In this document: positions 1 to 64,000 of the stretch, in pieces
Layout: every line of letters begins with the position of its first letter
Position numbering within the stretch: the first letter of the stretch is position 1
NCBI GenBank assembly: GCA_021234155.1
Contig: JAJEKV010000281.1
Span: forward strand, 372,001 to 436,000
Length of the DNA: 64,000 nucleotides
Reading direction: 5' to 3'
Source: Isoetes taiwanensis
Lineage: Eukaryota > Streptophyta > Lycopodiopsida > Isoetales > Isoetaceae
Position numbers and translations under genes: made by a program
The notes under the pieces: generated by a model
Seen by the model: the letters and a program-made list of their open reading frames with translations, nothing else
Told to the model about the DNA's origin: nothing
Databases searched by the model: none

Positions 1-50
1 ATTCGAAAGAGGACTGCTGCAGCCTCAAGAACCAAATTTTCAGGAGATCT

Positions 51-1621
51 ATGACTGAAATGCTGCAAGCAGCAAAAGGTTTGGTTGAGGAACTCGAGGA
101 TCTTGGGTGGAAATCCAAAGCCTCCTTCCGTCTGGTGAAAATCTGGGAGGAAGCCGATGACCATGTTATAGAAAACTTTCGGAAAGGCTTCAAAAATAGA
201 CTTCCCCCCTTTGCCGCTGATACCCTGAAGGAAGTGGAGATGGATTACAAAACCTACCAACTCCCGCTTGAAACTGCTGCCAAATGTAAAATTGCTGACA
301 ATAATGGCTATTTTAACCCAACTGACTGTGCCAACTGTGAATGCCAAAACTGCACCAACATCAAGGAGCAGAATATGGACAAAAACAGAACAAAGGTCTC
401 CAAACAAACTCTGAAGTCATCCGTCCCCATCATGGGAAAATATGACAAGATCAATGGTAACTCTTACAAAAGTGTTTTACTCAATTCTTTCAATTCTGTT
501 GATGTTGCCACTGACCCTATTATTAAGGAAAATGATACTAATGAGGTGAAGAGTTTCCTTGATCTCAGTAAAATTATTGATAATTCGGCTAATATCAGAT
601 ATATCAATCACGGGATTCTTGTCCATTTCCCTCAAAATTGCCCCTCCATTAGCACTGTCAAATACTGGATTACCAAATCCCTCTTGATTCCCATCCTCTC
701 CATTCTTAAAATTTGCAAGGAGGAAAGGAATGTCTCTTTGATTCTCACCAGGAAGATCTCCCTCATTTCAGGATATCCGGTGTATATCATGAAATGGGAT
801 CCCTATTATATTCCAGGGGACTTTTCCACAATTGCTACAACCACTTGGATCTCCTGTTCGAATCTTCCCACGGGTTGCTGGACTGTTTCCCATCTTAAAA
901 CCATCGCTAGTAGCTTAGAGGAAATTATTCAGGTCGCCATTCCTCAAACAAATTTCCCCTCTGTTTGCATTCAGAAGAAAATTTATTCAAACTGGGAGGA
1001 TTGTATCCCCTGTAAAATCCCCTACAGAGGTATGTTCAATCTTAACATTTTATATTCTAAAATGCCTCTGGCCAAGAGCTCCCAAGCTCCTCCCAAAGAG
1101 CAATATAAGGATATTAAAGTTCAGAAAAATGTGGAAACACATCAAAGAAAGCAGGTCTGGAGACCTAAGGCTAAGCTCATGGAAGATAATTACATTGTCA
1201 AGACTGAATGCAGCACTAGTAAAGGCTATGTTCAAAGAGAAAATCACAATACCAGGGTTGCGTTAAACACTAGTGCCAAGAACCCCATGGTATGTATTTT
1301 CAAGATAGAGGTATTATATTCCAATTTCCCTCCAAAGTTATGATTAAAGTTGATCTTGTTAATATGAGCATCTCTACTATTGATCTTGGTATGTTAAATG
1401 ACAATTTTGGCATTTATGAGGACACCAGGAAGGAAGACTCGGAGGATGATTTAGAATTTCATATCAGCAGCAAGTCCTTCACTCTGGAAGAGGAGGCCTG
1501 GTCTACAGTCAACAATAGAAGAAAAAAGGGAAAGAAACTCTCCAAAGATTATTCTCTAGGACCTCCAAGAAGATCCCCAAGGAAGATCCTCCCCCCCTCC
1601 AATGGATATCCTATATTATAA
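51..1621 (+). pseudogene. LINE ORF1 (gag-like), broken by a frameshift
   Basis: This is the first open reading frame of an L1-type non-LTR retrotransposon; such proteins bind the element RNA. The 51-1343 frame gives 430 residues, with a cysteine cluster near residues 93-101 (CANCECQNC). A second frame, 1292-1621, continues in the same style with an acidic stretch and a basic C-terminus (RRKKGKKLSK), so one frameshift between about 1292 and 1343 probably split a longer protein. The reading frame is open back to base 3, so the true start may lie outside the window. It sits upstream of, and on the same strand as, the ORF2 at 5.05 kb. The ORF1 assignment rests mainly on that position and on the cysteine and basic regions, not on a recognised RNA-binding domain. 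Confidence 0.6.
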
Positions 1622-1760
1622 TGTTATGCAGTGTTCCATCACGCCCTAAATCAGACGGCCACGATTTAATTAGACTAATTGGACGGTGGGGATCAAACCA
1701 ATGCAAGGGTAGCGATTAAACTAGGGCAATGACCAAACAGGGTTATGGAGCTTGGAGCAA
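1618..1760 (+). repeat. Dispersed repeat, copy 1 (partner at 22308-22470)
   Basis: The stretch shares wording and order with 22308-22470: both run through CCTATATTA(T/C)AATGTTA, then a CGCCCTAA block, then an ACGG-rich block, then ATTGGACGG/ATTGGACAG and GATGCAA/AATGCAA. The two copies are diverged and gapped. It could be the end of an LTR or another transposon family. Confidence 0.45.
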
Positions 1761-4700
1761 CGACGGTGGCAGATCTGGTGAGACCCCATTTGCTTATGCT
1801 TCATGTATTTGCTCACAGAATCGATAAGAACAGAGGCCGGTCTGGGCTAAAAGAATGATTATTCTTTTTTTTTCTTACTACTTCTACTTCTAATTCGTTC
1901 TAAAACTTTTTTCTCTGTTGTACAACTCTTCTTGAACCGTAGTCGGTGCTCGAGTGTGGTTCAATTCCCTGTCGTCTTCTAAAATAGGGCATAGAGTATT
2001 CGGTCAGCTTAAGGAGCTGTTGTGGCAGGCAGGAGCTCTTTTGGCATCATTTTTCCAAATGCGGGATCATCATCATGGTTATTGGAATCATCACCATGGC
2101 TATTCTTATATTTGCGACAGTTCTGTATGCCTGGTTATCACCATGGCTATTTTTATATGTCCTAATGGAGGATCGTTTGCCATTGTAGATGGAGTCCCTC
2201 GATCTTAGACTTAGCTAATACCTTCCTCAAGCAGGTCCTTAATCGCTACAACATTGTGTACTATGTACATATGCAGCTATGTTTTAATCCTTTATCTATG
2301 CCTCTTCCCTCGCCGCTTTGCTTCCGTGCCATAGCCACAAACCCATTGAGTAGCATTCCAAACTTTTTCCCGCTTATGGCCCGCAGCTTTTTCCTTTTTG
2401 TTTATCTTCTCACGATGCCTAAGATGATGCGTATTGTGGAATGCCAGATCGATATACCACCATTGGAAACGTGGACTAAGGGTAGGTATACAATTGCTTC
2501 TATTCGTGAAAATAATCTCATAGTTTCTTCCGCTTTTGTTTAATGTGTTCGCGGATTTTGGTCGATAGTCAGACGCTTTTTGCAAGTGGGTATAGGTTTA
2601 GGTCTATGGCAACCGACTCTTTATAGAAAAAGCTCTTTGATAGCCATGTGCAATCGGCTATGGAATCCTGAAGCACCTTGCCGTGAGCAATAGCATATGC
2701 ACTAAAGAGGGTGGCCGCTTCAAGATCGAAAAAGCCGCAGCAGAGTCAGTAAGGGAAAGAGAGGCTCATCAAAAGGCTGATGATCTTGAGAGCATTTTCG
2801 TGACACGCCCCAGCAGTGCACTAAGGCGTAGACCTCCAGCTCGGAGAGGCTTACAAGAAAAGCTCTTTTGAAGGTACTATAAAAAATTGCGGCAAAGATA
2901 TAAATGCTTGATGGCAATCTCCGGATATACGTAAGCAAGGTAGAAGAAGAGCTTTTAAGTGAAATACCAAGAGGCAGCTCAGAGGAGTCAGGAAGGTAGC
3001 TTCAAAGAACAAACTTTGATGATTGGACATATTATTTGGTAAGTGTTTTGGAGGATGTAGAGTTTGTTGCATGTTTCGCTCATTTTCAATTAAGCAAATG
3101 ATTTATCCAAGTTTTACCATGCTAGATCATAATAAAAATATTTGGTTCTTGCTTCAATCTATAAACACTCCTATGTCGGGAGTCATGCCATACATTTTGG
3201 CAAGCATAAGGGCATGACTATATTTGTATTGCTAGGTTCTACCATCGATCAGTTCAAAAAAAAAAAGGGCGAGGAGCTTTCTCTTCGATAGAACTAAGTA
3301 GGATGTAATCGTAGTTTCTATGTCAATGAAACCCTAAAAGCGCAAATGGAGTCGCTTTTAGGGCCCCAAAGTTCTACCTTTTCTTATCCTCCACGAGCTC
3401 CCCAAAGCAATTATGGTAGATCGCTGGGAGAAGCAAATGACATTTGGCATATATAAGAATACTGATTGGCAAGAAGGTATTCTGATAGCAATACTCCATA
3501 AGCTTTTGTTATGTTTGTGATTATGCCTAAGAGAAGAGCCTTTGGTTTGGTAACAAGAGCAAGGCGCAGGATGGGGGCAATTTGCCTCATAAAAACTTTG
3601 AAAAACAGCCATAAAAGGCGGGCAAACAATTCTATGGAGTTTAATCTAATCAGCTTTGCATATTGAGATTGATTTGGAACTTCTTATTTTAGGAGTCCGC
3701 ACAATATCTAAGAACCGAAAAATATTATGCACGTGGTTTAATTGTTTATCTCATCATACTTCAGCTTTGATCCATTTATCCGCCTCTATAAATGGTATGA
3801 TCTCAGAAATGCTTGCTCAGAAGAATTGTGTAGCAGATCAAGATCGGGCTTTATACAGCCTATTGGTGCTTAATATGTTCTTGCCGACGATGATACACAA
3901 ATAGTTGTAGGGACGAAATGTTGTTTTCATCTTTGGTAGGAAACATGCAAGTGCTTGACAAATATAGGCTTGCTAGAGATATTGTTGTTTGTTAGTTTTG
4001 TAGGCTAAGTGCAATGTCCATTATGTCAAGGGCGTAATTGGCGGTCGGATTAACCCATAGATTTGTCATGGTATTCGTGATGATAGCTAGATAATCGATT
4101 GTATGTAAGCTAGAATTACTTATTTAGATGCTTAGAATGCATCTAGATAGGCTTAGTGTTTTCTCGGATAGTCCGCGACCGGCCTCGACAAAAAAGTAGA
4201 TGCCTTAGCCATTAATATACGAGTCATTTGTTTACATAACAAAGGACTTTCTGATCTCTAACATTTAAGTGTGGGTACAAGCTATAAATTGTGAAATTGC
4301 AATAAAAAGCAAAAGGATTATCATAGGTCAGTCAATTGTAAGCAACTCAAAAACACATTCAATGGCTTAAATGGATAAAATCCCAAGACATTTTATTTAC
4401 ATAGCATAACAACATCATATAAACAAGAGATATACACACAAGAGATATACACACGATATACTACATTGTGCTCCCTCCACTCCCAAACACAACATTTATA
4501 GGTTTCCACATGATACTGAACATTCTTTACAGGTTTTCACATGATGGCCACAAGTCCTTAAATGATTCACATGTTCCCAACATTTACAAGTCCCTATATG
4601 ATGCCCAACGGGCATTGTACAAGTCCCACACGACGCTCGGGTTTCCAACATTTACAAGTTCCCACAAGATGTCCAACATTGTTTACATTGTTTGATAGGA

Positions 4701-5048
4701 TAACGTGATGCTTTAATGTGGACTATTAGTTTGATCTTACAACATACCAATATACATGAATCCTTTTTTTCTTTGACGATTTCCTACCAAGAAACCCTTT
4801 TACTTTGCTATCACTTTGTGTATAACGTATTAAAATGCCATATTTAGTGCTTTTAATTCTATTCAATATCAGATGGTCATGCACATATCCACCCTATGTC
4901 ATATTCGAATCATAGTTAAAACAAACAAATGCCCCCGTGTCACGTTCAAATCATAGATATAACAAACAAAAGAAAGAAGAAAAATGTACTAAAAAGAAAA
5001 ACATAACACATTGACGGCAAGAAACTGGATTTCATTGGATTTTCATTT
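1622..5048. other. Non-LINE sequence between ORF1 and ORF2
   Basis: About 3.4 kb separates ORF1 from ORF2, far more than is usual in plant L1 elements, so much of it is probably inserted DNA. No gene is supported. The left edge (1618-1760) resembles 22308-22470. Pyrimidine-rich tracts lie at 1868-1925. CACCATGGCTAT-type short repeats occur near 2070-2155. I found no matching second LTR and no target duplication, so the inserted element cannot be named. Confidence 0.4.
4380..4700. repeat. Degenerate short tandem repeats
   Basis: ACAAGAGATATACACAC is repeated at about 4423-4455. It is followed by four to five imperfect copies of a unit like CAACATTTACAAGTCCCACATGATG between 4490 and 4690. No coding function is supported. 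Confidence 0.55.
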
Positions 5049-7196
5049 GTGAAGTATGAATTCAGGGCAAAGTATAATATTGTACTTTCCCATGTCATTT
5101 ACAGGTTCCCAGCCTTTGCCCAGCAACGCTGGGCACTATTACTAGTAAGTCTTAAAGGTATCACTTGGGACATCCAAGGCATCAATTCGAATCTCAAAAG
5201 AGGTAGATTGAAGGTTTGCCTCAGTTGTATGAATTTAGATTTTATATTCTTTCAAGAGCATAAGATTCATGATGATAATATTGATTCTATCATTAGAGAT
5301 ATTCTTCCTGCTAACTTCCAGCATTGGTCCCTCAAAGCTAATAATACTTCTGCTGGCATCACTATAGCTTGGAGCAATAGGCTCAACTTTTTAGACATCC
5401 AGATGGTTAATGATAATAGCAAGAGATGGCAGATAATTCATGGGAAAGTTGGTGACAGAAAGATTGTTTTTATTAATGTGTATGCTTATCATCAGCCCCC
5501 TGATAGAGTCAATTTGTGGGAGGCCATTAATAGGAGTTTAGAAAGAATTTCATATGATGAGTGCATCCTAGCTGGTGATTTTAATATGGTCACTCATAGT
5601 TATATGAGAATTACTAATTTCAGGCCCCTTACTGATAATGAATTCACTAGCTGGAATTCTCTCCTTTCTTTTCACCACCTCTCTTTGGCCAGGGTTGTTC
5701 CCAACACTTATAGTTGGAATGATCACAGAGATCAGCCGGTTTGTTGTCTCCATGACAGATTCTACCTCAGTGAAACCTTATGGAGTAACAGTTCTAGAGT
5801 TACTAACCTCACCAATTATACTCTTTCTGATCATTTTCCTCAACTCATTAACATAAGTGGCACCAGTGGCCAGAGGAAAAGAAATTCTTACTTCAAGTTG
5901 AATACCAATCTTCTTGAGCAGGATGTGTTTCTGCCTAATCTTCAGCAGATCATTTTTCAGGAGGAGAAGCCTTCTGGTAACCGAGGTTGGATGGATTGCT
6001 GGGTCAAGGTTTCTAAGAGAATCAAGAACTGGCTCAAAGTCTGGGGAAAAGAGGTCCATAGAAGTAACACTGCCCATCTTCAAGACCTAAGATCTCAGCT
6101 AAACTTGGCTCAAGGTCAGCAAAAAGATGACATCAAACTCCAGATAGAAAGAGAAGAAATTAGAATAGCCAGAGGCTGGAAGATCAAGGCAAAAGTCAAG
6201 GAGCTCAAGGAGGATGAAAGGAGCAACTCAAAGTATTTCTTCATCAAAGCCAAAGGCAGAGTAAAGAAAAATCACATCTACAACATTCTTTGGGAAGGTA
6301 ACAATATCGAGGATGACACTCAGCTTAAGTGTGCTGCCAAAGATCACTTCTCCAGGATCATGGGTACTGAGGAGAACATCAGAGGGGAGGACATAGAGAA
6401 TTTTGTGCATATTCAGCAGAAAGTGACTGAGCAGATGAATGATAGTTTATCCAGGCCTTTCACCTATGATGAAATGCTCAAGGTCCTCCAGGAGATGGAG
6501 AATGGTAAGACTCCAGGCCCTGATGGTCTCCCAGCTGAGTTCTTCAAGAAATCATGGGGAATTCTTGGTAGAGATATTGTCTCTCTGGCCAATGAGTTTT
6601 TAATTACCAAATATCTAGACTGCAGAATCAACACAAGTTTAATTGCCCTCATCCCGAAGATTGAGCTCCCAATTACTTTCTCTGATTACAGACCTATCTC
6701 TCTGACCAATGTGGTTTATAAGTTAATTACAGGTACCATTGCTGCCAGACTCAAACCTATTCTGGAGGATGTAATCAGCAATACTCAAAGTGCCTATCTC
6801 AGGGGGAGGTTTATCCTTGATAATGTGGCTGCAGCTTCTCTAGGTATCTCCTGGGCCAAAGATTCTAATCAGTCAATTGGCCTCCTTAAATTAGATATCA
6901 CAAAGGCCTTTGACACGGTAAGTTGGGCTTTTCTCTGTTGGTGTTGCAAAAAGCTTGGTTTCTCTGATAATGTAATCTCTGTCTTCCAAGCTATTCTTAA
7001 GAATTCTAGATCTGCAGTTCTTATAAATGGTGAATGTAGTCCTTTCTTTGATATTAAAAGGGGGGTCAAGAAAGGTTGCCCTCTTGCACCTTTTTTTTAA
7101 TTGTGATGGAAGGCTTAAACAGCAACTTCAAGAGGGCAAAAGACCTCCAGTTAATCAAAGGTCTCAGTCTTCCCTCCCAGGAGACAAACGAGATTC

Positions 7197-7578
7197 ATGG
7201 TGTTTTTTAGTGGCCCCGGCGGGCCAGTTGGCCACACGTTCACATATTTCGTAAAATAGTCGGCCACGCCAGAGTAGGATGCATTCTCACCATGACCAAA
7301 GGGTGGTGGCCAGTTCAAAGCACCATTTTATTAAATTCGCTTCATAGGTGGCCAATTTGATGTTTGCCAAATCTTCAAACCCCTATGGCGTGGCCATTCC
7401 AAAATGTTATGTGCACTAGCAACTTGTTGTGGTGGCCATTTAAACCATAGAATAATTTTATATTTCAAGGGCTATGGCCAAGCGCTATATTGGCCAAGTG
7501 TAGGAACATAATTTTGCCACTTGTAGGGGGCTGAAGTCTTTTTTAGCACTAAAATTCTAAAAGCATTTCTAATAATAT

Positions 7579-7615
<37 letters not shown>

Positions 7616-8135
7616 TCGGTTCCCCCCTTTTTTTTATTTGATTTGCAATTTACATCCCAAATTTGTTCTTCATCATGCAGCTCGAATATGCACTTCATTC
7701 CCCCAACTCGAATCAAGGTTAGTTTCCATTTACCAAGTACTTGCAATATGGCTTTGGGTGAGATCAATCCTACCAAATCCATTTGCGCTTTTGCCTAAAT
7801 TCAACATGTTTAAAACAATTCAAATGATCTTATAGTAATCTTAGTTAGAGAAGTGTAGCATGTATTTGTTTGTGACAACTGCATAGAGCATCATAGAAAC
7901 TAGATATTTTCTTAGTGACGTGGCTATCATATTTACATTTTAGATGTATGGATATGGCCAATTCAAATTCTTAGAAAACAATTAGTTTTATGGTTTCGCC
8001 ATTTAAGTTACAACCTCTTGCTGTAACGATTTGGAAAAGGGCCAGGCCAAACTACGCTTAACAAATTATCTAAAGTAAGTAGTGGCCAATATTTTACGCC
8101 CCGTCAAATACGTAAGGAGGTTAAAAAATACCCTG
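7197..8135. mobile_element. 939-bp non-autonomous DNA transposon in the LINE, 9-bp target duplication
   Basis: The insertion splits the reverse transcriptase just before FADD. The 9-mer ACGAGATTC flanks it at 7188-7196 and 8136-8144. Removing one copy plus the insert joins the reading frame exactly as QETNEI-LNVHFADDT. The ends are weakly inverted: GGTGTTTTTTA near the left and GGGTATTTTTTA on the opposite strand at the right. A 9-bp duplication and short T/A-rich ends fit a Mutator-like (MULE) derivative. There is no transposase; the inside holds many TGGCC words and a long T tract. Confidence 0.75.
7579..7612 (+). repeat. Poly-T tract
   Basis: About 33 consecutive T bases lie inside the 939-bp insertion, followed by a C/T-rich stretch. 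It may be an old A-tail of a minus-strand retroposed segment or a slippage product. Confidence 0.7.
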
Positions 8136-10105
8136 ACGAGATTCTCAATGTCCATTTTGCAGATGATACCTTCTTATTCCTTCATTTGGAGGATCAATCC
8201 ATTCAAAATACTCATGCTATCTTGGAGGACTTTGGCAAATGCTCGGGGTGCAGAATTAATCCCAACAAAACCAAGCTGATTTCGAGGTATCAAGAGGAGG
8301 GTGAGATTGCAGCAGCAAGTTTGGATTGTATGTATCTCTCCCCTAACACCAAAACGAAAATTCTAGGTATTCCTTATGCTATCAGAATTAATGCTTCAGA
8401 TCTTTGGGAAGACCTGATTGATAAATTTTACAGAAAGGTAGACTCCCTTAACTCAAAGTTTTTATCTAAAAATGGGAGAGCCATTCTAGCAAATTCTGTC
8501 ATCTCCTCCTCTCAGGTTTACCAGTCCTCCATTATTATGGCCCCTAAGAAGGTCCTTGCTAAAATGCAAAGTATCATTGGAAGGTTCATTGCAGGTGGTT
8601 CAAGTAGGAGATGCTGGATCCCTATCTCTATGGATGAATGTTGCAAGCATAAAATGAAAGGGGGTCTAGGAGTCATCAACATAGAAAAGCAGGCTACTGC
8701 TTTAGCAGCTAAGTATTTTTTCAGAGCTTGCAATAACCAGATTAATCACCCTGTGAGTGTTCTCATTTCCCATTACATTAGAAAATGTCATCCCTTTGGT
8801 TGGAGAAACCTCAAAATGCAGTTGCCTCATAGCATTTATTTTGAGTTTACTGTCCCTGCTACCATACCTCTGATAATCAAGAAATGCATTAGAGCTTGGC
8901 TTAAAGTCAAAGGTATGTACACCTGGAAAGAAGGGCTTTCACAGGATCAGCCCATCTTCTGGAGCCCCTCCCTTATTTTGGATGATCCCAATACTTGTCT
9001 TGCCACTAATTTCCCTAAGTTAACCAAGCAATGGACGGACAGAGGTATTATCTACATTAGAGACATTGTTGATGATTTTGACTACCAGGAATCCACTCTT
9101 GCAGATCTTGGGGAGGACTCCAGTCAACTCTTCATTAGTATATCTCAAAGGCTGGATAGTGGAGTGTGGCATGATACGAATATTCTTTGGCATATTAATG
9201 GTTTTTCTAGTTACAGAGTGAGCTTAGCCTACAGGTATTTGAACAGGCACCAAGAAATATCCATTCATATGAAATGGAATATTGATCCTGACAGAGTCTA
9301 TAGGAATTTGACCTTTATGTGGAAAAGTCCAATTCACCCTAAAATCAAGGCATTCATGTGGCAACTCTGGCACAGAGCTCTGGCTACTAACAAAAAGAGA
9401 TGGAGGCTCAACATGTCTAATTCTGACATACGTGTTAGATGTTTGCAGGGTCAGGAAGATGAAGAACATTTGTTTAAAAACTGCTTATGGGCAGAATGGA
9501 TCCTAGAATTAGCAGAAACTGAGCTAAATATTCCAGGCTTATCCCAAATGCACGCTATCGAGCTCTTTTTTCCTAACAATCCAGTTGAATGGCGAAGGTA
9601 CATTCTCCTATGGAGAATGTGGAAGGGGAGGAACACCTTGATCTTCAAGGAGGAAATCATCTGGCCCAAGGCCATAATTAAACAAACCCAATATGACATA
9701 AATTGGGTGTTGGAAGTTTATATATGGAAATCAGAATTTATGCTGAATTGCATTTCTAATTTTGGTGCTCTTCTGCCTGCATGTAGCACCTTAATCATGT
9801 TCAAAAGGCTGAAATGGAAGAGAATGAATCTCCATGCAAATGCACTGTGGCTCGCTCAGTTTGGAGTTGAAGTACCCAATGATCATGGAGAAGACTGCCA
9901 CTGTAATTGCGCCTGCACATCCTACTTTGATGAAAAGAGATACATCCTGTGTACAGCCAAAGACAAAAAGGACAGATTTAATCCTGGAAAGGCTCACCTC
10001 TGCAAATGCCCCTACTGCCTATTCATTGTAGCCAATAAGGGGATGGGAAGAAAGGATCACTCTAAAAGGGAGCCTAAGAAGAGAAGATTTTCGGAGGATT
10101 TCTGA

Positions 10106-10372
10106 TCAACTCGTGCTACCAGTTTCCATACTTTATTGAACTGCCAAGACTTTTTAAGTTATATTCTGTTTTTTGATAGTTCGGTATTTTCAGGGTCCCT
10201 AACCTACCCTTTCCTAAAGGTTATCTCTAAAAAAACTATTATTAGCTATCCATGTATTTTTATCATACGGATTTAAATATACTTAGCCTTCAATTAAAAA
10301 AAATATATAATAAAGAAGAAACAATTTACAACCTCACACAATAATATTTTTGAGCTAAATATGGTTTGGCAA
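10106..10372 (+). other. Probable LINE 3' untranslated region
   Basis: The A/T-rich sequence follows the ORF2 stop (TGA at about 10103). An A-rich stretch near 10294-10325 may be the end of the LINE. No clear target duplication was found, so the boundary is approximate. Confidence 0.4.
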
Positions 10373-10693
10373 GGGTAAAAGCATGTTAGGGTGTACCACT
10401 TTTGGAACCTGCAAAAGTACATACACTAGGTACTTCAGAACTGGGTACTTTCTCATTTTTATTTTCATTAAAACTAGTACAAATATCCAAAATAAAAGTC
10501 AAGGACGCATTAATATTCAAAGTTAAGATAAAGATAATGCTACCGGAGACCAAAATATATATAAAAGTTCTAGAATGTACCTTTTATTGGGATATTACAC
10601 AGGTACCCAGTACCCAGTCCTGGGTACCTTTTTAGGTACTTTTTTGGTCACTAAATAATACTTTTTAAGGGACACCCTAACATGCTTTTACCC
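10373..10693. mobile_element. 321-bp MITE with 22-bp perfect terminal inverted repeats
   Basis: The left terminus (10373-10394, beginning GGGTAAAAGCATG and ending AGGGTGT) is the exact reverse complement of the right terminus (10672-10693). GCAA flanks both sides (10369-10372 and 10694-10697), consistent with a 4-bp target duplication. The inside has no gene but several GGTAC/GGGTAC words in both orientations. The termini match those of the 18-kb insertion at 25777-43846 (19/22 with its left end, 21/22 with its right end), so this is probably a non-autonomous member of that family. Confidence 0.85.
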
Positions 10694-10697
10694 GCAA

Positions 10698-11970
10698 CTT
10701 CATATAATATCATCTAGTAGCAATGGAATATGAAAACATGCAAAACAACATGTTTTATCATAAAATGTCAATTACTTCAGATTCTAGAAAGGTTTGAACA
10801 CTTTTATACTAAAATTTTTAAAGAATGCAGTTATGACCTAGTGTCAAAATTGCTGAGTTCTATGAAGTTTAGGCAATCACCACAATATATCAGTAAATCT
10901 ATGGTTATAAAGAATCAAGCGAAGATTCTAAAAATGGTATTATCTTGTGAAATGGAAATTGCTCTTGTTAGATACATGTTCTTAAGTTGCAGAGGGTATG
11001 CTAGACCAGTTCTAGTGGATGAACCCATAATAGTTCCAGTAACAACTCTAGTGTTAAGGGCAATGCTTATATCTCTAACAGACACCAACAACAAAATGAA
11101 CATTTCATGCATGTGCATGTTTCCAAGGATTAACAATAATGCTAGTACCTATATGACTAGATGCTTGAAAGGTCTTATCAATTTCAGAAAAATATGAAAT
11201 AAAAAAAGCTTGTAGATACAATTCCATCATGTAGGCCCTCCCATTCCTGTTTCCATATGAGCTATGTAGAAATTTTAACTTCATTGGATTTGGCTTCTAC
11301 CCTCTTAGAATATTCCTCTTCTATCTTACATTCAACTAATCTCATTGGCATCAAATAGCACACCATCAGCTAGTGCTTAGGTTTTAAAAGCCTTGAAATA
11401 CATGGTTATGGAAACTGGTGAAGTGAAACTATAGCAATAATTTCTCGTTAACAGTATGTCCCAATCATCCCATGTTATTTTGCACAGGTTGATAAGGAAA
11501 AGCCGTGAAGAACACTGATATGCATGTAAAAAGGGCAGCAAAATGTGAGTACTCTGCATGGGCAGTTCTGATTATATAACAAAAAGGAATTTCATGTTCT
11601 TTTGTTAAATATATTCTTACATGGCTGCAAAGCCAAAATGTACCATATATCTAAATCAAATAGAAACCCTGATAAGTCTAATGATCATCTATGTCTTTTC
11701 CTGGGAGCACTAAAACCGCTTTCCTTTATAAAAAATCATTAGAATCTTCAGACTGCTATGATGCTGCAACATATAATAGTCTCTTTTCCTTAATGCATGA
11801 GTTCAAAACCCGAATGAAAATGCTTTTCTCTATAGTTTGGTCTTGCAAGCTCAACATCAAAACTTATTTTTATCTCAGGATCAAACATTATTCCTTGCAA
11901 AAGATAGAGCTTGTATGTGAACTTTGTATAACGACAAAGAGTCGAGCCTAAATAGAGAAAGGAACAAGAA
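10698..11970. other. No supported gene
   Basis: A 155-codon frame at 10730-11197 (plus) has no recognisable domain or intron context and is A/T-rich; I do not call it a gene. Nothing else was seen here. Confidence 0.5.
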
Positions 11971-12039
11971 TTATACATCAAAGGCCTCCTTTGCTGCAAG
12001 AGCAAATGCCCGATCTCTATGCACAACAAGTGCAACCAT
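11971..12039 (-). CDS. Possible terminal exon of an unidentified minus-strand gene
   Basis: On the minus strand a pyrimidine-rich tract and TTTGCAG acceptor precede a 22-codon frame, MVALVVHRDRAFALAAKEAF plus two residues, then TAA. The Ala-rich helical peptide reads like a real C-terminal exon. The upstream exons would lie to the right, where the LINE fragment at 12143-13690 now intervenes. The product is not recognised. Chance remains possible because the exon is so short. Confidence 0.3.
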   Translation of the reverse strand: MVALVVHRDRAFALAAKEAFDV

Positions 12040-12142
12040 CTGCAAACAAAGCGATTTAATAGAAATGCTTACAAAAGCAACATCTTACATGTTACTTAGT
12101 TTGTATAATTTGCCTTAAAGCTCTTTAACATATATTAGATTT

Positions 12143-13690
12143 ATAGAATAGAATAGAAGGGTTTTTACTATCCATGGAGACCCAGCGGCCTACGTGACCT
12201 AATACAAAGAGTGCAACAGAGTTATTACTGTGCGAATTAAAAAACCTCTGCCCTGAAGTTTTTTCAGGGGAAAGATCGTGGCAGCAATAAGAATGTTGTG
12301 AAACTGTACACATGTACAAAATATGCAAAACACATTACCACGCATCATGAGATGCATGTCACTTGAATGATGACCTTTTGGAGGTACGATAGCCGTGTCC
12401 AATATCATATGTAGGGGCTGGTCAGGCCTGATCAGCTCAGTGTAAGATGTTTGGATCCGATCATATACTGGGCAGCTCTGAAGGGTGTGGCATTCATCCT
12501 CAACGGCTCTTGCGTAGCAACATTGACAAAGCATGTCCTGGCATGGCTCCCCATTCGAGCGACCCATCTCAATTCAGAGATAGTATGTCCCTGTGCGGAT
12601 TGAGGCAATGAGCCTATGCTTTTTCATAGCCAGATGGATGCGCAAGTAACATTGCAGGTCCCATTCCAATGTGGAGTTGATGAGGTGCCAATAATATGAT
12701 GGTCTGACCTGTTCAAATGTGTCGGCATCCCAGAGCTTGTTGAGGAAGCAGGCATCAAGGTATTGCCTCAAGCTTACGTTTGTTTGCACCTGTGCTCCTG
12801 AACATTCTATCTGGCTAGCCACTGAGCTCTCTTGCCTTTCAGCAGGCCTTCAAGAACAGAAGCCCCATTACCACTATGTAGGCCAGGTGAGAGAGACGAG
12901 AATCATCCATACTAGCCACTTTGTGAAAGTAGACGATGTGGCAGTTAAGGGCCACCGTTTGAAAAGGGAAGAAGCATATCTCCTGCAACAGGATTTTGAT
13001 ATGGGACCGTGGACTTCACCCCTATCACCCATGTCAAGAAAGCTTTTTTCACTTGCTCCAATTCATTCCAGGTGGCAAGGAACCCCTAAACTCCAACCCC
13101 ATACAAAAGGAAAGGTTCCACCAAGACCCTGAATAGGTGCGACGGATGAGCCCAATCGTATAGCTCCACTTTATGACTATTGTTCTGCATTGTGTATAAT
13201 GCCTTCCAGCCTGCTGTCAACCGCAACCGAATGGAAGTGTCCCAGTACATGGTACAAGGGAACTCCACTCTCAAGTACTTGTAACTTGATGCCACCTCTA
13301 CATTTTGTTCACGGTAACTGATGGAAGGGATCATTGGCTAGCATGATGACGATATGAGGACCACCTTATTCTTGACCAGGATCCCACGCATGTCTGTCGC
13401 TTGGCAGAATATGTCCAAGGCATCAAGATGGCATTGCATATCCACCGAGGTGTAGGATAAAAGGTCCACATCATCCACATAGATTAGTTGTCTGGCAACC
13501 TGGTGCAACAATTGAATCCCGACCCCACCATTGTCGGCAAGCCAATGCTCGAGCTCATCAATATAGAGTCCAAAGAGTATTGGGGAGAGAGGGCATCCCT
13601 GACGGACATTGATACTGCTATCAAATGGCCTCTCTACCGGTTACAACTGGCCTGAGCTCTTCTCGTATAACTTGTAAACTGCATTCTATA
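12143..13690 (-). mobile_element. 5'-truncated non-LTR retrotransposon (second LINE type), decayed
   Basis: Minus-strand reading in several frames gives reverse transcriptase pieces: NVRQGCPLSPILFGLYIDEL (13551-13610), the catalytic LIYVDDVDLL (YVDD at 13470-13481), VASSYKYLRVEFP (about 13260-13295), and a terminal Cys/His knuckle, CQCCYARAVEDECHTLQSCP (about 12473-12534). The 3' end carries a GGTCACGTAGGCCGCTGGG-like segment and a short tail of TTCTA/GAATA units near 12143-12155, typical of LINEs that end in short tandem repeats. It differs from the L1-type element at the left of the window. Stops and frameshifts show it is inactive. Confidence 0.8.
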
Positions 13691-13699
13691 GATTTGCAA

Positions 13700-14340
13700 A
13701 GACCCTTAGCTCTAGCGAAGCAGCAATAACATTGTCAATTAAACAGAAGTAAGCTTTTGTATGAAAATAGACATGACCATGAATAAATGTTTGGAGTCTC
13801 TTAATCAGAATGCATTCATGAAAACTATCTATTGTAGTTTTACTGCAGACCTATTGTAAATGTTATCAACTGCATCTCAATCCTTGAAATAACATCTTTG
13901 AATGCAATGGTCTGAATGGTACAGGTTTTTGTTTGCTTTGAAATCTAGTCTAGAGAAGTTGATAGAGTATTTGACATGCCTTTTGCCATTTAGGAGTTAA
14001 AAAAAGCAATTCGATGCAAACTTGATATTAACAGCCCATGGAGCAGTAGGAATAGTGTGTGCAACTGGTGAGGCAGTAGCGACTATAGTAGCAGTAGGGT
14101 CAAGATGTAATGGAAGTGGCAGGAGCATCAAGAACAGTGTCGGACTCAGCAGCAGCCATTGCAATATCTTCAAGAGCAGCACTCGGAGAGGTTATAGCAG
14201 CTCTGTGTACAACATCTGCATCCTCAATGTTAGGTGGTCAGAACACCCACACATTGCCCTGGACCAGTGCAACGACTTCCCCAGTACAACGGATGTCCTG
14301 GGATTTCTGTTGCTACAGAGTGAGGTCATGATTGACATAC
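13700..14340 (-). pseudogene. Exon-like minus-strand remnant, unidentified
   Basis: Minus-strand translation of about 14125-14300 gives a coherent run: QDIRCTGEVVALVQGNVWVF, a stop, then PPNIEDADVVHRAAITSP and, further on, AAAESDTVLDAPATSITS. The composition looks like coding sequence. The VVHRAA phrase echoes the VVHRDRAFALAA exon at 11971-12039, so both may belong to one decayed gene cut by the LINE at 12.1-13.7 kb. No family is recognised. Confidence 0.25.
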
Positions 14341-14529
14341 TTTGAAGTGCTCTTCAGCTTCTCCCCCTAACGCAATGTAACATATCTCAATAATGCATCT
14401 GCTACTATAAATTTGGAAGTACGTGGCAGTAAAGGCATTGAACACTAGAATAAATAGTCTTAGCAATATGTACTTGAGCATGGAAGTTTATACCTGTGTC
14501 AGGTGTCATCCAGTGAGGTTTCACCCTAC

Positions 14530-15262
14530 TTCAGTGACTTTGTATTATATTTTTTCTCATAACTGCTCGACTAGAGTTTTGTTTTAAAAGAAATTTGCAA
14601 TAATGAAAAGCCTCATATAGCCCTTTCCAAGGATATCCAATTTGCCTATGTTTGGCCAATATTTGAGAATGAAAACAACAAATTTACAGTCGGATTTAGG
14701 GTTTTGTTACTTTTCAATTACTTGGTATTACATTTTTTTTGCATAATTGTTCAATCAGAGCTTTGTTTTAGGTGCAATTTGCGCTAATAGAAAGCCCTGC
14801 GCTAATAGAAAGCCCTCACAGAGCTCATTCCCGACATATCTAATTTGTCTGTTTTACATTTGGCAAAGTTTTAAAACATAAATCAACAAACTTACAACTA
14901 GATCTAGAGTTTTGGTGCTTTTCAATCATACTAAGAGGTACAACTATTCTCATAATTATCTAACTATAGCTCTTTTGACATGATATTTAGATCAATGTAA
15001 AGCTTTCTCAGAGGCCTTACTGAAGATTCCTAATTGGGCTATGTTGGATCAAGATTTGAGGAAGAAACAACAAATTTTGGGCTGGATTTACATTTTTTGT
15101 TGCTTTCCCATCACTCGATACTATATTTCTTCTTTTAATATTCAATCGAAGCTCTACTTCATATCCGATTGGTGCAAATGGAGAGACCCTTAGATATCTA
15201 ACTTATATATGCTTGCCCAGGATTTGAAGGACAAATCAATGAATTTCTTACTACACTCCGAC
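14530..15262. repeat. About four degenerate tandem copies of a roughly 200-bp unit
   Basis: Each unit carries the same ordered words: a TTTTCAAT(T/C)A(C/T) block, a TATTACATTTTTT-like block, a CATAATTGTTCAATCAGAGCT block, GAAAGCC(C/T), a TATCTAATTTG-like block and AACAAATTT(A/T). Copies begin near 14530, 14710, 14910 and 15100. Inside the second copy GCGCTAATAGAAAGCCCT is itself doubled (about 14785-14815). There is no coding potential. Confidence 0.65.
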
Positions 15263-16299
15263 ACATGGAAAGTGTATCACGAATGGAGCTATTAAAGAAA
15301 ATGGCAGCACCAAATGCTACGAGGATGCAGACACATATAACAATGAAAATTCTAGGAGGGAAACTATCAGGTTAGTAAGCCATTGGATCTCAAAGTAGGT
15401 AGGACTGGACCTAAAAGTTGTTTCTTTCTTTGATACACAATATCTTCGATATCTTTGATGCATGGTTAATCATTGCATATAAATGCCCTGAAAGATTATA
15501 GTGATTTATGACATGTTCTAATATGCTGGACATATAGCTCAGCAGTGCAAGTTTGCAGGATAGAATAGTTTAATTAAATACATGAACTACAGTTTGATAC
15601 AACAAAATGGTTATTGTGTGTTAATTCATGATGGGAATATGCTACTGGATAATGGGTTCCATATATCATGAAAATGCAATTAAGAATGTTGAATGCAAAC
15701 TGAACATGCTGATGTAGAATTGTTAGATTAATAATTTAAAGCTTGAATCTAATGGTTGCATAAGAGCATGATAAACATGGCCCTTTAAGCCGTATAATCT
15801 GGATAGTATGTTGCAAGAAGGAAAAGATAAGATAAGATGAACATACAAAAAGCTGGGATGTTACGACAAATCAGGTTAGAATGTCTTTACTATATGAAAC
15901 ATACATAATTTTGCACACTGAATAGAAAAACCGAGAATAAATATTGCTTATTTTGGTATCAGTTCTAAATGAGGTTTATATAAAATTTTAGAATAGAGAA
16001 AATAAGTTTAGATATTGCTGCTTATGTTGGCTTGTCATTCTATCCTCGACAAATTATGGCTGTGGCATAGTTATTAGAAACTATTAAACAAGCGGCAATG
16101 CTTGAAGGTACATTGTTCAGGCGCTATAGCTTGCATGCAATTTCTAGATGCAAAGTGCCATTATGGCATTCACTGGCCTATATATGGGCGTCCAACTAAG
16201 ACCACGTGCGCTACTCCATTTATGGTGCACCATTGGTGCTCCACCTCTCTTTAAGTCCGTTAAACAATAACCCACCTAACGAAATTTTATGATGGGGGA
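15263..16299. other. Mostly empty; one exon-like plus-strand stretch
   Basis: At about 15258-15372 (plus) a short frame including MELLKKMAAPNATRMQTHIT ends at a GTTAGT donor-like sequence. It may be a fragment of a former gene, but nothing nearby confirms it. The rest is A/T-rich with no signal seen. Confidence 0.25.
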
Positions 16300-16304
16300 G
16301 GTGC

Positions 16305-16453
16305 AGACACATCAATAGGATTCCATCCCAATGAAATGTCAAACCTACAAATTTAGAATTGTTTAAACATTTGACTTACACATCAATAGGATTTCCATCC
16401 CAATGAAATGTCATACCTAGAAATTTAGAGTTGTTTAAACATTTGACTTACGA
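16305..16453. repeat. Two-copy tandem duplication, about 74 bp
   Basis: ACACATCAATAGGATT through TTTAAACATTTGACTTAC occurs twice in direct succession (about 16305-16380 and 16379-16453) with only a few differences. Confidence 0.85.
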
Positions 16454-16535
16454 ATGAAGACAAAATAAATAAATAAAGAACTAACATTAGAGTTTATATA
16501 GAACAATATGGCTTTGGTGTCTTCTTCTTTCACAA

Positions 16536-17003
16536 AAACTTAATGAGGATGCATCTAATAACAAAAACTTACTTGAGGATGCATCTAATATGTAGCATAA
16601 TAACAGGGGGTTTTCTTTGTGTTTTTGTACGCTTTTCACAAAGGTTTTCCTAAGATTTCATGGCGTATTCGAATGGATGTACTAATGCGTACATCTAGAG
16701 TGCACCATTTCTTAGGCGTTGATTTAGCTTTTTTTTTTTCAATGGTCCAACATCCAAGGGCTCACAACAAAAGCCCTCTTTTTATTTTAGTTGCCATTTT
16801 CAGAGTTTTGCATGCAAGCATCGTGCCATCATGTTTTTAGGGTTATTTTAGGGTTAGGAAGAAAGAAGGCAAGAATCGAAAGCAATACAATGCTGCAGGG
16901 TTCGAACATGCTTCAAGATTCAGGGTTCGAACATGCTTCAAGATTCAGCATTCGGCTTCAAGAATAGGCTTCAAGATTTGACATTCGGCTTGAAGATCTA
17001 GCA
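16536..17003. repeat. Short local direct repeats
   Basis: AGGATGCATCTAATA is repeated at about 16543-16590. GGGTTCGAACATGCTTCAAG is repeated at 16900-16940. Variants of GGCTTCAAGATT follow up to about 17003. The stretch between holds an A/T-rich frame of no evident meaning. Confidence 0.6.
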
Positions 17004-17186
17004 TTTAGATTCAGAAGCTGATGAAAGCAAAAATGCACAGGAAATTGAAGAGTGCCATTGCTACGGCCAGTTCTTTGGTAGAATTTTTCAAGACATGTAT
17101 CTTGGTCAATAGAGTAATCATTTCAGTACTTGAAGTGGAGTATGACAGAATCCGGTTGAGCATACTGGACGATATTTGGCTTCTAG

Positions 17187-17560
17187 GGTTACAATGGCTT
17201 CCTCTTCTTCGCAGCCTGTGGAACGTATCTTTTGTTGTGCTTAACATAAACTTTTTTCATTTCCTTAAGGGATGGTTAGAGGTTCGACAGTTGTTGCAGA
17301 CTCTCAACGTTGATTCGAATGCTACGTCTGCTGGAACTACTGTCTCTACTCAGGTTTGTGCTTCAATAACCGTTATATGCTGTCTATGCGTGTCATTGAA
17401 TCTGCTTTTTGCATCAGGACGTATCCTCATGAAACAATGATCCACAATCAAGGAATGGAAACACAGCACGGGAGCATACTATGGAAGGTGATGTTTACTA
17501 TGCTCCAAATGGCTATGTGATACCTCAAGGTTATGTCTACAACTATGCTTCTGGAAGTTG
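17187..17560 (+). pseudogene. Exon-like remnant resembling the N-terminus of a YTH (ECT-type) RNA-binding protein
   Basis: MASSSSQPVERIF begins at 17187. After a TTGTTGCAG acceptor comes TLNVDSNATSAGTTVSTQ and a CAG/GTTTGT donor; after a further acceptor come NNDPQSRNGNTAREHTMEGD and YYAPNGYVIPQGYVYNYASG, ending near 17560. Plant ECT proteins (m6A readers) have a Tyr/Gly/Pro-rich N-terminus of this style, but the YTH domain itself is not present. An in-frame TGA shortly after the third acceptor argues for decay. The assignment is tentative. Confidence 0.3.
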
Positions 17561-17564
17561 GTGC

Positions 17565-18575
17565 TTACCAGGCGAATGATGGAGCCGCCAAACAGAGGCG
17601 AAATATGGTGGTTGCCGGTGTGGCCATCAGCACTCTTGTTGCAGCCAAATTGCTGTTCAGTTTTTTCTGGAATCGGGACCGAGGTGAGTATGAGCTTATA
17701 CTTTTCTTGCTGGACAAATTCTATTAAATCCTAGTACAATCAACTGCATTTTTCTATTAGGTCATAGGCATTTGTGGACTTTCCATCTTGCATTAGAGCA
17801 TTTCCATCTTGCAGGCACGAACAGAAGGAAGAAATGATGATCTGTTTGCTTCTGATTTCCATCAGTGGGAATTATCCTGGATGGACAACTCTGTCAATTC
17901 ATTGGAAAAGGATTCTCACATTTACAACTTTTCAGCGATATCTCACCTATTTCCCGTAGCTGGCATTTTTGTGCAACGTCGCAATGCAGACACAAGTTTC
18001 TATTGCAAATCTATATGCTTATATGTACAGAAGCAAGGCATTCCATAAGTTACAGAACACTTCTCATGTATAACATGAATCTGTATATTAAACTTTATAT
18101 GCTAATGAGATTGCAGACATGCAAGCACTTCAATATCCAGAATGGATTAGAGAAGCTGTAAAGTACGGGCTGTCTTTCTAGAAAATGGCTTTGCCCATTT
18201 GAGATATTGAAAACAACTTACATTATCTCAGAATCCACTCATATTCATATTGTATCTTTTCCTTTATTGTTCATCTAATATATCATTGTTACTAGCTTGC
18301 AGATTATATTGCACTGCGAAAACGAGAGCGTGCACAAGCAAGGAAGGGCAATTCTTGCCATCATCGAAAATTCTTTTCCATCATGTATGTGTTCATCCAG
18401 TTTCTTTGTTTCAGAAACAGGTCTTTGGTGCATTATAGGAACACGCAAGAAGTCGCTCCTCCAGTTTATATCATATTCAACTGGCACAAATATATGGATT
18501 TTGAGGCCTATGTAACTGGAATAATGAGAGCATTTATAGGCAAAATTTGGAAGCTGTATATTTGGAAGCTGTAGT
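17565..18575 (+). CDS. Unidentified multi-exon gene or gene remnant with one membrane segment
   Basis: A chain of exon-like pieces with AG/GT borders lies on the plus strand. They are ANDGAAKQRRNMVVAG followed by a hydrophobic helix (ISTLVAAKLLFSFFW) to a GTGAGT donor at 17684; ARTEGRNDDLFASDFHQWEL from 17815; MQALQYPEWIREAVK from about 18114; and IALRKRERAQARKGN from about 18305, with an open frame that then runs to about 18573. The basic RKRERAQARK helix and single membrane span are the only visible traits. The phase at the 17684/17815 junction does not fit the best frames, so the gene may be broken or my exon borders wrong. No family is recognised. Confidence 0.35.
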
Positions 18576-19143
18576 GTCGGTGATTCATTAGAGAAAACTT
18601 GAGAATGGAGAGAAGATATCTTGGTTGCTGCAAAACATATCTTCATGTTTAACTGCCATGTTCTGCAATGATGTCATGCTATGCACTTATTTTATCATAT
18701 TCATTACTACTTAGTTCTGGCTACCAAGTTCCTTAAATTTTGAGTAAGTTGACTACATGCATGCTTCATTTTGTTTACAAGTGTTGCTTATTCCATAAAG
18801 AAAGATGTGCTATTCCATGAGTTACTCTATTCTGGTATGTTGATATTCAAGAAAGACTTCACAACAATTGAGATAACTTCAATATCTTCTCCAAACATCT
18901 TAAAAAACATTGATTAGCAGGATTTTTAGTACCTCCATTAATCAAAGTAGGGTATTCGGAGTCTCAGGCTCAAAGTCTAAATTTGGAGCCTATAAATTAT
19001 GCAATTTAAAATATATAGTTTGCAATAACACATTATTCATTTTGTACTTTTATTTTATTTTGATTTTGATTTTTTGTTTACCTCAGAGTTTATCTATGTT
19101 TGTTTCTTTTGGGGCCCGAAGGGCCCAAAATTTTTTCTAGTAT
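18576..19143. other. No supported gene
   Basis: The sequence is A/T-rich. A short G/C-rich palindromic word (GGGCCCGAAGGGCCC, 19113-19127) stands just before the foldback element. Confidence 0.5.
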
Positions 19144-19590
19144 AACAACCAACATAACTACTATTAACATTAATTAACACAAACCATTACATTAAACATG
19201 TTTAAAATTAAATTCCCCCTTAAACCCCCTTTTGTTTGGGTGCATATTCACCTGGGGTGACGTGAGGGCGAGAGCCCTGTAATTATGTTTTGCACGTACA
19301 AAATCAATACCATATAGTATATTGCCTGAAATCTTATAGTATTTTACAAATCTTGTTATACAGTATAACAAATTTTATATATCCATACCCCACAAACGAG
19401 GAACTTTGTGTACGGTGTAGATTAAGGAATAAGGGGAGAATATGCCTATCCAATAGCTCTCGTTGCTCGGAGTCACCCCCGTGTGAATATGCACCCAAAC
19501 AAAAGGGGGTTTAAGGGGGAATTTAATTTTAAACATGTTTAATGTAATGGTTTGTGTTAATTAATGTTAATAGTAGTTATGTTGGTTGTT
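19144..19590. mobile_element. Foldback element: near-perfect inverted arms of about 106 bp around a 220-bp centre
   Basis: The left arm runs from AACAACCAACATAACT at 19144 to GCATATTCAC at about 19251. The right arm, from GTGAATATGC (about 19483) to GTTGTT at 19590, is its reverse complement with essentially no mismatch. Weaker inverted similarity continues inward (GGGGTGAC/GTCACCCC). There is no gene inside. The near-identity of the arms suggests a recent or conversion-maintained element. No clear target duplication was seen. Confidence 0.85.
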
Positions 19591-19927
19591 TCCATTTCTT
19601 TTAACCCATTTCTTTTAACACCTAGTGCTTTAGGCATCGAAAAGCAGAGAGTTAGTCTCCTAAATTTTTGGTCACAATCTTTATTTTCTGGTTCGCATTT
19701 TTATTTGCTATCAAAATCCGACAAATAATCATTAGTTTATATTCAAAATCTGGTGGAGCATGATATTTACTGGCAAATTATCTGATTAGAGCTTATTTGG
19801 GGATTTAAAAGCCTGGCTTTAATATATTGCTTAAGAAAAAGAAAAACAACTTTTCGAACTCTAATTGAACTTGATTATTCTACCACATCAGAGATTGTAC
19901 AAATATGAAATATTACAGGGAAAATCC
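19591..19927. other. Intergenic; downstream flank of the receptor kinase
   Basis: A/T-rich, with TTTCTTTTAAC doubled at 19597-19621. It is the 3' flank of the minus-strand kinase gene and may hold its polyadenylation region. Confidence 0.5.
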
Positions 19928-21529
19928 TCATCTTCCAGCAGAAAGGGGTTGGGAGATATTAGTTTGGCCACTAGTAGAAGCAGAACTGCCATGGCCACTA
20001 CCACTGGAAGCAAATGATATGGTAGAAGTTCTAGAGGAGAAATTATCCTTGAGCTTCCTTTGCTGGAAAAAATGCATAATAGGTGCCACGGTCCCCTGCA
20101 ACATTTGAAGAACAGCAGACATGGAAGGGCGTTCAAATGGCTCCCCTTGCATGCAAAGGAATGCTATCTGGATCACCCTTTTAGCTTGAGGTTTATCCAC
20201 AGAGTTCATAATTGCAGGATCTACAAGCTCAGACGGGAAATAATCTTGCCTCTCAAAACTTGAGACTGCATCTGAAAGGGTCCTCCCTGACATGTGAGTA
20301 ATCCGTTTTCCACCAACAATTTCTAACATAATAACTCCAAAGCTGTAGACATCAGACTTCTCAGTTATATTCCCTCCTATAATGCACTCTGGTGCAATGT
20401 AAGTAGGAGTTCCTCTGATTGTCAGAGTTGCTATCATACTCTCATCTCTGGATAACAGCCTAGACAGACCAAAATCAGCAACTTTAGCATTGAATTGGGC
20501 ATCCAGTAGTATGTTCTGAGGCTTCAGATCTAAGTGTAAAACTTTGCTCCTGCATTGTTCATGCAAATAAACCATACCACTTGCAACTCCAAGCATTATG
20601 TTAAATCTGCATTCCCAGCTCAAAGGGCAGTCTGTATTCTTAAAGATCCAAGTTTCTAAAGACCCTTTTGACATGTATTCATAGACCAGAATTCTGTGAG
20701 ACCCTTCATAGCAGTAACCTACAAGCTCAACAAGGTTCCAGTGTCTAATCATGGCAAGAATTGAAATTTCTTGAGTAAATTCTCCATTTTCTTCTTTAAG
20801 TACCTTCACAGCAACATCTGTGCCTGCTGCTGTCCATCCTCTGTACACAGTGGCAAATCCTCCTTCTCCAACAGTTTTGCTAAATGAATTTGTCATCTCT
20901 TTGATTTGAACGTATGTGTATCTTCTGAGACCGATCTCCAGAGGCATTTCTTTGGATTTCTTAGCAGTTGGCTTTTTATATTTGAAGAAATACAGTGCAA
21001 CCAAACCAACAAAGATCAAAAAGAGCAAAGCTCCAAAAATAGCACCTATAATGGCACCAACGGAAGAGGGTTTTTTCTTCCCACCCACCCAAAGATAAGC
21101 TACATAACTCTGATCCTTTACTGCTAACAGAGTGCCCAATTCATCAGTAGCAGAGTATGCCAAATAGCATGACTGATCTGTTCCGTTGAAAAAAGCGCCA
21201 TAGCAGCTGCTGTCTGTGGTGCATAAACCAAGGCATTCGGAATCGGAAGCAGTACTTACATTTGCCTTTTCTGTATTTATACTAGAAGAGAATGTAACTC
21301 CTGTTATTTTGATGAAAGCTGTGGTGTATCCACTTCCTTTTTGACATCCTCCAAAGCTGTTGGAAGAACTCTTGAGAACAAATGTATTAGGGCAAGAACA
21401 GCTGCCGGAGTCACAAATTCCATATGATCCACAGATGTTTGTGCCGCTGCAGAGGGAAGAATTAGAAGCTGCGTGTACTGATAAGATTAGAAGCAGCAGA
21501 GCTATGGATCTGAGGAGGAAATGCTCCAT
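19928..21529 (-). CDS. Receptor-like serine/threonine kinase, G-type lectin receptor kinase (SD2-5-like) without the lectin domain
   Basis: This is an intact single-exon gene of 533 residues, probably a plasma-membrane receptor kinase. The order is: signal peptide (1-20, hydrophobic ALLLLILSVHA), Cys-rich EGF-like segment (27-62), PAN-like Cys segment (about 70-125), membrane helix (about 158-182), then a kinase domain (about 216-490). Kinase motifs are VGEGGFATVYRG (220-231), AVKVLKEE with Lys242, HLDLKPQN (332-339), ADFGLSRLL (from 351) and YIAPE (377-381). The Arg of HRD is replaced by Leu, so this is a non-RD kinase, as in SD2-5-type proteins. The B-lectin domain expected in the roughly 800-residue family is absent. 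The tail (490-533) is Ser/Gly-rich. The start has the signal peptide directly after Met. Confidence 0.93.
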   Translation of the reverse strand: MEHFLLRSIALLLLILSVHAASNSSLCSGTNICGSYGICDSGSCSCPNTFVLKSSSNSFGGCQKGSGYTTAFIKITGVTFSSSINTEKANVSTASDSECLGLCTTDSSCYGAFFNGTDQSCYLAYSATDELGTLLAVKDQSYVAYLWVGGKKKPSSVGAIIGAIFGALLFLIFVGLVALYFFKYKKPTAKKSKEMPLEIGLRRYTYVQIKEMTNSFSKTVGEGGFATVYRGWTAAGTDVAVKVLKEENGEFTQEISILAMIRHWNLVELVGYCYEGSHRILVYEYMSKGSLETWIFKNTDCPLSWECRFNIMLGVASGMVYLHEQCRSKVLHLDLKPQNILLDAQFNAKVADFGLSRLLSRDESMIATLTIRGTPTYIAPECIIGGNITEKSDVYSFGVIMLEIVGGKRITHMSGRTLSDAVSSFERQDYFPSELVDPAIMNSVDKPQAKRVIQIAFLCMQGEPFERPSMSAVLQMLQGTVAPIMHFFQQRKLKDNFSSRTSTISFASSGSGHGSSASTSGQTNISQPLSAGR

Positions 21530-22307
21530 TCCTCTGCGCCTTGGTTCATGTCAGGTCATCTGGTTCCTGGTCAAGTGTTCTTCACCCCTCTTTCTTTTAT
21601 TTGAAGGGGATTTTTTTTTGGCGCTTAACGGCATGCTGTTGCATAATAAGTTAGGTCGTGGTGATATTCCATATGGCCTGCAGTGCCCAGCGCATTGCCA
21701 TAGCGGTAAAATGTTATAGCCAGCCCCCGGGGTAAAATGTTATAGCCAGCCTTAGATGGCAAAAAAAATATGCTGTCCACAAAAATGCCGTGTAATTTTT
21801 TTTGGCGTGACACGGATATACCACGGATATGCCCGTGGCTATAACATGATGCATCCAATATATACGGCGCTCCAGCGCATTGTCCCCGCGGACACGACCC
21901 GAGCCTCCCACGAACCTTCTTCACGTTTTGACATTTTTGCTTGCGCGTTTAGCACGTCTATCCATTTTCAACGCTCCAACATGGATGATGTTTTTAAAAC
22001 TTAGTAAAAACAAAAAACCATTGCTTCGTCTTTCTTGCCTCCTTCATAAACAAGTTGTTGCATTCTTCCTCCCAAGTGGGCCTATTACAACACTTGAATA
22101 CTTAACAAAGGACTCACGATAAAAAGTCGTAGCCTAGTATTACTAGTAAACTACAAATATGCAAAAGAGGATTTGCAAATTTTCAAGAAGTCCCCATAAT
22201 TGAAGGACCAAGAGGATCTATCTTTGAGCAATTTTCACCTAATTTAAGCATCAAGGAAGCAAGCCCTAATGGAAGTCATAAAGAAAATGCCGTTAAACAT
22301 TATCCTC
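21530..22307. other. 5' flank of the receptor kinase, with a 20-bp direct repeat
   Basis: GTAAAATGTTATAGCCAGCC occurs twice (21707-21726 and 21732-21751) about 180-220 bp upstream of the kinase start. TATA-like A/T stretches flank it. No gene is supported up to 22307. Confidence 0.5.
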
Positions 22308-22470
22308 CTATATTACAATGTTAGATAGATAGATAGATAGATAGATAGTATTTTAATGTCACACCACTAGGCAGCATCCAACTGGATATGTGACGGTGTC
22401 CATCGCGCCCTAATCTGGACGGTCAGGATTTGATCAAACAATTGGACAGTTAAGATGATGCAAAGTAAGA
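22308..22470 (+). repeat. Dispersed repeat, copy 2, with a (GATA)n microsatellite
   Basis: It matches 1618-1760 in order (see that entry). It contains six to seven AGAT units at about 22323-22348, absent from the other copy. Confidence 0.5.
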
Positions 22471-22565
22471 AGTTTTCATTTTTAGGTCAGTGGTTTCGTG
22501 CCGCCATAGCCATCCTGTGCCTCGCCACAATCTAAATTGTTGATTATGGATCGAGTCGAACTCTT

Positions 22566-22967
22566 GTGATCGTCATTCTGGCAAGCAGTTTGGAGGGGTC
22601 CCCTCCCCCAAAAAACACCTCTTTTCTTTCTATACCCCTAATGTGGCCTAAGCCCTTTCTGGAAGGAGGCATGGCCTCTTTGTTTTGCGGACTCCTTCAA
22701 CAGCTTCTGACAGTCTCAAGATCCATCGACCATTGCAACATTATTGGATCCCTACAAGCTTTTAAGCTTGGAAGTGTTGTGGGCATCGATTTAAGACCCG
22801 ATCGAGCTTCTTCAGATATGAGCAACGGTATTTTCTATGTTTTGCTAAAGAACGGCCAAGCTTTTAAGCTTAGAAATGTTGCCCTTGAAGCAAACTTTGG
22901 TTGCAAGACGGCATTCAGAATTACAACAAATGGATTTTTCTATGTCAAGGTATTGCAAACTTGCTAA
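22566..22967 (+). CDS. Unidentified exon-like open frame
   Basis: The 133-codon frame includes VGIDLRPDRASSDMSNGIFY and LKNGQAFKLRNVALEANFGC and reads on to ITTNGFFYVK, followed by an AAG/GTATTG donor-like site at about 22950. The phrase QAFKL occurs twice (around 22760 and 22858), each over a CAAGCTTTTAAGCTT palindrome, so a small internal duplication may be present. The composition looks like coding sequence but the protein is not recognised. Confidence 0.3.
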   Translation: MIVILASSLEGSPPPKNTSFLSIPLMWPKPFLEGGMASLFCGLLQQLLTVSRSIDHCNIIGSLQAFKLGSVVGIDLRPDRASSDMSNGIFYVLLKNGQAFKLRNVALEANFGCKTAFRITTNGFFYVKVLQTC

Positions 22968-23139
22968 AATCGTGTATGCAACGCTGAATTGCGAATCATG
23001 CTTACTCTGTTTATTTTGCTTGTTGAATATGGAACATAGCTTGGAACCTATGCAAGTAACAATAGTTTTTGCTAGTACTGTTGTTGTAGTAGATTCACAT
23101 TCTCAAGCTTCCAGATTGCAATGTTTTCAAAGGCATATG

Positions 23140-23295
23140 AAATAGGTTTTCTTGCACATACATGCAAGCATTCACGCAAACCAATCCAATGCAAGCTCTT
23201 TCCAACATGTGGTTGGGGATAGAATTGAATTGAATATTCCTGATTTTTATCATCCACGGAGGCCAATCGGCCTATGGGACCCATAACTTGTAGGC
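23140..23295 (-). mobile_element. 3' tail of a LINE of the type at 12.1-13.7 kb
   Basis: On the minus strand, GGGTCCCATAGGCCGATTGG, then a CTCCGTGGATGATA block, then AATATTCAATTCAATTC resembles the 3' end of the minus-strand LINE at 12143-12200 (TAGGCCGCTGGGTCTCCATGG, then short TTCTA units). Only the tail is present. Confidence 0.55.
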
Positions 23296-23763
23296 CTTGA
23301 TGTTATCCTTTTGATGCTTGCATATTTTTTATATAATAAGGATCTCGCTAGATGGAGAAGGGTAAAATGCGGTAAGTATGGTTTGTTATAGGTTTGCAGT
23401 AGGAGAAACTTTTGCATATCAAAGAGGCAATATCATGTAGAAAAGAGATCCAACGTTATATAGAAAAGAGATCCAACAACTTCTAGATTAGGATAAGGAT
23501 CATTGAAAATGACATCCAAAAGGATGTGAAGATGTGGAAGTTGATTATGACATCAATTATATTAGTTGATGGCACAAGAGCAATATGCCCATGTTTGGAG
23601 GACTTCCAATTGGATATAAGAATTGTATGCTTGTTAGTCTACTTTTGCAAGTATCCTTTTCACAATGGAACTAAGGCTATCTTGCCTATGTAGATTTTCA
23701 ATTTCGCCTCAATCGTGATGTACAACTGAAATATAATAAACTAAGGAGTTACAAGAAATTTAT
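23296..23763. other. No supported gene
   Basis: A/T-rich. AGAAAAGAGATCCAAC is doubled at about 23439-23476. Nothing else was seen. Confidence 0.5.
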
Positions 23764-23785
23764 CGCGGCGGCCAAGGCCGCCGCG
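23764..23785. repeat. GC-rich perfect palindrome
   Basis: CGCGGCGGCC, AA, GGCCGCCGCG: 10-bp arms and a 2-base centre, at the outer edge of the left arm of the large inverted duplication, in otherwise A/T-rich DNA. Confidence 0.9.
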
Positions 23786-25776
23786 AACATTTCTCTTTTC
23801 TAAATGCACTGCAAGGGAGGCTGCCGCGAACATTTCTCTTTTCTAAATGCATTGCGAGGGAATTTGTGTCACTTTGGAGTGAAAAACATCTCCAACTGGA
23901 TCTATAGTGTATCTGAAAATGGGATTCAAGTGGAATTCACCTTGAAAGTTTTCTATGTATTTTAGAAGACCTTAAAAGGACATGGTTGCATAATAATTGA
24001 CATTATCTAAGAAAAAATGCCATTTCAATGGAAGAGTTCTCATTGAAAGCTTTCTTTAGTCACAAACTCCATTATAATACATATATTGAGTAGTATGTCC
24101 TGTAACATGATATCATACTAATATCTAGATTTCAAAGTCCAAAATGCTAGCATGTTTTCCTAACATGACATCATACTAAATATCTAGATTTCAAAGTGCA
24201 AGATTGCAAATGCATGTCATGTGTAATTTCTAGAAATAATAAACGATTGATTCTTGTAATAAGCTGGGCTAAGTAGGTGCCAAACTGGCTTGTAAAAAAT
24301 GTTATTGATGAGAAAAATTATAAAAAGTGATTATTTGCTCAAAAGTCCTAATAATATTATTAGGAATGAAAATCAAATTGATGCCGGGACATCATTTACT
24401 CCATCGCCAACCTTACATGACCTTCAGTTAAAATACTTTCAGGTTTAATAACTCCCTACCTAGTTTATTTTCTGAAGGTTGTGTAAATTACCATATCAAG
24501 TGTGACTCCACTTTTATGCAGAGAAGGAATATATTTAGATTTCCCTTGAGGCTGAAGAGCCCCATGAGAATCTTCAATTGTGTTGATGCCAATGGGGCTC
24601 TTCAATCGTGTTGATGCCAACGGTCCTAGCTATATTTGCTACTGCCTCTTCCCTGTCCCCTGACAGTAATTTAGTTCTTATTTCCATTGCACATTTGATT
24701 AGAAAGGATATGAAAAATCTTGTTTATAAATAGTTGACACTTGTAAGAAAAGTGGATACCTCACGCAATGCCCTTTGCATCTTTCCTTAAAAGTGTCAAT
24801 AACACCATTTGTTCCAATGATCCCCTTTCCCTTCATTCCCATATAAACAACCAAAACCTGCATCTTTGCCCAAAAGCAATATGTTGCATGATCCTTCTTT
24901 TGATTGTGGATGCTTTGAATGCTACCGGAGTTACTTGAGGCTCTGTTCCATGGACAAAGAGATATTCATTAACATCATATATGCGCATCATATATGCTAG
25001 CGTGGCAGAAACAACAGGAGTGAGTCCTTTTAGATTATCCATAGAAGCTTCAATGACAAAATCTGAAAACAAAAGTTGTGGATGGTAAAAAGCAATTCGC
25101 TCTCACGTCATCTTGCCTGCACACATTTGTATGATTATGTTGAAAAAAAAAAGAGATCCGCAATCATTGCAAGTGCTGCATGCCTACAAACATCAAGAGT
25201 CCAGGATGGGAGTGGCTTATCTGCAAAGCAAATCCATGCGGATGCTTATGTCTATGGCCTTTCAGATGTATCATATATATACACACACCATTTCTAATGT
25301 TGCATGATGAATCTATTTCTAATGTTGCATGATGAATCTGGAACTTTTTCTTTTTATGAGGAATGGACTCTTACATTGTATAAAGTTAATTGAAACTCAA
25401 AACCTTGTACCAATCTTCTCGCATCATCCTGGCCTGGAGCTTATAATGCAGTTTACCTAATTCTTTGCTCTGGCCTTGGAAACTTTTGAAAGTTCTGTCA
25501 CTACGTGCATATGGAAAAAGTAAGGCATCTCCCGTGAGTAACCCTGAGCGTTAATGGGTAACCCTGAGCCCTTCACAGGTGAGAGAACTGAATAAGAATT
25601 GACAATAATGCTCAACTAAAACAAAAGTTTAGCATTCTATGCACATGGAAAGACTAAAAAATACAAAGCTAGAGTTATTTATATTTCCATTTCCTATGAT
25701 TGAAGCCATGGGAACGAAGTTCCAAGAAAACAACATCAGTCTAAATGGGTGTTCTCTAAGAAAATGATAGGGCAAT
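23765..25776. repeat. Left arm of a large inverted duplication (partner at about 46735-49110)
   Basis: Many blocks match the right arm in reverse complement. Examples are GAACATTTCTCTTTTC (23786 / 48925), CATGGTTGCATAATAATTG (about 23980 / 48750), the ATPase remnants (24380-24860 / 47640-48065), CATTAACATCATATATGC-like (24968 / 47500), and the block around AGCATTCTATGCACATGGAA (25631 / 46900). Identity is clearly below 100% with many small gaps, so the duplication is old. The inner edge is where the 18-kb insertion begins. Confidence 0.85.
24380..24860 (-). pseudogene. Remnant of a chloroplast-type copper P1B-ATPase (PAA2/HMA8-like), left copy
   Basis: Minus-strand fragments in order: VYMGMKGKGIIG (about 24830), then LLSGDREEAVANIARTVGI (about 24611-24670), then IPSLHKSG (about 24505), then VGDGVNDVPAS (about 24380-24412). 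These correspond to the P-domain and hinge (GDGxND) of copper-transporting ATPases. The GDRE form is closest to the thylakoid member. Frameshifts, stops and missing segments show a relic. The intact protein moves Cu+ into the thylakoid lumen. Further upstream, minus-strand frame 24833-25072 may be another degraded exon. Confidence 0.6.
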
Positions 25777-27599
25777 GGGTATAAGCACGCTAGGGTGATA
25801 AAAAAAAGGGCCATTCGAATACATTACATATAACGTTATGTATTTTAATTATAGCAAGTTTTTGATTGCCATCATTAAAGAAAAATGTCATTATTCGAGT
25901 GTACCAAAAATTCCCTCCATTTTGTTCCCCCTGTTTCTTGGCTAACCGAGTGGAGCAAGAATTGGTTTGTTTTCCGAAAATTGGCACTGCTAGATCGTTT
26001 GAACCCGCTCGGAGCACTGCATATCCGTGTGATCTGCCCCGTAAGTTTTGTTTTCTTTATTTTGTAGTTTTAATTTTTCGTGGATTTCGGTCGAAAATGA
26101 ATTCAAGAAGTAAATGTGAACTGGTTCTATGGATTAAAAATTGAAAAGCGGTATTTTTCAAGCTAAATCGACGTAGGTTTAACATGAATATAAACAATGC
26201 GTTTGGTTTAAGGTCTGATCTTCAAATATTTCATCTTATAAAATCAAATTTGTTGCTTTGTTCATTTTGCAGGTACTGTGAACATGGCAAAGACCCCAAA
26301 GAAGACACCAATCAAGGGTTCAAGAAAGTCTCCAAGGACCGGAAAGCCTCCAGCAAATAAGAAAGCTTCAAGTTCGCATGCCAAAAGGGAAATTTTACCT
26401 CGATGATACCGTGTTTTTACGAAGAGGCGGCTCGCATTAACTGAATTTTGTGATGTTTACGAGCAGTATGATGCTATGGTAAGAGAGATATGGGGTGATG
26501 AAGCACCAAGCGGTATGGCTATAAGGATGACGAATTGATATCAAGTGGGGATTTAAGAATTTCCGCAAATGGTATGAATTTGCTTTTGGAAGAAAAGATG
26601 TTATGAATCACTATGTCCCTCCTCAGACTTTGCAAGGGCATTTGCATTGCATCCTAAAGGTGCGTATGGACCGGGAAGATGTCAAAGCATGGGCCGATCG
26701 GGCAAAAGGATTCTCGATCTATCTAGTGAGGTGGTGACAGTAAAATCTAGCAATGCAAATGCAAAAGCCCCAAGAACTTCAAAAGCTAAGAGTTACACAA
26801 AGGAGCAATTAGAAGTTTTTAGTAACTTCTTAGACAAGCAGATCTATTGTGAAAACATCTTTAAGCAAGAAATTAACCGAAAGCTAAAGGAAAGAAGGCA
26901 AGAGATCCTTGATACATTGAAGCACAAGGAAGGGGAGAGAGTTTATATTAGGTTGGTCCAGAAGCAGAGAGGAATGTTGAGGCAAAAAATGGGCATTGGA
27001 GGATCAACAATCAAACCTGGACCAAACATCGAAAAGTGCAATAAGATTTCAGCACCTAAAATGGAAAGTTGAGGATGCTATCGAAAGCAAAAGGACTCTA
27101 GAATGCGAGGATCGGCCGAGCTCGTAAACATATTGACATGAATCTTCTGGGAATTGAAACATGTAGATGCAAAGATTGAAGCTACATCTATTGATATGAG
27201 CTTCTCGGTGAGGCGTGAGACAAAAAAAAATTATGGAACTCGGGGGAATTTTAGAACATTCCTCGATCCTTACTTTGACCCCTCCTCTCCGGTCTACAAT
27301 TCTTGCGGATCGATTATTGTTCGCCTTTTTCTTCATGTACATATTGTGAACAATCTTTTGGTGTGAATCCAATTGGTTCGGCACCCGCAGACACCCTTAT
27401 TGTCTTTTTGTGTATATCCTATCTTGCTAGCACAAAGATCTCATGTGTTGATCCCCATTTGCCATGGAATAGCAATTTGCTCAGAAAGCACTTGGACCGC
27501 TTTTGCAACAAAAGGTTAGTACATGTACATTTGAATTACAATTTCTTTTCTTATTTTAATAGTTAGATTCTTTTTTGCATGAAGGTTTTAGGCTTGCAT

Positions 27600-28070
27600 T
27601 TACATTGAGTATTTAGATACATAGTTTTTGTAGTTGGATAATGTGGGTTCAGTCATGTATAATCTGCCAAATAGACTACTTATTTTTAAAGATGAGAGTT
27701 TTTAATTTCATGTGCACATCAGCTCAGTAATGTAGGTAGCTAATTACTTGTTATTGAGAACTGTATAGTGTAGCAATTGACAGATACATTGCTATTGTTG
27801 CTGTCAAAATTACATTTTGAGTTGTTATTGAATACTTCAAGACTCATCAGTGGGCAGAGTACAATATCAGTAGATTTGTTTACATTGATTGTACTTGTAA
27901 CAATGAATTTTGAGTACATTTCAAGACATTTCAACAAGACATTGAGTACATTTACTTGATAAATCGAAAGTACATTAGCAGATGGATACATTGGAGTACA
28001 TTGTCGGGTTAATTTTTTTCGATGGCATTCTTGTAGAGTACATTAAGAATACATTTCTTAGCTGATGATC
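27600..28070. repeat. Intron rich in GTACATT/TACATT words
   Basis: Between about 27780 and 28050 the word TACATT recurs roughly a dozen times, often as GAGTACATT or AGTACATT, in a non-coding stretch of the plus-strand gene. A related cluster lies at 33838-34100. Confidence 0.6.
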
Positions 28071-28959
28071 CGATATACTCAATGTTTGACCGATGCGGTG
28101 ATTTTGGTAGCATAAGGAAACCGAAAAGGGTATGATATTGTAGTCTTGTTAATCATGCATATTCCTTTTCTTATCTCAAGTCTTTTTCTACTCTCTATTG
28201 TAGATGACAGTAAGAAGCCAACAGCACTTTCTTCCAAGGTATTGGATTTGACAGAAGGTCAGGAGGATTTGGGAAATACTTCTACATGGGCATCACCTGT
28301 AAACCTTGTAAAGTCTTTTGAGGAAGAGCTTGAGGTACCAGTGAAGTCCTCGGATACATGTAAGTAAATATCACATCCGATTGATTTACAATCCCTGAAT
28401 TTAATTTTCATGTCATATGAGCTTGATATGTCACTTGGAATTCCATATAGCCACGAGCATACCGATTCGAACATTTGTGGATTATCTTGTGAGAGGTTGA
28501 AAAGTTAAAGCGTAGGCGATGTAGTTAATAACCGCAGGTATGTTGCATCTTCTTTTTGCTTGTGTGTCGCGCAATTATTAAACACCATTTTTTGTAGGTT
28601 CTTCAAGTTTTTCTTCACAATTATAAAGTTCCGATTCCTCGGGTCTTTCTTCACAATATAAATTTCCAGACAAACCAATTTGGAAACCTATTAAGCCAAT
28701 GCCATCATTTCAAAGCAGAAATGAAAAAATGTCATGGAGTGATGATTCAACAGGTATACCATTAACTTAAAATTAGGATTCACAATCTTTTGATTAACTT
28801 TGGTGACTCATTTATGCAGAAGTGTTGGAAATTGGTGAATCTTTTGCAGCCTTTGTTCAGGCAACCATTGAAAAGATAGAGGATAGTAGCCATATTAAGG
28901 GAGAGGAAGAGATGGTGGAGGTACAAGAGATCCAAAAGGATGATGTGGCAGTGGAGGAA

Positions 28960-29090
28960 ACCAGAACCGAGGAAACAAAGGCTGAGGAAACAAAGGTTGA
29001 GGCCACTAAGATTGAGGCCACTAAGGTTGATGACATAGAGGAAACCAAGGTTGAGGAGACCAAGGTTGTTAAACAGGAGAAGCAGACAAG
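28960..29090 (+). repeat. Coding repeat: (E)ETK(V/A)E units
   Basis: Codons for TEETKAEETKVEATKIEAT, then KVDDIEETKVEETKVV, form an imperfect 15- to 18-bp tandem repeat (GAGGAAACAAAGG-like) within the acidic region of the Ulp1-type gene. Confidence 0.8.
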
Positions 29091-30499
29091 AAAAAGGAAG
29101 GACCAAAAGCAAAATACAACTTCAACCAAAAGGTGAATATTTATTATGTTAGTTGAAGCTTTTAAAGTGTAATATCTGAACAATTTTATGATGACTTCTG
29201 CAGGACTAGAAGCCAAACATCATCTGAAAGTGCTCGATCTGGAGATGACAGCACAGGAGAGTAAGTAAGATTCTGTTGTAGTTGCAATTCATTTTGTCTC
29301 TCAATAATGCAAGTTTGGTTTACTGAGACCCGAGAGCTTGTTGAAAATAGTTCCATGCTACCCTTTCCAAAAAAGCCTCTAATCAAGGTGACTAAATATT
29401 GTGTGGAAGGTCTTTTGCAGAGACAGCACATGTCCAACATGTGCATATAGACATATTTGGAAGGTAACTTGATCAGATTCTTTTTTGCATTATGGTTAAC
29501 TACTTGAACTCTAACCTCACTTGCTTTGTGAATAGGTATCCGATTAGCATTATGCCCCGACAAATGGCGTGATGCATTTTTTTTTTCTTCCCTCAGGAAT
29601 TTCTTAGTTTCACTGAGCAGGCCTTTAACAAACTGTCATCTGATGCAACTTCGATGGTACAGTCTGGATTGGCTGTAGTTCAAAAAGGGCTTCAGGGAAT
29701 CATATTGAGCAAATGCCAGTACATTATGATTCCAATCCAGATTGAGGATCCTATGCACCATGCACTGGTCATCATTATTTTAGATAAGGCCAAGAACTGT
29801 AAAGACACCCTTTGTCTTCTCGCCTATCCTTATTCTCAACTCGCTAAAGAATGTGCAGGTTGACACGAGGATGGTTATGATGTAAGTGCACTCACTATTA
29901 ATTCGATTGTAATCTTTGCATAATTCTGATGTTATTTTCTATTGCAGGCTTCATAAAGATATCATTACAGCATTGACTAATTCCAGTTCTCGTAAGATTG
30001 ATATTTATGTGAAGAATTCAGTGCAGAAAGAAATTAGACCTGAGGTTCCACAACAAGGTGACCTGGCCTCCTGTGGTCTTTATGTCATGGGTTATATGCA
30101 AGCCTTTGTGGATGCCCAGTGCGTGCTAAGAGCATGGTGAGATAACATATCAACAATTGCTTTTATATAATATTTGATTCTGAAAACTATTTGTTTTCAT
30201 TCTTTGATTCTCTTGATTGGTTTGATCGGAGAATGCATACGTCCAAGAGACATGTGCTCATTAAGGCTATGATTAATTATAAGAGCCATCTCATTAAAAC
30301 AGGCACTACTAGCACCTAAGAGAAGCATGGTAGTGCTTAACTTCTTTCATAACTCTTTATCAAATGAGGCCAATTGGCTTTTTTTCTTATTGAAACAACA
30401 CTAAGCCATTTGGCTTTATGTAATCTTGATAATGTAATCAATGAATGGTTGCAATCCTAGTGCTACCGTGATGTTAATTATATTTTGCTTCCTTTACAG

Positions 30500-31140
30500 G
30501 GACTCCTAATATTTGAGATCCAAGGTGTTACGGGTTACTTTTATAGAACTCCGTGAATCAATATTTCCTCTTACAAGCCCATAATTCGGAACATGGAGTT
30601 TTCTTCATGGACCAACAATGAAAGCAATGCTTCAATATGCCTCCTTTCATTGGGATTTGGCCATATGGTCAACTCTTCCCTTAGATATCATAACATCAAT
30701 TTTGGACAAGCTCTATGAAGATGGCATCCCAAAATTTAAACATGTTTATGGAAAGAGAGATGTTGGGGACTTCCTTATACAAATTAGGTTGGTGTAACCC
30801 CTCAAGTAGTACCTATGGATAGTATTGTCATTGAATATCCTTAATACAATGGTCGACTCTGTGGTGTGTTTGAGTCTAAGCACAAAGCTCTTTCAACAAA
30901 AGAAAGTTATGTTTGTGTGCCACTATGGACACCTTTGATAGAAACCGCGACAACCATCATCCTTCTTATTTGATTGGTGGTAGGGTTGAAATATGCACCA
31001 GATTTTGCCAATTACATAAAGGAGCATAAGTTGGATGACTCTTGGGACATATATGGTGACATTATCATCAAGACTATAGTGGATGAATCTGGCGAAGATA
31101 TGAGCAGGAATAAAAGGCCCTATGTACAATGCCTTTGATA
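30500..31140 (+). pseudogene. FCP1/NIF-type (HAD) phosphatase domain remnant
   Basis: After a TTTACAG acceptor the frame reads GLLIFEIQGVTGYFYRTP and a stop. A coherent run follows: GPTMKAMLQYASFHWDLAIW, STLPLDIITSILDKLYEDGI, then KFKHVYGKRDVGDFLIQIR (about 30608-30795). Further on come PMDSIVIEYP (about 30810-30840) and FANYIKEHKLDDSWDIYGDI (about 30998-31060). Plant NIF-domain phosphatases have this order: LLVLDLNG, the EFLKFC...VGIWS block, then the YL...F..SWDFY-like end. The catalytic DxN position is E-I-Q here, so the copy would be inactive. It may be a host gene piece captured by the transposon. Confidence 0.5.
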
Positions 31141-31309
31141 AACCGAATGCCTTCCACCGTAACTTTTCTAGATGTGGACTTGCTTTCATAACTACTTGTT
31201 AAATTATATCTATTATTAATATCTAAGGTTGAGGAAGTTTTATTATTAATATTTAAGATTTAATACTTTATAAATGCTAATAACTTTTAACTTTTGTTAT
31301 TGGATTAGA

Positions 31310-31631
31310 AGTTGAGGAAAATGAAATTGAAGAGGAATTTATACATGGAGCGTAAACTTAACAAAAGGAACTTGTACATGTACATGGAGCAGAGGTTGAA
31401 CCAGATGAACCACCATCTCCTTTAGGGACTGAAGCAGAATATGTTCCAGATGTACCATTCTCTTGTGGCTTAGGGTATGAAGCAAGATTCCTTACCAGCC
31501 TGCCTGGATTATGGGAACAGGTCGAACAGATCGAAGACAGAAGCACCAGGGATGAGATGCTAAGAATACTTTGGGCAATTCACAAGATCTATGATCCCCG
31601 ATCCTTGGGAAGGAATCAGTTTGCCAAGTGA
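31310..31631 (+). pseudogene. Coding-like stretch, unidentified
   Basis: The plus-strand frame includes EVEPDEPPSPLGTEAEYVPD and LPGLWEQVEQIEDRSTRDEM and reads on to IYDPRSLGRNQFAK before a stop at about 31629. Composition looks like coding sequence; it may be the 3' part of the upstream plus-strand genes. No domain is recognised. Confidence 0.3.
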
Positions 31632-31957
31632 ACACGAAGTCAACCGTAGGTCGCGTGGAGCTGGAGTGGGCTTCCAATTGCAAGAGAAGCAGCTAGATGG
31701 CCTCGCCACAACTAGTACTAACATTATATTTTCGGCCGGAAATCTCAGAGAATGGATGCAATACCTATGAGATTTCAGCCACCACAGATGTAATAGTTAG
31801 GCATAAAAGAAGTTGATATATTCGTAAAGTTATCAATAACAAGAAACAAGTTTTGAAATAAGTTCATGTACTCAATTACAATGTAATATAAATCATGTTA
31901 CACCAAAGACTTTTTCTCTTTTCAGATTACTTCTCTCCAACATATAATCTGTTCAAG

Positions 31958-34900
31958 CTATTCCGCATCATGTAGCATTTCGGGGCAAACTTCCCAAGAG
32001 TAGCATCTCATGCACATCGTAGACAATGCATAAGCTGCAGAAGCACCCTTCACCTTATGATTTACTTTTGGCATTGCAAACTTTGCTCCAATAACAGACT
32101 CTGCAGGTACAAGAACTTCTTTGTCATCCAATAACTTATACTTGTGGTGACAACCAGGCAATTTTTGATAGTAATAGGCGGATATGACTGTTTCACCTGT
32201 ATGGTGATAATTTTTGTAATCGTCAATAACATTTTCCTGGAAAACAAATTTTGTTTTCTTGCAAAGTAGGATATAGTATGGCACATTTTCTTCATTTCCT
32301 GGTGCAGCAAAAGAAGCAAACATATCACCTACCTGTACTAGATCTTCTAGCTCTTCATTTACATTTGCAAAAGCAGCAGTTTCCTCATTCTCTACTTCAC
32401 AATGAGTACTTACTCGGGGTACTAGCTTCTTTAATTGCCACTTCCCACAGAATGAAATGGACTCACAAGCATCCCATTCAAAGTTAATGCAACCATTGCG
32501 TATAAAGATAATGGTCTCACCATTACTAAGGTGGGGTCAGTTTGGACTTATAGAAGCTATAGCATGCAATTTCGAATACCGTGAAGAGGTTGCACATCTA
32601 ATGCATTGGTTCTATCAATATCGACTCCTTCACTTCCCAAGATACTCGTTAACATTAGATTGCTTGCTCCTCAAGACAACACAAGCATCATGTGCACCTC
32701 TAATCTGCATTCCATGTTCTCAGAATCGCTACACCGCAAGTACCCTTGGCCTTGGCGGACTCTCCATCATGTTCACCTTTTCCATGCCCGGAACCAAAGT
32801 AGTTCCATTGTAAACTAATGCCATATTCAACATGGTACCCGGTAATGAAATATAAATTTCTTCGGACTTGTATTGCGGCAAAGACAACCATCGAATTCAC
32901 ACAATATGATATGTACATGAGATCCACCATTCTCTTTCAGCCATTTCGGATGAAGCTTAAATGTATGTTGTACAAAATGTGTATCATGATTCTGTCATCG
33001 AAATATACAAGTGAACAGTCTTCTTCAAGATGCCATTTACCTTTAGCATGGTAATCTGTACCATTATAGTAACTTGGTCGCAGATTCCAATGTTCGACCG
33101 AACCTCTTTGAAAGGCTTCAATGTATAATTTTCTGCAAAGTCAACCACCGATATCTTGAATCATCTCTCAGGTTTTGAACACATCTTCGAATTCTTTTGC
33201 TTTGCCGCTGAGCCGCAAAGTTGTGATGGATAAATGTCTTCATGTGACCAAACATGGCATCCAAAGATACAGGTGCATTTGTTGTCTTGTCCACCAATCG
33301 AGCCTTCTTGAGACTCCTTTTTTTTTTAGACTTCTCATCCACATAAGAGTATATTTGCCAATTGACTTCACTTTCAATGTCATTTTCGGTTTCTTTTGGA
33401 CACAAGATAATGTTACGCTTACCAGTTCTTGCAATCACTTGTAATACAATTTAATTTGTGCCACTCGTCACTATCTGTTTTGGACAAACCATACTCCTCC
33501 ATAGAGTCTTGACATTACAAAGATGTATGCTTGTGAGCTCGACAAATTCCATCATTTTTGTTAGCAAAGACAAACTTCACAATTGCAAACTACAATTGAT
33601 GTGGAGCTTAGCCCTCATAGAATTAAATGCCTTCCTGAAGTTCTCTGCTTGCTCATGCTTGACACAACAACATGTGTTTCTTTCCTTTAGCTTCCTTACA
33701 CAATCAGGTTTGAGGTATTCGAACAATCTGATGCCAATGTCTGCCTCTGGGTGTTGCTCCACAAAGTTCTGGTACAGTTCAGCCTGTGCATTCAAATCAT
33801 CATAGTTAATAAAAGATTTTGTATGTGCAATTGAGTACATGCGAAGTCAAAATGTACTAACATGTACTCATAATGTACTCATATGTACTCATATGTACTC
33901 ATATGCACTCAGAATGTACTTACAATATACATAAGGACAACAGAATACACATTACACATGTACATTAAATACATGTGTAAGGATAAAGTAGTAGTGTGGG
34001 TACATTACTGTACCCTAGAGCATATTACTGTTCTAGAGTAAATTCTTGAAGTCCATAGGCACTATCTGAAAGTCTAAGTACAAGATATGTACTCTATAGA
34101 CATGTATAACATACAATATTATGCAAATATCTAATCTGTACATTGGTTAAGAATTTTGGAGTCACTGCATAAATAAGAAAGGAAGATTTAGTATAATATA
34201 CATGGTCAATAAATGTAAGCAAACCAACAAAGGTGATTGCATATGTAAAAGTAAGTAAAAGTGAATACATAAATGATAGATCAGTCATTAGAAAGCATTC
34301 ATACATCAAAACAAAGAAGATACTATAAATTCCAATAAAAGTGAACATATACATGAGGGATCAGAAGCATTTCATACAATAAAGAATGAAATACCTGTGG
34401 TATATCAAGAAACTGGATTGCTTGATGCCTTTTCTTTCTTACATCCCTGTATTTAGGTGAAACCTTGGTGTTGTTTAACCAAAATTGGATGACTAATTGC
34501 TTTGTGTCTTCGTCCAAACAATCGGATCTTCTCTTTTACACCGCTAATGCCCATATAGTTGGACCTGCAATTTTCATTCTCTTTCTTCTGCCTGCAGCGT
34601 ATGACAAATTTCGAGGATGGCAGTTCAACATTTTTGAAGCAACTCCTTTCTGCTTCAATTCCCCATTTTTCCCAACAATCATGGATAAAACAGTGCTTGG
34701 TCGCCAACTTGTCTTTGCTATTAGAAGATTTAACCTCTTCTAATCCATCTTTGAGATTTTGTAACAATGAATGTTTCACCACTGCTTCTGAAGGTAGCCC
34801 AATCACAGGTTTAAACAACCCCAAGAGCCTGTTATCTTGCAAGATCCTGGAAACCAATACCTCTCTTTCACCAGGAGATAGAGAACTGGCTTCATTTCTG

Positions 34901-35133
34901 AAGCATTCAACAACCTTTTCTGCTCTTTTCCTGATTTTTTTGGTGAAGTACCTGGAATATGATCTGCCATTCTCATTGTTGATGGATTATCACTCTGTCA
35001 CTTCATTCAGCATGTCATTTAGAGTATCTTGTTCAACCATTTTCTGCTTCCCTTTGTCGATTTCGGTATCACCGTCCTCATTTTGGACATCAGCCTGAGT
35101 AATTCTGTTCATACTTTGATTTTCTTGTGCCAT
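31958..35133 (-). pseudogene. DDE-type transposase (DFAENY / GHGKGEHDG family), multi-exon, damaged
   Basis: Reading leftwards from MAQENQSMNRITQ (35133): exons at about 34920-34453 (FWLNNTKVSPKYRDVRKKRH), 33840-33577 (LKPDCVRKLKERNTCCCVKH), 33438-33143 (VDKTTNAPVSLDAMFGHMKT), then VVDFAENYTLKPFKEV (DFAENY region 33122-33142), then an FDGC...QYKS stretch (about 32870-32895), then WNYFGSGHGKGEHDG (about 32763-32810), and a C-terminal exon 32323-31958 (APGNEENVPYYILLC). The Asp of DFAENY, the Asp of (S/F)DGC..QYK and the HGKGEHDG motif mark a DDE/RNase H-fold transposase-like family seen in large eukaryotic DNA transposons. Several motif joins need frame changes, so it is probably inactive. The superfamily is not decided. 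Confidence 0.65.
33838..34100. repeat. TGTACTCATA repeats in a transposase intron
   Basis: ATGTACTCAT is repeated four times in tandem near 33867-33905 (one copy altered to ATGCACTCA), surrounded by further GTACT/TACATT words up to 34100. It lies between two exons of the minus-strand transposase and mirrors the TACATT-rich intron at 27.6-28.07 kb. Confidence 0.75.
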
Positions 35134-35362
35134 GCCCCTACTACTACTATGAAAACTGATATGCATGCAAAGATCCGGCAAGAATTTGAAATTCTTTTCT
35201 TTGTTTTAGATTCTTAGACCGTAGATTGGAGGGAATTTGCTTGCTTCGGATGGATTGGAGAGAATTTGCTTGGATCGGAGGGAATCCAGGGATTGCGCCC
35301 AAAATTTCGCAACAACCGTCGGCCACTTCATGTCATGATGACAAACAACACGATTGCAAATT

Positions 35363-35390
35363 AAACGGGAGTGTTGCATCACTCCCGTTT
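35363..35390. repeat. Perfect hairpin (11-bp arms, 6-base loop)
   Basis: AAACGGGAGTG, TTGCAT, CACTCCCGTTT. It lies 230 bp upstream of the minus-strand transposase start (35133) and 308 bp from the end of the methyltransferase-like gene, at the junction of modules A and B. Confidence 0.9.
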
Positions 35391-35697
35391 CAAAGATTCC
35401 CTTTAAAAAAACACCATGTTTCTAAAATAAGCCCTTTTTGATAGTTGTTGAGAATTTCTAGAGGTTTGCATTTTTTTTCATGCCATTTTGGCCCATCATT
35501 AGGCGAAAACTTTGTACTTATGAAACAGAAATCATAAAAATAGCGAAATTTAGGCATAGACTTGAAGAGACTGAAAGCATTACAAAAAAAACCACCAGAA
35601 TAGAAAGGAAAAAAAAGTAATATGTTTTTAATAAATTTTTGTACATCAATATTGAAGATTCATTGTAATAAATAATGATAATTTTAATATGCAGTAG

Positions 35698-38600
35698 TCA
35701 AAGATCTACATCATAGTCCTCCTCATTCTTTTGTCGCTCTCCCCGCCTCGCCCTTACATTCAATCGCTCCTTTGTTGGAGACTTAAGTTTTGTATCCTCC
35801 TTGTTCTTCGGAATGGTAGCTAAAGCTACTTCTTTAAGCTCGCAAAAGGTTGCCTCATTGCCTAGTGAGCTCGAGAATGGAGGTCAGATCTCCGAGGACG
35901 TTAGTTTAGCATAATCAGATGAAGACTTGGCCCCTAACTCTTGATTTTCATCTGGTAAAGTAGGTAAGGCAGCCAGTCTCATCTTCACAAAATGCATGAC
36001 CTCCTTATCAATATCCACGGCTACATAGTTGGGCCCTTCTTAAGTGCACATGCGATAGTAGTACCTAGAACGGAGAAAGCATCAAGCATTCCAATCTCCG
36101 GACGGTGAACATGTCCGTGAGATGGTTGATGAGCTTTTGTGGTTTCGGTAGTGATTCACAATCCTCGCCTTTGTGCACTTGGGTCCCGCAATTTCGTGAA
36201 GAAGGCTGGAAACTCTAGGACGCTTTGAAAAGTTTTGACAAAGCTAGGTGTTAAAGTGTTCCATGGACCTCTTCCCATCAAAACTCCAATAAGCTACATG
36301 AAGGGCCTCTACCTTGCCGAAAGCAACCTTGGTCCTCCACCATGGTAGTTGATGTTCGCTTTTTGTACCTAGTGAAGCATTTAAAGTGATGTTAGCAAAA
36401 ACAAGAAAACACGAAAAAACCACAAAGTGAAACACTATTCGGAATACACTACGTAATTAAAGAGAAAAGTAATTGTATTCGGAATAAGACTTGCCGCACA
36501 AGGTTTTCATATCCCCGAACTGGAGAACCAAAGTGATTTTTGAAAGCCGATTCCACCAAGCCGATCGCATGCGTTCGAATGGAACGTAACTAAACGCCAA
36601 TGTTTGGCCGTTGAGATCCGCTTTGATTCCTTCAATGAAAGCATTAAACTCGAAAAATTTGAAGGGCTGGTCGTCAGACTGGCATTGTCTTTAAGTTTAA
36701 ACCCGTAGGGAAGATCAGCAATAACCAAAGTAAAAGTCCTGCGGGCTTAACCGCGCCGACAAGGTTCGTGGTAATCACCATGAATGATTGAATATAAATT
36801 GTTTTGATCAAACATGAATCTCTCGTGAGTCGGATGGTTCGGCTCAGCAGTTCTTCTTTTCACCAACCTCTCTTCCCGTCTTTGTTCTAACCAAATTCAT
36901 AAAGCCCTCGGGCGGTGTCCTTATTTTTCTTTTTGCTCTAAAGAAAACAAAACAACAACCGCCAAGAGATCGTTTGTGCAGAAAAGGAATTTTGAGAGCA
37001 CTTACCCAGCCCTCAAAATTTGGTGCATATTGCACAATGCGCTTCGTCGGATGTGGCAATTGGGTAGAGTTCCTTGCACCTTTCCCATGTTTCGACGTTT
37101 AGCTGCTCCATCAAACATGTTTGACATGTTATGACTTTCTTTGGCTGCAAGACGCTAAGGAAACAATGAGATTAAACGTAAGAATCAAGGCAAAGTGAAA
37201 GGAAAACAAATAAAAGTCAAGCTATTTGTATTCGGAATACAAACCGGGTTAACCGGGTGATGCTACCTCGAAACAATATGCGTAAAATAGTTCCGCTTAC
37301 AGGACAAACATCGCTTGTCTCTAGAAAAGCAATGTGTATTCCGAATACGATTGCTTTCTAAAGGAGGAATGTGTATTCGGAATACACATGCCTTTCTTTA
37401 GAGGAGCAATGTGTATTCGAATACACAATGCTTTTCTAGAGACAAGCAATGTGTATTCCGAATACACATTGCCGTGGTGGAAGGAAGGCATGTGTATTCG
37501 AATACACTATGTACTGATGTTTTTGGGAATCTAACATGCAAAGAGTAAAGTTTGTGTCGAGAACTTACTTGTGCAATTCCTTTGACATTTCTTCTAGGCT
37601 AAACTCCTTATCAACAACTTTTTGGAGAAGCTGCCCGTAAGCTCCGTGTCGAGAAGCCCCCGTGATTCCGCACGGAATAATGGTCATTTCTTTTTGGGCA
37701 CGCCCCAGGTTTTTTCTTTGGCTGTCTCCTTGCCCTTGCTCTTTAACTCCCTCGCTCAACATTGTAAATATCTCGCCGGGAGTTCCCAAATCTGTTCAAG
37801 AAGATTTCACGCCAAATAGTCGGTTTGCTATTTCGAATACATTTTGTGCTTACCTTTGCCATCTCTAAAAGTTAATGGAATTAGCTTGTCGCGGGCCAAT
37901 GAGAGACCGCCTTTTATTGGCCTCGTCATATTTTCAAAGATTCAATGGCACACGCCCTTAAGCTCCAAGGAAAACCGGGTTTTAAGGTCCTCACCGCACT
38001 TTTCCTTGAAAATTACATACCCCCCGTGGCATAAACCGGATCTTGTCGACAAAGCTCATCTTTAGTTTGTACTCATTGTCAAGATTGTGGGTGTTGGCAA
38101 CGATTTTTGCTTCTTCATCCAGAAGAAGACCACAGTAGACAACAGCAGAGGCGGAGAGAGGTACCTCGGTTCTTCTTTTCTTTTAAAGTTGCCTTCTTGC
38201 CTTGAAGCTATGATTCCCTCCCAAGACGTAGTGAGTGTAGGTGTCGGTCGTTTTTTCGCCATACTCCCGGGGGGTTGTGCCTCGCCCCCACATCAACAAG
38301 GACAACTATTGGGGCCACATGAGCATTTGATTGCTCCTTATTCTCTGTCCTTCGTGTTCCTCAAGTGATCGGCATAAATTTTGCGAACCTGAAGTGGCCT
38401 TTCACCACTTCATTTTTCGGAGGAAGCTTCATTGAAGTGATTTGGCAAATAAATGACACCTTGCACAAACTTGTGCAGGGTTAATCTCTTCCATTTTTCA
38501 GATGTTTTATCAACTTTTTTTTCCTTAATAGCAACACCAGGTGCTTTACCCTTCCCTTCTTCTTCTTAGGTTCCTCGGGACTCTCGGATTTCAAGTCTTT

Positions 38601-39241
38601 GTGCTTTCCGCTTCTTTGGTTCTTTAGCAGCCTATGGTTGCCCTTGGCCTGCTAAGTTTCATTGGCCGCATGGGGTTTCTTCCTCGTCTTGTTCCCCGGA
38701 ACCTCCATCCGATGACCTCCCTCAAGAACTACCATCCGAGGGTGATGATTGTGACCTTTCTCCATCCTCAATGCTCGGACTCACCGACGGAAAGTCCTCG
38801 CCAGGGACCGGGTACAAACCCGTCTAATTCATGAACACAGGCTTCTTTTTATCCCGTAGTGTGAAAAGAATTTATACAAAGGCTTTGGTTGCACAATCGA
38901 CAATTCTAAAAAATGCGATGTCCACAACTATGAAGCCTTGGGAGGTCTTGAAGGATAGCCTCCCCACTGACCACCTTGTCCGGCAACTTCCTCAACATCT
39001 TTTATTGTCCCAAGGTTCACAAACTCGAGTCGGGCGTATTTTGTTACCAAGACTTTTACGCATCGGCAAAAAACGCAAGCAGGTCAGATTTTCCATCTGC
39101 ACCCCCTGGTTCCGAACCACCGCGTTTGAAAGTTTTCAGTAAATAGCGTGTTCGCGGGTGTCACGGTGTTTTTTGTGGGTGTGGACGCTTAGGCTTATGA
39201 GATTTCTTTGATGCCCTCTTGCTTCCTTCTTCCCCCGCCAT
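35698..39241 (-). pseudogene. DNA amino-methyltransferase-like gene (beta class, N6-adenine/N4-cytosine type) of the transposon
   Basis: It starts at 39241 with the basic MAGEEGSKRASKKSHKPKRP and ends at TGA (35698-35700) after ERLNVRARRGERQKNEEDYD. Exon-like pieces include FVQGVIYLPNHF (about 38440-38480), IPCGITGASRHGAYGQLLQK (about 37600-37680) and EQLNVETWERCKELYPIATS (about 37050-37110). Catalytic motif IV is VIADLPYGFKLK (36691-36725). After it come PKPQKLINHLTDMFT (36104-36148, motif X) and LDAFS-x-LGTTIACALKK (36037-36090, SAM-binding motif I), then NYVAVDIDKEVMHF. The order IV-X-I is the beta-class permutation. DLPYG replaces the usual DPPY. Frameshifts and stops in the motif I region suggest decay or unresolved introns. 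A weak GASRHGA resemblance to ParB-like folds is noted. Confidence 0.6.
36434..37507. repeat. Palindrome array 1 (GTGTATTCSGAATACAC-type) in methyltransferase introns
   Basis: Copies at about 36435-36450, 36473-36488, 37226-37242 (TTGTATTCGGAATACAA), 37334-37350, 37371-37387, 37411-37426, 37451-37467 and 37492-37507. Each is a self-complementary 16- to 17-mer. Spacing in the dense part (37334-37507) is about 40 bp. They lie in the introns of the minus-strand gene. Confidence 0.85.
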
Positions 39242-39492
39242 CACTAAACGTTTAAAACAACAATGTTAAGACGTAAATTCGAACGAAAAACGTATTCCGT
39301 AATAACATTTACTAATCTTGTGCCCTAAAGGCCGAAAAAGACAGAAAAACAAGCGTAAATATAGTAACTCTAAGACAATTTTTGTGCCTTAATTGACTCA
39401 AATTGTTATTTTAACCTTTAAAGTGGTCCGCTTTTAGCTAAAAGGTGTCTTCATTAAGTGCTAAAAAACAAGAGTTTTCAAAAGACAAGCAA

Positions 39493-39800
39493 AAGTGTAT
39501 TCGGAATACACTTTGTTCTTCGGGTGAAAGAAAGTGTATTAGGAATACACTTTGCTTAAGTGAAGTGCAAAGTGTATTAGGAATACACTTTATTCTTCCG
39601 GTGAAGAGCAAAAGTGTATTCGGACACACTTTGCACTGTAATAGCAAAGTAGTGCAAAGTGTATTCCGGAATACACTTTACTCCTTCGGGAAGGGCAAAG
39701 TGTATTCCGAATACACTTTGCACTTCGCCAAGGAGGAAAGTGTATTCCGAATACACTTTGCTCTTAGACAGATGGGCAAAGTATATTCTGGAATGCACTT
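39493..39800. repeat. Palindrome array 2 between divergent genes
   Basis: Eight copies of AAAGTGTATTC(C/G)GAATACACTTT variants start near 39493, 39532, 39570, 39612, 39655, 39698, 39736 and 39777, a regular 38-43 bp step. The spacers are also similar to each other (CTTCGG, GAAGGGCAAA words). The array stands between the start of the methyltransferase-like gene (39241, minus) and the plus-strand gene at 40203. Confidence 0.9.
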
Positions 39801-40017
39801 TGCCCTACAAAACCAAATCAGGAAACAAAAGAAAGACGTACTATGTACTTTATATGCTTACCTGTCCATTGTCTTCGCTATGTAAATCAGAATACAGCAA
39901 ATGTATATTGATCGGAAGGCTGGGTCGGGCGACTAAATCTCTCGAAAGGTATCACGCGCCCCAGGCGCTCGATTTTCCTTTTAAAGGTAGGCCATTGTCA
40001 GTTGTGTTTTTCTATGT

Positions 40018-40140
40018 AATGCGGAATACGTCTTGTCCAAACACTCTGGACAAGTGTATTCTGGAATAGCATCTTTGCACACACACAGCAAATGCTGCAC
40101 ACAAAATACTATTCCGGAATAGCATTTGTATTCTTGAATA
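40018..40140. repeat. Palindrome remnants upstream of the DUF7869-like gene
   Basis: AAGTGTATTCTGGAATAGCA, ATACTATTCCGGAATAGCAT and TTGTATTCTTGAATATC are decayed members of the same family, ending about 60 bp before the plus-strand start at 40203. Confidence 0.75.
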
Positions 40141-40202
40141 TCATTAGTCCAATCGACTTGTGAGTTAGTAACAAGCCCACAATTTTTTGCAGTTGTTTGA
40201 CA

Positions 40203-43200
40203 TGGTTAACCGCTTCGTGAACAAACTTCCACCACCATTTGTTTGCCCAAGTACCTCTACTTCAGATGGAACACAAGACGGAGATGCTTCTTCAACACCT
40301 ACCTCGACAAGGTCTTTGTTGCTTCTCGAAGACACTCCGAGTCCAGTAACTAGCAGACTGCCACCACCTTTCCAACCCTCTCCAAGTCCAGTAGGAAACC
40401 GGCTGCCACCACCTTTCCAACCCTCACCTGTTGCACGTAGCAATCTTCCACCACCATTTGTACCATCCCCCGACACTACAATGGCTCGACCTCAGAGAAT
40501 TTTTCGAACCGACTCCGGGCCCTTTTTGTTGTTTCTCCATCTTCACTTACACGTGAATACAAGACGCTCAAGACTAATAGATCCTCCATCGCTTCCCACC
40601 ACGATTTCACTACAAATGAAGACGACCCGGCAAAGATCTACACCTCTTCACACAAACGCGGGACACATGGGTTTGCAGAATTTCACCGCTTTTAAGAGAC
40701 ATGTTTGAACGAACTCCACAGTGGAAGACGCTTACAACAACTTCGCTGGCACATCATATGGTGGCCCATCTCCTTCATTCAACACCGCACCTCCGCCTTT
40801 TATCCCACCACAGCTTCACGTGGTTTGTTCTCCTCTACAAGCACACCACTAAGGGTAGAGGAGGTCACCCCCGTGAGTAGAACTCTCTCAGAAGATGAAG
40901 ACACCAACGAAGTGCAACGAGATTACACATTCTCTAGCCAATCCACCAAGAAATTCAAGGTGGATTTTAGTTTGAGAGCATGCTCCTCCTAAGAAGAAGA
41001 AACCTTATGGACGAGCACAAAATGAGAAGACTTTTAAGAAGTAATGCTGCCATTGGGTTGCATCAACAAATTTAACATGGCTAAATTACGAGCAATTAGA
41101 GACAACCACAGCTCAATGACATTGGCTGACCAGAATGCCTATTTGGCCTATCATAAGACTAGACCGCAACACCTTCTTGCACTACATTAACCATTAAGAA
41201 GTTTGCCGAATGCTTTATGGTTATCCACCGCTTAGGGTCCACCGTAATGTCTAGAATACACAAAAGATCGGACAAAATCCAAAGAATTGATGATCATTGT
41301 GGACCAAGAAGAGTTATAACCATGCATGCCCTTGCTACCGGTGGTGGATGGAGAAATATTTTAGAGAAACATGTGAGAAGCTGCCAACAAGAACATGTAT
41401 CATTTAACCGATAACATCACCAAAAGATGTTTTAATGAGTACAAAGAGACTTGCACTCGCCTTCAAAGACATCTCTTTACTCACACTTCACCGTGACCGT
41501 GGAAAGTGAATTTGGTTTAGTGAAAATTCCCGTGAGACATAGAATGTCTGCTTTGTTCAAGGTGCGTAATTAAAGAGTCAAAGAGAATCGCAAAGATGAG
41601 GGTCGAAAGAAGTAAGCTCATGTTCTCCAATCTCTCACTTGTTTTAAAGATAATGCTTTGACCTCATTTCTTTCTACGTGATATTGTGCAAATGTAACCT
41701 TGCCGTGATTATCGTGGAACAACAAGCAGCAGAGAAGAAAGCTTGCCAAACAAAAAAAAAGCTCTTGAACGTCCATAATCGCAAATATATGTCCATTGTG
41801 ATTGATGGAATGGACCAAAAACTACTCTACCAAGATTTCTTGAACATTCCTAAAGATAAAGAGGAATGTTTTGTTAAGGTCCACCTTGTAGGAGCTTTCA
41901 TGGTCTTCAAAGGAAGTCTAAAGTGCAAAGTATTCTTGACGATCCAAACTTGCATGGTGACCCGAACCTCATAATTACAATTCTTAACAAGGTCCAAGGC
42001 GAAAGCAAGAGCAATTACCACCGCTTTTACCCGCAACTTGACAATACATTACTAAGGGAGAACAAGAACCAAACACTCTTTAAGGTGATCGGCCATGTTA
42101 GTGGAGCTAGGATCTTTAGAAAGGTGAAGCCGGGGTTTACTTGTAGGCCACACTCATGATCAAATTGACCAAATGTTCAGAGATTTTCTGTAGCCTAAGG
42201 AAGAAGGCTCTCTCTTCCTACTTTAGTTCAATTATTGAAGATTCTTACACTCCCACTCCAGTGGATCGATCTTCTTAAAGAGACTCCGCTGATTTCGGAG
42301 AGTTTATTTTCTCTCAACGCTCGCACAGAGAACAAGCCGTGAACAAATTGAATGATCTCACCTTTCAACATCACATCAAGTTCTACTTGAAGGATGACCG
42401 TAGTTTCTTCTGGGGCAAGAAGTATACCACAACTAAGGACTAGAGTCCACCGAGGGATTACGCTTCCTTAACTTCCTTCAGAGCGTCGAAAGCAACTTCC
42501 TCTCAAAAAATCCTCCTAAGGAGTCCAAGGTACCCCAGAGTCATCCTTAAAAAGCAATAGAAAATGGAATTTCCTCAGTTTTTAAGTACTTTTTAGAAGA
42601 AGATCGAATGTGGTGGAGTAACTTCTTCTAACAGAAAAATTGTTGTGAAAAATATAGCTCTTAAGATTTGTAAGAACCATTTCAATGGCCTGGGAATACC
42701 TTCCATCAACCCCAAAGACTAAGGTGTCCAAGCAATGCTAATGCTAGCACCCCGGCAGAGGAAGAAGACGCAGGATCGAGTCATCAAAATTCGACCAAGA
42801 CGCAGAATGAGCCTCAAGGTAATATCACAGAAATTACCAAGGGTATGCTAATTGCTCTTCCTAATCGAGGAGAGGATGACAAAGGCCTTCTTTCCGGATA
42901 GCAGTGCAAGCTTGACACACTAAGGAGGAAGGCTTAGTCACTAAACTCAAGATTCATTGGCTTGCAACACGCCGTAAAAATGCTTTTGAAGGTAGATATG
43001 AGTTAGAAAATGAGAAGCCATGAAAAGGAGAAAGTCCAAGAAGGTGGGTTGTAGGGATGAGTCGATCCTTAATGACGGGACTATATTATGCTATGATTTT
43101 AAATTGAAATGACAATCGCTTCACGCTTTGAGGGACTATCAATTTGTTTAAAAAAGCTTGTAATTACGTAAGAAGAGGATGAAGGTGGTGGCAATGCTTC

Positions 43201-43320
43201 CACCATCTGCTGATAGTGATGAGGAAGATAACTCAAGCACTTCCTCTAGTGATAGTGAAAAGAAGTGAAGGTGATGAGGATGGCATAAAATGAACATGAT
43301 GACGCCCCCGATCCCTCTCT
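40203..43320 (+). pseudogene. DUF7869-like (DDE-type) transposase relic with a Pro-rich N-terminus
   Basis: The frame from MVNRFVNKLPPPFVCPSTST (40203) carries three to four PPPF(Q/V)PSP repeats, then a Lys-rich part (PPKKKKPYGRAQNEKTFKK, about 40985-41040). The core follows in three frames: YMSIVIDGMDQKLLYQDF (IDGMDQ at 41801-41818), FVKVHLVGAFMVFKGSLKCK, FYPQLDN and RENKNQ (42034-42072), and VGHTHDQIDQMF (42143-42178). The order DGMDQ, QLDN-RENKN, GHTHxxID is the signature of DUF7869 proteins found in large transposons. The tail includes FQHHIKFYLKDDRSFFWGKK (about 42363-42422) and an acidic Ser-rich end (about 43180-43265). Frameshifts between the motifs show it is inactive. Confidence 0.7.
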
Positions 43321-43824
43321 CATCACTCCTCACACTTTTTGTACATAACCGAAGTCTAGAAAAATCAGAATTTTTGTGATGTTGAATATGAAGATTCTAT
43401 CTTCAAATTTTTTGAGAATACTACAAGCCAGCTACTGACTTTACTTCAATTTTTTGTTAAATATTTTATCCTCGAATTAGAGACTCCTGTAAAATATACC
43501 TTCAAGAACATTCTATTTGCTAAGAAAAGTGACACTTTAAAAATGTCAATTTTTGTTGCAAAAAAATTAGTCATTTTGGGGGTCAAAATAGAATTTCATG
43601 CTTTTTTTTACCCCCTTTTTACCCAAAAAAGGGAATCTTTGGAGGAATATTCCTTCGCTTACATGATTTGCCCGCTTAACAATGCCAATCTTGTTAAACA
43701 ATCAAATATATTCCTTTTTTTTAAATATATAACAACAAGCAACGTGGCCTCCCACCATACATTCAAATTACATAAAAACGGTTTTCTAGTGCAAAATAGT
43801 ACATGAATTTAGAACTAATGTATG
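43321..43824. other. Right end of the 18-kb insertion, non-coding
   Basis: A/T-rich, with T and A runs. AAAGGGAATCTTTGG at about 43628-43642 is the approximate reverse complement of CAAAGATTCCCTTT at 35391-35404 and might mark an inner element boundary, but this is weak. Confidence 0.4.
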
Positions 43825-43846
43825 ACACCCTAGCATGCTTTTACCC

Positions 43847-44974
43847 CAATTGTGGATGCTCTAAAAACAACAATTGCTCCGACATAGATTACCGTGTCGT
43901 CGCATTTTAAGATGAACAATTTCATATTAAAATGCATCGCAATAAAACAAAGAACAAGCACATTCACCTTTTCAAATGATCTTCATCCAATGAATCGTAT
44001 CCTTTGAGCCAACGACTGTCGGAAGAAAAGCGATATGATGTCAGACCAGCAATGGCTTATTGCCCAAAGAAAAGAAAAATAAACATATGATACTGACACG
44101 TAATTAGCTTCCCGAGGAAAAGAACAGAACTTCCTACCGAGTCGACAGTACGCCAAGGGAGAGAGATATACCTGGCTGCTGTTCACTCCACCCAAACAAG
44201 GATTACAGCATGTATTGAAAACACGTCGAAGATAACGTTGTTGGTTCCCACATCACAGCCGGAATCGATATTTGTGCAAAGTCGGGATACCCTGGTTTGG
44301 ATTGCGGAAGAACTCAAACGCCGGGTACACACCGGCCGCACTACGCAAGGCCCGGTTAATATTGGTAAAGAGAAGACTGGCCGAGCTCAAGAATGCAGCC
44401 GCCGTCACGCGTGATGCAAGAGGCGCATCTGGGCGCTGGAGTGGCGGAGGCAGCGGTAATAGTGAGGGTAGATGATAACCGCGACGGCCAACGGAGTGGA
44501 ATCTAGAGGGAAAAAATGGGCGCAAGGGTTTTTCGCGACGACATTGCCTGAACATAGCTTTGAATCGGCAAAATTTTGGAGAACACAAATGACGCCCCTC
44601 ATCTCGGCCAAATATTACCGAACATGTCGACAAGTAACTTCACCGCGACTTCCTATCCTAACTCACCTAAGATTACCTTGTTTGAGCTAATCGTAGTGAA
44701 TTACTTAATGCATCTAAGTCGGGTGAATGGGTCAGTTTTTACTATCTTCCATGATCACTTGACTTGCTATGTATTATTGCTTAGATTTTCTGGACGCAAC
44801 AGCCCAAATGGTTCGGCAGTCGCATCGTTATAGTCACCATAGCCCACCGCGTCAGCTGTATATGGATGTTTAAAGAAGAAAGTTAATATGGATTGCGTAG
44901 CAAGAAAGGGAAAGAGGAAAACCTAAAGGTGGCCTCTGAATTGAGCAGGCGGCTATTACTTGCTTTTTTAAGTC
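43847..44974. other. No supported gene
   Basis: The first 45 bases resemble, with small gaps, the outer sequence of the right arm on the minus strand, as expected for the flank of an insertion. A basic frame at 44272-44475 has no recognisable domain. Confidence 0.5.
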
Positions 44975-45275
44975 TTTTTGCAAATGAAAACTTACACGCA
45001 TCTCCTCCTACTTTTCCTCGCTTTAAAAATATTAGGGTTCAAAACAAAAAACAATAACCGCCTTTATATATGTTTAGATAGAGTAGTTATTCATTTTATC
45101 TAAGTTTTTATAAACTCTAGAAAGATTCTAAAGGCCTCGGCAACGTAATTTTGTTCCCCATCTAAACATATATAAGGTAGCTTGTATTTTTTGTTTGAAC
45201 CTAATATTTTTCACGTAAAAAGCCGTAGGGAGAGCATTAATGTTGTAAAGTTTCAATTTTAAAAAAAGACATTTA
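44975..45275. mobile_element. MITE-like inverted repeat, about 300 bp
   Basis: TTAAAAATATTAGGGTTCAA and TATATATGTTTAGAT (45022-45082) reappear in reverse complement at 45159-45218. Weaker inverted similarity extends outwards to AAAACTTAC (about 44988) and GTAAAGTTTC (about 45245). No gene lies inside. Confidence 0.65.
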
Positions 45276-46734
45276 AAAAAAAAAAAAGTTAATACAGCCT
45301 TCAATTCCTTGCTAGGGTTTCCTTCCTTCTTTGGCTCAAGAATCCATATCTATTCTTTCCTTTCATAAAACTCCGTCATGGCGTGGGCTATGGCTTAGCT
45401 ATGGATAGCATTTTAGCAGGTAGCTATTTGGGCTCGGGGTCAAGGTAAAAATTCAAGCACAGCCATAGCTGTCCGTGGTGGATTCGCTTCATGGTGATAG
45501 TAAAGAGGACGGTCTATTCTCACAGCTTCTTTAGATCGTCAGAATTCTTACAAGTGCAACTCCGGGGCCAAGGTGGGTCTCGTGTATGACACCGGGATAG
45601 GGAAGTGTGCTGGAAGTTATAATACGAGGTGCTCGGCCGTGGTTCGCCAGGGATGTCAGGGAGGCGCTGCATCAGGTTTCTCCAAAGAGCCGCTAATCAT
45701 CTAAAAGCTGCCTTTTTCCTCTCAGATTCCACTCAAGCACCCCATCCGGCCGACCTAGGCCGTGATTCACCCTCCTCCCCTCACCTGGCTACACCATACC
45801 TCCACCTCACGTGCCCACATCACTTCATCCCTACCATGTTCTTTTAAACTACCACTGTGCCATTGGGAAGAATTCGCACATGGAGGGTAGTATTAGTAAA
45901 GAACTCGGCTTCTTTTGCCAATATTTCGCTTCTGCCGGAATACCGGGTACTTTCGCCACTTGTGTACCTTCAGAACCACCCCAAGTCCCAACCCCAAAGA
46001 TCATGTAAGATCCACTTTTAAACCCAAGTACCGACTTCGTAATGAATATCACGGACTTACGTAGTTCATGTAGAGATTTTGGGGCTTTAGCCTTGAACAC
46101 CCGGTGAAAGCAGATGCTATGATAATAAGAATAACAAGCGCGATAGTCGGTTATACCACAAGATGTTTTGAAGCTTCCTTGGTATGCTTTCTTATAAGAC
46201 TTCAGAAATTCACTTCAAAACTTTGTTTTTCTTTTTGACGCTTTAGATTTCAGAAGAGCCCCTCGCTAACCGAGCATCACATGCAACCCAACAACCGGTA
46301 GGTATTATCCCTCTCCTTATTAAACGACACCATATCCAAATTTCAATAGGAGACCTCCAGCTTTGAAGAGCTGAATTTTATGTCAAATGCAAGCATTTTG
46401 ACCCTTCGTTTATCGTGGAAAGAATTCACAGATTTGCGGATACATTTAATGATGTGGTAATTTCATGTATGAGATGTTTATTTTTCTTTCTTTCACTTTT
46501 TATGTAATGTGCCCAAACATTGCTTTTGAGTCATCCTTCTGCATAAATGGCAAAAGATTTGAGGCTTTCCTTCCTCTTTAGCTTCCATTTTCTCTGAAAG
46601 CCGTGTCTCTGATTCATTTAGTTCAAGTCATTCGCGGTAGTAGAGGTGCGAACTCCATTGTGTTGAATTTCTTTGTTTTCTACAACACGCATTTTGTATA
46701 GAGTCAAGCTTCATCTTGCATAATGCATTGGCCA
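45276..46734. other. No supported gene
   Basis: Several short frames, one with Pro/His-rich plus-strand composition (45629-45847) and one minus-strand (46100-45849), show no recognisable domain. The stretch separates the 18-kb insertion from the right arm of the inverted duplication. Confidence 0.45.
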
Positions 46735-49110
46735 TATTCATGGACAATTGCCGCTTTTCCTCGACATCCACAATTGCCCTATCATTTTCTTGGAGAACAC
46801 CCATTTAATCGATGTTGTTTTCTTTGAACTTGTTCCATGGCTTCAATCATAGAAAATGGAAATATAAATAACTCTAGCTTTGTATTTTTAGTCTTCTTTC
46901 CATGTGCATAGAATGCTAAACTTCTTTGTTCTAGTTGGAGCATTATTGTCAATTCTTATTCAGCTCTTCACCCGGTGAAGGGCTCAGTGGTTATCCATTA
47001 ACGCCGGGGAGTTACTCTACATCGGAGATGCCTTTTACTTTTTTCATATGCACATAGTGACATAACTTTCAAAAGGTTCCAAGGTCGAGCAGCAATTAGG
47101 TGTAACCAGATATGAGTTCCGTGCCGTGATGTCAGCGAAGATCGGGTGCCACAGTTTTGTTATACAATGTAAGAGTCCATTCCTCATAGAAAGAAAAGTT
47201 CTCTAGATTCATCGCGCAACATTAGAAATGGTGTGTATATATCCGAGCACATCCGAAGGCAGACATAAGAATCAAGATGCTTTATGCATTTGTGGCATGC
47301 GACTTGCAAATGATTATGGATTCTTCTTTTTTTCAACATAATCGCCAAATGTTTGCGCATTAAAGATGACGTGAGAGAGTTAATTGCTTTTACTGTCCAC
47401 AACTTTTGTTTTCTAGATTTTGTCATTGAAGCTTCTAGGGATAATCAACGCACCCACTGCGAGCCGCCACGCTTAGTATATTATAAGGACATGAGTATAT
47501 ATGATGTTAATGAATATCTCTTTGTCCATGGAACGTATTCTCGGGTAACCTCCGCCGTAGTATCTAAAGCATCCATGGGCCAATAACCGCGCAGCGACTG
47601 CGCAAACAGCGTCGCCGGGCAAAAGACGCCAGTTTTTGGCTTTCGTTTATGGGGAACAGCGGGGATCATTGGAAACACCGCCTATCATTAACTTTAAGGA
47701 AGATGCAAAGGGCATTGGCGGAGGTATCCACTTCTTTACAAGTGTCAACCATTTATAAACAAGATTTTTCCCATCCCTTCTAACTGGCGTGCAATGGAAA
47801 TAAGAACTTTTAAAATAATCGGGTTCTGGGACAGGAAGAAGTGTAAAGAGCAAATATAGCTAGGACCGCCAAACAACACAATTGAAGACTCCTCAATGGC
47901 CTCCACCAAGGAAAATCTAAATATATTTCTTTCTCGCATAAAAAGTGGAGTCACACTACATAATTTGGCTACCAAACCTCCTGTTCTAGAACTAGGTAGG
48001 TTAAACCCTCGAAAGTATTTTAACCTATGGAAATTGGCTTATGGAGTAAAATGATGTCCCGACACCAATTTCGGATTTCGCTCCCACAATATGTTTGTGG
48101 ACCTCCTCGGCGAACAACGTCTTTAATTTTTCTCATCACTAACATTTTTACAGCTCTGGCCATAATCATGGCTTAACGCATAATAATCAACGCTTATTGA
48201 ATAAAAATCACACAAATGACATGCAGACAGAATCTCGCACTCTTTGTTCCAGATATTTAGCATGATGTCATATTATATTGGGTATGATATCGGCGTTGCT
48301 GCAATTATACTAAATATACGTAATGTGTAATGTTAATTTTCAGCTGAATCACCGTTAGACCATCAGTCCATAGACAAGAAAAGCTCATATTTCGGTTGTT
48401 TTTGGTCAATCGAAAAAAATGAAAACTAACAAAACTAGACCTGGCATATTCGCGTCTTTTTGCTATTACAAGTCTAAAGGTCCGTGAGTTTTCAGCACCA
48501 TATAACTTGAACTCGGCCTGAATCGGAAAGTCATGTCATGTCGCGGCTCCTAGGAATGCGCCTGGCAATGAGTAAAGAGGCATGTCGCTTCCATTCTACT
48601 TTGAGCATCTAGAAGCCGTTAGGAAGGGACAAAACGCGACCACGCAGTATAACTCGCTCTCGCCCCAAACTCTCAATGGAGTTTGGTGACTAAAGAAAGT
48701 TTTCTACTGGTAAACCTCTCCCATTGAAATGGCATTTTTCTGATAATAAAGGTCAATTATTATGCAACCATGTCCTTTTTAAGGTCTTTAAAATATAGAA
48801 ACTCCTATAGTGATTCCAATTTGGAATCCCATTTTGATACACTAGAACTGAGATGGTTTTCATCTAAGGTGAGAAATTCCCCAGAATGCATTTGAAAAGA
48901 GAAATGTTCATGTATGGCCTCCCTGCAAGCGAAAAGAGAAATGTTCACGGCTGCAAAAAAATACATAAGAAAACTTCGTGAATCACTCGAATCCCATTTT
49001 CGATACACTATGATCCAGCTTGGAGATGTTTTTCACCCAGGAGCACAAATTTCGCGAATGGCCGTGAAAAGAGAAATGTTCACGGGCGGCATCCCTTGGT
49101 AGCAGAGAGA
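46735..49110. repeat. Right arm of the large inverted duplication
   Basis: This is the inverse partner of 23765-25776. The inner edge carries the CAATTGCC empty-site sequence (46771-46778). At the outer end a module of about 180 bp (GAACATTTCTCTTTTC through AAAATGGGATTC on the minus strand) is duplicated at about 48820-48925 and 48990-49090. Identity to the left arm is moderate with many indels. Confidence 0.8.
47353..48070 (+). pseudogene. Remnant of the same copper P1B-ATPase, right copy
   Basis: The plus-strand remnants match the left-arm copy: SIYDVNEYLFVHGT (47490-47530, against YDVNEYLFVHGTEP on the left), GGGGATCATTGGAA (about 47659), a decayed GDRE region (about 47812-47870) and a GTTGGCGATGG-like hinge site (about 48034-48064). 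It is more damaged than the left copy. Confidence 0.5.
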
Positions 49111-52100
49111 AAGAGAAATGCTCGCGCGCCCTTTACTGACGATAACTTCGGTAACATCATTTTAGAAGAGATGTATGCCTTCACGCTCTTATAGAAAGCC
49201 GGCATCGCGTACTTCATAGTTTTCCGCTTGAAGCGATTAGAAGTTTCTTTTTCTTTGAAAGTCCTATGGAAAAATCAGATTTTAACTTCAATAAGGCAAA
49301 ATTGCTAGTCGGAATTGTCCATGAAATCATATAAATGCTATAGAGCGGGCCTTTACAAATCAATGCCTCTACAACCAGTCTTAAGAAATCGGCCAAATCA
49401 TTGGACTTACCATTGAAATGGATTTAAGTTTTGGTCCTCGATTTTCAAAACCATTGAAGGGTTCAACCAACCTGATGGACCTGAGGTAAAACAAAGTCGA
49501 CATTATAGAATAATATAAGATGGGGCTGGGCATATTGCAAAAAGGCTACCATTATCACAAAGTCAGGTTAGCTGTACCGTCAATACCGCAAAAGCTGGGT
49601 AAGTTTCAACCGAAAGCAAATTAAAGCATCTTTATCACCTACCGATCAAAATAACATCCGGAGTGCTAGGCCATTAGAAATCTACATCACATAGTCTATA
49701 TATAGAATTAAAATAGTCGCATGATGCGCATCCAAATCGGTGCAAAATCGCTAATCGGGTGCACACAAATTTTCATGAAGTGTTTCTGCTAATTTGGGCG
49801 GTCAGTTAGAGACGGTCGGTCAGACCCTTCTCCTTTTTCCTGCAACAAAACCCGCACTCCAAAGGAGAATTCGCCGATGATGGAGATATAAGGACGATTT
49901 CACAACATCGAGGTTTCATGCAATTCGTGGGTGAAGCCCCACCGTGAGGAAGAAACTAGTTGGAAAATAAATGCCTGGGACGTAGATTGGGACTTCGCTT
50001 TCTTGAACAAGGAAGTTTCCAAACAAAGATAAACGACCGCAAAAGCGAGCATCTCAAGAGAAGCTGGAATTAATTTTTTGGTTAAAAAATCTGCTGCAAG
50101 AATTGTCACAACAAAGAAAGTGGAAGAAGGCAACCGAATCCTTTGGTTTCATGCTTGAAAATTGCATTAGATCAATAGTTAAGCTTGAAGAACACAAAGT
50201 AAAATGGTCACATTTGCCACTGCAATGTCAAAGATACCAAAAACAATAGACAAGGAAACAGAGGCGATAGTGAAGCACATGTTAGGAAAATTGAATGAAG
50301 GCAAAGGCAAAGGTGGTATGTCTAAGGATAAACAAAGCATGTGGGGAAAACATTAATCTTAGAGAATGCAGGAAATTTGAAAAGTAATGCATTTATCAAA
50401 GAATCAGCAAATAGAAGAAAGTTAAAATGAAGACCTCTAAAGTGTCGTAGAAAGCGGATGTTGAAGAGGCCGAACAGCTTACTCTACGCACTGGCGATTT
50501 GGCTGGTAAAACAGAGAATGAGAATGAGAATGAGGAGTTCGCTTAATCCAACCGTAATTTGGAGGCAGAAATAAAGATTAGAAGAAAACTATCTTAGATG
50601 GGAAACTTGGACAGAACATGATAGAAAAAAGCAATGAACCAGAGACAACCATTAAATGAGTAGGTCAAAAGTAAAATCAATCTTGAGGAGGAGTTAAAAG
50701 TTCTTGAGAAAGAACAATCACTTTACTTCCAACATAAATAATCATGGAGTTGCTAAAACGGAGCCCGCCACAACATTTAGCATCTCTACCAATATATGGC
50801 TTAAGTTGTTAGCAAGATCCTTTTATACACGCGTGAACATGTGGTCCTACTGGAATTTACTCGTTTCTTTTATAGGTTAAGTTTAGTACCCAACGCCGTA
50901 CTATGAGTATCATAGTTTTGTTGTTCATTGTTGAGAAAATAATGTATTTATGGTGGCCCGAAAGGTGCTAGAGGGTGTATTTGAAGAGTTAAGTTTTGGC
51001 AATCTTATCGGCTTATTCAAGGTAAGCCTAAAACAAAGACACCAAAAGCATAAAGGTCGCCCAAGAATCAGAGGTGTCATCCTTCGTTCAAAGAAGGACG
51101 CTCAGATACCACCTAAAGTCCTTATAGGAGTACAAATTAAATGTGACCACTTCAAAATAGTAATGTAAACAATCATTGATGATAATCAGCAAGAATTCAA
51201 GAAGTTTACGTGTCACCAAAGACTGAATAATAACACGCTCTGTTCACCAAGTCCAAAATTCGAATGGGAGGTGGTATCTCGATTTTTGGCAACTTTTGGA
51301 AGCCAAGCATTCAATGAATGGCAATTTTATCAAGATGCCATTCATTTTGAAGGTTAAATTTTTTCTTAATCATTCATTAAATTTGCAATAAACAAGCTTG
51401 GAGAGAAAAGGCAAAGCATTAATTTCTATTATACATATTTCGTTACAGCTTAAAGGGTCTCTTGTATATATTCTACTAGGCCTAAAAAGTTTACAATTGT
51501 GCTAGCGTGCTGCTTTTGCGGATCCATCCACCGCAAGATCATCTCATATAGTTCAGATTTGCCACGCCCCGGCGATGATAACGCATAAGAACATCAACAT
51601 TTCAAAAGCTTCGATTCAAAAGATTCTCGCATCATCATCCTTATCAAGTTTTACCTTCGTAATCTAATGCCTGCTAATTTTATGGAAGATGTCGGAAGAA
51701 CTAGAATCGCTTTGTCAGCAACTCACGTCATCATAGACACCAAAAATAGAAATCACACACTCCTATAAGCATCCCATAAAAGTCTTCTATGTTCTTACGG
51801 TTTGTTAAAAAATTTGTAATCTTACTTCACAAATGACTATGTTTCTGTTCCACCCTTTTCCCAAATCTAGGTTTTACGCTTCCCTTCCCCAACATTGTTT
51901 ATTTCCGTAAGGTGTCAAAGATGGGGCTGCTACACTCGACTTATTCTCAGTTTTACCGCCGTATGCATGACTTTAAATCCACTCGTATTGTTGGAAGTCA
52001 CGTAGGGTTTCCAGTATCGCATCTAATCGAGACATAGGTGCCCAAAAATGCATCGCCGGGCCGGATACCGTGTTTTGACCTTTGTTGGGAAGCTCGGGAC

Positions 52101-55100
52101 CACAATGCTCGAACAAAGATGGCACACCCGCCAAAGAGCACATAAATCCCACCGGGTTCGAGGCCCACACACCGCTCTCGCCCATGAAGAAGAAGGCGCA
52201 GATCATCACACCACTGAATAAAGCCCACCATCTCTGGGCCAGACCTGCCTATGGATTGGAGAGCCACCCAGATGTGCTTTGTCGTTGTTCACTGGAAGGC
52301 CGGAGGATGAAAGCCATGCCTCCAGCCTCCAGCCTATGGTCGACTGCCACGCTCTCTTGGTGGCGAGTCTCAAGCATCAGATGAAGTACTTCAAGACGCT
52401 GCTGGGCTGGGATCTCTGTTCTCACCTCAGAGCTTTGATTCAAGGATCTCACTCTCTCTGTCTCCCCTGCTGCTTCTCACTCAGGTGTTTGGAATTAAGT
52501 GGCAGAGAGCTTGTGGCTACTGCCAAAGAAGCTTCATAAGCCGTGGATTTTGCTTTCCCCAAGAGGGGGATTTTTAACTGGTGAAAACTGCCACTGCACC
52601 TATACTTTGGGTCCTATAGGCCGACATACTCAAGCATCTATAAGCAAAGAACCTTCCTTCCTTCCTTCTTCCTTCCTAAAATTGTTGCATGCCAATCCAC
52701 TTATCCTCTGCTTGATTGGCTTCCTTTGAATCCATAGAATACCTTATTTATAGAGAAATAACTTATGCTTGCTAACAAATCTTCCCCTACCATTGAATCT
52801 TTGCTTCAAACGGATATGACTTTTCACAAATTCTTTGACTAACTTCTTGGACACACAATGCAATTGTGTCTCCAAATGAAGGTGTATCAAAGGAAAGCAT
52901 GTACCTAAAGGCGTATATAACTACAATGCATCGACAACACAAAACTAACATTTACCAAAGAGTATATATACCTATGATGAATGAAAACCGCCATCCTTAT
53001 AAAGCAAGTTTTGATGCTCTTGAACCATCGCCAAGAATTTCAAGAGTATAATTGAAGTAATAACATCTTCCAAAAAGATGTACCAAGATAAATTAGCCCA
53101 AAATAGCAATAGTGGAGGAAACCGTATTGATGATATGCTCAAATTTCAACCATGCCTTCTTGCCGCATTCAAGCACATTGGGCTTCAATAAAACACGCGA
53201 AGGGAAAAATGAAAATAGGACAACCGCAGGGTTCATGTTCTATCTGGCTCCCCATAAGCAATATAAGAGCCGACATCATCACTACCGCTGAGGCAACCAC
53301 ATCATCAATTGTGGTAAGTCAACGCACTCTAGTGTACACATCAAACACTTAAAGAAAGCCGGTAATTCGATGAGGACAACTTGGGTGATTTTTGGTGCGC
53401 AAAGGCAAAGCATCAAAGCTTAATAAGGTGGAGTGGAATGTGCAAGCAGTCCTAAACCGCAAGAAAGAGAACAAGAACCAAAGGAAATGCAACAAGGGCC
53501 CCAACCATCACCGTTCATCAAAGTGCTTCTAAAGAAAAAGGCACTCCAAGCCCTTCTCAAGTAAGCCCCAAGTCTCAAGGATTGATGCCCCTACAAACCC
53601 CTCTCGAAAGACAGGGATGGCTGACCAAGGCCACTTAAAACACATTAAACATTATTGATTTTCTTTTTCTCGCTCAATTGTAGGATTACCAATTGGTTCT
53701 ATCATGTCGAGAACTCAAGTAATACAAATATGCTTCTATATTCAACCTATCTTTTATTCTCCCTCATCTTCATTTATTTATTTATATAGTAATTCCCTGG
53801 TTGGTGGTGGTATTTAGATGTTCCAAATATACTAAAACTAATTTGGCAAAGAAAAAGATAAAAGTCGCTATTCCTGGGATTTAAATGGTGTGTTGGTAAA
53901 AACTTTTGTGCAAATGAGCACATACGCCAAAAACGATTACAATACGATACACTCATTAGAAAGAAAGGATATTCACCATGCGTATTGTTCCTCGCTAAAC
54001 TTTGGCTACAAAAGTGTAGTTGGTACATGGTCATCAATGCAACTCAGTAAAATGGAAGATGTGCTTCCAAGTACCATGGCATCCCGCATTTGAGGGCAAA
54101 TTCTGCAGTGTACGAAAAATAATGCCACATCCGGGCCTTCCCCACACCATCGCAAACCCGGTCGTCGAAGGCGATGAAATACTTGGGAGTGCAATGGACT
54201 CAAGATTCAAAGGCAAACTTTTACTTTGATGATTCATTATATAAGGCTTTTACCTTGATTGGCCCTGAACCTTTTGTTAGTGTACCGTGATTCAAATGGA
54301 AATGTTTATAATTTCTATTCCCCGTTCGTAGTTTCATGCAACATGCTTTTTGTATAAAGGCTTAAATAATGAGTCATGCATTTATCATTAGTGTAATGTG
54401 GCAAGTGAGTCTTTTTATAATCTTCCCATCATTGTTGAGTCTATTCCCTGATCCGGGATCTAAATCTTGTATTCCTTTTTTCTTCTTTCTTGGACAGTTT
54501 TCCTTTTGTTCCGCACGTAGAACATAAACATCGCCAATTTTGTCATGTCTATATGTTAAGTGTGAACGAGTATGAAACTTGGTCTATGTGCTGCATTGAT
54601 TATGCCCGTTTTTGATCTTTGATACTTTATAATTTTCTATAGAAAGTCAATAACAAGTACAATTGTATCTTCGAAAATGGCTACACGGCTAAATTGATTA
54701 CACCGCCAATGTGTCGTAATTGTATGGAACAAACCAATATTACCTTCTTCACATCCCTCTCTTTTGAAACTCGATTAGTGAAAGCATACAGTGGAACACC
54801 GGTGTCCCCCGTCTCCTAAAATGTGTGGGAGATATCAAATTTTAGAAAGGATGAATATTTGTTTATTTAGTGATGTAATCACCGGATTCAATCATTTCGA
54901 ATCAGAACAACCTCGAGCTCCCACGCCAATCCGTCCCCATTCCAATTCCACCTGAACCGAGCTTTAAACTCACTCCACTCCACCCGCTTCTTCAAAGCAC
55001 ACGGCTATGGCGCTTTTAATCCTGCTAGGGATCAACCGTTCATAGTACCTTCAATCATTTAATTTGGAAGCAAAATCGCCACGTGATAAGAGAGAAAGAG

Positions 55101-55859
55101 AAACTCCGTAACAAGAACGGATCATAAAAGACGCCAAAGAAAGACAAAGGGGAAGCTAAAGAAGAATTAGCAAAATTGGGTAACGTTAGAGGGAGGATTC
55201 ACTGTAACGGCCTCTACCAGCTTGATGGTATTAGTAAAATTGTTATCTTCATTTCATAGCACCACTAAAGGCTCTTTGTCGTAAAATGATAAGAAAGAGG
55301 TTTCACTAGATTATCCGCAGACGACCACAATGGACAAATGACTTGGCGAAGAGTCATGTAAAGATTTGGTACAAGAGCATTGCGGTCGCTGAACCCCGGT
55401 CGGCGTATCCAACTTGCAGTTGTGTCTAACAAAGAATGACGCTTTTAGCGTGCCAAGAGTAAGGCTCTCATATGGCTCTAAAAGAGGAAGCATTAATACC
55501 CAAAAGTGCTAATCCCCGCTGCTCGGGTTTTGCAAACTCACCGGGTGTTCATCCTGTAGAACCTGCAATTTCCAAAGCAAAATTGAAGAGGGAAGAGATA
55601 GCCTGGGAAATGGGTTTTGTACAAAAGAGTTAGAAGAGCGTGTCAGAACTTAGCAGCACTTGAATCAAAAAAGTAGGGCTGGTCTCTCCAAACGCAAAGG
55701 ATGTTAAGTTCGTAAGATTGAACGAAAATGTAAAAGAGATCTGCCACTCAATTATCCCGGAAGCGAATCCGTACATTTATTTCTTCATCTCTTCAACTAC
55801 ACATTTTATTGTTAATGTGGTGCGTAAGCCAATGATCGCTTCGGTGACATGTGGTTGCC
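49111..55859. other. Long stretch with no supported gene
   Basis: Frames here are short and unrelated. Weak coding-like traits are a Lys/Glu-rich plus-strand run at about 50450-50720 (KTENENENEEF and EEELKVLEKEQ-like) and minus-strand frames at 51973-52452; neither matches a family I can name. TTCCTTCCTTCTTCCTTCCT lies at 52655-52676. Confidence 0.45.
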
Positions 55860-56345
55860 GCGGTTAGTGGTTTCGCTTTGTGCAGTGGTGCCCATTAATG
55901 CCGCGTGGATATATGATATGCGGCCGCCTAGTGGCGAGGCACGCAGGAAATAAATGTCAAGCCAATATACGCTCTCAGGCGCCCAAAGCAGTGGCGAATA
56001 ACACAGTGCAAAAATACACGCCGTAATATACATGCCATGTGGCAGTTTGGCAGTGGTGAAAAATATGGTGTAAAATGAATGCTCTTAAATATACGCTTTA
56101 GGTGCCTAGTGTGGTGAATAACATGGTGTAAAAATAAATGCCGTAATATAAGGCAGGTTCCTGGGGTGTGGTGAATAACATGGTGTGGTGTCTATGTGGT
56201 GCCTAGTGTGGCGCCAGCAGTGGCGCCTAGTGGTGCCTAGTGTGGTGCCTGTGTTTAAAAATAAAATAAAATGTCAGAATATATCTCTATGTGGTGCCTA
56301 GTGTGGTGAATAACAACGAGGTGTAAGATGAATGTCCTAATATAC
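55860..56345. repeat. Degenerate minisatellite
   Basis: The units are built from GTGGTGAATAACATGGTGTA, AAATAAATGCCGTAATATA and GTGGTGCCTAGTGTG, in varying order. At least seven CCTAGTG and five GAATAACA words occur. Confidence 0.8.
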
Positions 56346-57599
56346 GCTATAAGTTTAATAGACCCCACCTTACCGGATCAAAGGAAAGTGACATCAGTAA
56401 AAATTGGCCACATTGGCGATTTAATGTATCGGGCGAGAATCATTGGAAATCACATCAAATGCAAGCAATAATCATTCAAAAGTCGGCCGCGGTGAAGCTA
56501 TCAGGGGAAAACCATAACTAGTTTTGTACGCATTACTGGTTTATCACAATCCAGCCATGGCTAAGAAAACGTGTAATGAGCAATCACCGGAAGCACGCAA
56601 ACACCACCGCCTAAAATGCAAACAAAGATCCTGGTAGGACCCATAACGAGCAAAATGCAAACCAGAAACGTAGGGCGATATTAGAGAGCTGAGGACCCAG
56701 CGAAATCGGTGGTACCGCAGGGCTTAACATAGGTTAATTCCCGATGGCTTAAAGAATTAGAAGCTGCTGCTGCCTTTGTAGTAGGTAGATGTTGTTTACA
56801 CGTATGATGTTGTTTGCCACGTGATGCGCCGAGATCCCAGTCGTATCGGTGCGCATTGTGGTTCTGGGTGGTATGACTGGTAGATGAGCTCCCGTGCCTG
56901 AGGAAGGGATATGTTCATCCAACCAAAGGGTGAAATGATCCATGCTCGCCCATTAAAAAAGTGCCCGACAGCCGTGATGCAATGGAGACACAAATAAAAT
57001 CAGACGACAAATAATACCTTTGGCGAATCAGATCAAGTGTTTAAAACGAAGCAACATGTTTTAGTGTTGTCGGATTACACACCAACTATTCAAACAGAAC
57101 ACTTGATAAAGTCTTGAACGATTTCAGTAGTAGAGTTATTATTCACAATGTAGATTCGACATTTCAGGCCTTGAATCAAATGTATGTCATCTCAATGCAT
57201 TTGATAATACCAGAAGCTCGTATTTTTCAAGATACTTCATTTCATAAGAAGTATGAACCATTCTACCGGTATGGTAGATTTCCATACAGCTTTCTCCTTG
57301 AAATATGTAAAACAACGCTATATCACCACGCCTTTCTTTCACCATACGCTTTCACCACCACTGCCACCACGATTTCACCATAATCGCCTGGGGGCATTGA
57401 CCATTTTTTGACCATTTAAAATGGGAATGCTCTCGACTGATAGTATCTTTGATTCCATTTTGGTCCCGTAGGTCCTGAATTGAGATCAAAGAAAGGCACC
57501 TGGCGTCTGTAGACTGCTTTTAGAACAAGTTCAGAAAACAATTAGAAATTCGCTAATAAGGCAACAAATTTTACACAAGACACAAAGTTTCATTATGTT
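56346..57599. other. No supported gene
   Basis: No coding or structured signal was recognised. A CACCAC/CCACCAC-rich patch lies near 57325-57385. Confidence 0.5.
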
Positions 57600-57880
57600 A
57601 TTTTCTCGATAAACAAAAGGCACAAGGCCCGGATTACAACCGGCACAAGGCCAACATATGTTAAAACAAGATACCGTAATACTTCGTAATTAATTTACAA
57701 TAAGGTCTCAAAAGGCACAAGGCATTCAAAAAGGCAACTAAGGCCATCATATTAAGCAAAGAGGCACCTTAAGGCCCGTGACAAGTAAGAGTTCACAAGG
57801 TGAGATCAGGAGGCACTAAGGCCTATATATCTCTGGTTTTTCAAAAAACAAAGGCAACAAAAGGCCCCAGACCAACTTGA
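57600..57880. repeat. AGGCACAAGGC-rich degenerate repeat
   Basis: AAAGGCACAAGGC, GGCACAAGGCC and AGGCAACTAAGGCC variants recur about every 30-60 bp. Confidence 0.65.
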
Positions 57881-58654
57881 TCAAAAGAAGTGGTGGCAAT
57901 GTACCGACTCTCAAGCTTCCATTCGTAGGGTGAAAGTGAAGAGCTGGCTTAGAATACATTAAAAGAAAGCAAAAATTTAATGTAGCATGTATGCTACTTA
58001 CTCTCAGAGAACATTTTTGAGTTCCAAAACTTCATGTTCTTCTCTTCCTAATTCTTCTTCTTCTTCTTCGTCCTGGTTCCTCACATTCTGCGCATCGCAC
58101 CTTTGGGAATCAAATTGATCATCAAGAAGCTTCATCGTGAGGAATCGGGCTCGAGGGGAGGGCCCACCGCCTCGAAAAGCCCGGCATCTCGAAGCCGTAA
58201 GAGGTGGAATCCCACTCTGAGCCTCGTGCCCGGCTCTGCACCGGGTTTCAAGTTCTGCCCGGAATGGTAATTTGGCCAAGATCCTATTTCGATAACTCAC
58301 ACACCGTGTACAAAGGAATTGGAAAGCGCCCTGGGCCTGGGGAGGGAGAGAGAGCCAGAGGGAGGGAGAGGCGAGTCGGGGAGAGCTGGCAATGGCAGTC
58401 AGCTCGAAGATTCTGCTGGGCTGAATTCAACGACAAGCCTCACGCACCATAGCCTATGTTACCGGCGGAAAATTAATTTCTCAGTAGCTACGCATTTTTA
58501 GATTTCGCACTACTAGCATCTTTACCCTAAGATTATAACCATTAGCATCTTTATTCTAAAGATTAGTAGGCAACTAATAATAACCTCGAAGGGATCCATA
58601 TTTTATTTTCAAAACATAAAAAAATATATATATATATATCTAATTCGCCATTCA
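57881..58654. other. Intergenic, with a (TA)n microsatellite
   Basis: A TTCTTCTTCTTCTTC tract lies at about 58051-58067. An AG-rich tract (GGGAGAGAGAGCC and similar) lies at about 58340-58380. (TA)n stands at about 58623-58639. Frames at 58004-58452 show no domain. Confidence 0.5.
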
Positions 58655-59345
58655 TGAATAGCTCCAACGCGCCACCTACGCATGCAACTACGATTCACCA
58701 CATGATTCACCAAATGCACCACATGATTCACCATGCACCATTTACATCACCAAACATGTTGGTCAATGAAAGTCAAACATGCAACAAAGGTCATGTAAAA
58801 GGCTCAAGTACGCTGTTGTGTTAAATATGCCACCTAGGTTCCAACATGCCAAGGTGGCTCCAAACATGCCATCGTAAGCTCCAACATGCCACCTACGATG
58901 TAACTACATGACTACCCACATGATTCACCAAATGCACTCCATGATTCACTCACATGCACCATTTATCACCAAACATGTTGGTCAATGAAAGTCAAACATG
59001 TAACAAAGGTCAGCAAAGGCCTCAAGTACGCCATAGTTCAAATATGCCAATCTAGGGTCTAAATATCGATGCCAGCGCAGTTCGTAAACATGCCAATGAA
59101 GTCTAACATGCCAACTTACCATGCACCACATGATTCACCACACGATTCACCAAATACCCTCATGATTCACCACATGCACCATTTGCATCACCAAACATGT
59201 TGGTCAACGAAAAGTCAAACATGCCACGTAAGCCCAACATGCCACCCACGACCACCTCACATGATTCACCACATGGTTCACCAAATGCACCACATGATTC
59301 TCCACATGCACCATTTGCATCACCACATCTATCAATGACATAAAC
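58655..59345. repeat. Tandem satellite, about 3-4 units of 150-230 bp
   Basis: Each unit contains CATGATTCACCA, CACATGCACCATTTGCATCA, CCAAACATGTTGGTCAA, GAAAGTCAAACATG and a CCAACATGCCA block. CACCA words make up much of it. Any open frame here (for example 59069-59338) is a by-product of the repeat. Confidence 0.85.
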
Positions 59346-62300
59346 ACCACATTGTCATGAATCTTTTGATACATCAATTTCTTTTCCTCGAGATTTGAAC
59401 TCACCACGCAGTTGCTCAAGGAAAGTCTATTGTATACATAGTATACAACAGCGTACATTAGAGGTTTACGAAAGAATAGTTACAAGAATAACCTCTTTGG
59501 TTACAATAATACAAACATGTGATTACAAGTAAAGATCTATTGACTGGCCAACCCTCACTTCATTACTACAAAGAATCGGTGGTTTCAAATATCAATCATC
59601 ATTCTCACAAGGTCCAAATGTACTGCAACTAGAAATTGGTACACCCCCAACAAACATATCGCCCTCACATTGGATGAGAAATACCAAATTTACTCTAACC
59701 TCACCTTGCATTGATAGTGGCGTCCAAGTCTCGCGACATCAAGTAGCCTACAACTTTCTTTACCAAGATTGGCCATATAAAGGTGACCACAATACCTCAA
59801 AGAATCGGGATCAGTGGGGGAACTTGTATTGGCGCAGCTTCAAGTGGTGTTTGGGAATTTTGTGTTTGTGACCCCAACAAAACTCTCATGACAAAAGCTC
59901 TGAGCCCTTGGTACATTTGTAGCCGCCAAAATGGTACACACTGGCTTTATTATTTAAATCTGTCAATTTCCAAGACCTACAATGACATACACCGTTCAAA
60001 GGTCGCCGATAACATGTCGGGCGTAATGGTACATTCAAATTGCAAGTTGAGGGTGTCAGTTGTCCTTTTGAAGCAAAAGCTCGTTTCGACATAATGTGTG
60101 TAATGAGCGATCCATGAATGGAACTCTTCGCTCCATGTCATGCTTGATGCGTAATTGGTGCATACACCCGCCATAAAGTCCGGTCCGCAAAACAAGATGA
60201 TTTAAAGAAACAAATGTAAGACCCCCAACTGAAGTTAAGCTTATATTAAATTACCAACCTCATGAAGAAAATGGACTATCTCACACCGAACTAACTCCCT
60301 ACTTTTCTCCAATATTCTCATTGCCTCTTGATCAAGCACAAGAGGCTCCCCTCACGCCCTTTAAAACACTTCAAGTGGCAAGTGTTCTCGGCCTGATAAA
60401 AATTTTAACACCGCAGCCCCTCGTGGCCGGTGGTGGTGTGTTCACATCTCGAAATGGAAGATCATTGAAAACCTTGAGGGAACACTTTGAAGAAGCAAGA
60501 AATGAACAATTGGAAGTAAAAATTTGTTTATATTAAAAAAGTCAAGAGGTTACATCATATACACAATACCATTTCTAGGCTTTAGTTCTCTCATGTTTTT
60601 CATCATATTAATACAAATTTGACTCGGTTCAAACATATTCAAGATTTTTGTTGCTTTCACATAACTTTGTGCATTATCTCCCATTTTCTCAAGCAACCTG
60701 CTTTCAAACTCTTAGATCATTATTTCATGAGGGAATTGTCATCTACTGGCCGTGGCTCCAAATGCTTGGACAACATCATGGTGTTTGGCGATTGAGGTAC
60801 CCTCCTTGTATCTCTTCGCTATCAATGAGTAGAAGCACGTTTCTTTTTGTGAAACTCGAATGGTCGCAGACCTTTTCAAGCTCAAAAAACAGCTTTGCAT
60901 CGGCAATAAATTTGTAGGCTCGGTAATAAAGGATTCCCGACTCCATATATGAACTTGAATTTGTCCTTTGTGTTTTCATCACTCCCCTTTAACCATGACT
61001 CTCAAGTTTTACTCCCCAGGCTGGACCAAAGTGCTATATGAGCTGACCGCATCCAATCTATGAACTCGCTCGTCTAAGTTACTACCCACTTGTCTCATAT
61101 GTGATCAACTTAATATCATCTTTGCGCGGGTATGGACTCACCTTTTGTCATAGTTTCTACCCGTAACTCCATTGTAGTCAAAAAACAGCGGTGATTGGGC
61201 TTTAACCTTGTGGGGCCTCCGCATGGACAGTTGGTGCGGGTCGGAAACCGGCTTCAAAGATTTCTCGCGTGGTCAGAAACTTCCCCAAAGATTCATTCGC
61301 AGGTAGATGAAACTTCGGCTGCATGTCTTTGAGGTGTTCTTGCTTTGAATTTCGCTTTCTCTTGCTTTTTCTCCTCCGGTGACACTTCCAAACAGCAAAA
61401 AATTTAACGCATCTTGCACTATATGGGTCAAATTGGGTGCAGTTAAACAAAGTACAAAAGGTTGGAAGTTACCTTGTGACTTACATTCACGAACGCATTT
61501 GTTCGTGATCATAACCCTCGATGTATCCGCTGATTTTAAGTGCATTGGTGGAGCATGATTCCCACGTACTGTTGATCCGGGTATTCTTGTCCGGGCCATA
61601 CCCATCGGAGTTTGACTTCATGCACCTAATGATGGTTGACATCTACCGATTTGTCCACTTCCTCAACCCCATGTATCTTCTCGATGGGTTCGGAAGCCTA
61701 TCTCAGGTTCAATGCTTTCAAGGGTGCTGTAAGTGTCTTGTCCCCTAATCAATTCACATTCATATCTACAAAGTAGGGATGAAGTTAGTTACATATCCCA
61801 ATTAAATGCACCAAGACTTGGTTACCTTTGAGGGTAGAAAAATAATTCCCTTTGTGTGTTGCATGGACTCCAATATAGTTACAAGCACGATGAACAAGAA
61901 TCAATTAGTGTAAACGGCACCATGCTCGCAGTAAAACCTGAATTGAATCACAATTGATTGTAACCATGCTTTGGTTTTTAACCAGTTCCGCACTTTTTTA
62001 CCCCTTTATTTATGTTCCTGTTTTTTATATACTTAAAGTCCCCTGAGCCAGAAATGCATTCATCCCGTGGGCACTTTAGATACACAAAACGAGAAGCAAA
62101 GAGACTAAGCCAGCCGATCTTGTTTTGGTCGGCTTACTCCTCTTCGAAGCTCGCTAGGTAATTCAACACCTCGCCACCGAGAGTGAGCTTGTCCTAGGGG
62201 GCAAATTAGATACTACAAACGAAAACGGCTGGTACCGTAAACCAAGCTACTCTCTTTTCGAAGCTACTCATGGGTGCTCACCAGTATGCCTCGTGAATAG

Positions 62301-62999
62301 AAGTGTTTTGATCCTCCCCACCACACCTAGTTTAAAAATCTACGTCGTAGAAAATTCATGACGCAATTCACGTAACAAGATTACAACCTCGCAGTGAACG
62401 AAATTTGTCAATGAGAATACAATTATACTAATCTCAGAATTCTGTTATGAAGTACCCCAAGAGGTCAGCAGAGCATAGAAGTGAGCGGTACAGGACTCCA
62501 TTCAAAGAATCAAAGTTGGTAGTGGTTTCCCCATCCAATCGGAGTGATCTTACACGTAATGGACAAACACTCACCATAATTCTATCAAGGGTCCGGAAGT
62601 ATAGTGATCCAAGACAAATAAAGGAAGACGGCCCCTGCAAGCATTTAAACCTCTAACCTTGGTTCTCCAAAGACTTTCATCGTCATGGTTCGCTTCCCGT
62701 CGTGACAGTATTAAGTTCCCTCATTTTGTTCCGCTGCTCGTAATAGTTCCTTCAAATGTTCTCTCGTGACTCCGGCATAAGTAGTCTCAATACCGCATCG
62801 ACTTGGTTTATCCTTAATCATTCTTCCCATTTTTAAATCTTTATTCATCTTCTGGTCCGAACCAAGGTTTAACCTCATTTCTAGGCACCTCACAGTTTTG
62901 ATCAAGTTTGTAACCTTGCCTTTACAATCAATCACTCGATCTTGTAGAGTTGATCCATTTCCCTGTCCCCGCTGTTGAATTCATCCGAGTAATCCAAGG
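59346..62999. other. No supported gene
   Basis: Short frames only. A minus-strand basic frame (61450-61202) and a plus-strand frame at 62447-62656 have no recognised domain, intron context or repeats. Confidence 0.45.
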
Positions 63000-63640
63000 T
63001 TAGTGTACCACATGACAACAAAGCAACCACCTTTACACACCACAAATTCCATCATGACAAACTTTGCACCATAAAATGGCTATATTCACCACATGGGAAA
63101 GTGGTATGAAAACTAAACCGTTACGCCACACCACATATGGCACCACAATGCAACCCAAGGCACCCTCACATATGGCAATCCATTACCGACCAAGCGCCGA
63201 CACCATGTGGCGTACCGGGATCCGATAGTGGTGCCACATGGGACACCGGCTACGCAACTACAATGCACGTATATAACGCCACACATCCCAAGAACACCCA
63301 TATGTGGCGAAGGTGGTGCAATATTTAAGCGCAGCTAGCTGGCACCTACATGTATGGCGGCATAATCCACGCATTCACAAGTATCAACATATCTAACATC
63401 ATGACACTACCTATAGAAACATATGGAAGCCAATTAATTATTTCGAAGTAAAACCACGTTTGTACTATATGACACACTACATATGCTACAAACTACATTA
63501 TATTACATATAACCAAACCATATGACTGTCCCAGAACACATTTGAGCTACATACTACCGTGGAACTCAAATTATCCACCACAACTCAAACTAAAGACAAA
63601 TTTCCAGCACATGTCCTTATAAACACACCCAAATGAAGAA
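63000..63640. repeat. CACCACATATGGC-type degenerate repeats
   Basis: CACCACATATGG, CACATATGGCA, CACCCATATGTGGC and ACATATG words recur through 63080-63520, possibly a decayed satellite related in style to 58.65-59.35 kb. The stretch 63641-64000 shows nothing further. Confidence 0.45.
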
Positions 63641-64000
63641 GGCAGTGGTGTACCCATTGTTCAAACTACAGACCTTTGCCGGAAAATAACAAGCTCCAAT
63701 ATTAAATTGCATCATATGGTGGTTCCTTAAGAAGAGGGTTGAAAGTACCTATTTTTTTTTCATGATTTTCCCCGAGGATTCTTCTTTTTTACGCCTGAGG
63801 AGTTTTGAATTGTGGGTTTGTCATTTCAAGAGAGGAAGTATCATCGCTGTAGTGTGTTGCTCGCCTCACTATTTGAAATGATTGCATTTCCTCCACGCTG
63901 GGGACCAGAGGCTCTCAATCTTTTCTCTTCTAACCATTGCCGCAAAACCTCAACCAATTTATTTCTTTCCTTTGTGAAGGTAATACTAATGTAGCCTATA

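Follow-up and report, generated by a model that had tools for sequence, protein, structure and literature searches.

Sola transposons feature a DDD transposase, 4-bp target-site duplications (TSDs), sizes of 2-9 kb, sometimes exceeding 15 kb, and terminal inverted repeats (TIRs) from 11 bp upwards, and are known from moss (PMC10741241, PMC9033089). Ulp1 protease genes are among plant DNA transposons best known from MULEs (PMC13317346). The DUF7869 family (PF25273) is recorded in Pfam without a function. All three bear on the locus described here, which resembles the first in its outer part, shares one gene with the second, and hosts a member of the third.

The window analyzed, a stretch of 64,000 nucleotides from the genome of the quillwort Isoetes taiwanensis, contains a long insertion, annotated at first pass as one 18-kb DNA transposon. 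With a probability of roughly 85%, we read it as two transposons of the DDE/D cut-and-paste type, one nested in the other: an outer Sola-like element with an accessory block, and an inner element of the DUF7869 type. That the window copy is itself decayed weighs against this reading. The features, in window coordinates, are the following.

10373-10693: 321-bp MITE with the ends of the outer family, TSD GCAA
25773-25776: CAAT TSD of the outer element, left copy (4-bp TSD in 14 of 15 copies)
25777-25797, plus strand: left TIR of the outer element, GGGTATAAGCACGCTAGGGTG
25777-35346: left and main part of the outer element, 9,570 bp, continuous with the full copies L039-L048
26578-27069, plus strand: coding remnant of an accessory gene; intact copies have a coiled coil and a weak RING-like Cys/His pattern (Pfam below cut-off)
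29573-30137, plus strand: Ulp1/C48-like cysteine protease, two exons (HALVI ... PQQGDLASCG); PF02902, 24.6 bits with the spliced family exons
30557-31114, plus strand: NIF/FCP1-like phosphatase domain, decayed in the window copy (5 stops); relatives match PF03031
31961-33846, minus strand: catalytic part of the outer transposase (predicted DDD, RNase H fold), with stops and frameshifts in the window copy
34456-34986, minus strand: N-terminal exon(s) of the outer transposase gene
35343-35346: AAAC TSD of the nested element, left copy
35347-43695: 8,349-bp DNA transposon nested in the outer element, with ends AACACGATTG / AACAAGATTG; absent from full-length outer copies, with genomic copies of its own and a 4-bp TSD in 3 of 3 pairs
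37328-37507: subterminal tandem array of the palindromic unit GTGTATTCCGAATACAC, nested element
39492-39803: another array of such palindromic units, nested element
41163-42159, plus strand: DUF7869 transposase remnant of the nested element (PF25273, E 1.3e-7; intact relatives E 3e-51)
43696-43699: AAAC TSD of the nested element, right copy
43696-43846: right end of the outer element
43826-43846, minus strand: right TIR of the outer element
43847-43850: CAAT TSD of the outer element, right copy
46765-46776, minus strand: paralogous empty target CAATTGTGGATG, in the right arm of a host inverted repeat

The ends assigned to the insertion at first pass, 25777 and 43846, hold to the base, and the CAAT duplication reported beside them was found on both sides. 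The left end begins with GGGTATAAGCACGCTAGGGTG, and the right end, reverse-complemented and read inwards, with GGGTAAAAGCATGCTAGGGTG. Inverted ends are therefore present where they had been placed, though their description as matching over 22 bp is slightly generous, since the two are identical at 19 of 21 positions. The whole genome (1,658,258,908 bases in 1,110 contigs) was searched for the terminus pattern, allowing at most one mismatch. The pattern occurs 2,028 and 2,058 times (about 4,086 occurrences in 1.66 Gb), its reversed control not once, and the further copies expected by the first-pass annotation do exist. TSDs were monitored in ten paired copies of 8.9-9.9 kb, at both ends of five longer copies, and in the window copy. 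Among the ten, L047 went unscored, its left terminus not being recognised. In 14 of the 15 outer pairs, that of the window included, the flanking duplication is of exactly 4 bases and does not extend to 5 (CTGA, TTTA, CATA, TTAG, AATC, ATAT, CCCT, CTAA, TTCC, CAAT, TAGA, TTCG, CCTA, CTTT), and the 4-bp duplications predicted for other copies are thereby borne out. In the remaining pair the duplication spans 3 bases only. The TSDs of these 14 copies and of the MITE share no fixed motif.

The outer transposase gene is broken in the window and intact elsewhere (ORFs of 620 and 629 aa in copies L059 and L060); 10,159 first-look candidates were found genome-wide, 138 of which were scored. Between subfamilies dN/dS is 0.09-0.16, a sign that the transposase stayed functional in the lineage, under purifying selection. 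Conserved motifs include VVDFAENYT, VWSDGCAAQFKSR, and GHGKGEHDG. The full-length protein folded poorly in modelling (mean pLDDT 45.6), and a domain model of 227 residues, built from 32 genomic sequences (pTM 0.74), was used instead. The modelled order, strand-strand-strand-helix-strand-helix-strand-helix, is that of the RNase H topology; D50 lies on strand 1, D134 where strand 4 ends, and D175 ahead of the last helix. All three aspartates are kept in at least 90% of the 32 sequences, a level that E177, next to the third, does not reach; the aspartates sit at the canonical places of a predicted DDD catalytic layout. In the VIA structural comparison all 50 matches listed are RNase H superfamily enzymes, among them retroviral integrases, the Mos1 and Metnase transposases, and Argonautes, with Z up to 7.8, in the middling range below 8 which may mean just a common arrangement, so that the support for RNase H is at fold level. 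Foldseek E-values for the domain are all above 0.001. Judged from the modelled fold, the protein would be a DDE/D transposase. It shares the predicted RNase H fold with the catalytic cores of Mos1/mariner transposases and retroviral integrases, and differs from them in having no sequence similarity to them and in TSD length and ends. No match was found in the Pfam scan or in the sequence search against PDB, nor were relatives found in viral and prokaryotic contigs; Foldseek against viral models returned scattered RNase H-like and unrelated matches only. Animal proteins with motifs similar to those of the outer transposase, often labelled as Ulp-protease proteins, presumably exist, and provide a lead. 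Acting on the 21-bp GGGTAWAAGCAYGCTAGGGTG ends, to which it would bind, the transposase would insert the element at a 4-bp stagger, in targets that share no fixed motif; short MITEs with these ends are probably mobilised by the element as well.

As the transposase matches no sequence in Pfam, PDB, or prokaryotic and viral contigs, the superfamily placement rests on TSD length and predicted catalytic layout, and on these grounds the outer element is best described as Sola-like. The comparison covered the described features of Sola, hence Sola-like rather than a Sola member. What fits is the 4-bp TSD (in 14 of 15 copies and in the MITE), short TIRs, a size of 9.7 kb, and a seedless land plant as host, Sola having been reported in the moss Physcomitrella; the DDD/RNase H transposase, as predicted from the model and the conserved aspartates, would fit too. 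Less probable, though to be taken seriously, is a place for the outer element outside Sola, in some other or in an undescribed superfamily likewise characterised by a DDD transposase and 4-bp duplications. That no sequence relation to any Pfam family or PDB chain could be detected speaks for this, as do the terminal GGG and the Ulp1/NIF block, neither of which was found described for Sola in the literature searched. Against it stand TSD length, predicted catalytic layout, size, and presence in a seedless plant, all in line with the Sola of the reviews (PMC10741241, PMC9033089). Moreover, Sola is itself described as a superfamily of distinct subgroups, so that divergence alone does not exclude it.

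The Sola-like element carries on the plus strand, convergent to the minus-strand transposase gene, a block with coiled coil/RING-like, Ulp1 protease, and NIF/FCP1-like domains. The 24.6 bits of the spliced Ulp1 exons of family copies exceed the PF02902 cut-off of 20.7; the single window exon taken alone yields no PF02902 score. Divergent NIF proteins score up to 51.9 bits with PF03031 (cut-off 21.8) and keep the HAD motifs FDIDG and FDD, while the subfamily of the window falls below the cut-off and lacks the DD. For one NIF pair dN is 0.094 and dS 0.294. The C48 peptidase and the NIF fragment noticed earlier in the insertion are real; the methyltransferase-like gene listed with them is not upheld, no methyltransferase domain being detected in the ORFs that resembled one.

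Comparison of hit lists revealed the same convergent order beside divergent transposases. Ulp1, NIF, and transposase are found in C1034 (24007768+; 24008445+, 43% identity; 24009942-, 73%), C257 (183607-; 182771-, 43%; 180519+, 77%), and C1066 (7611823-; 7610947-, 43%; 7608598+, 78%), NIF and transposase in C919 (13344314+, 33%; 13346148-, 60%) and C1028 (14111329-, 45%; 14108993+, 69%). Order and orientation being kept beside transposases diverged to about 60% identity, Ulp1 and NIF form a conserved core of the outer lineage rather than the unusual, freshly acquired cargo they had been taken for. By analogy with the Ulp1-bearing KIU/VANC MULEs (PMC13317346), the most likely role of the block lies in countering silencing at the level of host SUMO or chromatin control, which would keep the element active. 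KIU and Kaonashi MULEs, and Vandal with its VANC-type accessory proteins, are likewise plant DNA transposons with a Ulp1 gene beside the transposase; the outer element differs from them by a TSD of 4 bp instead of 7-12, another transposase, and the extra NIF/FCP1-like domain. The literature search returned nothing joining Ulp1, NLI interacting factor, and transposon. With this block it can be asked directly whether SUMO and phosphatase functions serve transposons against silencing beyond the angiosperm MULEs.

A bolder proposal is that the outer element represents an undescribed lycophyte DDD lineage, in which a module of SUMO protease and FCP1-like phosphatase is standard and counters silencing and drove the element and its MITEs to thousands of copies; taken as a whole, we hold it to be doubtful. 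Ulp1 and NIF might also be host gene fragments, passively captured and of no function for the element. Plant transposons often capture gene pieces, and NIF is degenerate in the window copy and its subfamily, where the DD motif is lost and stops are found. Passive capture is nonetheless improbable, given that order and orientation persist beside transposases of 60-78% identity, with NIF partners of 33-46% identity in open frames, and that divergent members retain both the HAD motifs and the match to PF03031.

The nested arrangement of the insertion emerges from ten paralogous outer copies, 8.9-9.9 kb long and 90-95% identical, which are unbroken across the point where the window has 8,349 extra bases. 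Full copies align to positions 1-9572 and 17920-18070 of the window element as a single continuous stretch. The extra piece (35347-43695) splits GACAAACAATC, intact in the three copies compared there (L039, L040, and L046), and has AAAC on both sides. Deprived of the insert and of one AAAC, the outer element measures 9,717 bases and matches the 9,700-base L039 end to end, at 93.6%. Own ends, the AAAC duplication, and the absence from full outer copies identify the 18-kb object as a composite, a 9.72-kb outer element with an 8.35-kb transposon of another type nested inside, and the single large transposon of the first-pass annotation is abandoned. Both transposase types reported for it are real, one in each element, rather than two in the same transposon.

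One 18-kb transposon with two transposase genes and captured host genes would account for the enclosure of everything by intact outer ends and TSD, and for the same arrangement in contig C67. It is nevertheless very improbable, since ten other copies are without exactly the 8.35-kb piece, the target ACAAACAATC being uninterrupted where inspected, and the piece has ends, an AAAC duplication, and many independent copies of its own; C67, sharing the insertion site, is a duplicate of the same locus.

In the nested element, the left end AACACGATTG is followed outwards by varied flanks in 20 of the 20 copies examined, and two further copies with both ends feature the 4-bp duplications GGTG and AAGG. 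The arrays of palindromic GTGTATTCCGAATACAC units are possibly transposase-binding or subterminal repeats. With PF25273 the window exon scores 31.9 bits and an intact relative 174 bits, both reaching the cut-off, and the E-value of 3e-51 in the intact relative places the transposase of the nested element in this Pfam family; the family has no function in Pfam, and resides here in a TIR element with a 4-bp TSD and palindromic subterminal arrays. Genome-wide, 9,910 first-look DUF7869 candidates were found, and 150 were scored. Profile comparison, made with shallow profiles, gives no support for a relation between DUF7869 and the outer transposase, and no mention of DUF7869 was found in the literature search. 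The second element (8.35 kb, DUF7869, ends AACAMGATTG, 4-bp TSD) jumped later into the right part of the outer element. For each of the two transposases the genome yields about 10,000 first-look candidates, and in many of them the open frame is intact.

Other groups of transposons were considered for the outer element. The weakest reading, that of a Ulp1-carrying MULE of the Kaonashi/KIU type, is prompted by the protease gene and hardly credible, as the duplications are of 4 bp and not of 7-12 (usually 9), Pfam scans detect no MULE transposase domain, and a different transposase with intact ORFs lies in the same element. Kolobok and piggyBac have a TTAA-specific target, the outer family has TSDs such as CTGA, TTTA, CATA, TTAG, and AATC. 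CACTA (EnSpm) elements feature CACTA-type termini and TSDs of 2-3 bp, in place of GGGTA and 4 bp, and Ginger elements 5'-TG...CA-3' termini, in place of GGG...CCC, along with a Gypsy-like integrase; no integrase (rve) domain was found in Pfam scans.

The target of the Sola-like element is the left arm of a diverged host inverted repeat, the arms of which (23774-25776 and 46765-49133) are about 72-83% identical. The left and right flanks, once joined (24161-43858), match the inverted arm (48275-46765) at 72% in an alignment that crosses the junction. On the right side the match of the window flank to the empty arm is strong over about 12 bp only (CAATTGTGGATG) and weak beyond, the right-flank alignment scoring 86 where shuffled sequence reached at most 64. 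The host repeat has eight other genomic copies that read through the junction, 23-38 bp past it, and these are stronger support for the empty site than the right flank of the window. The paralogous empty site proposed at first pass is confirmed, and to the base, and the alignment to the right arm crosses the junction as anticipated, its short right side excepted. The host inverted repeat is itself a dispersed repeat, at least eight other copies of which span the target site.

A duplicated filled site, including the nested insert, was found in contig C67 (L010, C67:930-4115) at 85.7% identity, and its right flank tracks the empty arm for 834 bp. This copy is an old segmental duplication of the filled locus, and as it carries both, the outer and the nested insertions most likely predate it.

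The 321-bp MITE has about 1,800 first-look candidates in the genome. The 15 best copies, that of the window included, are fully identical, the other 14 having been found among the best 40. The first 124 bases of the outer element of the window are matched exactly by the six best other left ends. The identical MITE copies suggest a very recent burst, and together with the left ends point to recent mobilisation. Both transposons belong to families that are very abundant, and apparently recently active, in the quillwort genome. The published description of this genome stresses LTR elements, and its main text is without such transposons (PMC8566536). With two putative DDD-type lineages, some 10,000 first-look transposase candidates per lineage, intact ORFs, and MITE copies that are identical, this lycophyte would provide a transposon system that can be used in experiments and seems to have been active recently.

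Elsewhere in the window, at 19144-19590, two 119-bp arms, 98% complementary and 210 bp apart, are possibly another short inverted-repeat element.

Follow-up and report, generated by a model that had tools for sequence, protein, structure and literature searches.

A broken amino-methyltransferase-like gene opposite a DUF7869 transposase-like gene in land-plant-like DNA

Two opposed genes and a shared palindrome core

Within the window (the whole 64,000-nucleotide stretch of DNA that was analyzed), a broken methyltransferase-like gene and a broken DUF7869 transposase-like gene lie head-to-head, separated by ~1 to 1.5 kb, a distance that depends on the uncertain start of the DUF7869 gene. The space between them holds an array of palindromes, and the same palindrome core recurs inside the methyltransferase-like gene. 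The features of the two genes and of the space between them are as follows.

35701..39241, minus strand: broken methyltransferase-like gene, whole span, in several frames and with predicted introns; the first ATG of the reading is at 39241
35965..36145, minus strand: motif X (KPQKLINHL), motif I (LDAFSVLGTT), NYVAVDID, and the next stretch; site of the profile, PF01555, and PDB sequence matches
36030-36007, minus strand: NYVAVDID, the fourth string
36086-36036, minus strand: LDAFSVLGTTIACALKK, the motif I string (LDAFSVLGTT)
36145-36119, minus strand: KPQKLINHL, the motif X string
36657..36728, minus strand: motif IV region, LVIADLPYGFKL..., with L in place of the P of canonical DPPY (reads DLPY)
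36719-36702, minus strand: ADLPYG, the motif IV string
36850..37005, minus strand: predicted intron 2, by consensus only (donor GTAAGTG, at 37005; acceptor uncertain, near 36850)
37146..37568, minus strand: predicted intron 1, by splice consensus only (from a GTAAGT donor at 37568 to a TTGCAG acceptor that ends at 37145)
37225..37507, no strand: second group of palindromes with the same core, inside predicted intron 37146..37568
39492..39803, no strand: intergenic palindrome array of the AAAGTGTATTCCGAATACACTTT type, its members ~40 bp apart
40202..43349, plus strand: broken DUF7869 transposase-like gene; start uncertain, with an ATG at 40202 and similarity to relatives from 40763

The DUF7869 gene matches its Pfam family, PF25273, with an E value of 4.3e-18 (66 bits, against a cut-off of 26), and 551 of 799 residues are identical to those of relatives P0049 and P0001. 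Its relatives comprise 62 proteins, including 16 from the liverwort Riccia sorocarpa and 1 from the fern Adiantum nelumboides, and these numbers indicate a repeated family. Together with a receptor-like kinase gene elsewhere in the window, these relatives suggest that the DNA comes from a land plant. A model of one relative has the strand and helix order of an RNase H-like protein, with a nearly invariant aspartate in the first strand (D345) and another just past the fourth (D426), and the protein is probably an RNase H-fold, DDE-type transposase. A scan of viral contigs for DUF7869 gave 47 pattern matches, none of which was confirmed, and a literature search, in which few subscription papers were covered, found no paper naming DUF7869.

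The stretch of this gene from 40763 to 43349 is unusually rich in indels when set against its close relatives, reflecting either assembly errors or an odd form of decay; with 45 frameshifts but only 5 stops, assembly indels are possible. The end of the relatives (residues 729-779 of P0013, matching the end of P0001) is strand-rich in predicted secondary structure, and it may form a chromatin-reader or SH3-like barrel, the name being a guess.

The minus strand carries all four strings that an earlier, sequence-only reading had picked out as parts of a methyltransferase, in the order that it gave. They are spread over three reading frames, with ADLPYG and LDAFS in one and KPQKL and NYVAV in the other two. 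Stop codons occur along the gene, there is no single spliced open reading frame in this copy, and a cross-frame reading from the ATG at 39241 to ~35701 yields 924 residues, stops included. On account of these stops and frame changes, we file the locus as a broken relative of the PF01555 (N6_N4_Mtase) class and not as a working member of it.

The core of the palindromes is GTATTC-C/G-GAATAC. With at most two mismatches it occurs 12 times in the window (0.93 expected), and all 12 occurrences fall at 36435-39754. Perfect palindromes with arms of at least 8 number 17 in the window, compared with a mean of 3.2 and a maximum of 7 in 20 shuffles. Nine of these 17 lie within 37225-39759, every one of them outside the stretches read as protein, and predicted intron 1 contains five perfect palindromes. 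Either the transposase or the methyltransferase might bind to these palindromes.

Tests of the methyltransferase motifs

Because pieces of frame that are picked by eye can flatter a match, the DNA was searched with frameshift-tolerant profiles. A first profile combined 22 proteins of prokaryotes and phages (20 drawn from a set of 24 loci, with 4 omitted, plus L001 and L002), and its motif IV consensus is SPPY. Its top local match on both strands of the window is to motifs X and I at 36145-35968 (27.5 bits; runner-up, 19.2); the maximum over 60 whole-window shuffles was 26.6, and the score of the X-I block was equaled in none of 200 shuffles of 35700-39241. Motif IV alone was not significant with this SPPY-consensus profile, 237 of 400 shuffles being equally high. 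A second profile of 14 proteins, with the consensus DPPY, was made after the first had failed on motif IV; it gave motif IV alone 16.5 bits, a score as high as which was found in 4 of 300 shuffles and which is thus of moderate significance. Motif I is strong, and motif IV on its own is weak.

The two were also tested as a chain, in which motif IV had to be followed by X-I, in that order, with 200-1200 nt between them. This chain scores 43.5 bits, against a highest value of 35.9 among 200 shuffles, and when the test was applied to 70 real tiles, the top two both contained the gene and the next scored 34.6. The beta-class order of motifs (IV, X, I) that had been proposed from the letters is borne out by this result. 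With introns of unlimited length permitted anywhere in the window, the signal was drowned among long-range joins, and 1 of 36 shuffles beat the best score (28.2). With the methylase part of a profile of the phage ParB-methylase type, the two top local matches are motifs IV and I, the better of which was equaled by 30 of 60 shuffles.

Comparison with domain families gives a divided answer. The 251-amino-acid C-terminal read-through of this copy matches PF01555 at 27 bits (cut-off, 26.7; E value, 5e-6), with the match limited to motifs X and I (Pfam positions 160-217), but the whole 924-amino-acid read-through reaches 23 bits, which is under the cut-off. A chance resemblance of noncoding DNA to these motifs, to which the weak results for motif IV alone and for free introns would lend themselves, is very improbable in view of the two-motif chain, which no shuffle matched and which was best among the real tiles, and of a Pfam match that is just over its cut-off.

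Sequence matches in the PDB up to an E value of 10 number six, and CcrM (E value, 0.015) and MboIIA (E value, 0.025), both adenine-type methylases judging by their names, rank first among them; three unrelated ribosomal-protein entries stand between MboIIA and a third methylase (E value, 1.8). Searches of 5.8 billion proteins for relatives of the read-through, at limits of E 1 and E 10, produced 6505 and 514 candidates, respectively, but not one that passed the limit, and a scan of viral contigs for relatives of the methyltransferase returned nothing. Searching phages with tblastn gave 22 records (best E value, 0.3), of which 21 are methyltransferases of Mycobacterium phages matching in X-I and 1 is an unannotated phage, and searching plasmids gave 2, a methyltransferase (E value, 0.7) and a SIR2-family protein (E value, 0.09) that we take as a chance match. 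NCBIfam and PHROGs yielded weak matches only, some of them to methyltransferases. No Pfam family of Dam-like or D12-class methyltransferases matched the read-through up to an E value of 10 in HMMER, whose filters discard most weak matches. Several weak Pfam matches were discarded, namely, the staphylokinase family (E values, 0.045 and 0.065), SatD (0.055), PMC2NT (0.079), NAM-associated (0.11), and Cons_hypoth95 (0.21), the last of which sits on the X-I part.

Support for motif IV from the DPPY-consensus profile, and not from the SPPY-consensus one, suggests adenine N6 as the target, and the DPPY (adenine-N6) type is the likeliest one for the methyltransferase; an N4-cytosine type is possible, with this copy reading DLPY. 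That reading, in place of DPPY, would also suit a protein that has kept the fold and not DNA methylation, for example, a non-catalytic DNA-binding or an RNA-modifying accessory protein, but motif I is well kept and the change to DLPY may be recent decay given that the copy is broken, and we consider such a protein quite unlikely.

One stretch upstream of these motifs was considered as a possible ParB-like part of the same gene.

38030..38236, minus strand: possible ParB-like stretch, which begins THYVLGGNHSFKARRQL; a visual resemblance only

In phage proteins L037 and L038, ParB_N precedes PF01555, with ParB_N at E values (2e-5 and 9e-5) that fall under the curated cut-off. For a ParB test profile, 161 phage proteins of this kind, presumed to have ParB, were thinned to 48. 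The stretch ranks fourth in this test, the best match lying elsewhere at 38497-38450, and the ParB-like reading of it is without statistical support. The test itself is not significant over 35700-39241 (30 of 100 shuffles as high) or over 37600-38700 (24 of 200), and there is no Pfam ParB match in the methyltransferase gene region.

A probable accessory gene in a putative DNA transposon

The locus is probably a decayed plant DNA transposon in which the DUF7869 transposase gene stands head-to-head with an accessory beta-class amino-methyltransferase gene, both genes presumably belonging to one element. An opposite-facing neighbor of a transposase-like gene is what a transposon accessory gene would be expected to look like. 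The transposon-encoded methyltransferase claimed by the sequence-only reading survives in part, in that a beta-class-like gene with predicted introns does lie opposite a transposase-like gene, but this copy of it is broken.

The methyltransferase could alternatively be a plant gene in its own right that came from bacteria, comparable to the bacterial-origin 4mC methyltransferase that is known in Marchantia (excerpts of PMC8885841 and PMC12344493), that has died and merely sits beside a dead transposon, and the two genes are known together here from one locus. Such a coincidence is made improbable by the head-to-head arrangement, by the sharing of one palindrome core between the intergenic space and the methyltransferase intron and nowhere else in the window, by the lack of a match of motif IV to the SPPY-consensus profile, and by an algal precedent with the same arrangement (excerpt of PMC12477816).

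This precedent is a 21.5-kb Sola1 element of Ectocarpus in which a gene for a ParB-like plus N4mC/N6mA methyltransferase lies opposite the transposase, and the authors suggest that this class of accessory enzyme may be novel in algae (PMC12477816). Its likeness to the accessory-gene arrangement proposed here, which rests on the published description, lies in the placing of a methyltransferase gene opposite a transposase; the locus differs in its DUF7869 transposase, which may or may not fall within Sola1, in its land-plant-like DNA, and in that the ParB-like part of the algal gene is without statistical support here. The ParB-methylases of phages and conjugative elements, according to excerpts of PMC5512222, have an N6_N4_Mtase domain, as this gene may, and the phage order of ParB_N and then methylase is that of the tentative reading above, but these proteins are prokaryotic and nothing in the window detectably matches ParB.

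DNA methyltransferases carried by other transposons include Dam-like enzymes in DIRS elements, C5-type enzymes in Symbiodinium and Klebsormidium retrotransposons, and a DNA methyltransferase in virus-borne DNA transposons (excerpts of PMC3266345 and PMC5890265). They share with the present case a DNA methyltransferase that is, or here is suggested to be, transposon-encoded, but most of these elements are retrotransposons, with Dam-like adenine or C5-cytosine enzymes, whereas the gene described here is a beta-class PF01555-like one and lies beside DUF7869. TET/JBP genes of fungal DNA transposons (excerpt of PMC12730594) similarly place a DNA-modifying enzyme within a DNA transposon, but that enzyme is a dioxygenase and the hosts are fungi. 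Bdelloid N4CMT and the Marchantia 4mC methyltransferase, as portrayed in excerpts of PMC8885841 and PMC12344493, are bacterial-type amino-methyltransferases in eukaryotes, as the enzyme considered here would be, but they are host genes acting on N4-cytosine, whereas this gene has a transposon context and is better fitted by a DPPY-type motif IV.

In view of the Ectocarpus precedent and the other transposon-borne DNA methyltransferases, genes of this kind are already known. Among the matches listed in our literature search, which covered few subscription papers, no paper describes a gene of this sort from a transposon of land plants, a word search of PMC8226300 and PMC6431247 yielded nothing pertinent, and what is new relative to the literature searched is the DUF7869 setting and the land-plant-like DNA. 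The class of transposon accessory methyltransferases would thereby be extended to both.

In intact copies, the transposase would cut and move the element, and the methyltransferase would methylate DNA, probably that of the element itself. The methyl mark would then change how host factors or the element's own transposase treat the element, with possible roles in protection from silencing, in regulation of a shared promoter, or in allowing the transposase to tell its own DNA apart. A more elaborate proposal is that of a land-plant DNA transposon family whose own ParB-like adenine methyltransferase recognizes or marks the palindromes in the shared promoter region and introns, so labeling itself independently of host cytosine methylation; we regard it as speculative and rather unlikely. 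If intact copies exist, they would offer an experimental handle on the question of whether transposons mark their own DNA, as well as on the origin of the bacterial-type amino-methyltransferases of plants.

Limits of the element and its surroundings

Two pairs of inverted repeats enclose the opposed genes, and two additional genes lie to their left, as follows.

23757-25776 and 46773-49148, no strand: long inverted repeat; arm lengths, 2.0 and 2.4 kb; blocks 72-78% identical
29573-30140, plus strand: broken Ulp1-type C48 protease gene (PF02902; E value, 1.9e-6)
31958-35100, minus strand: gene with long open stretches, reading like WNYFGSGHGKGEHDG; no Pfam match
35391..35404, plus strand: candidate terminal inverted repeat, left, CAAAGATTCCCTTT; exact 14-bp inverted match to 43628-43641
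43628..43641, minus strand: candidate terminal inverted repeat, right; exact inverted match to 35391-35404

The 14-bp pair brackets both genes. An inverted match of this kind arose in 0 of 300 shuffles when narrow zones were compared and in 12 of 300 when the zones were wider, and no target-site duplication is seen in the sequence at these candidate ends. The long inverted repeat, whose main block is identical in 1213 of 1681 columns, has between its arms both genes, the C48 protease gene, and another transposon-like gene, that at 31958-35100, which we take to resemble another transposase type. C48 proteases are often carried by plant DNA transposons.

The methyltransferase might accordingly be one gene of a larger element of ~25 kb that is bounded by the long inverted repeat and includes the C48 protease and the gene at 31958-35100, and the Ectocarpus element with such a gene is of comparable size at 21.5 kb (excerpt of PMC12477816). 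The arms of the repeat, however, differ greatly in their observed/expected CpG (left, 0.40; right, 0.91), the change from CpG to TpG/CpA between them is one-sided (20 versus 2), and with CpG so different the repeat may not be one insertion. No target-site duplication is seen at the long repeat, the interior changes character near 35.2 kb, and a shorter candidate pair of ends exists in the 14-bp match. We therefore consider the larger element unlikely and retain as the probable reading a transposon comprising the two opposed genes.

The possibility that the right half of the window is sequence noise was rejected, a realignment of the arms (391 mismatches and 44 gap runs) looking like ordinary divergence. 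Observed/expected CpG changes in a step at ~35200, from 0.21-0.66 on the left (2-kb bins) to 0.55-0.98 in the bins from 36001 rightward, and tandem repeats to the right of ~35200 have more indels on the whole; the CpG step may be due to an assembly join, to age, or to methylation history. Elsewhere in the window are a LINE-type retrotransposon at 5007-10105, with endonuclease, reverse transcriptase, and zf-RVT domains, and an open receptor-like kinase gene on the minus strand at 19928-21550, which encodes 540 amino acids with PAN and kinase domains.
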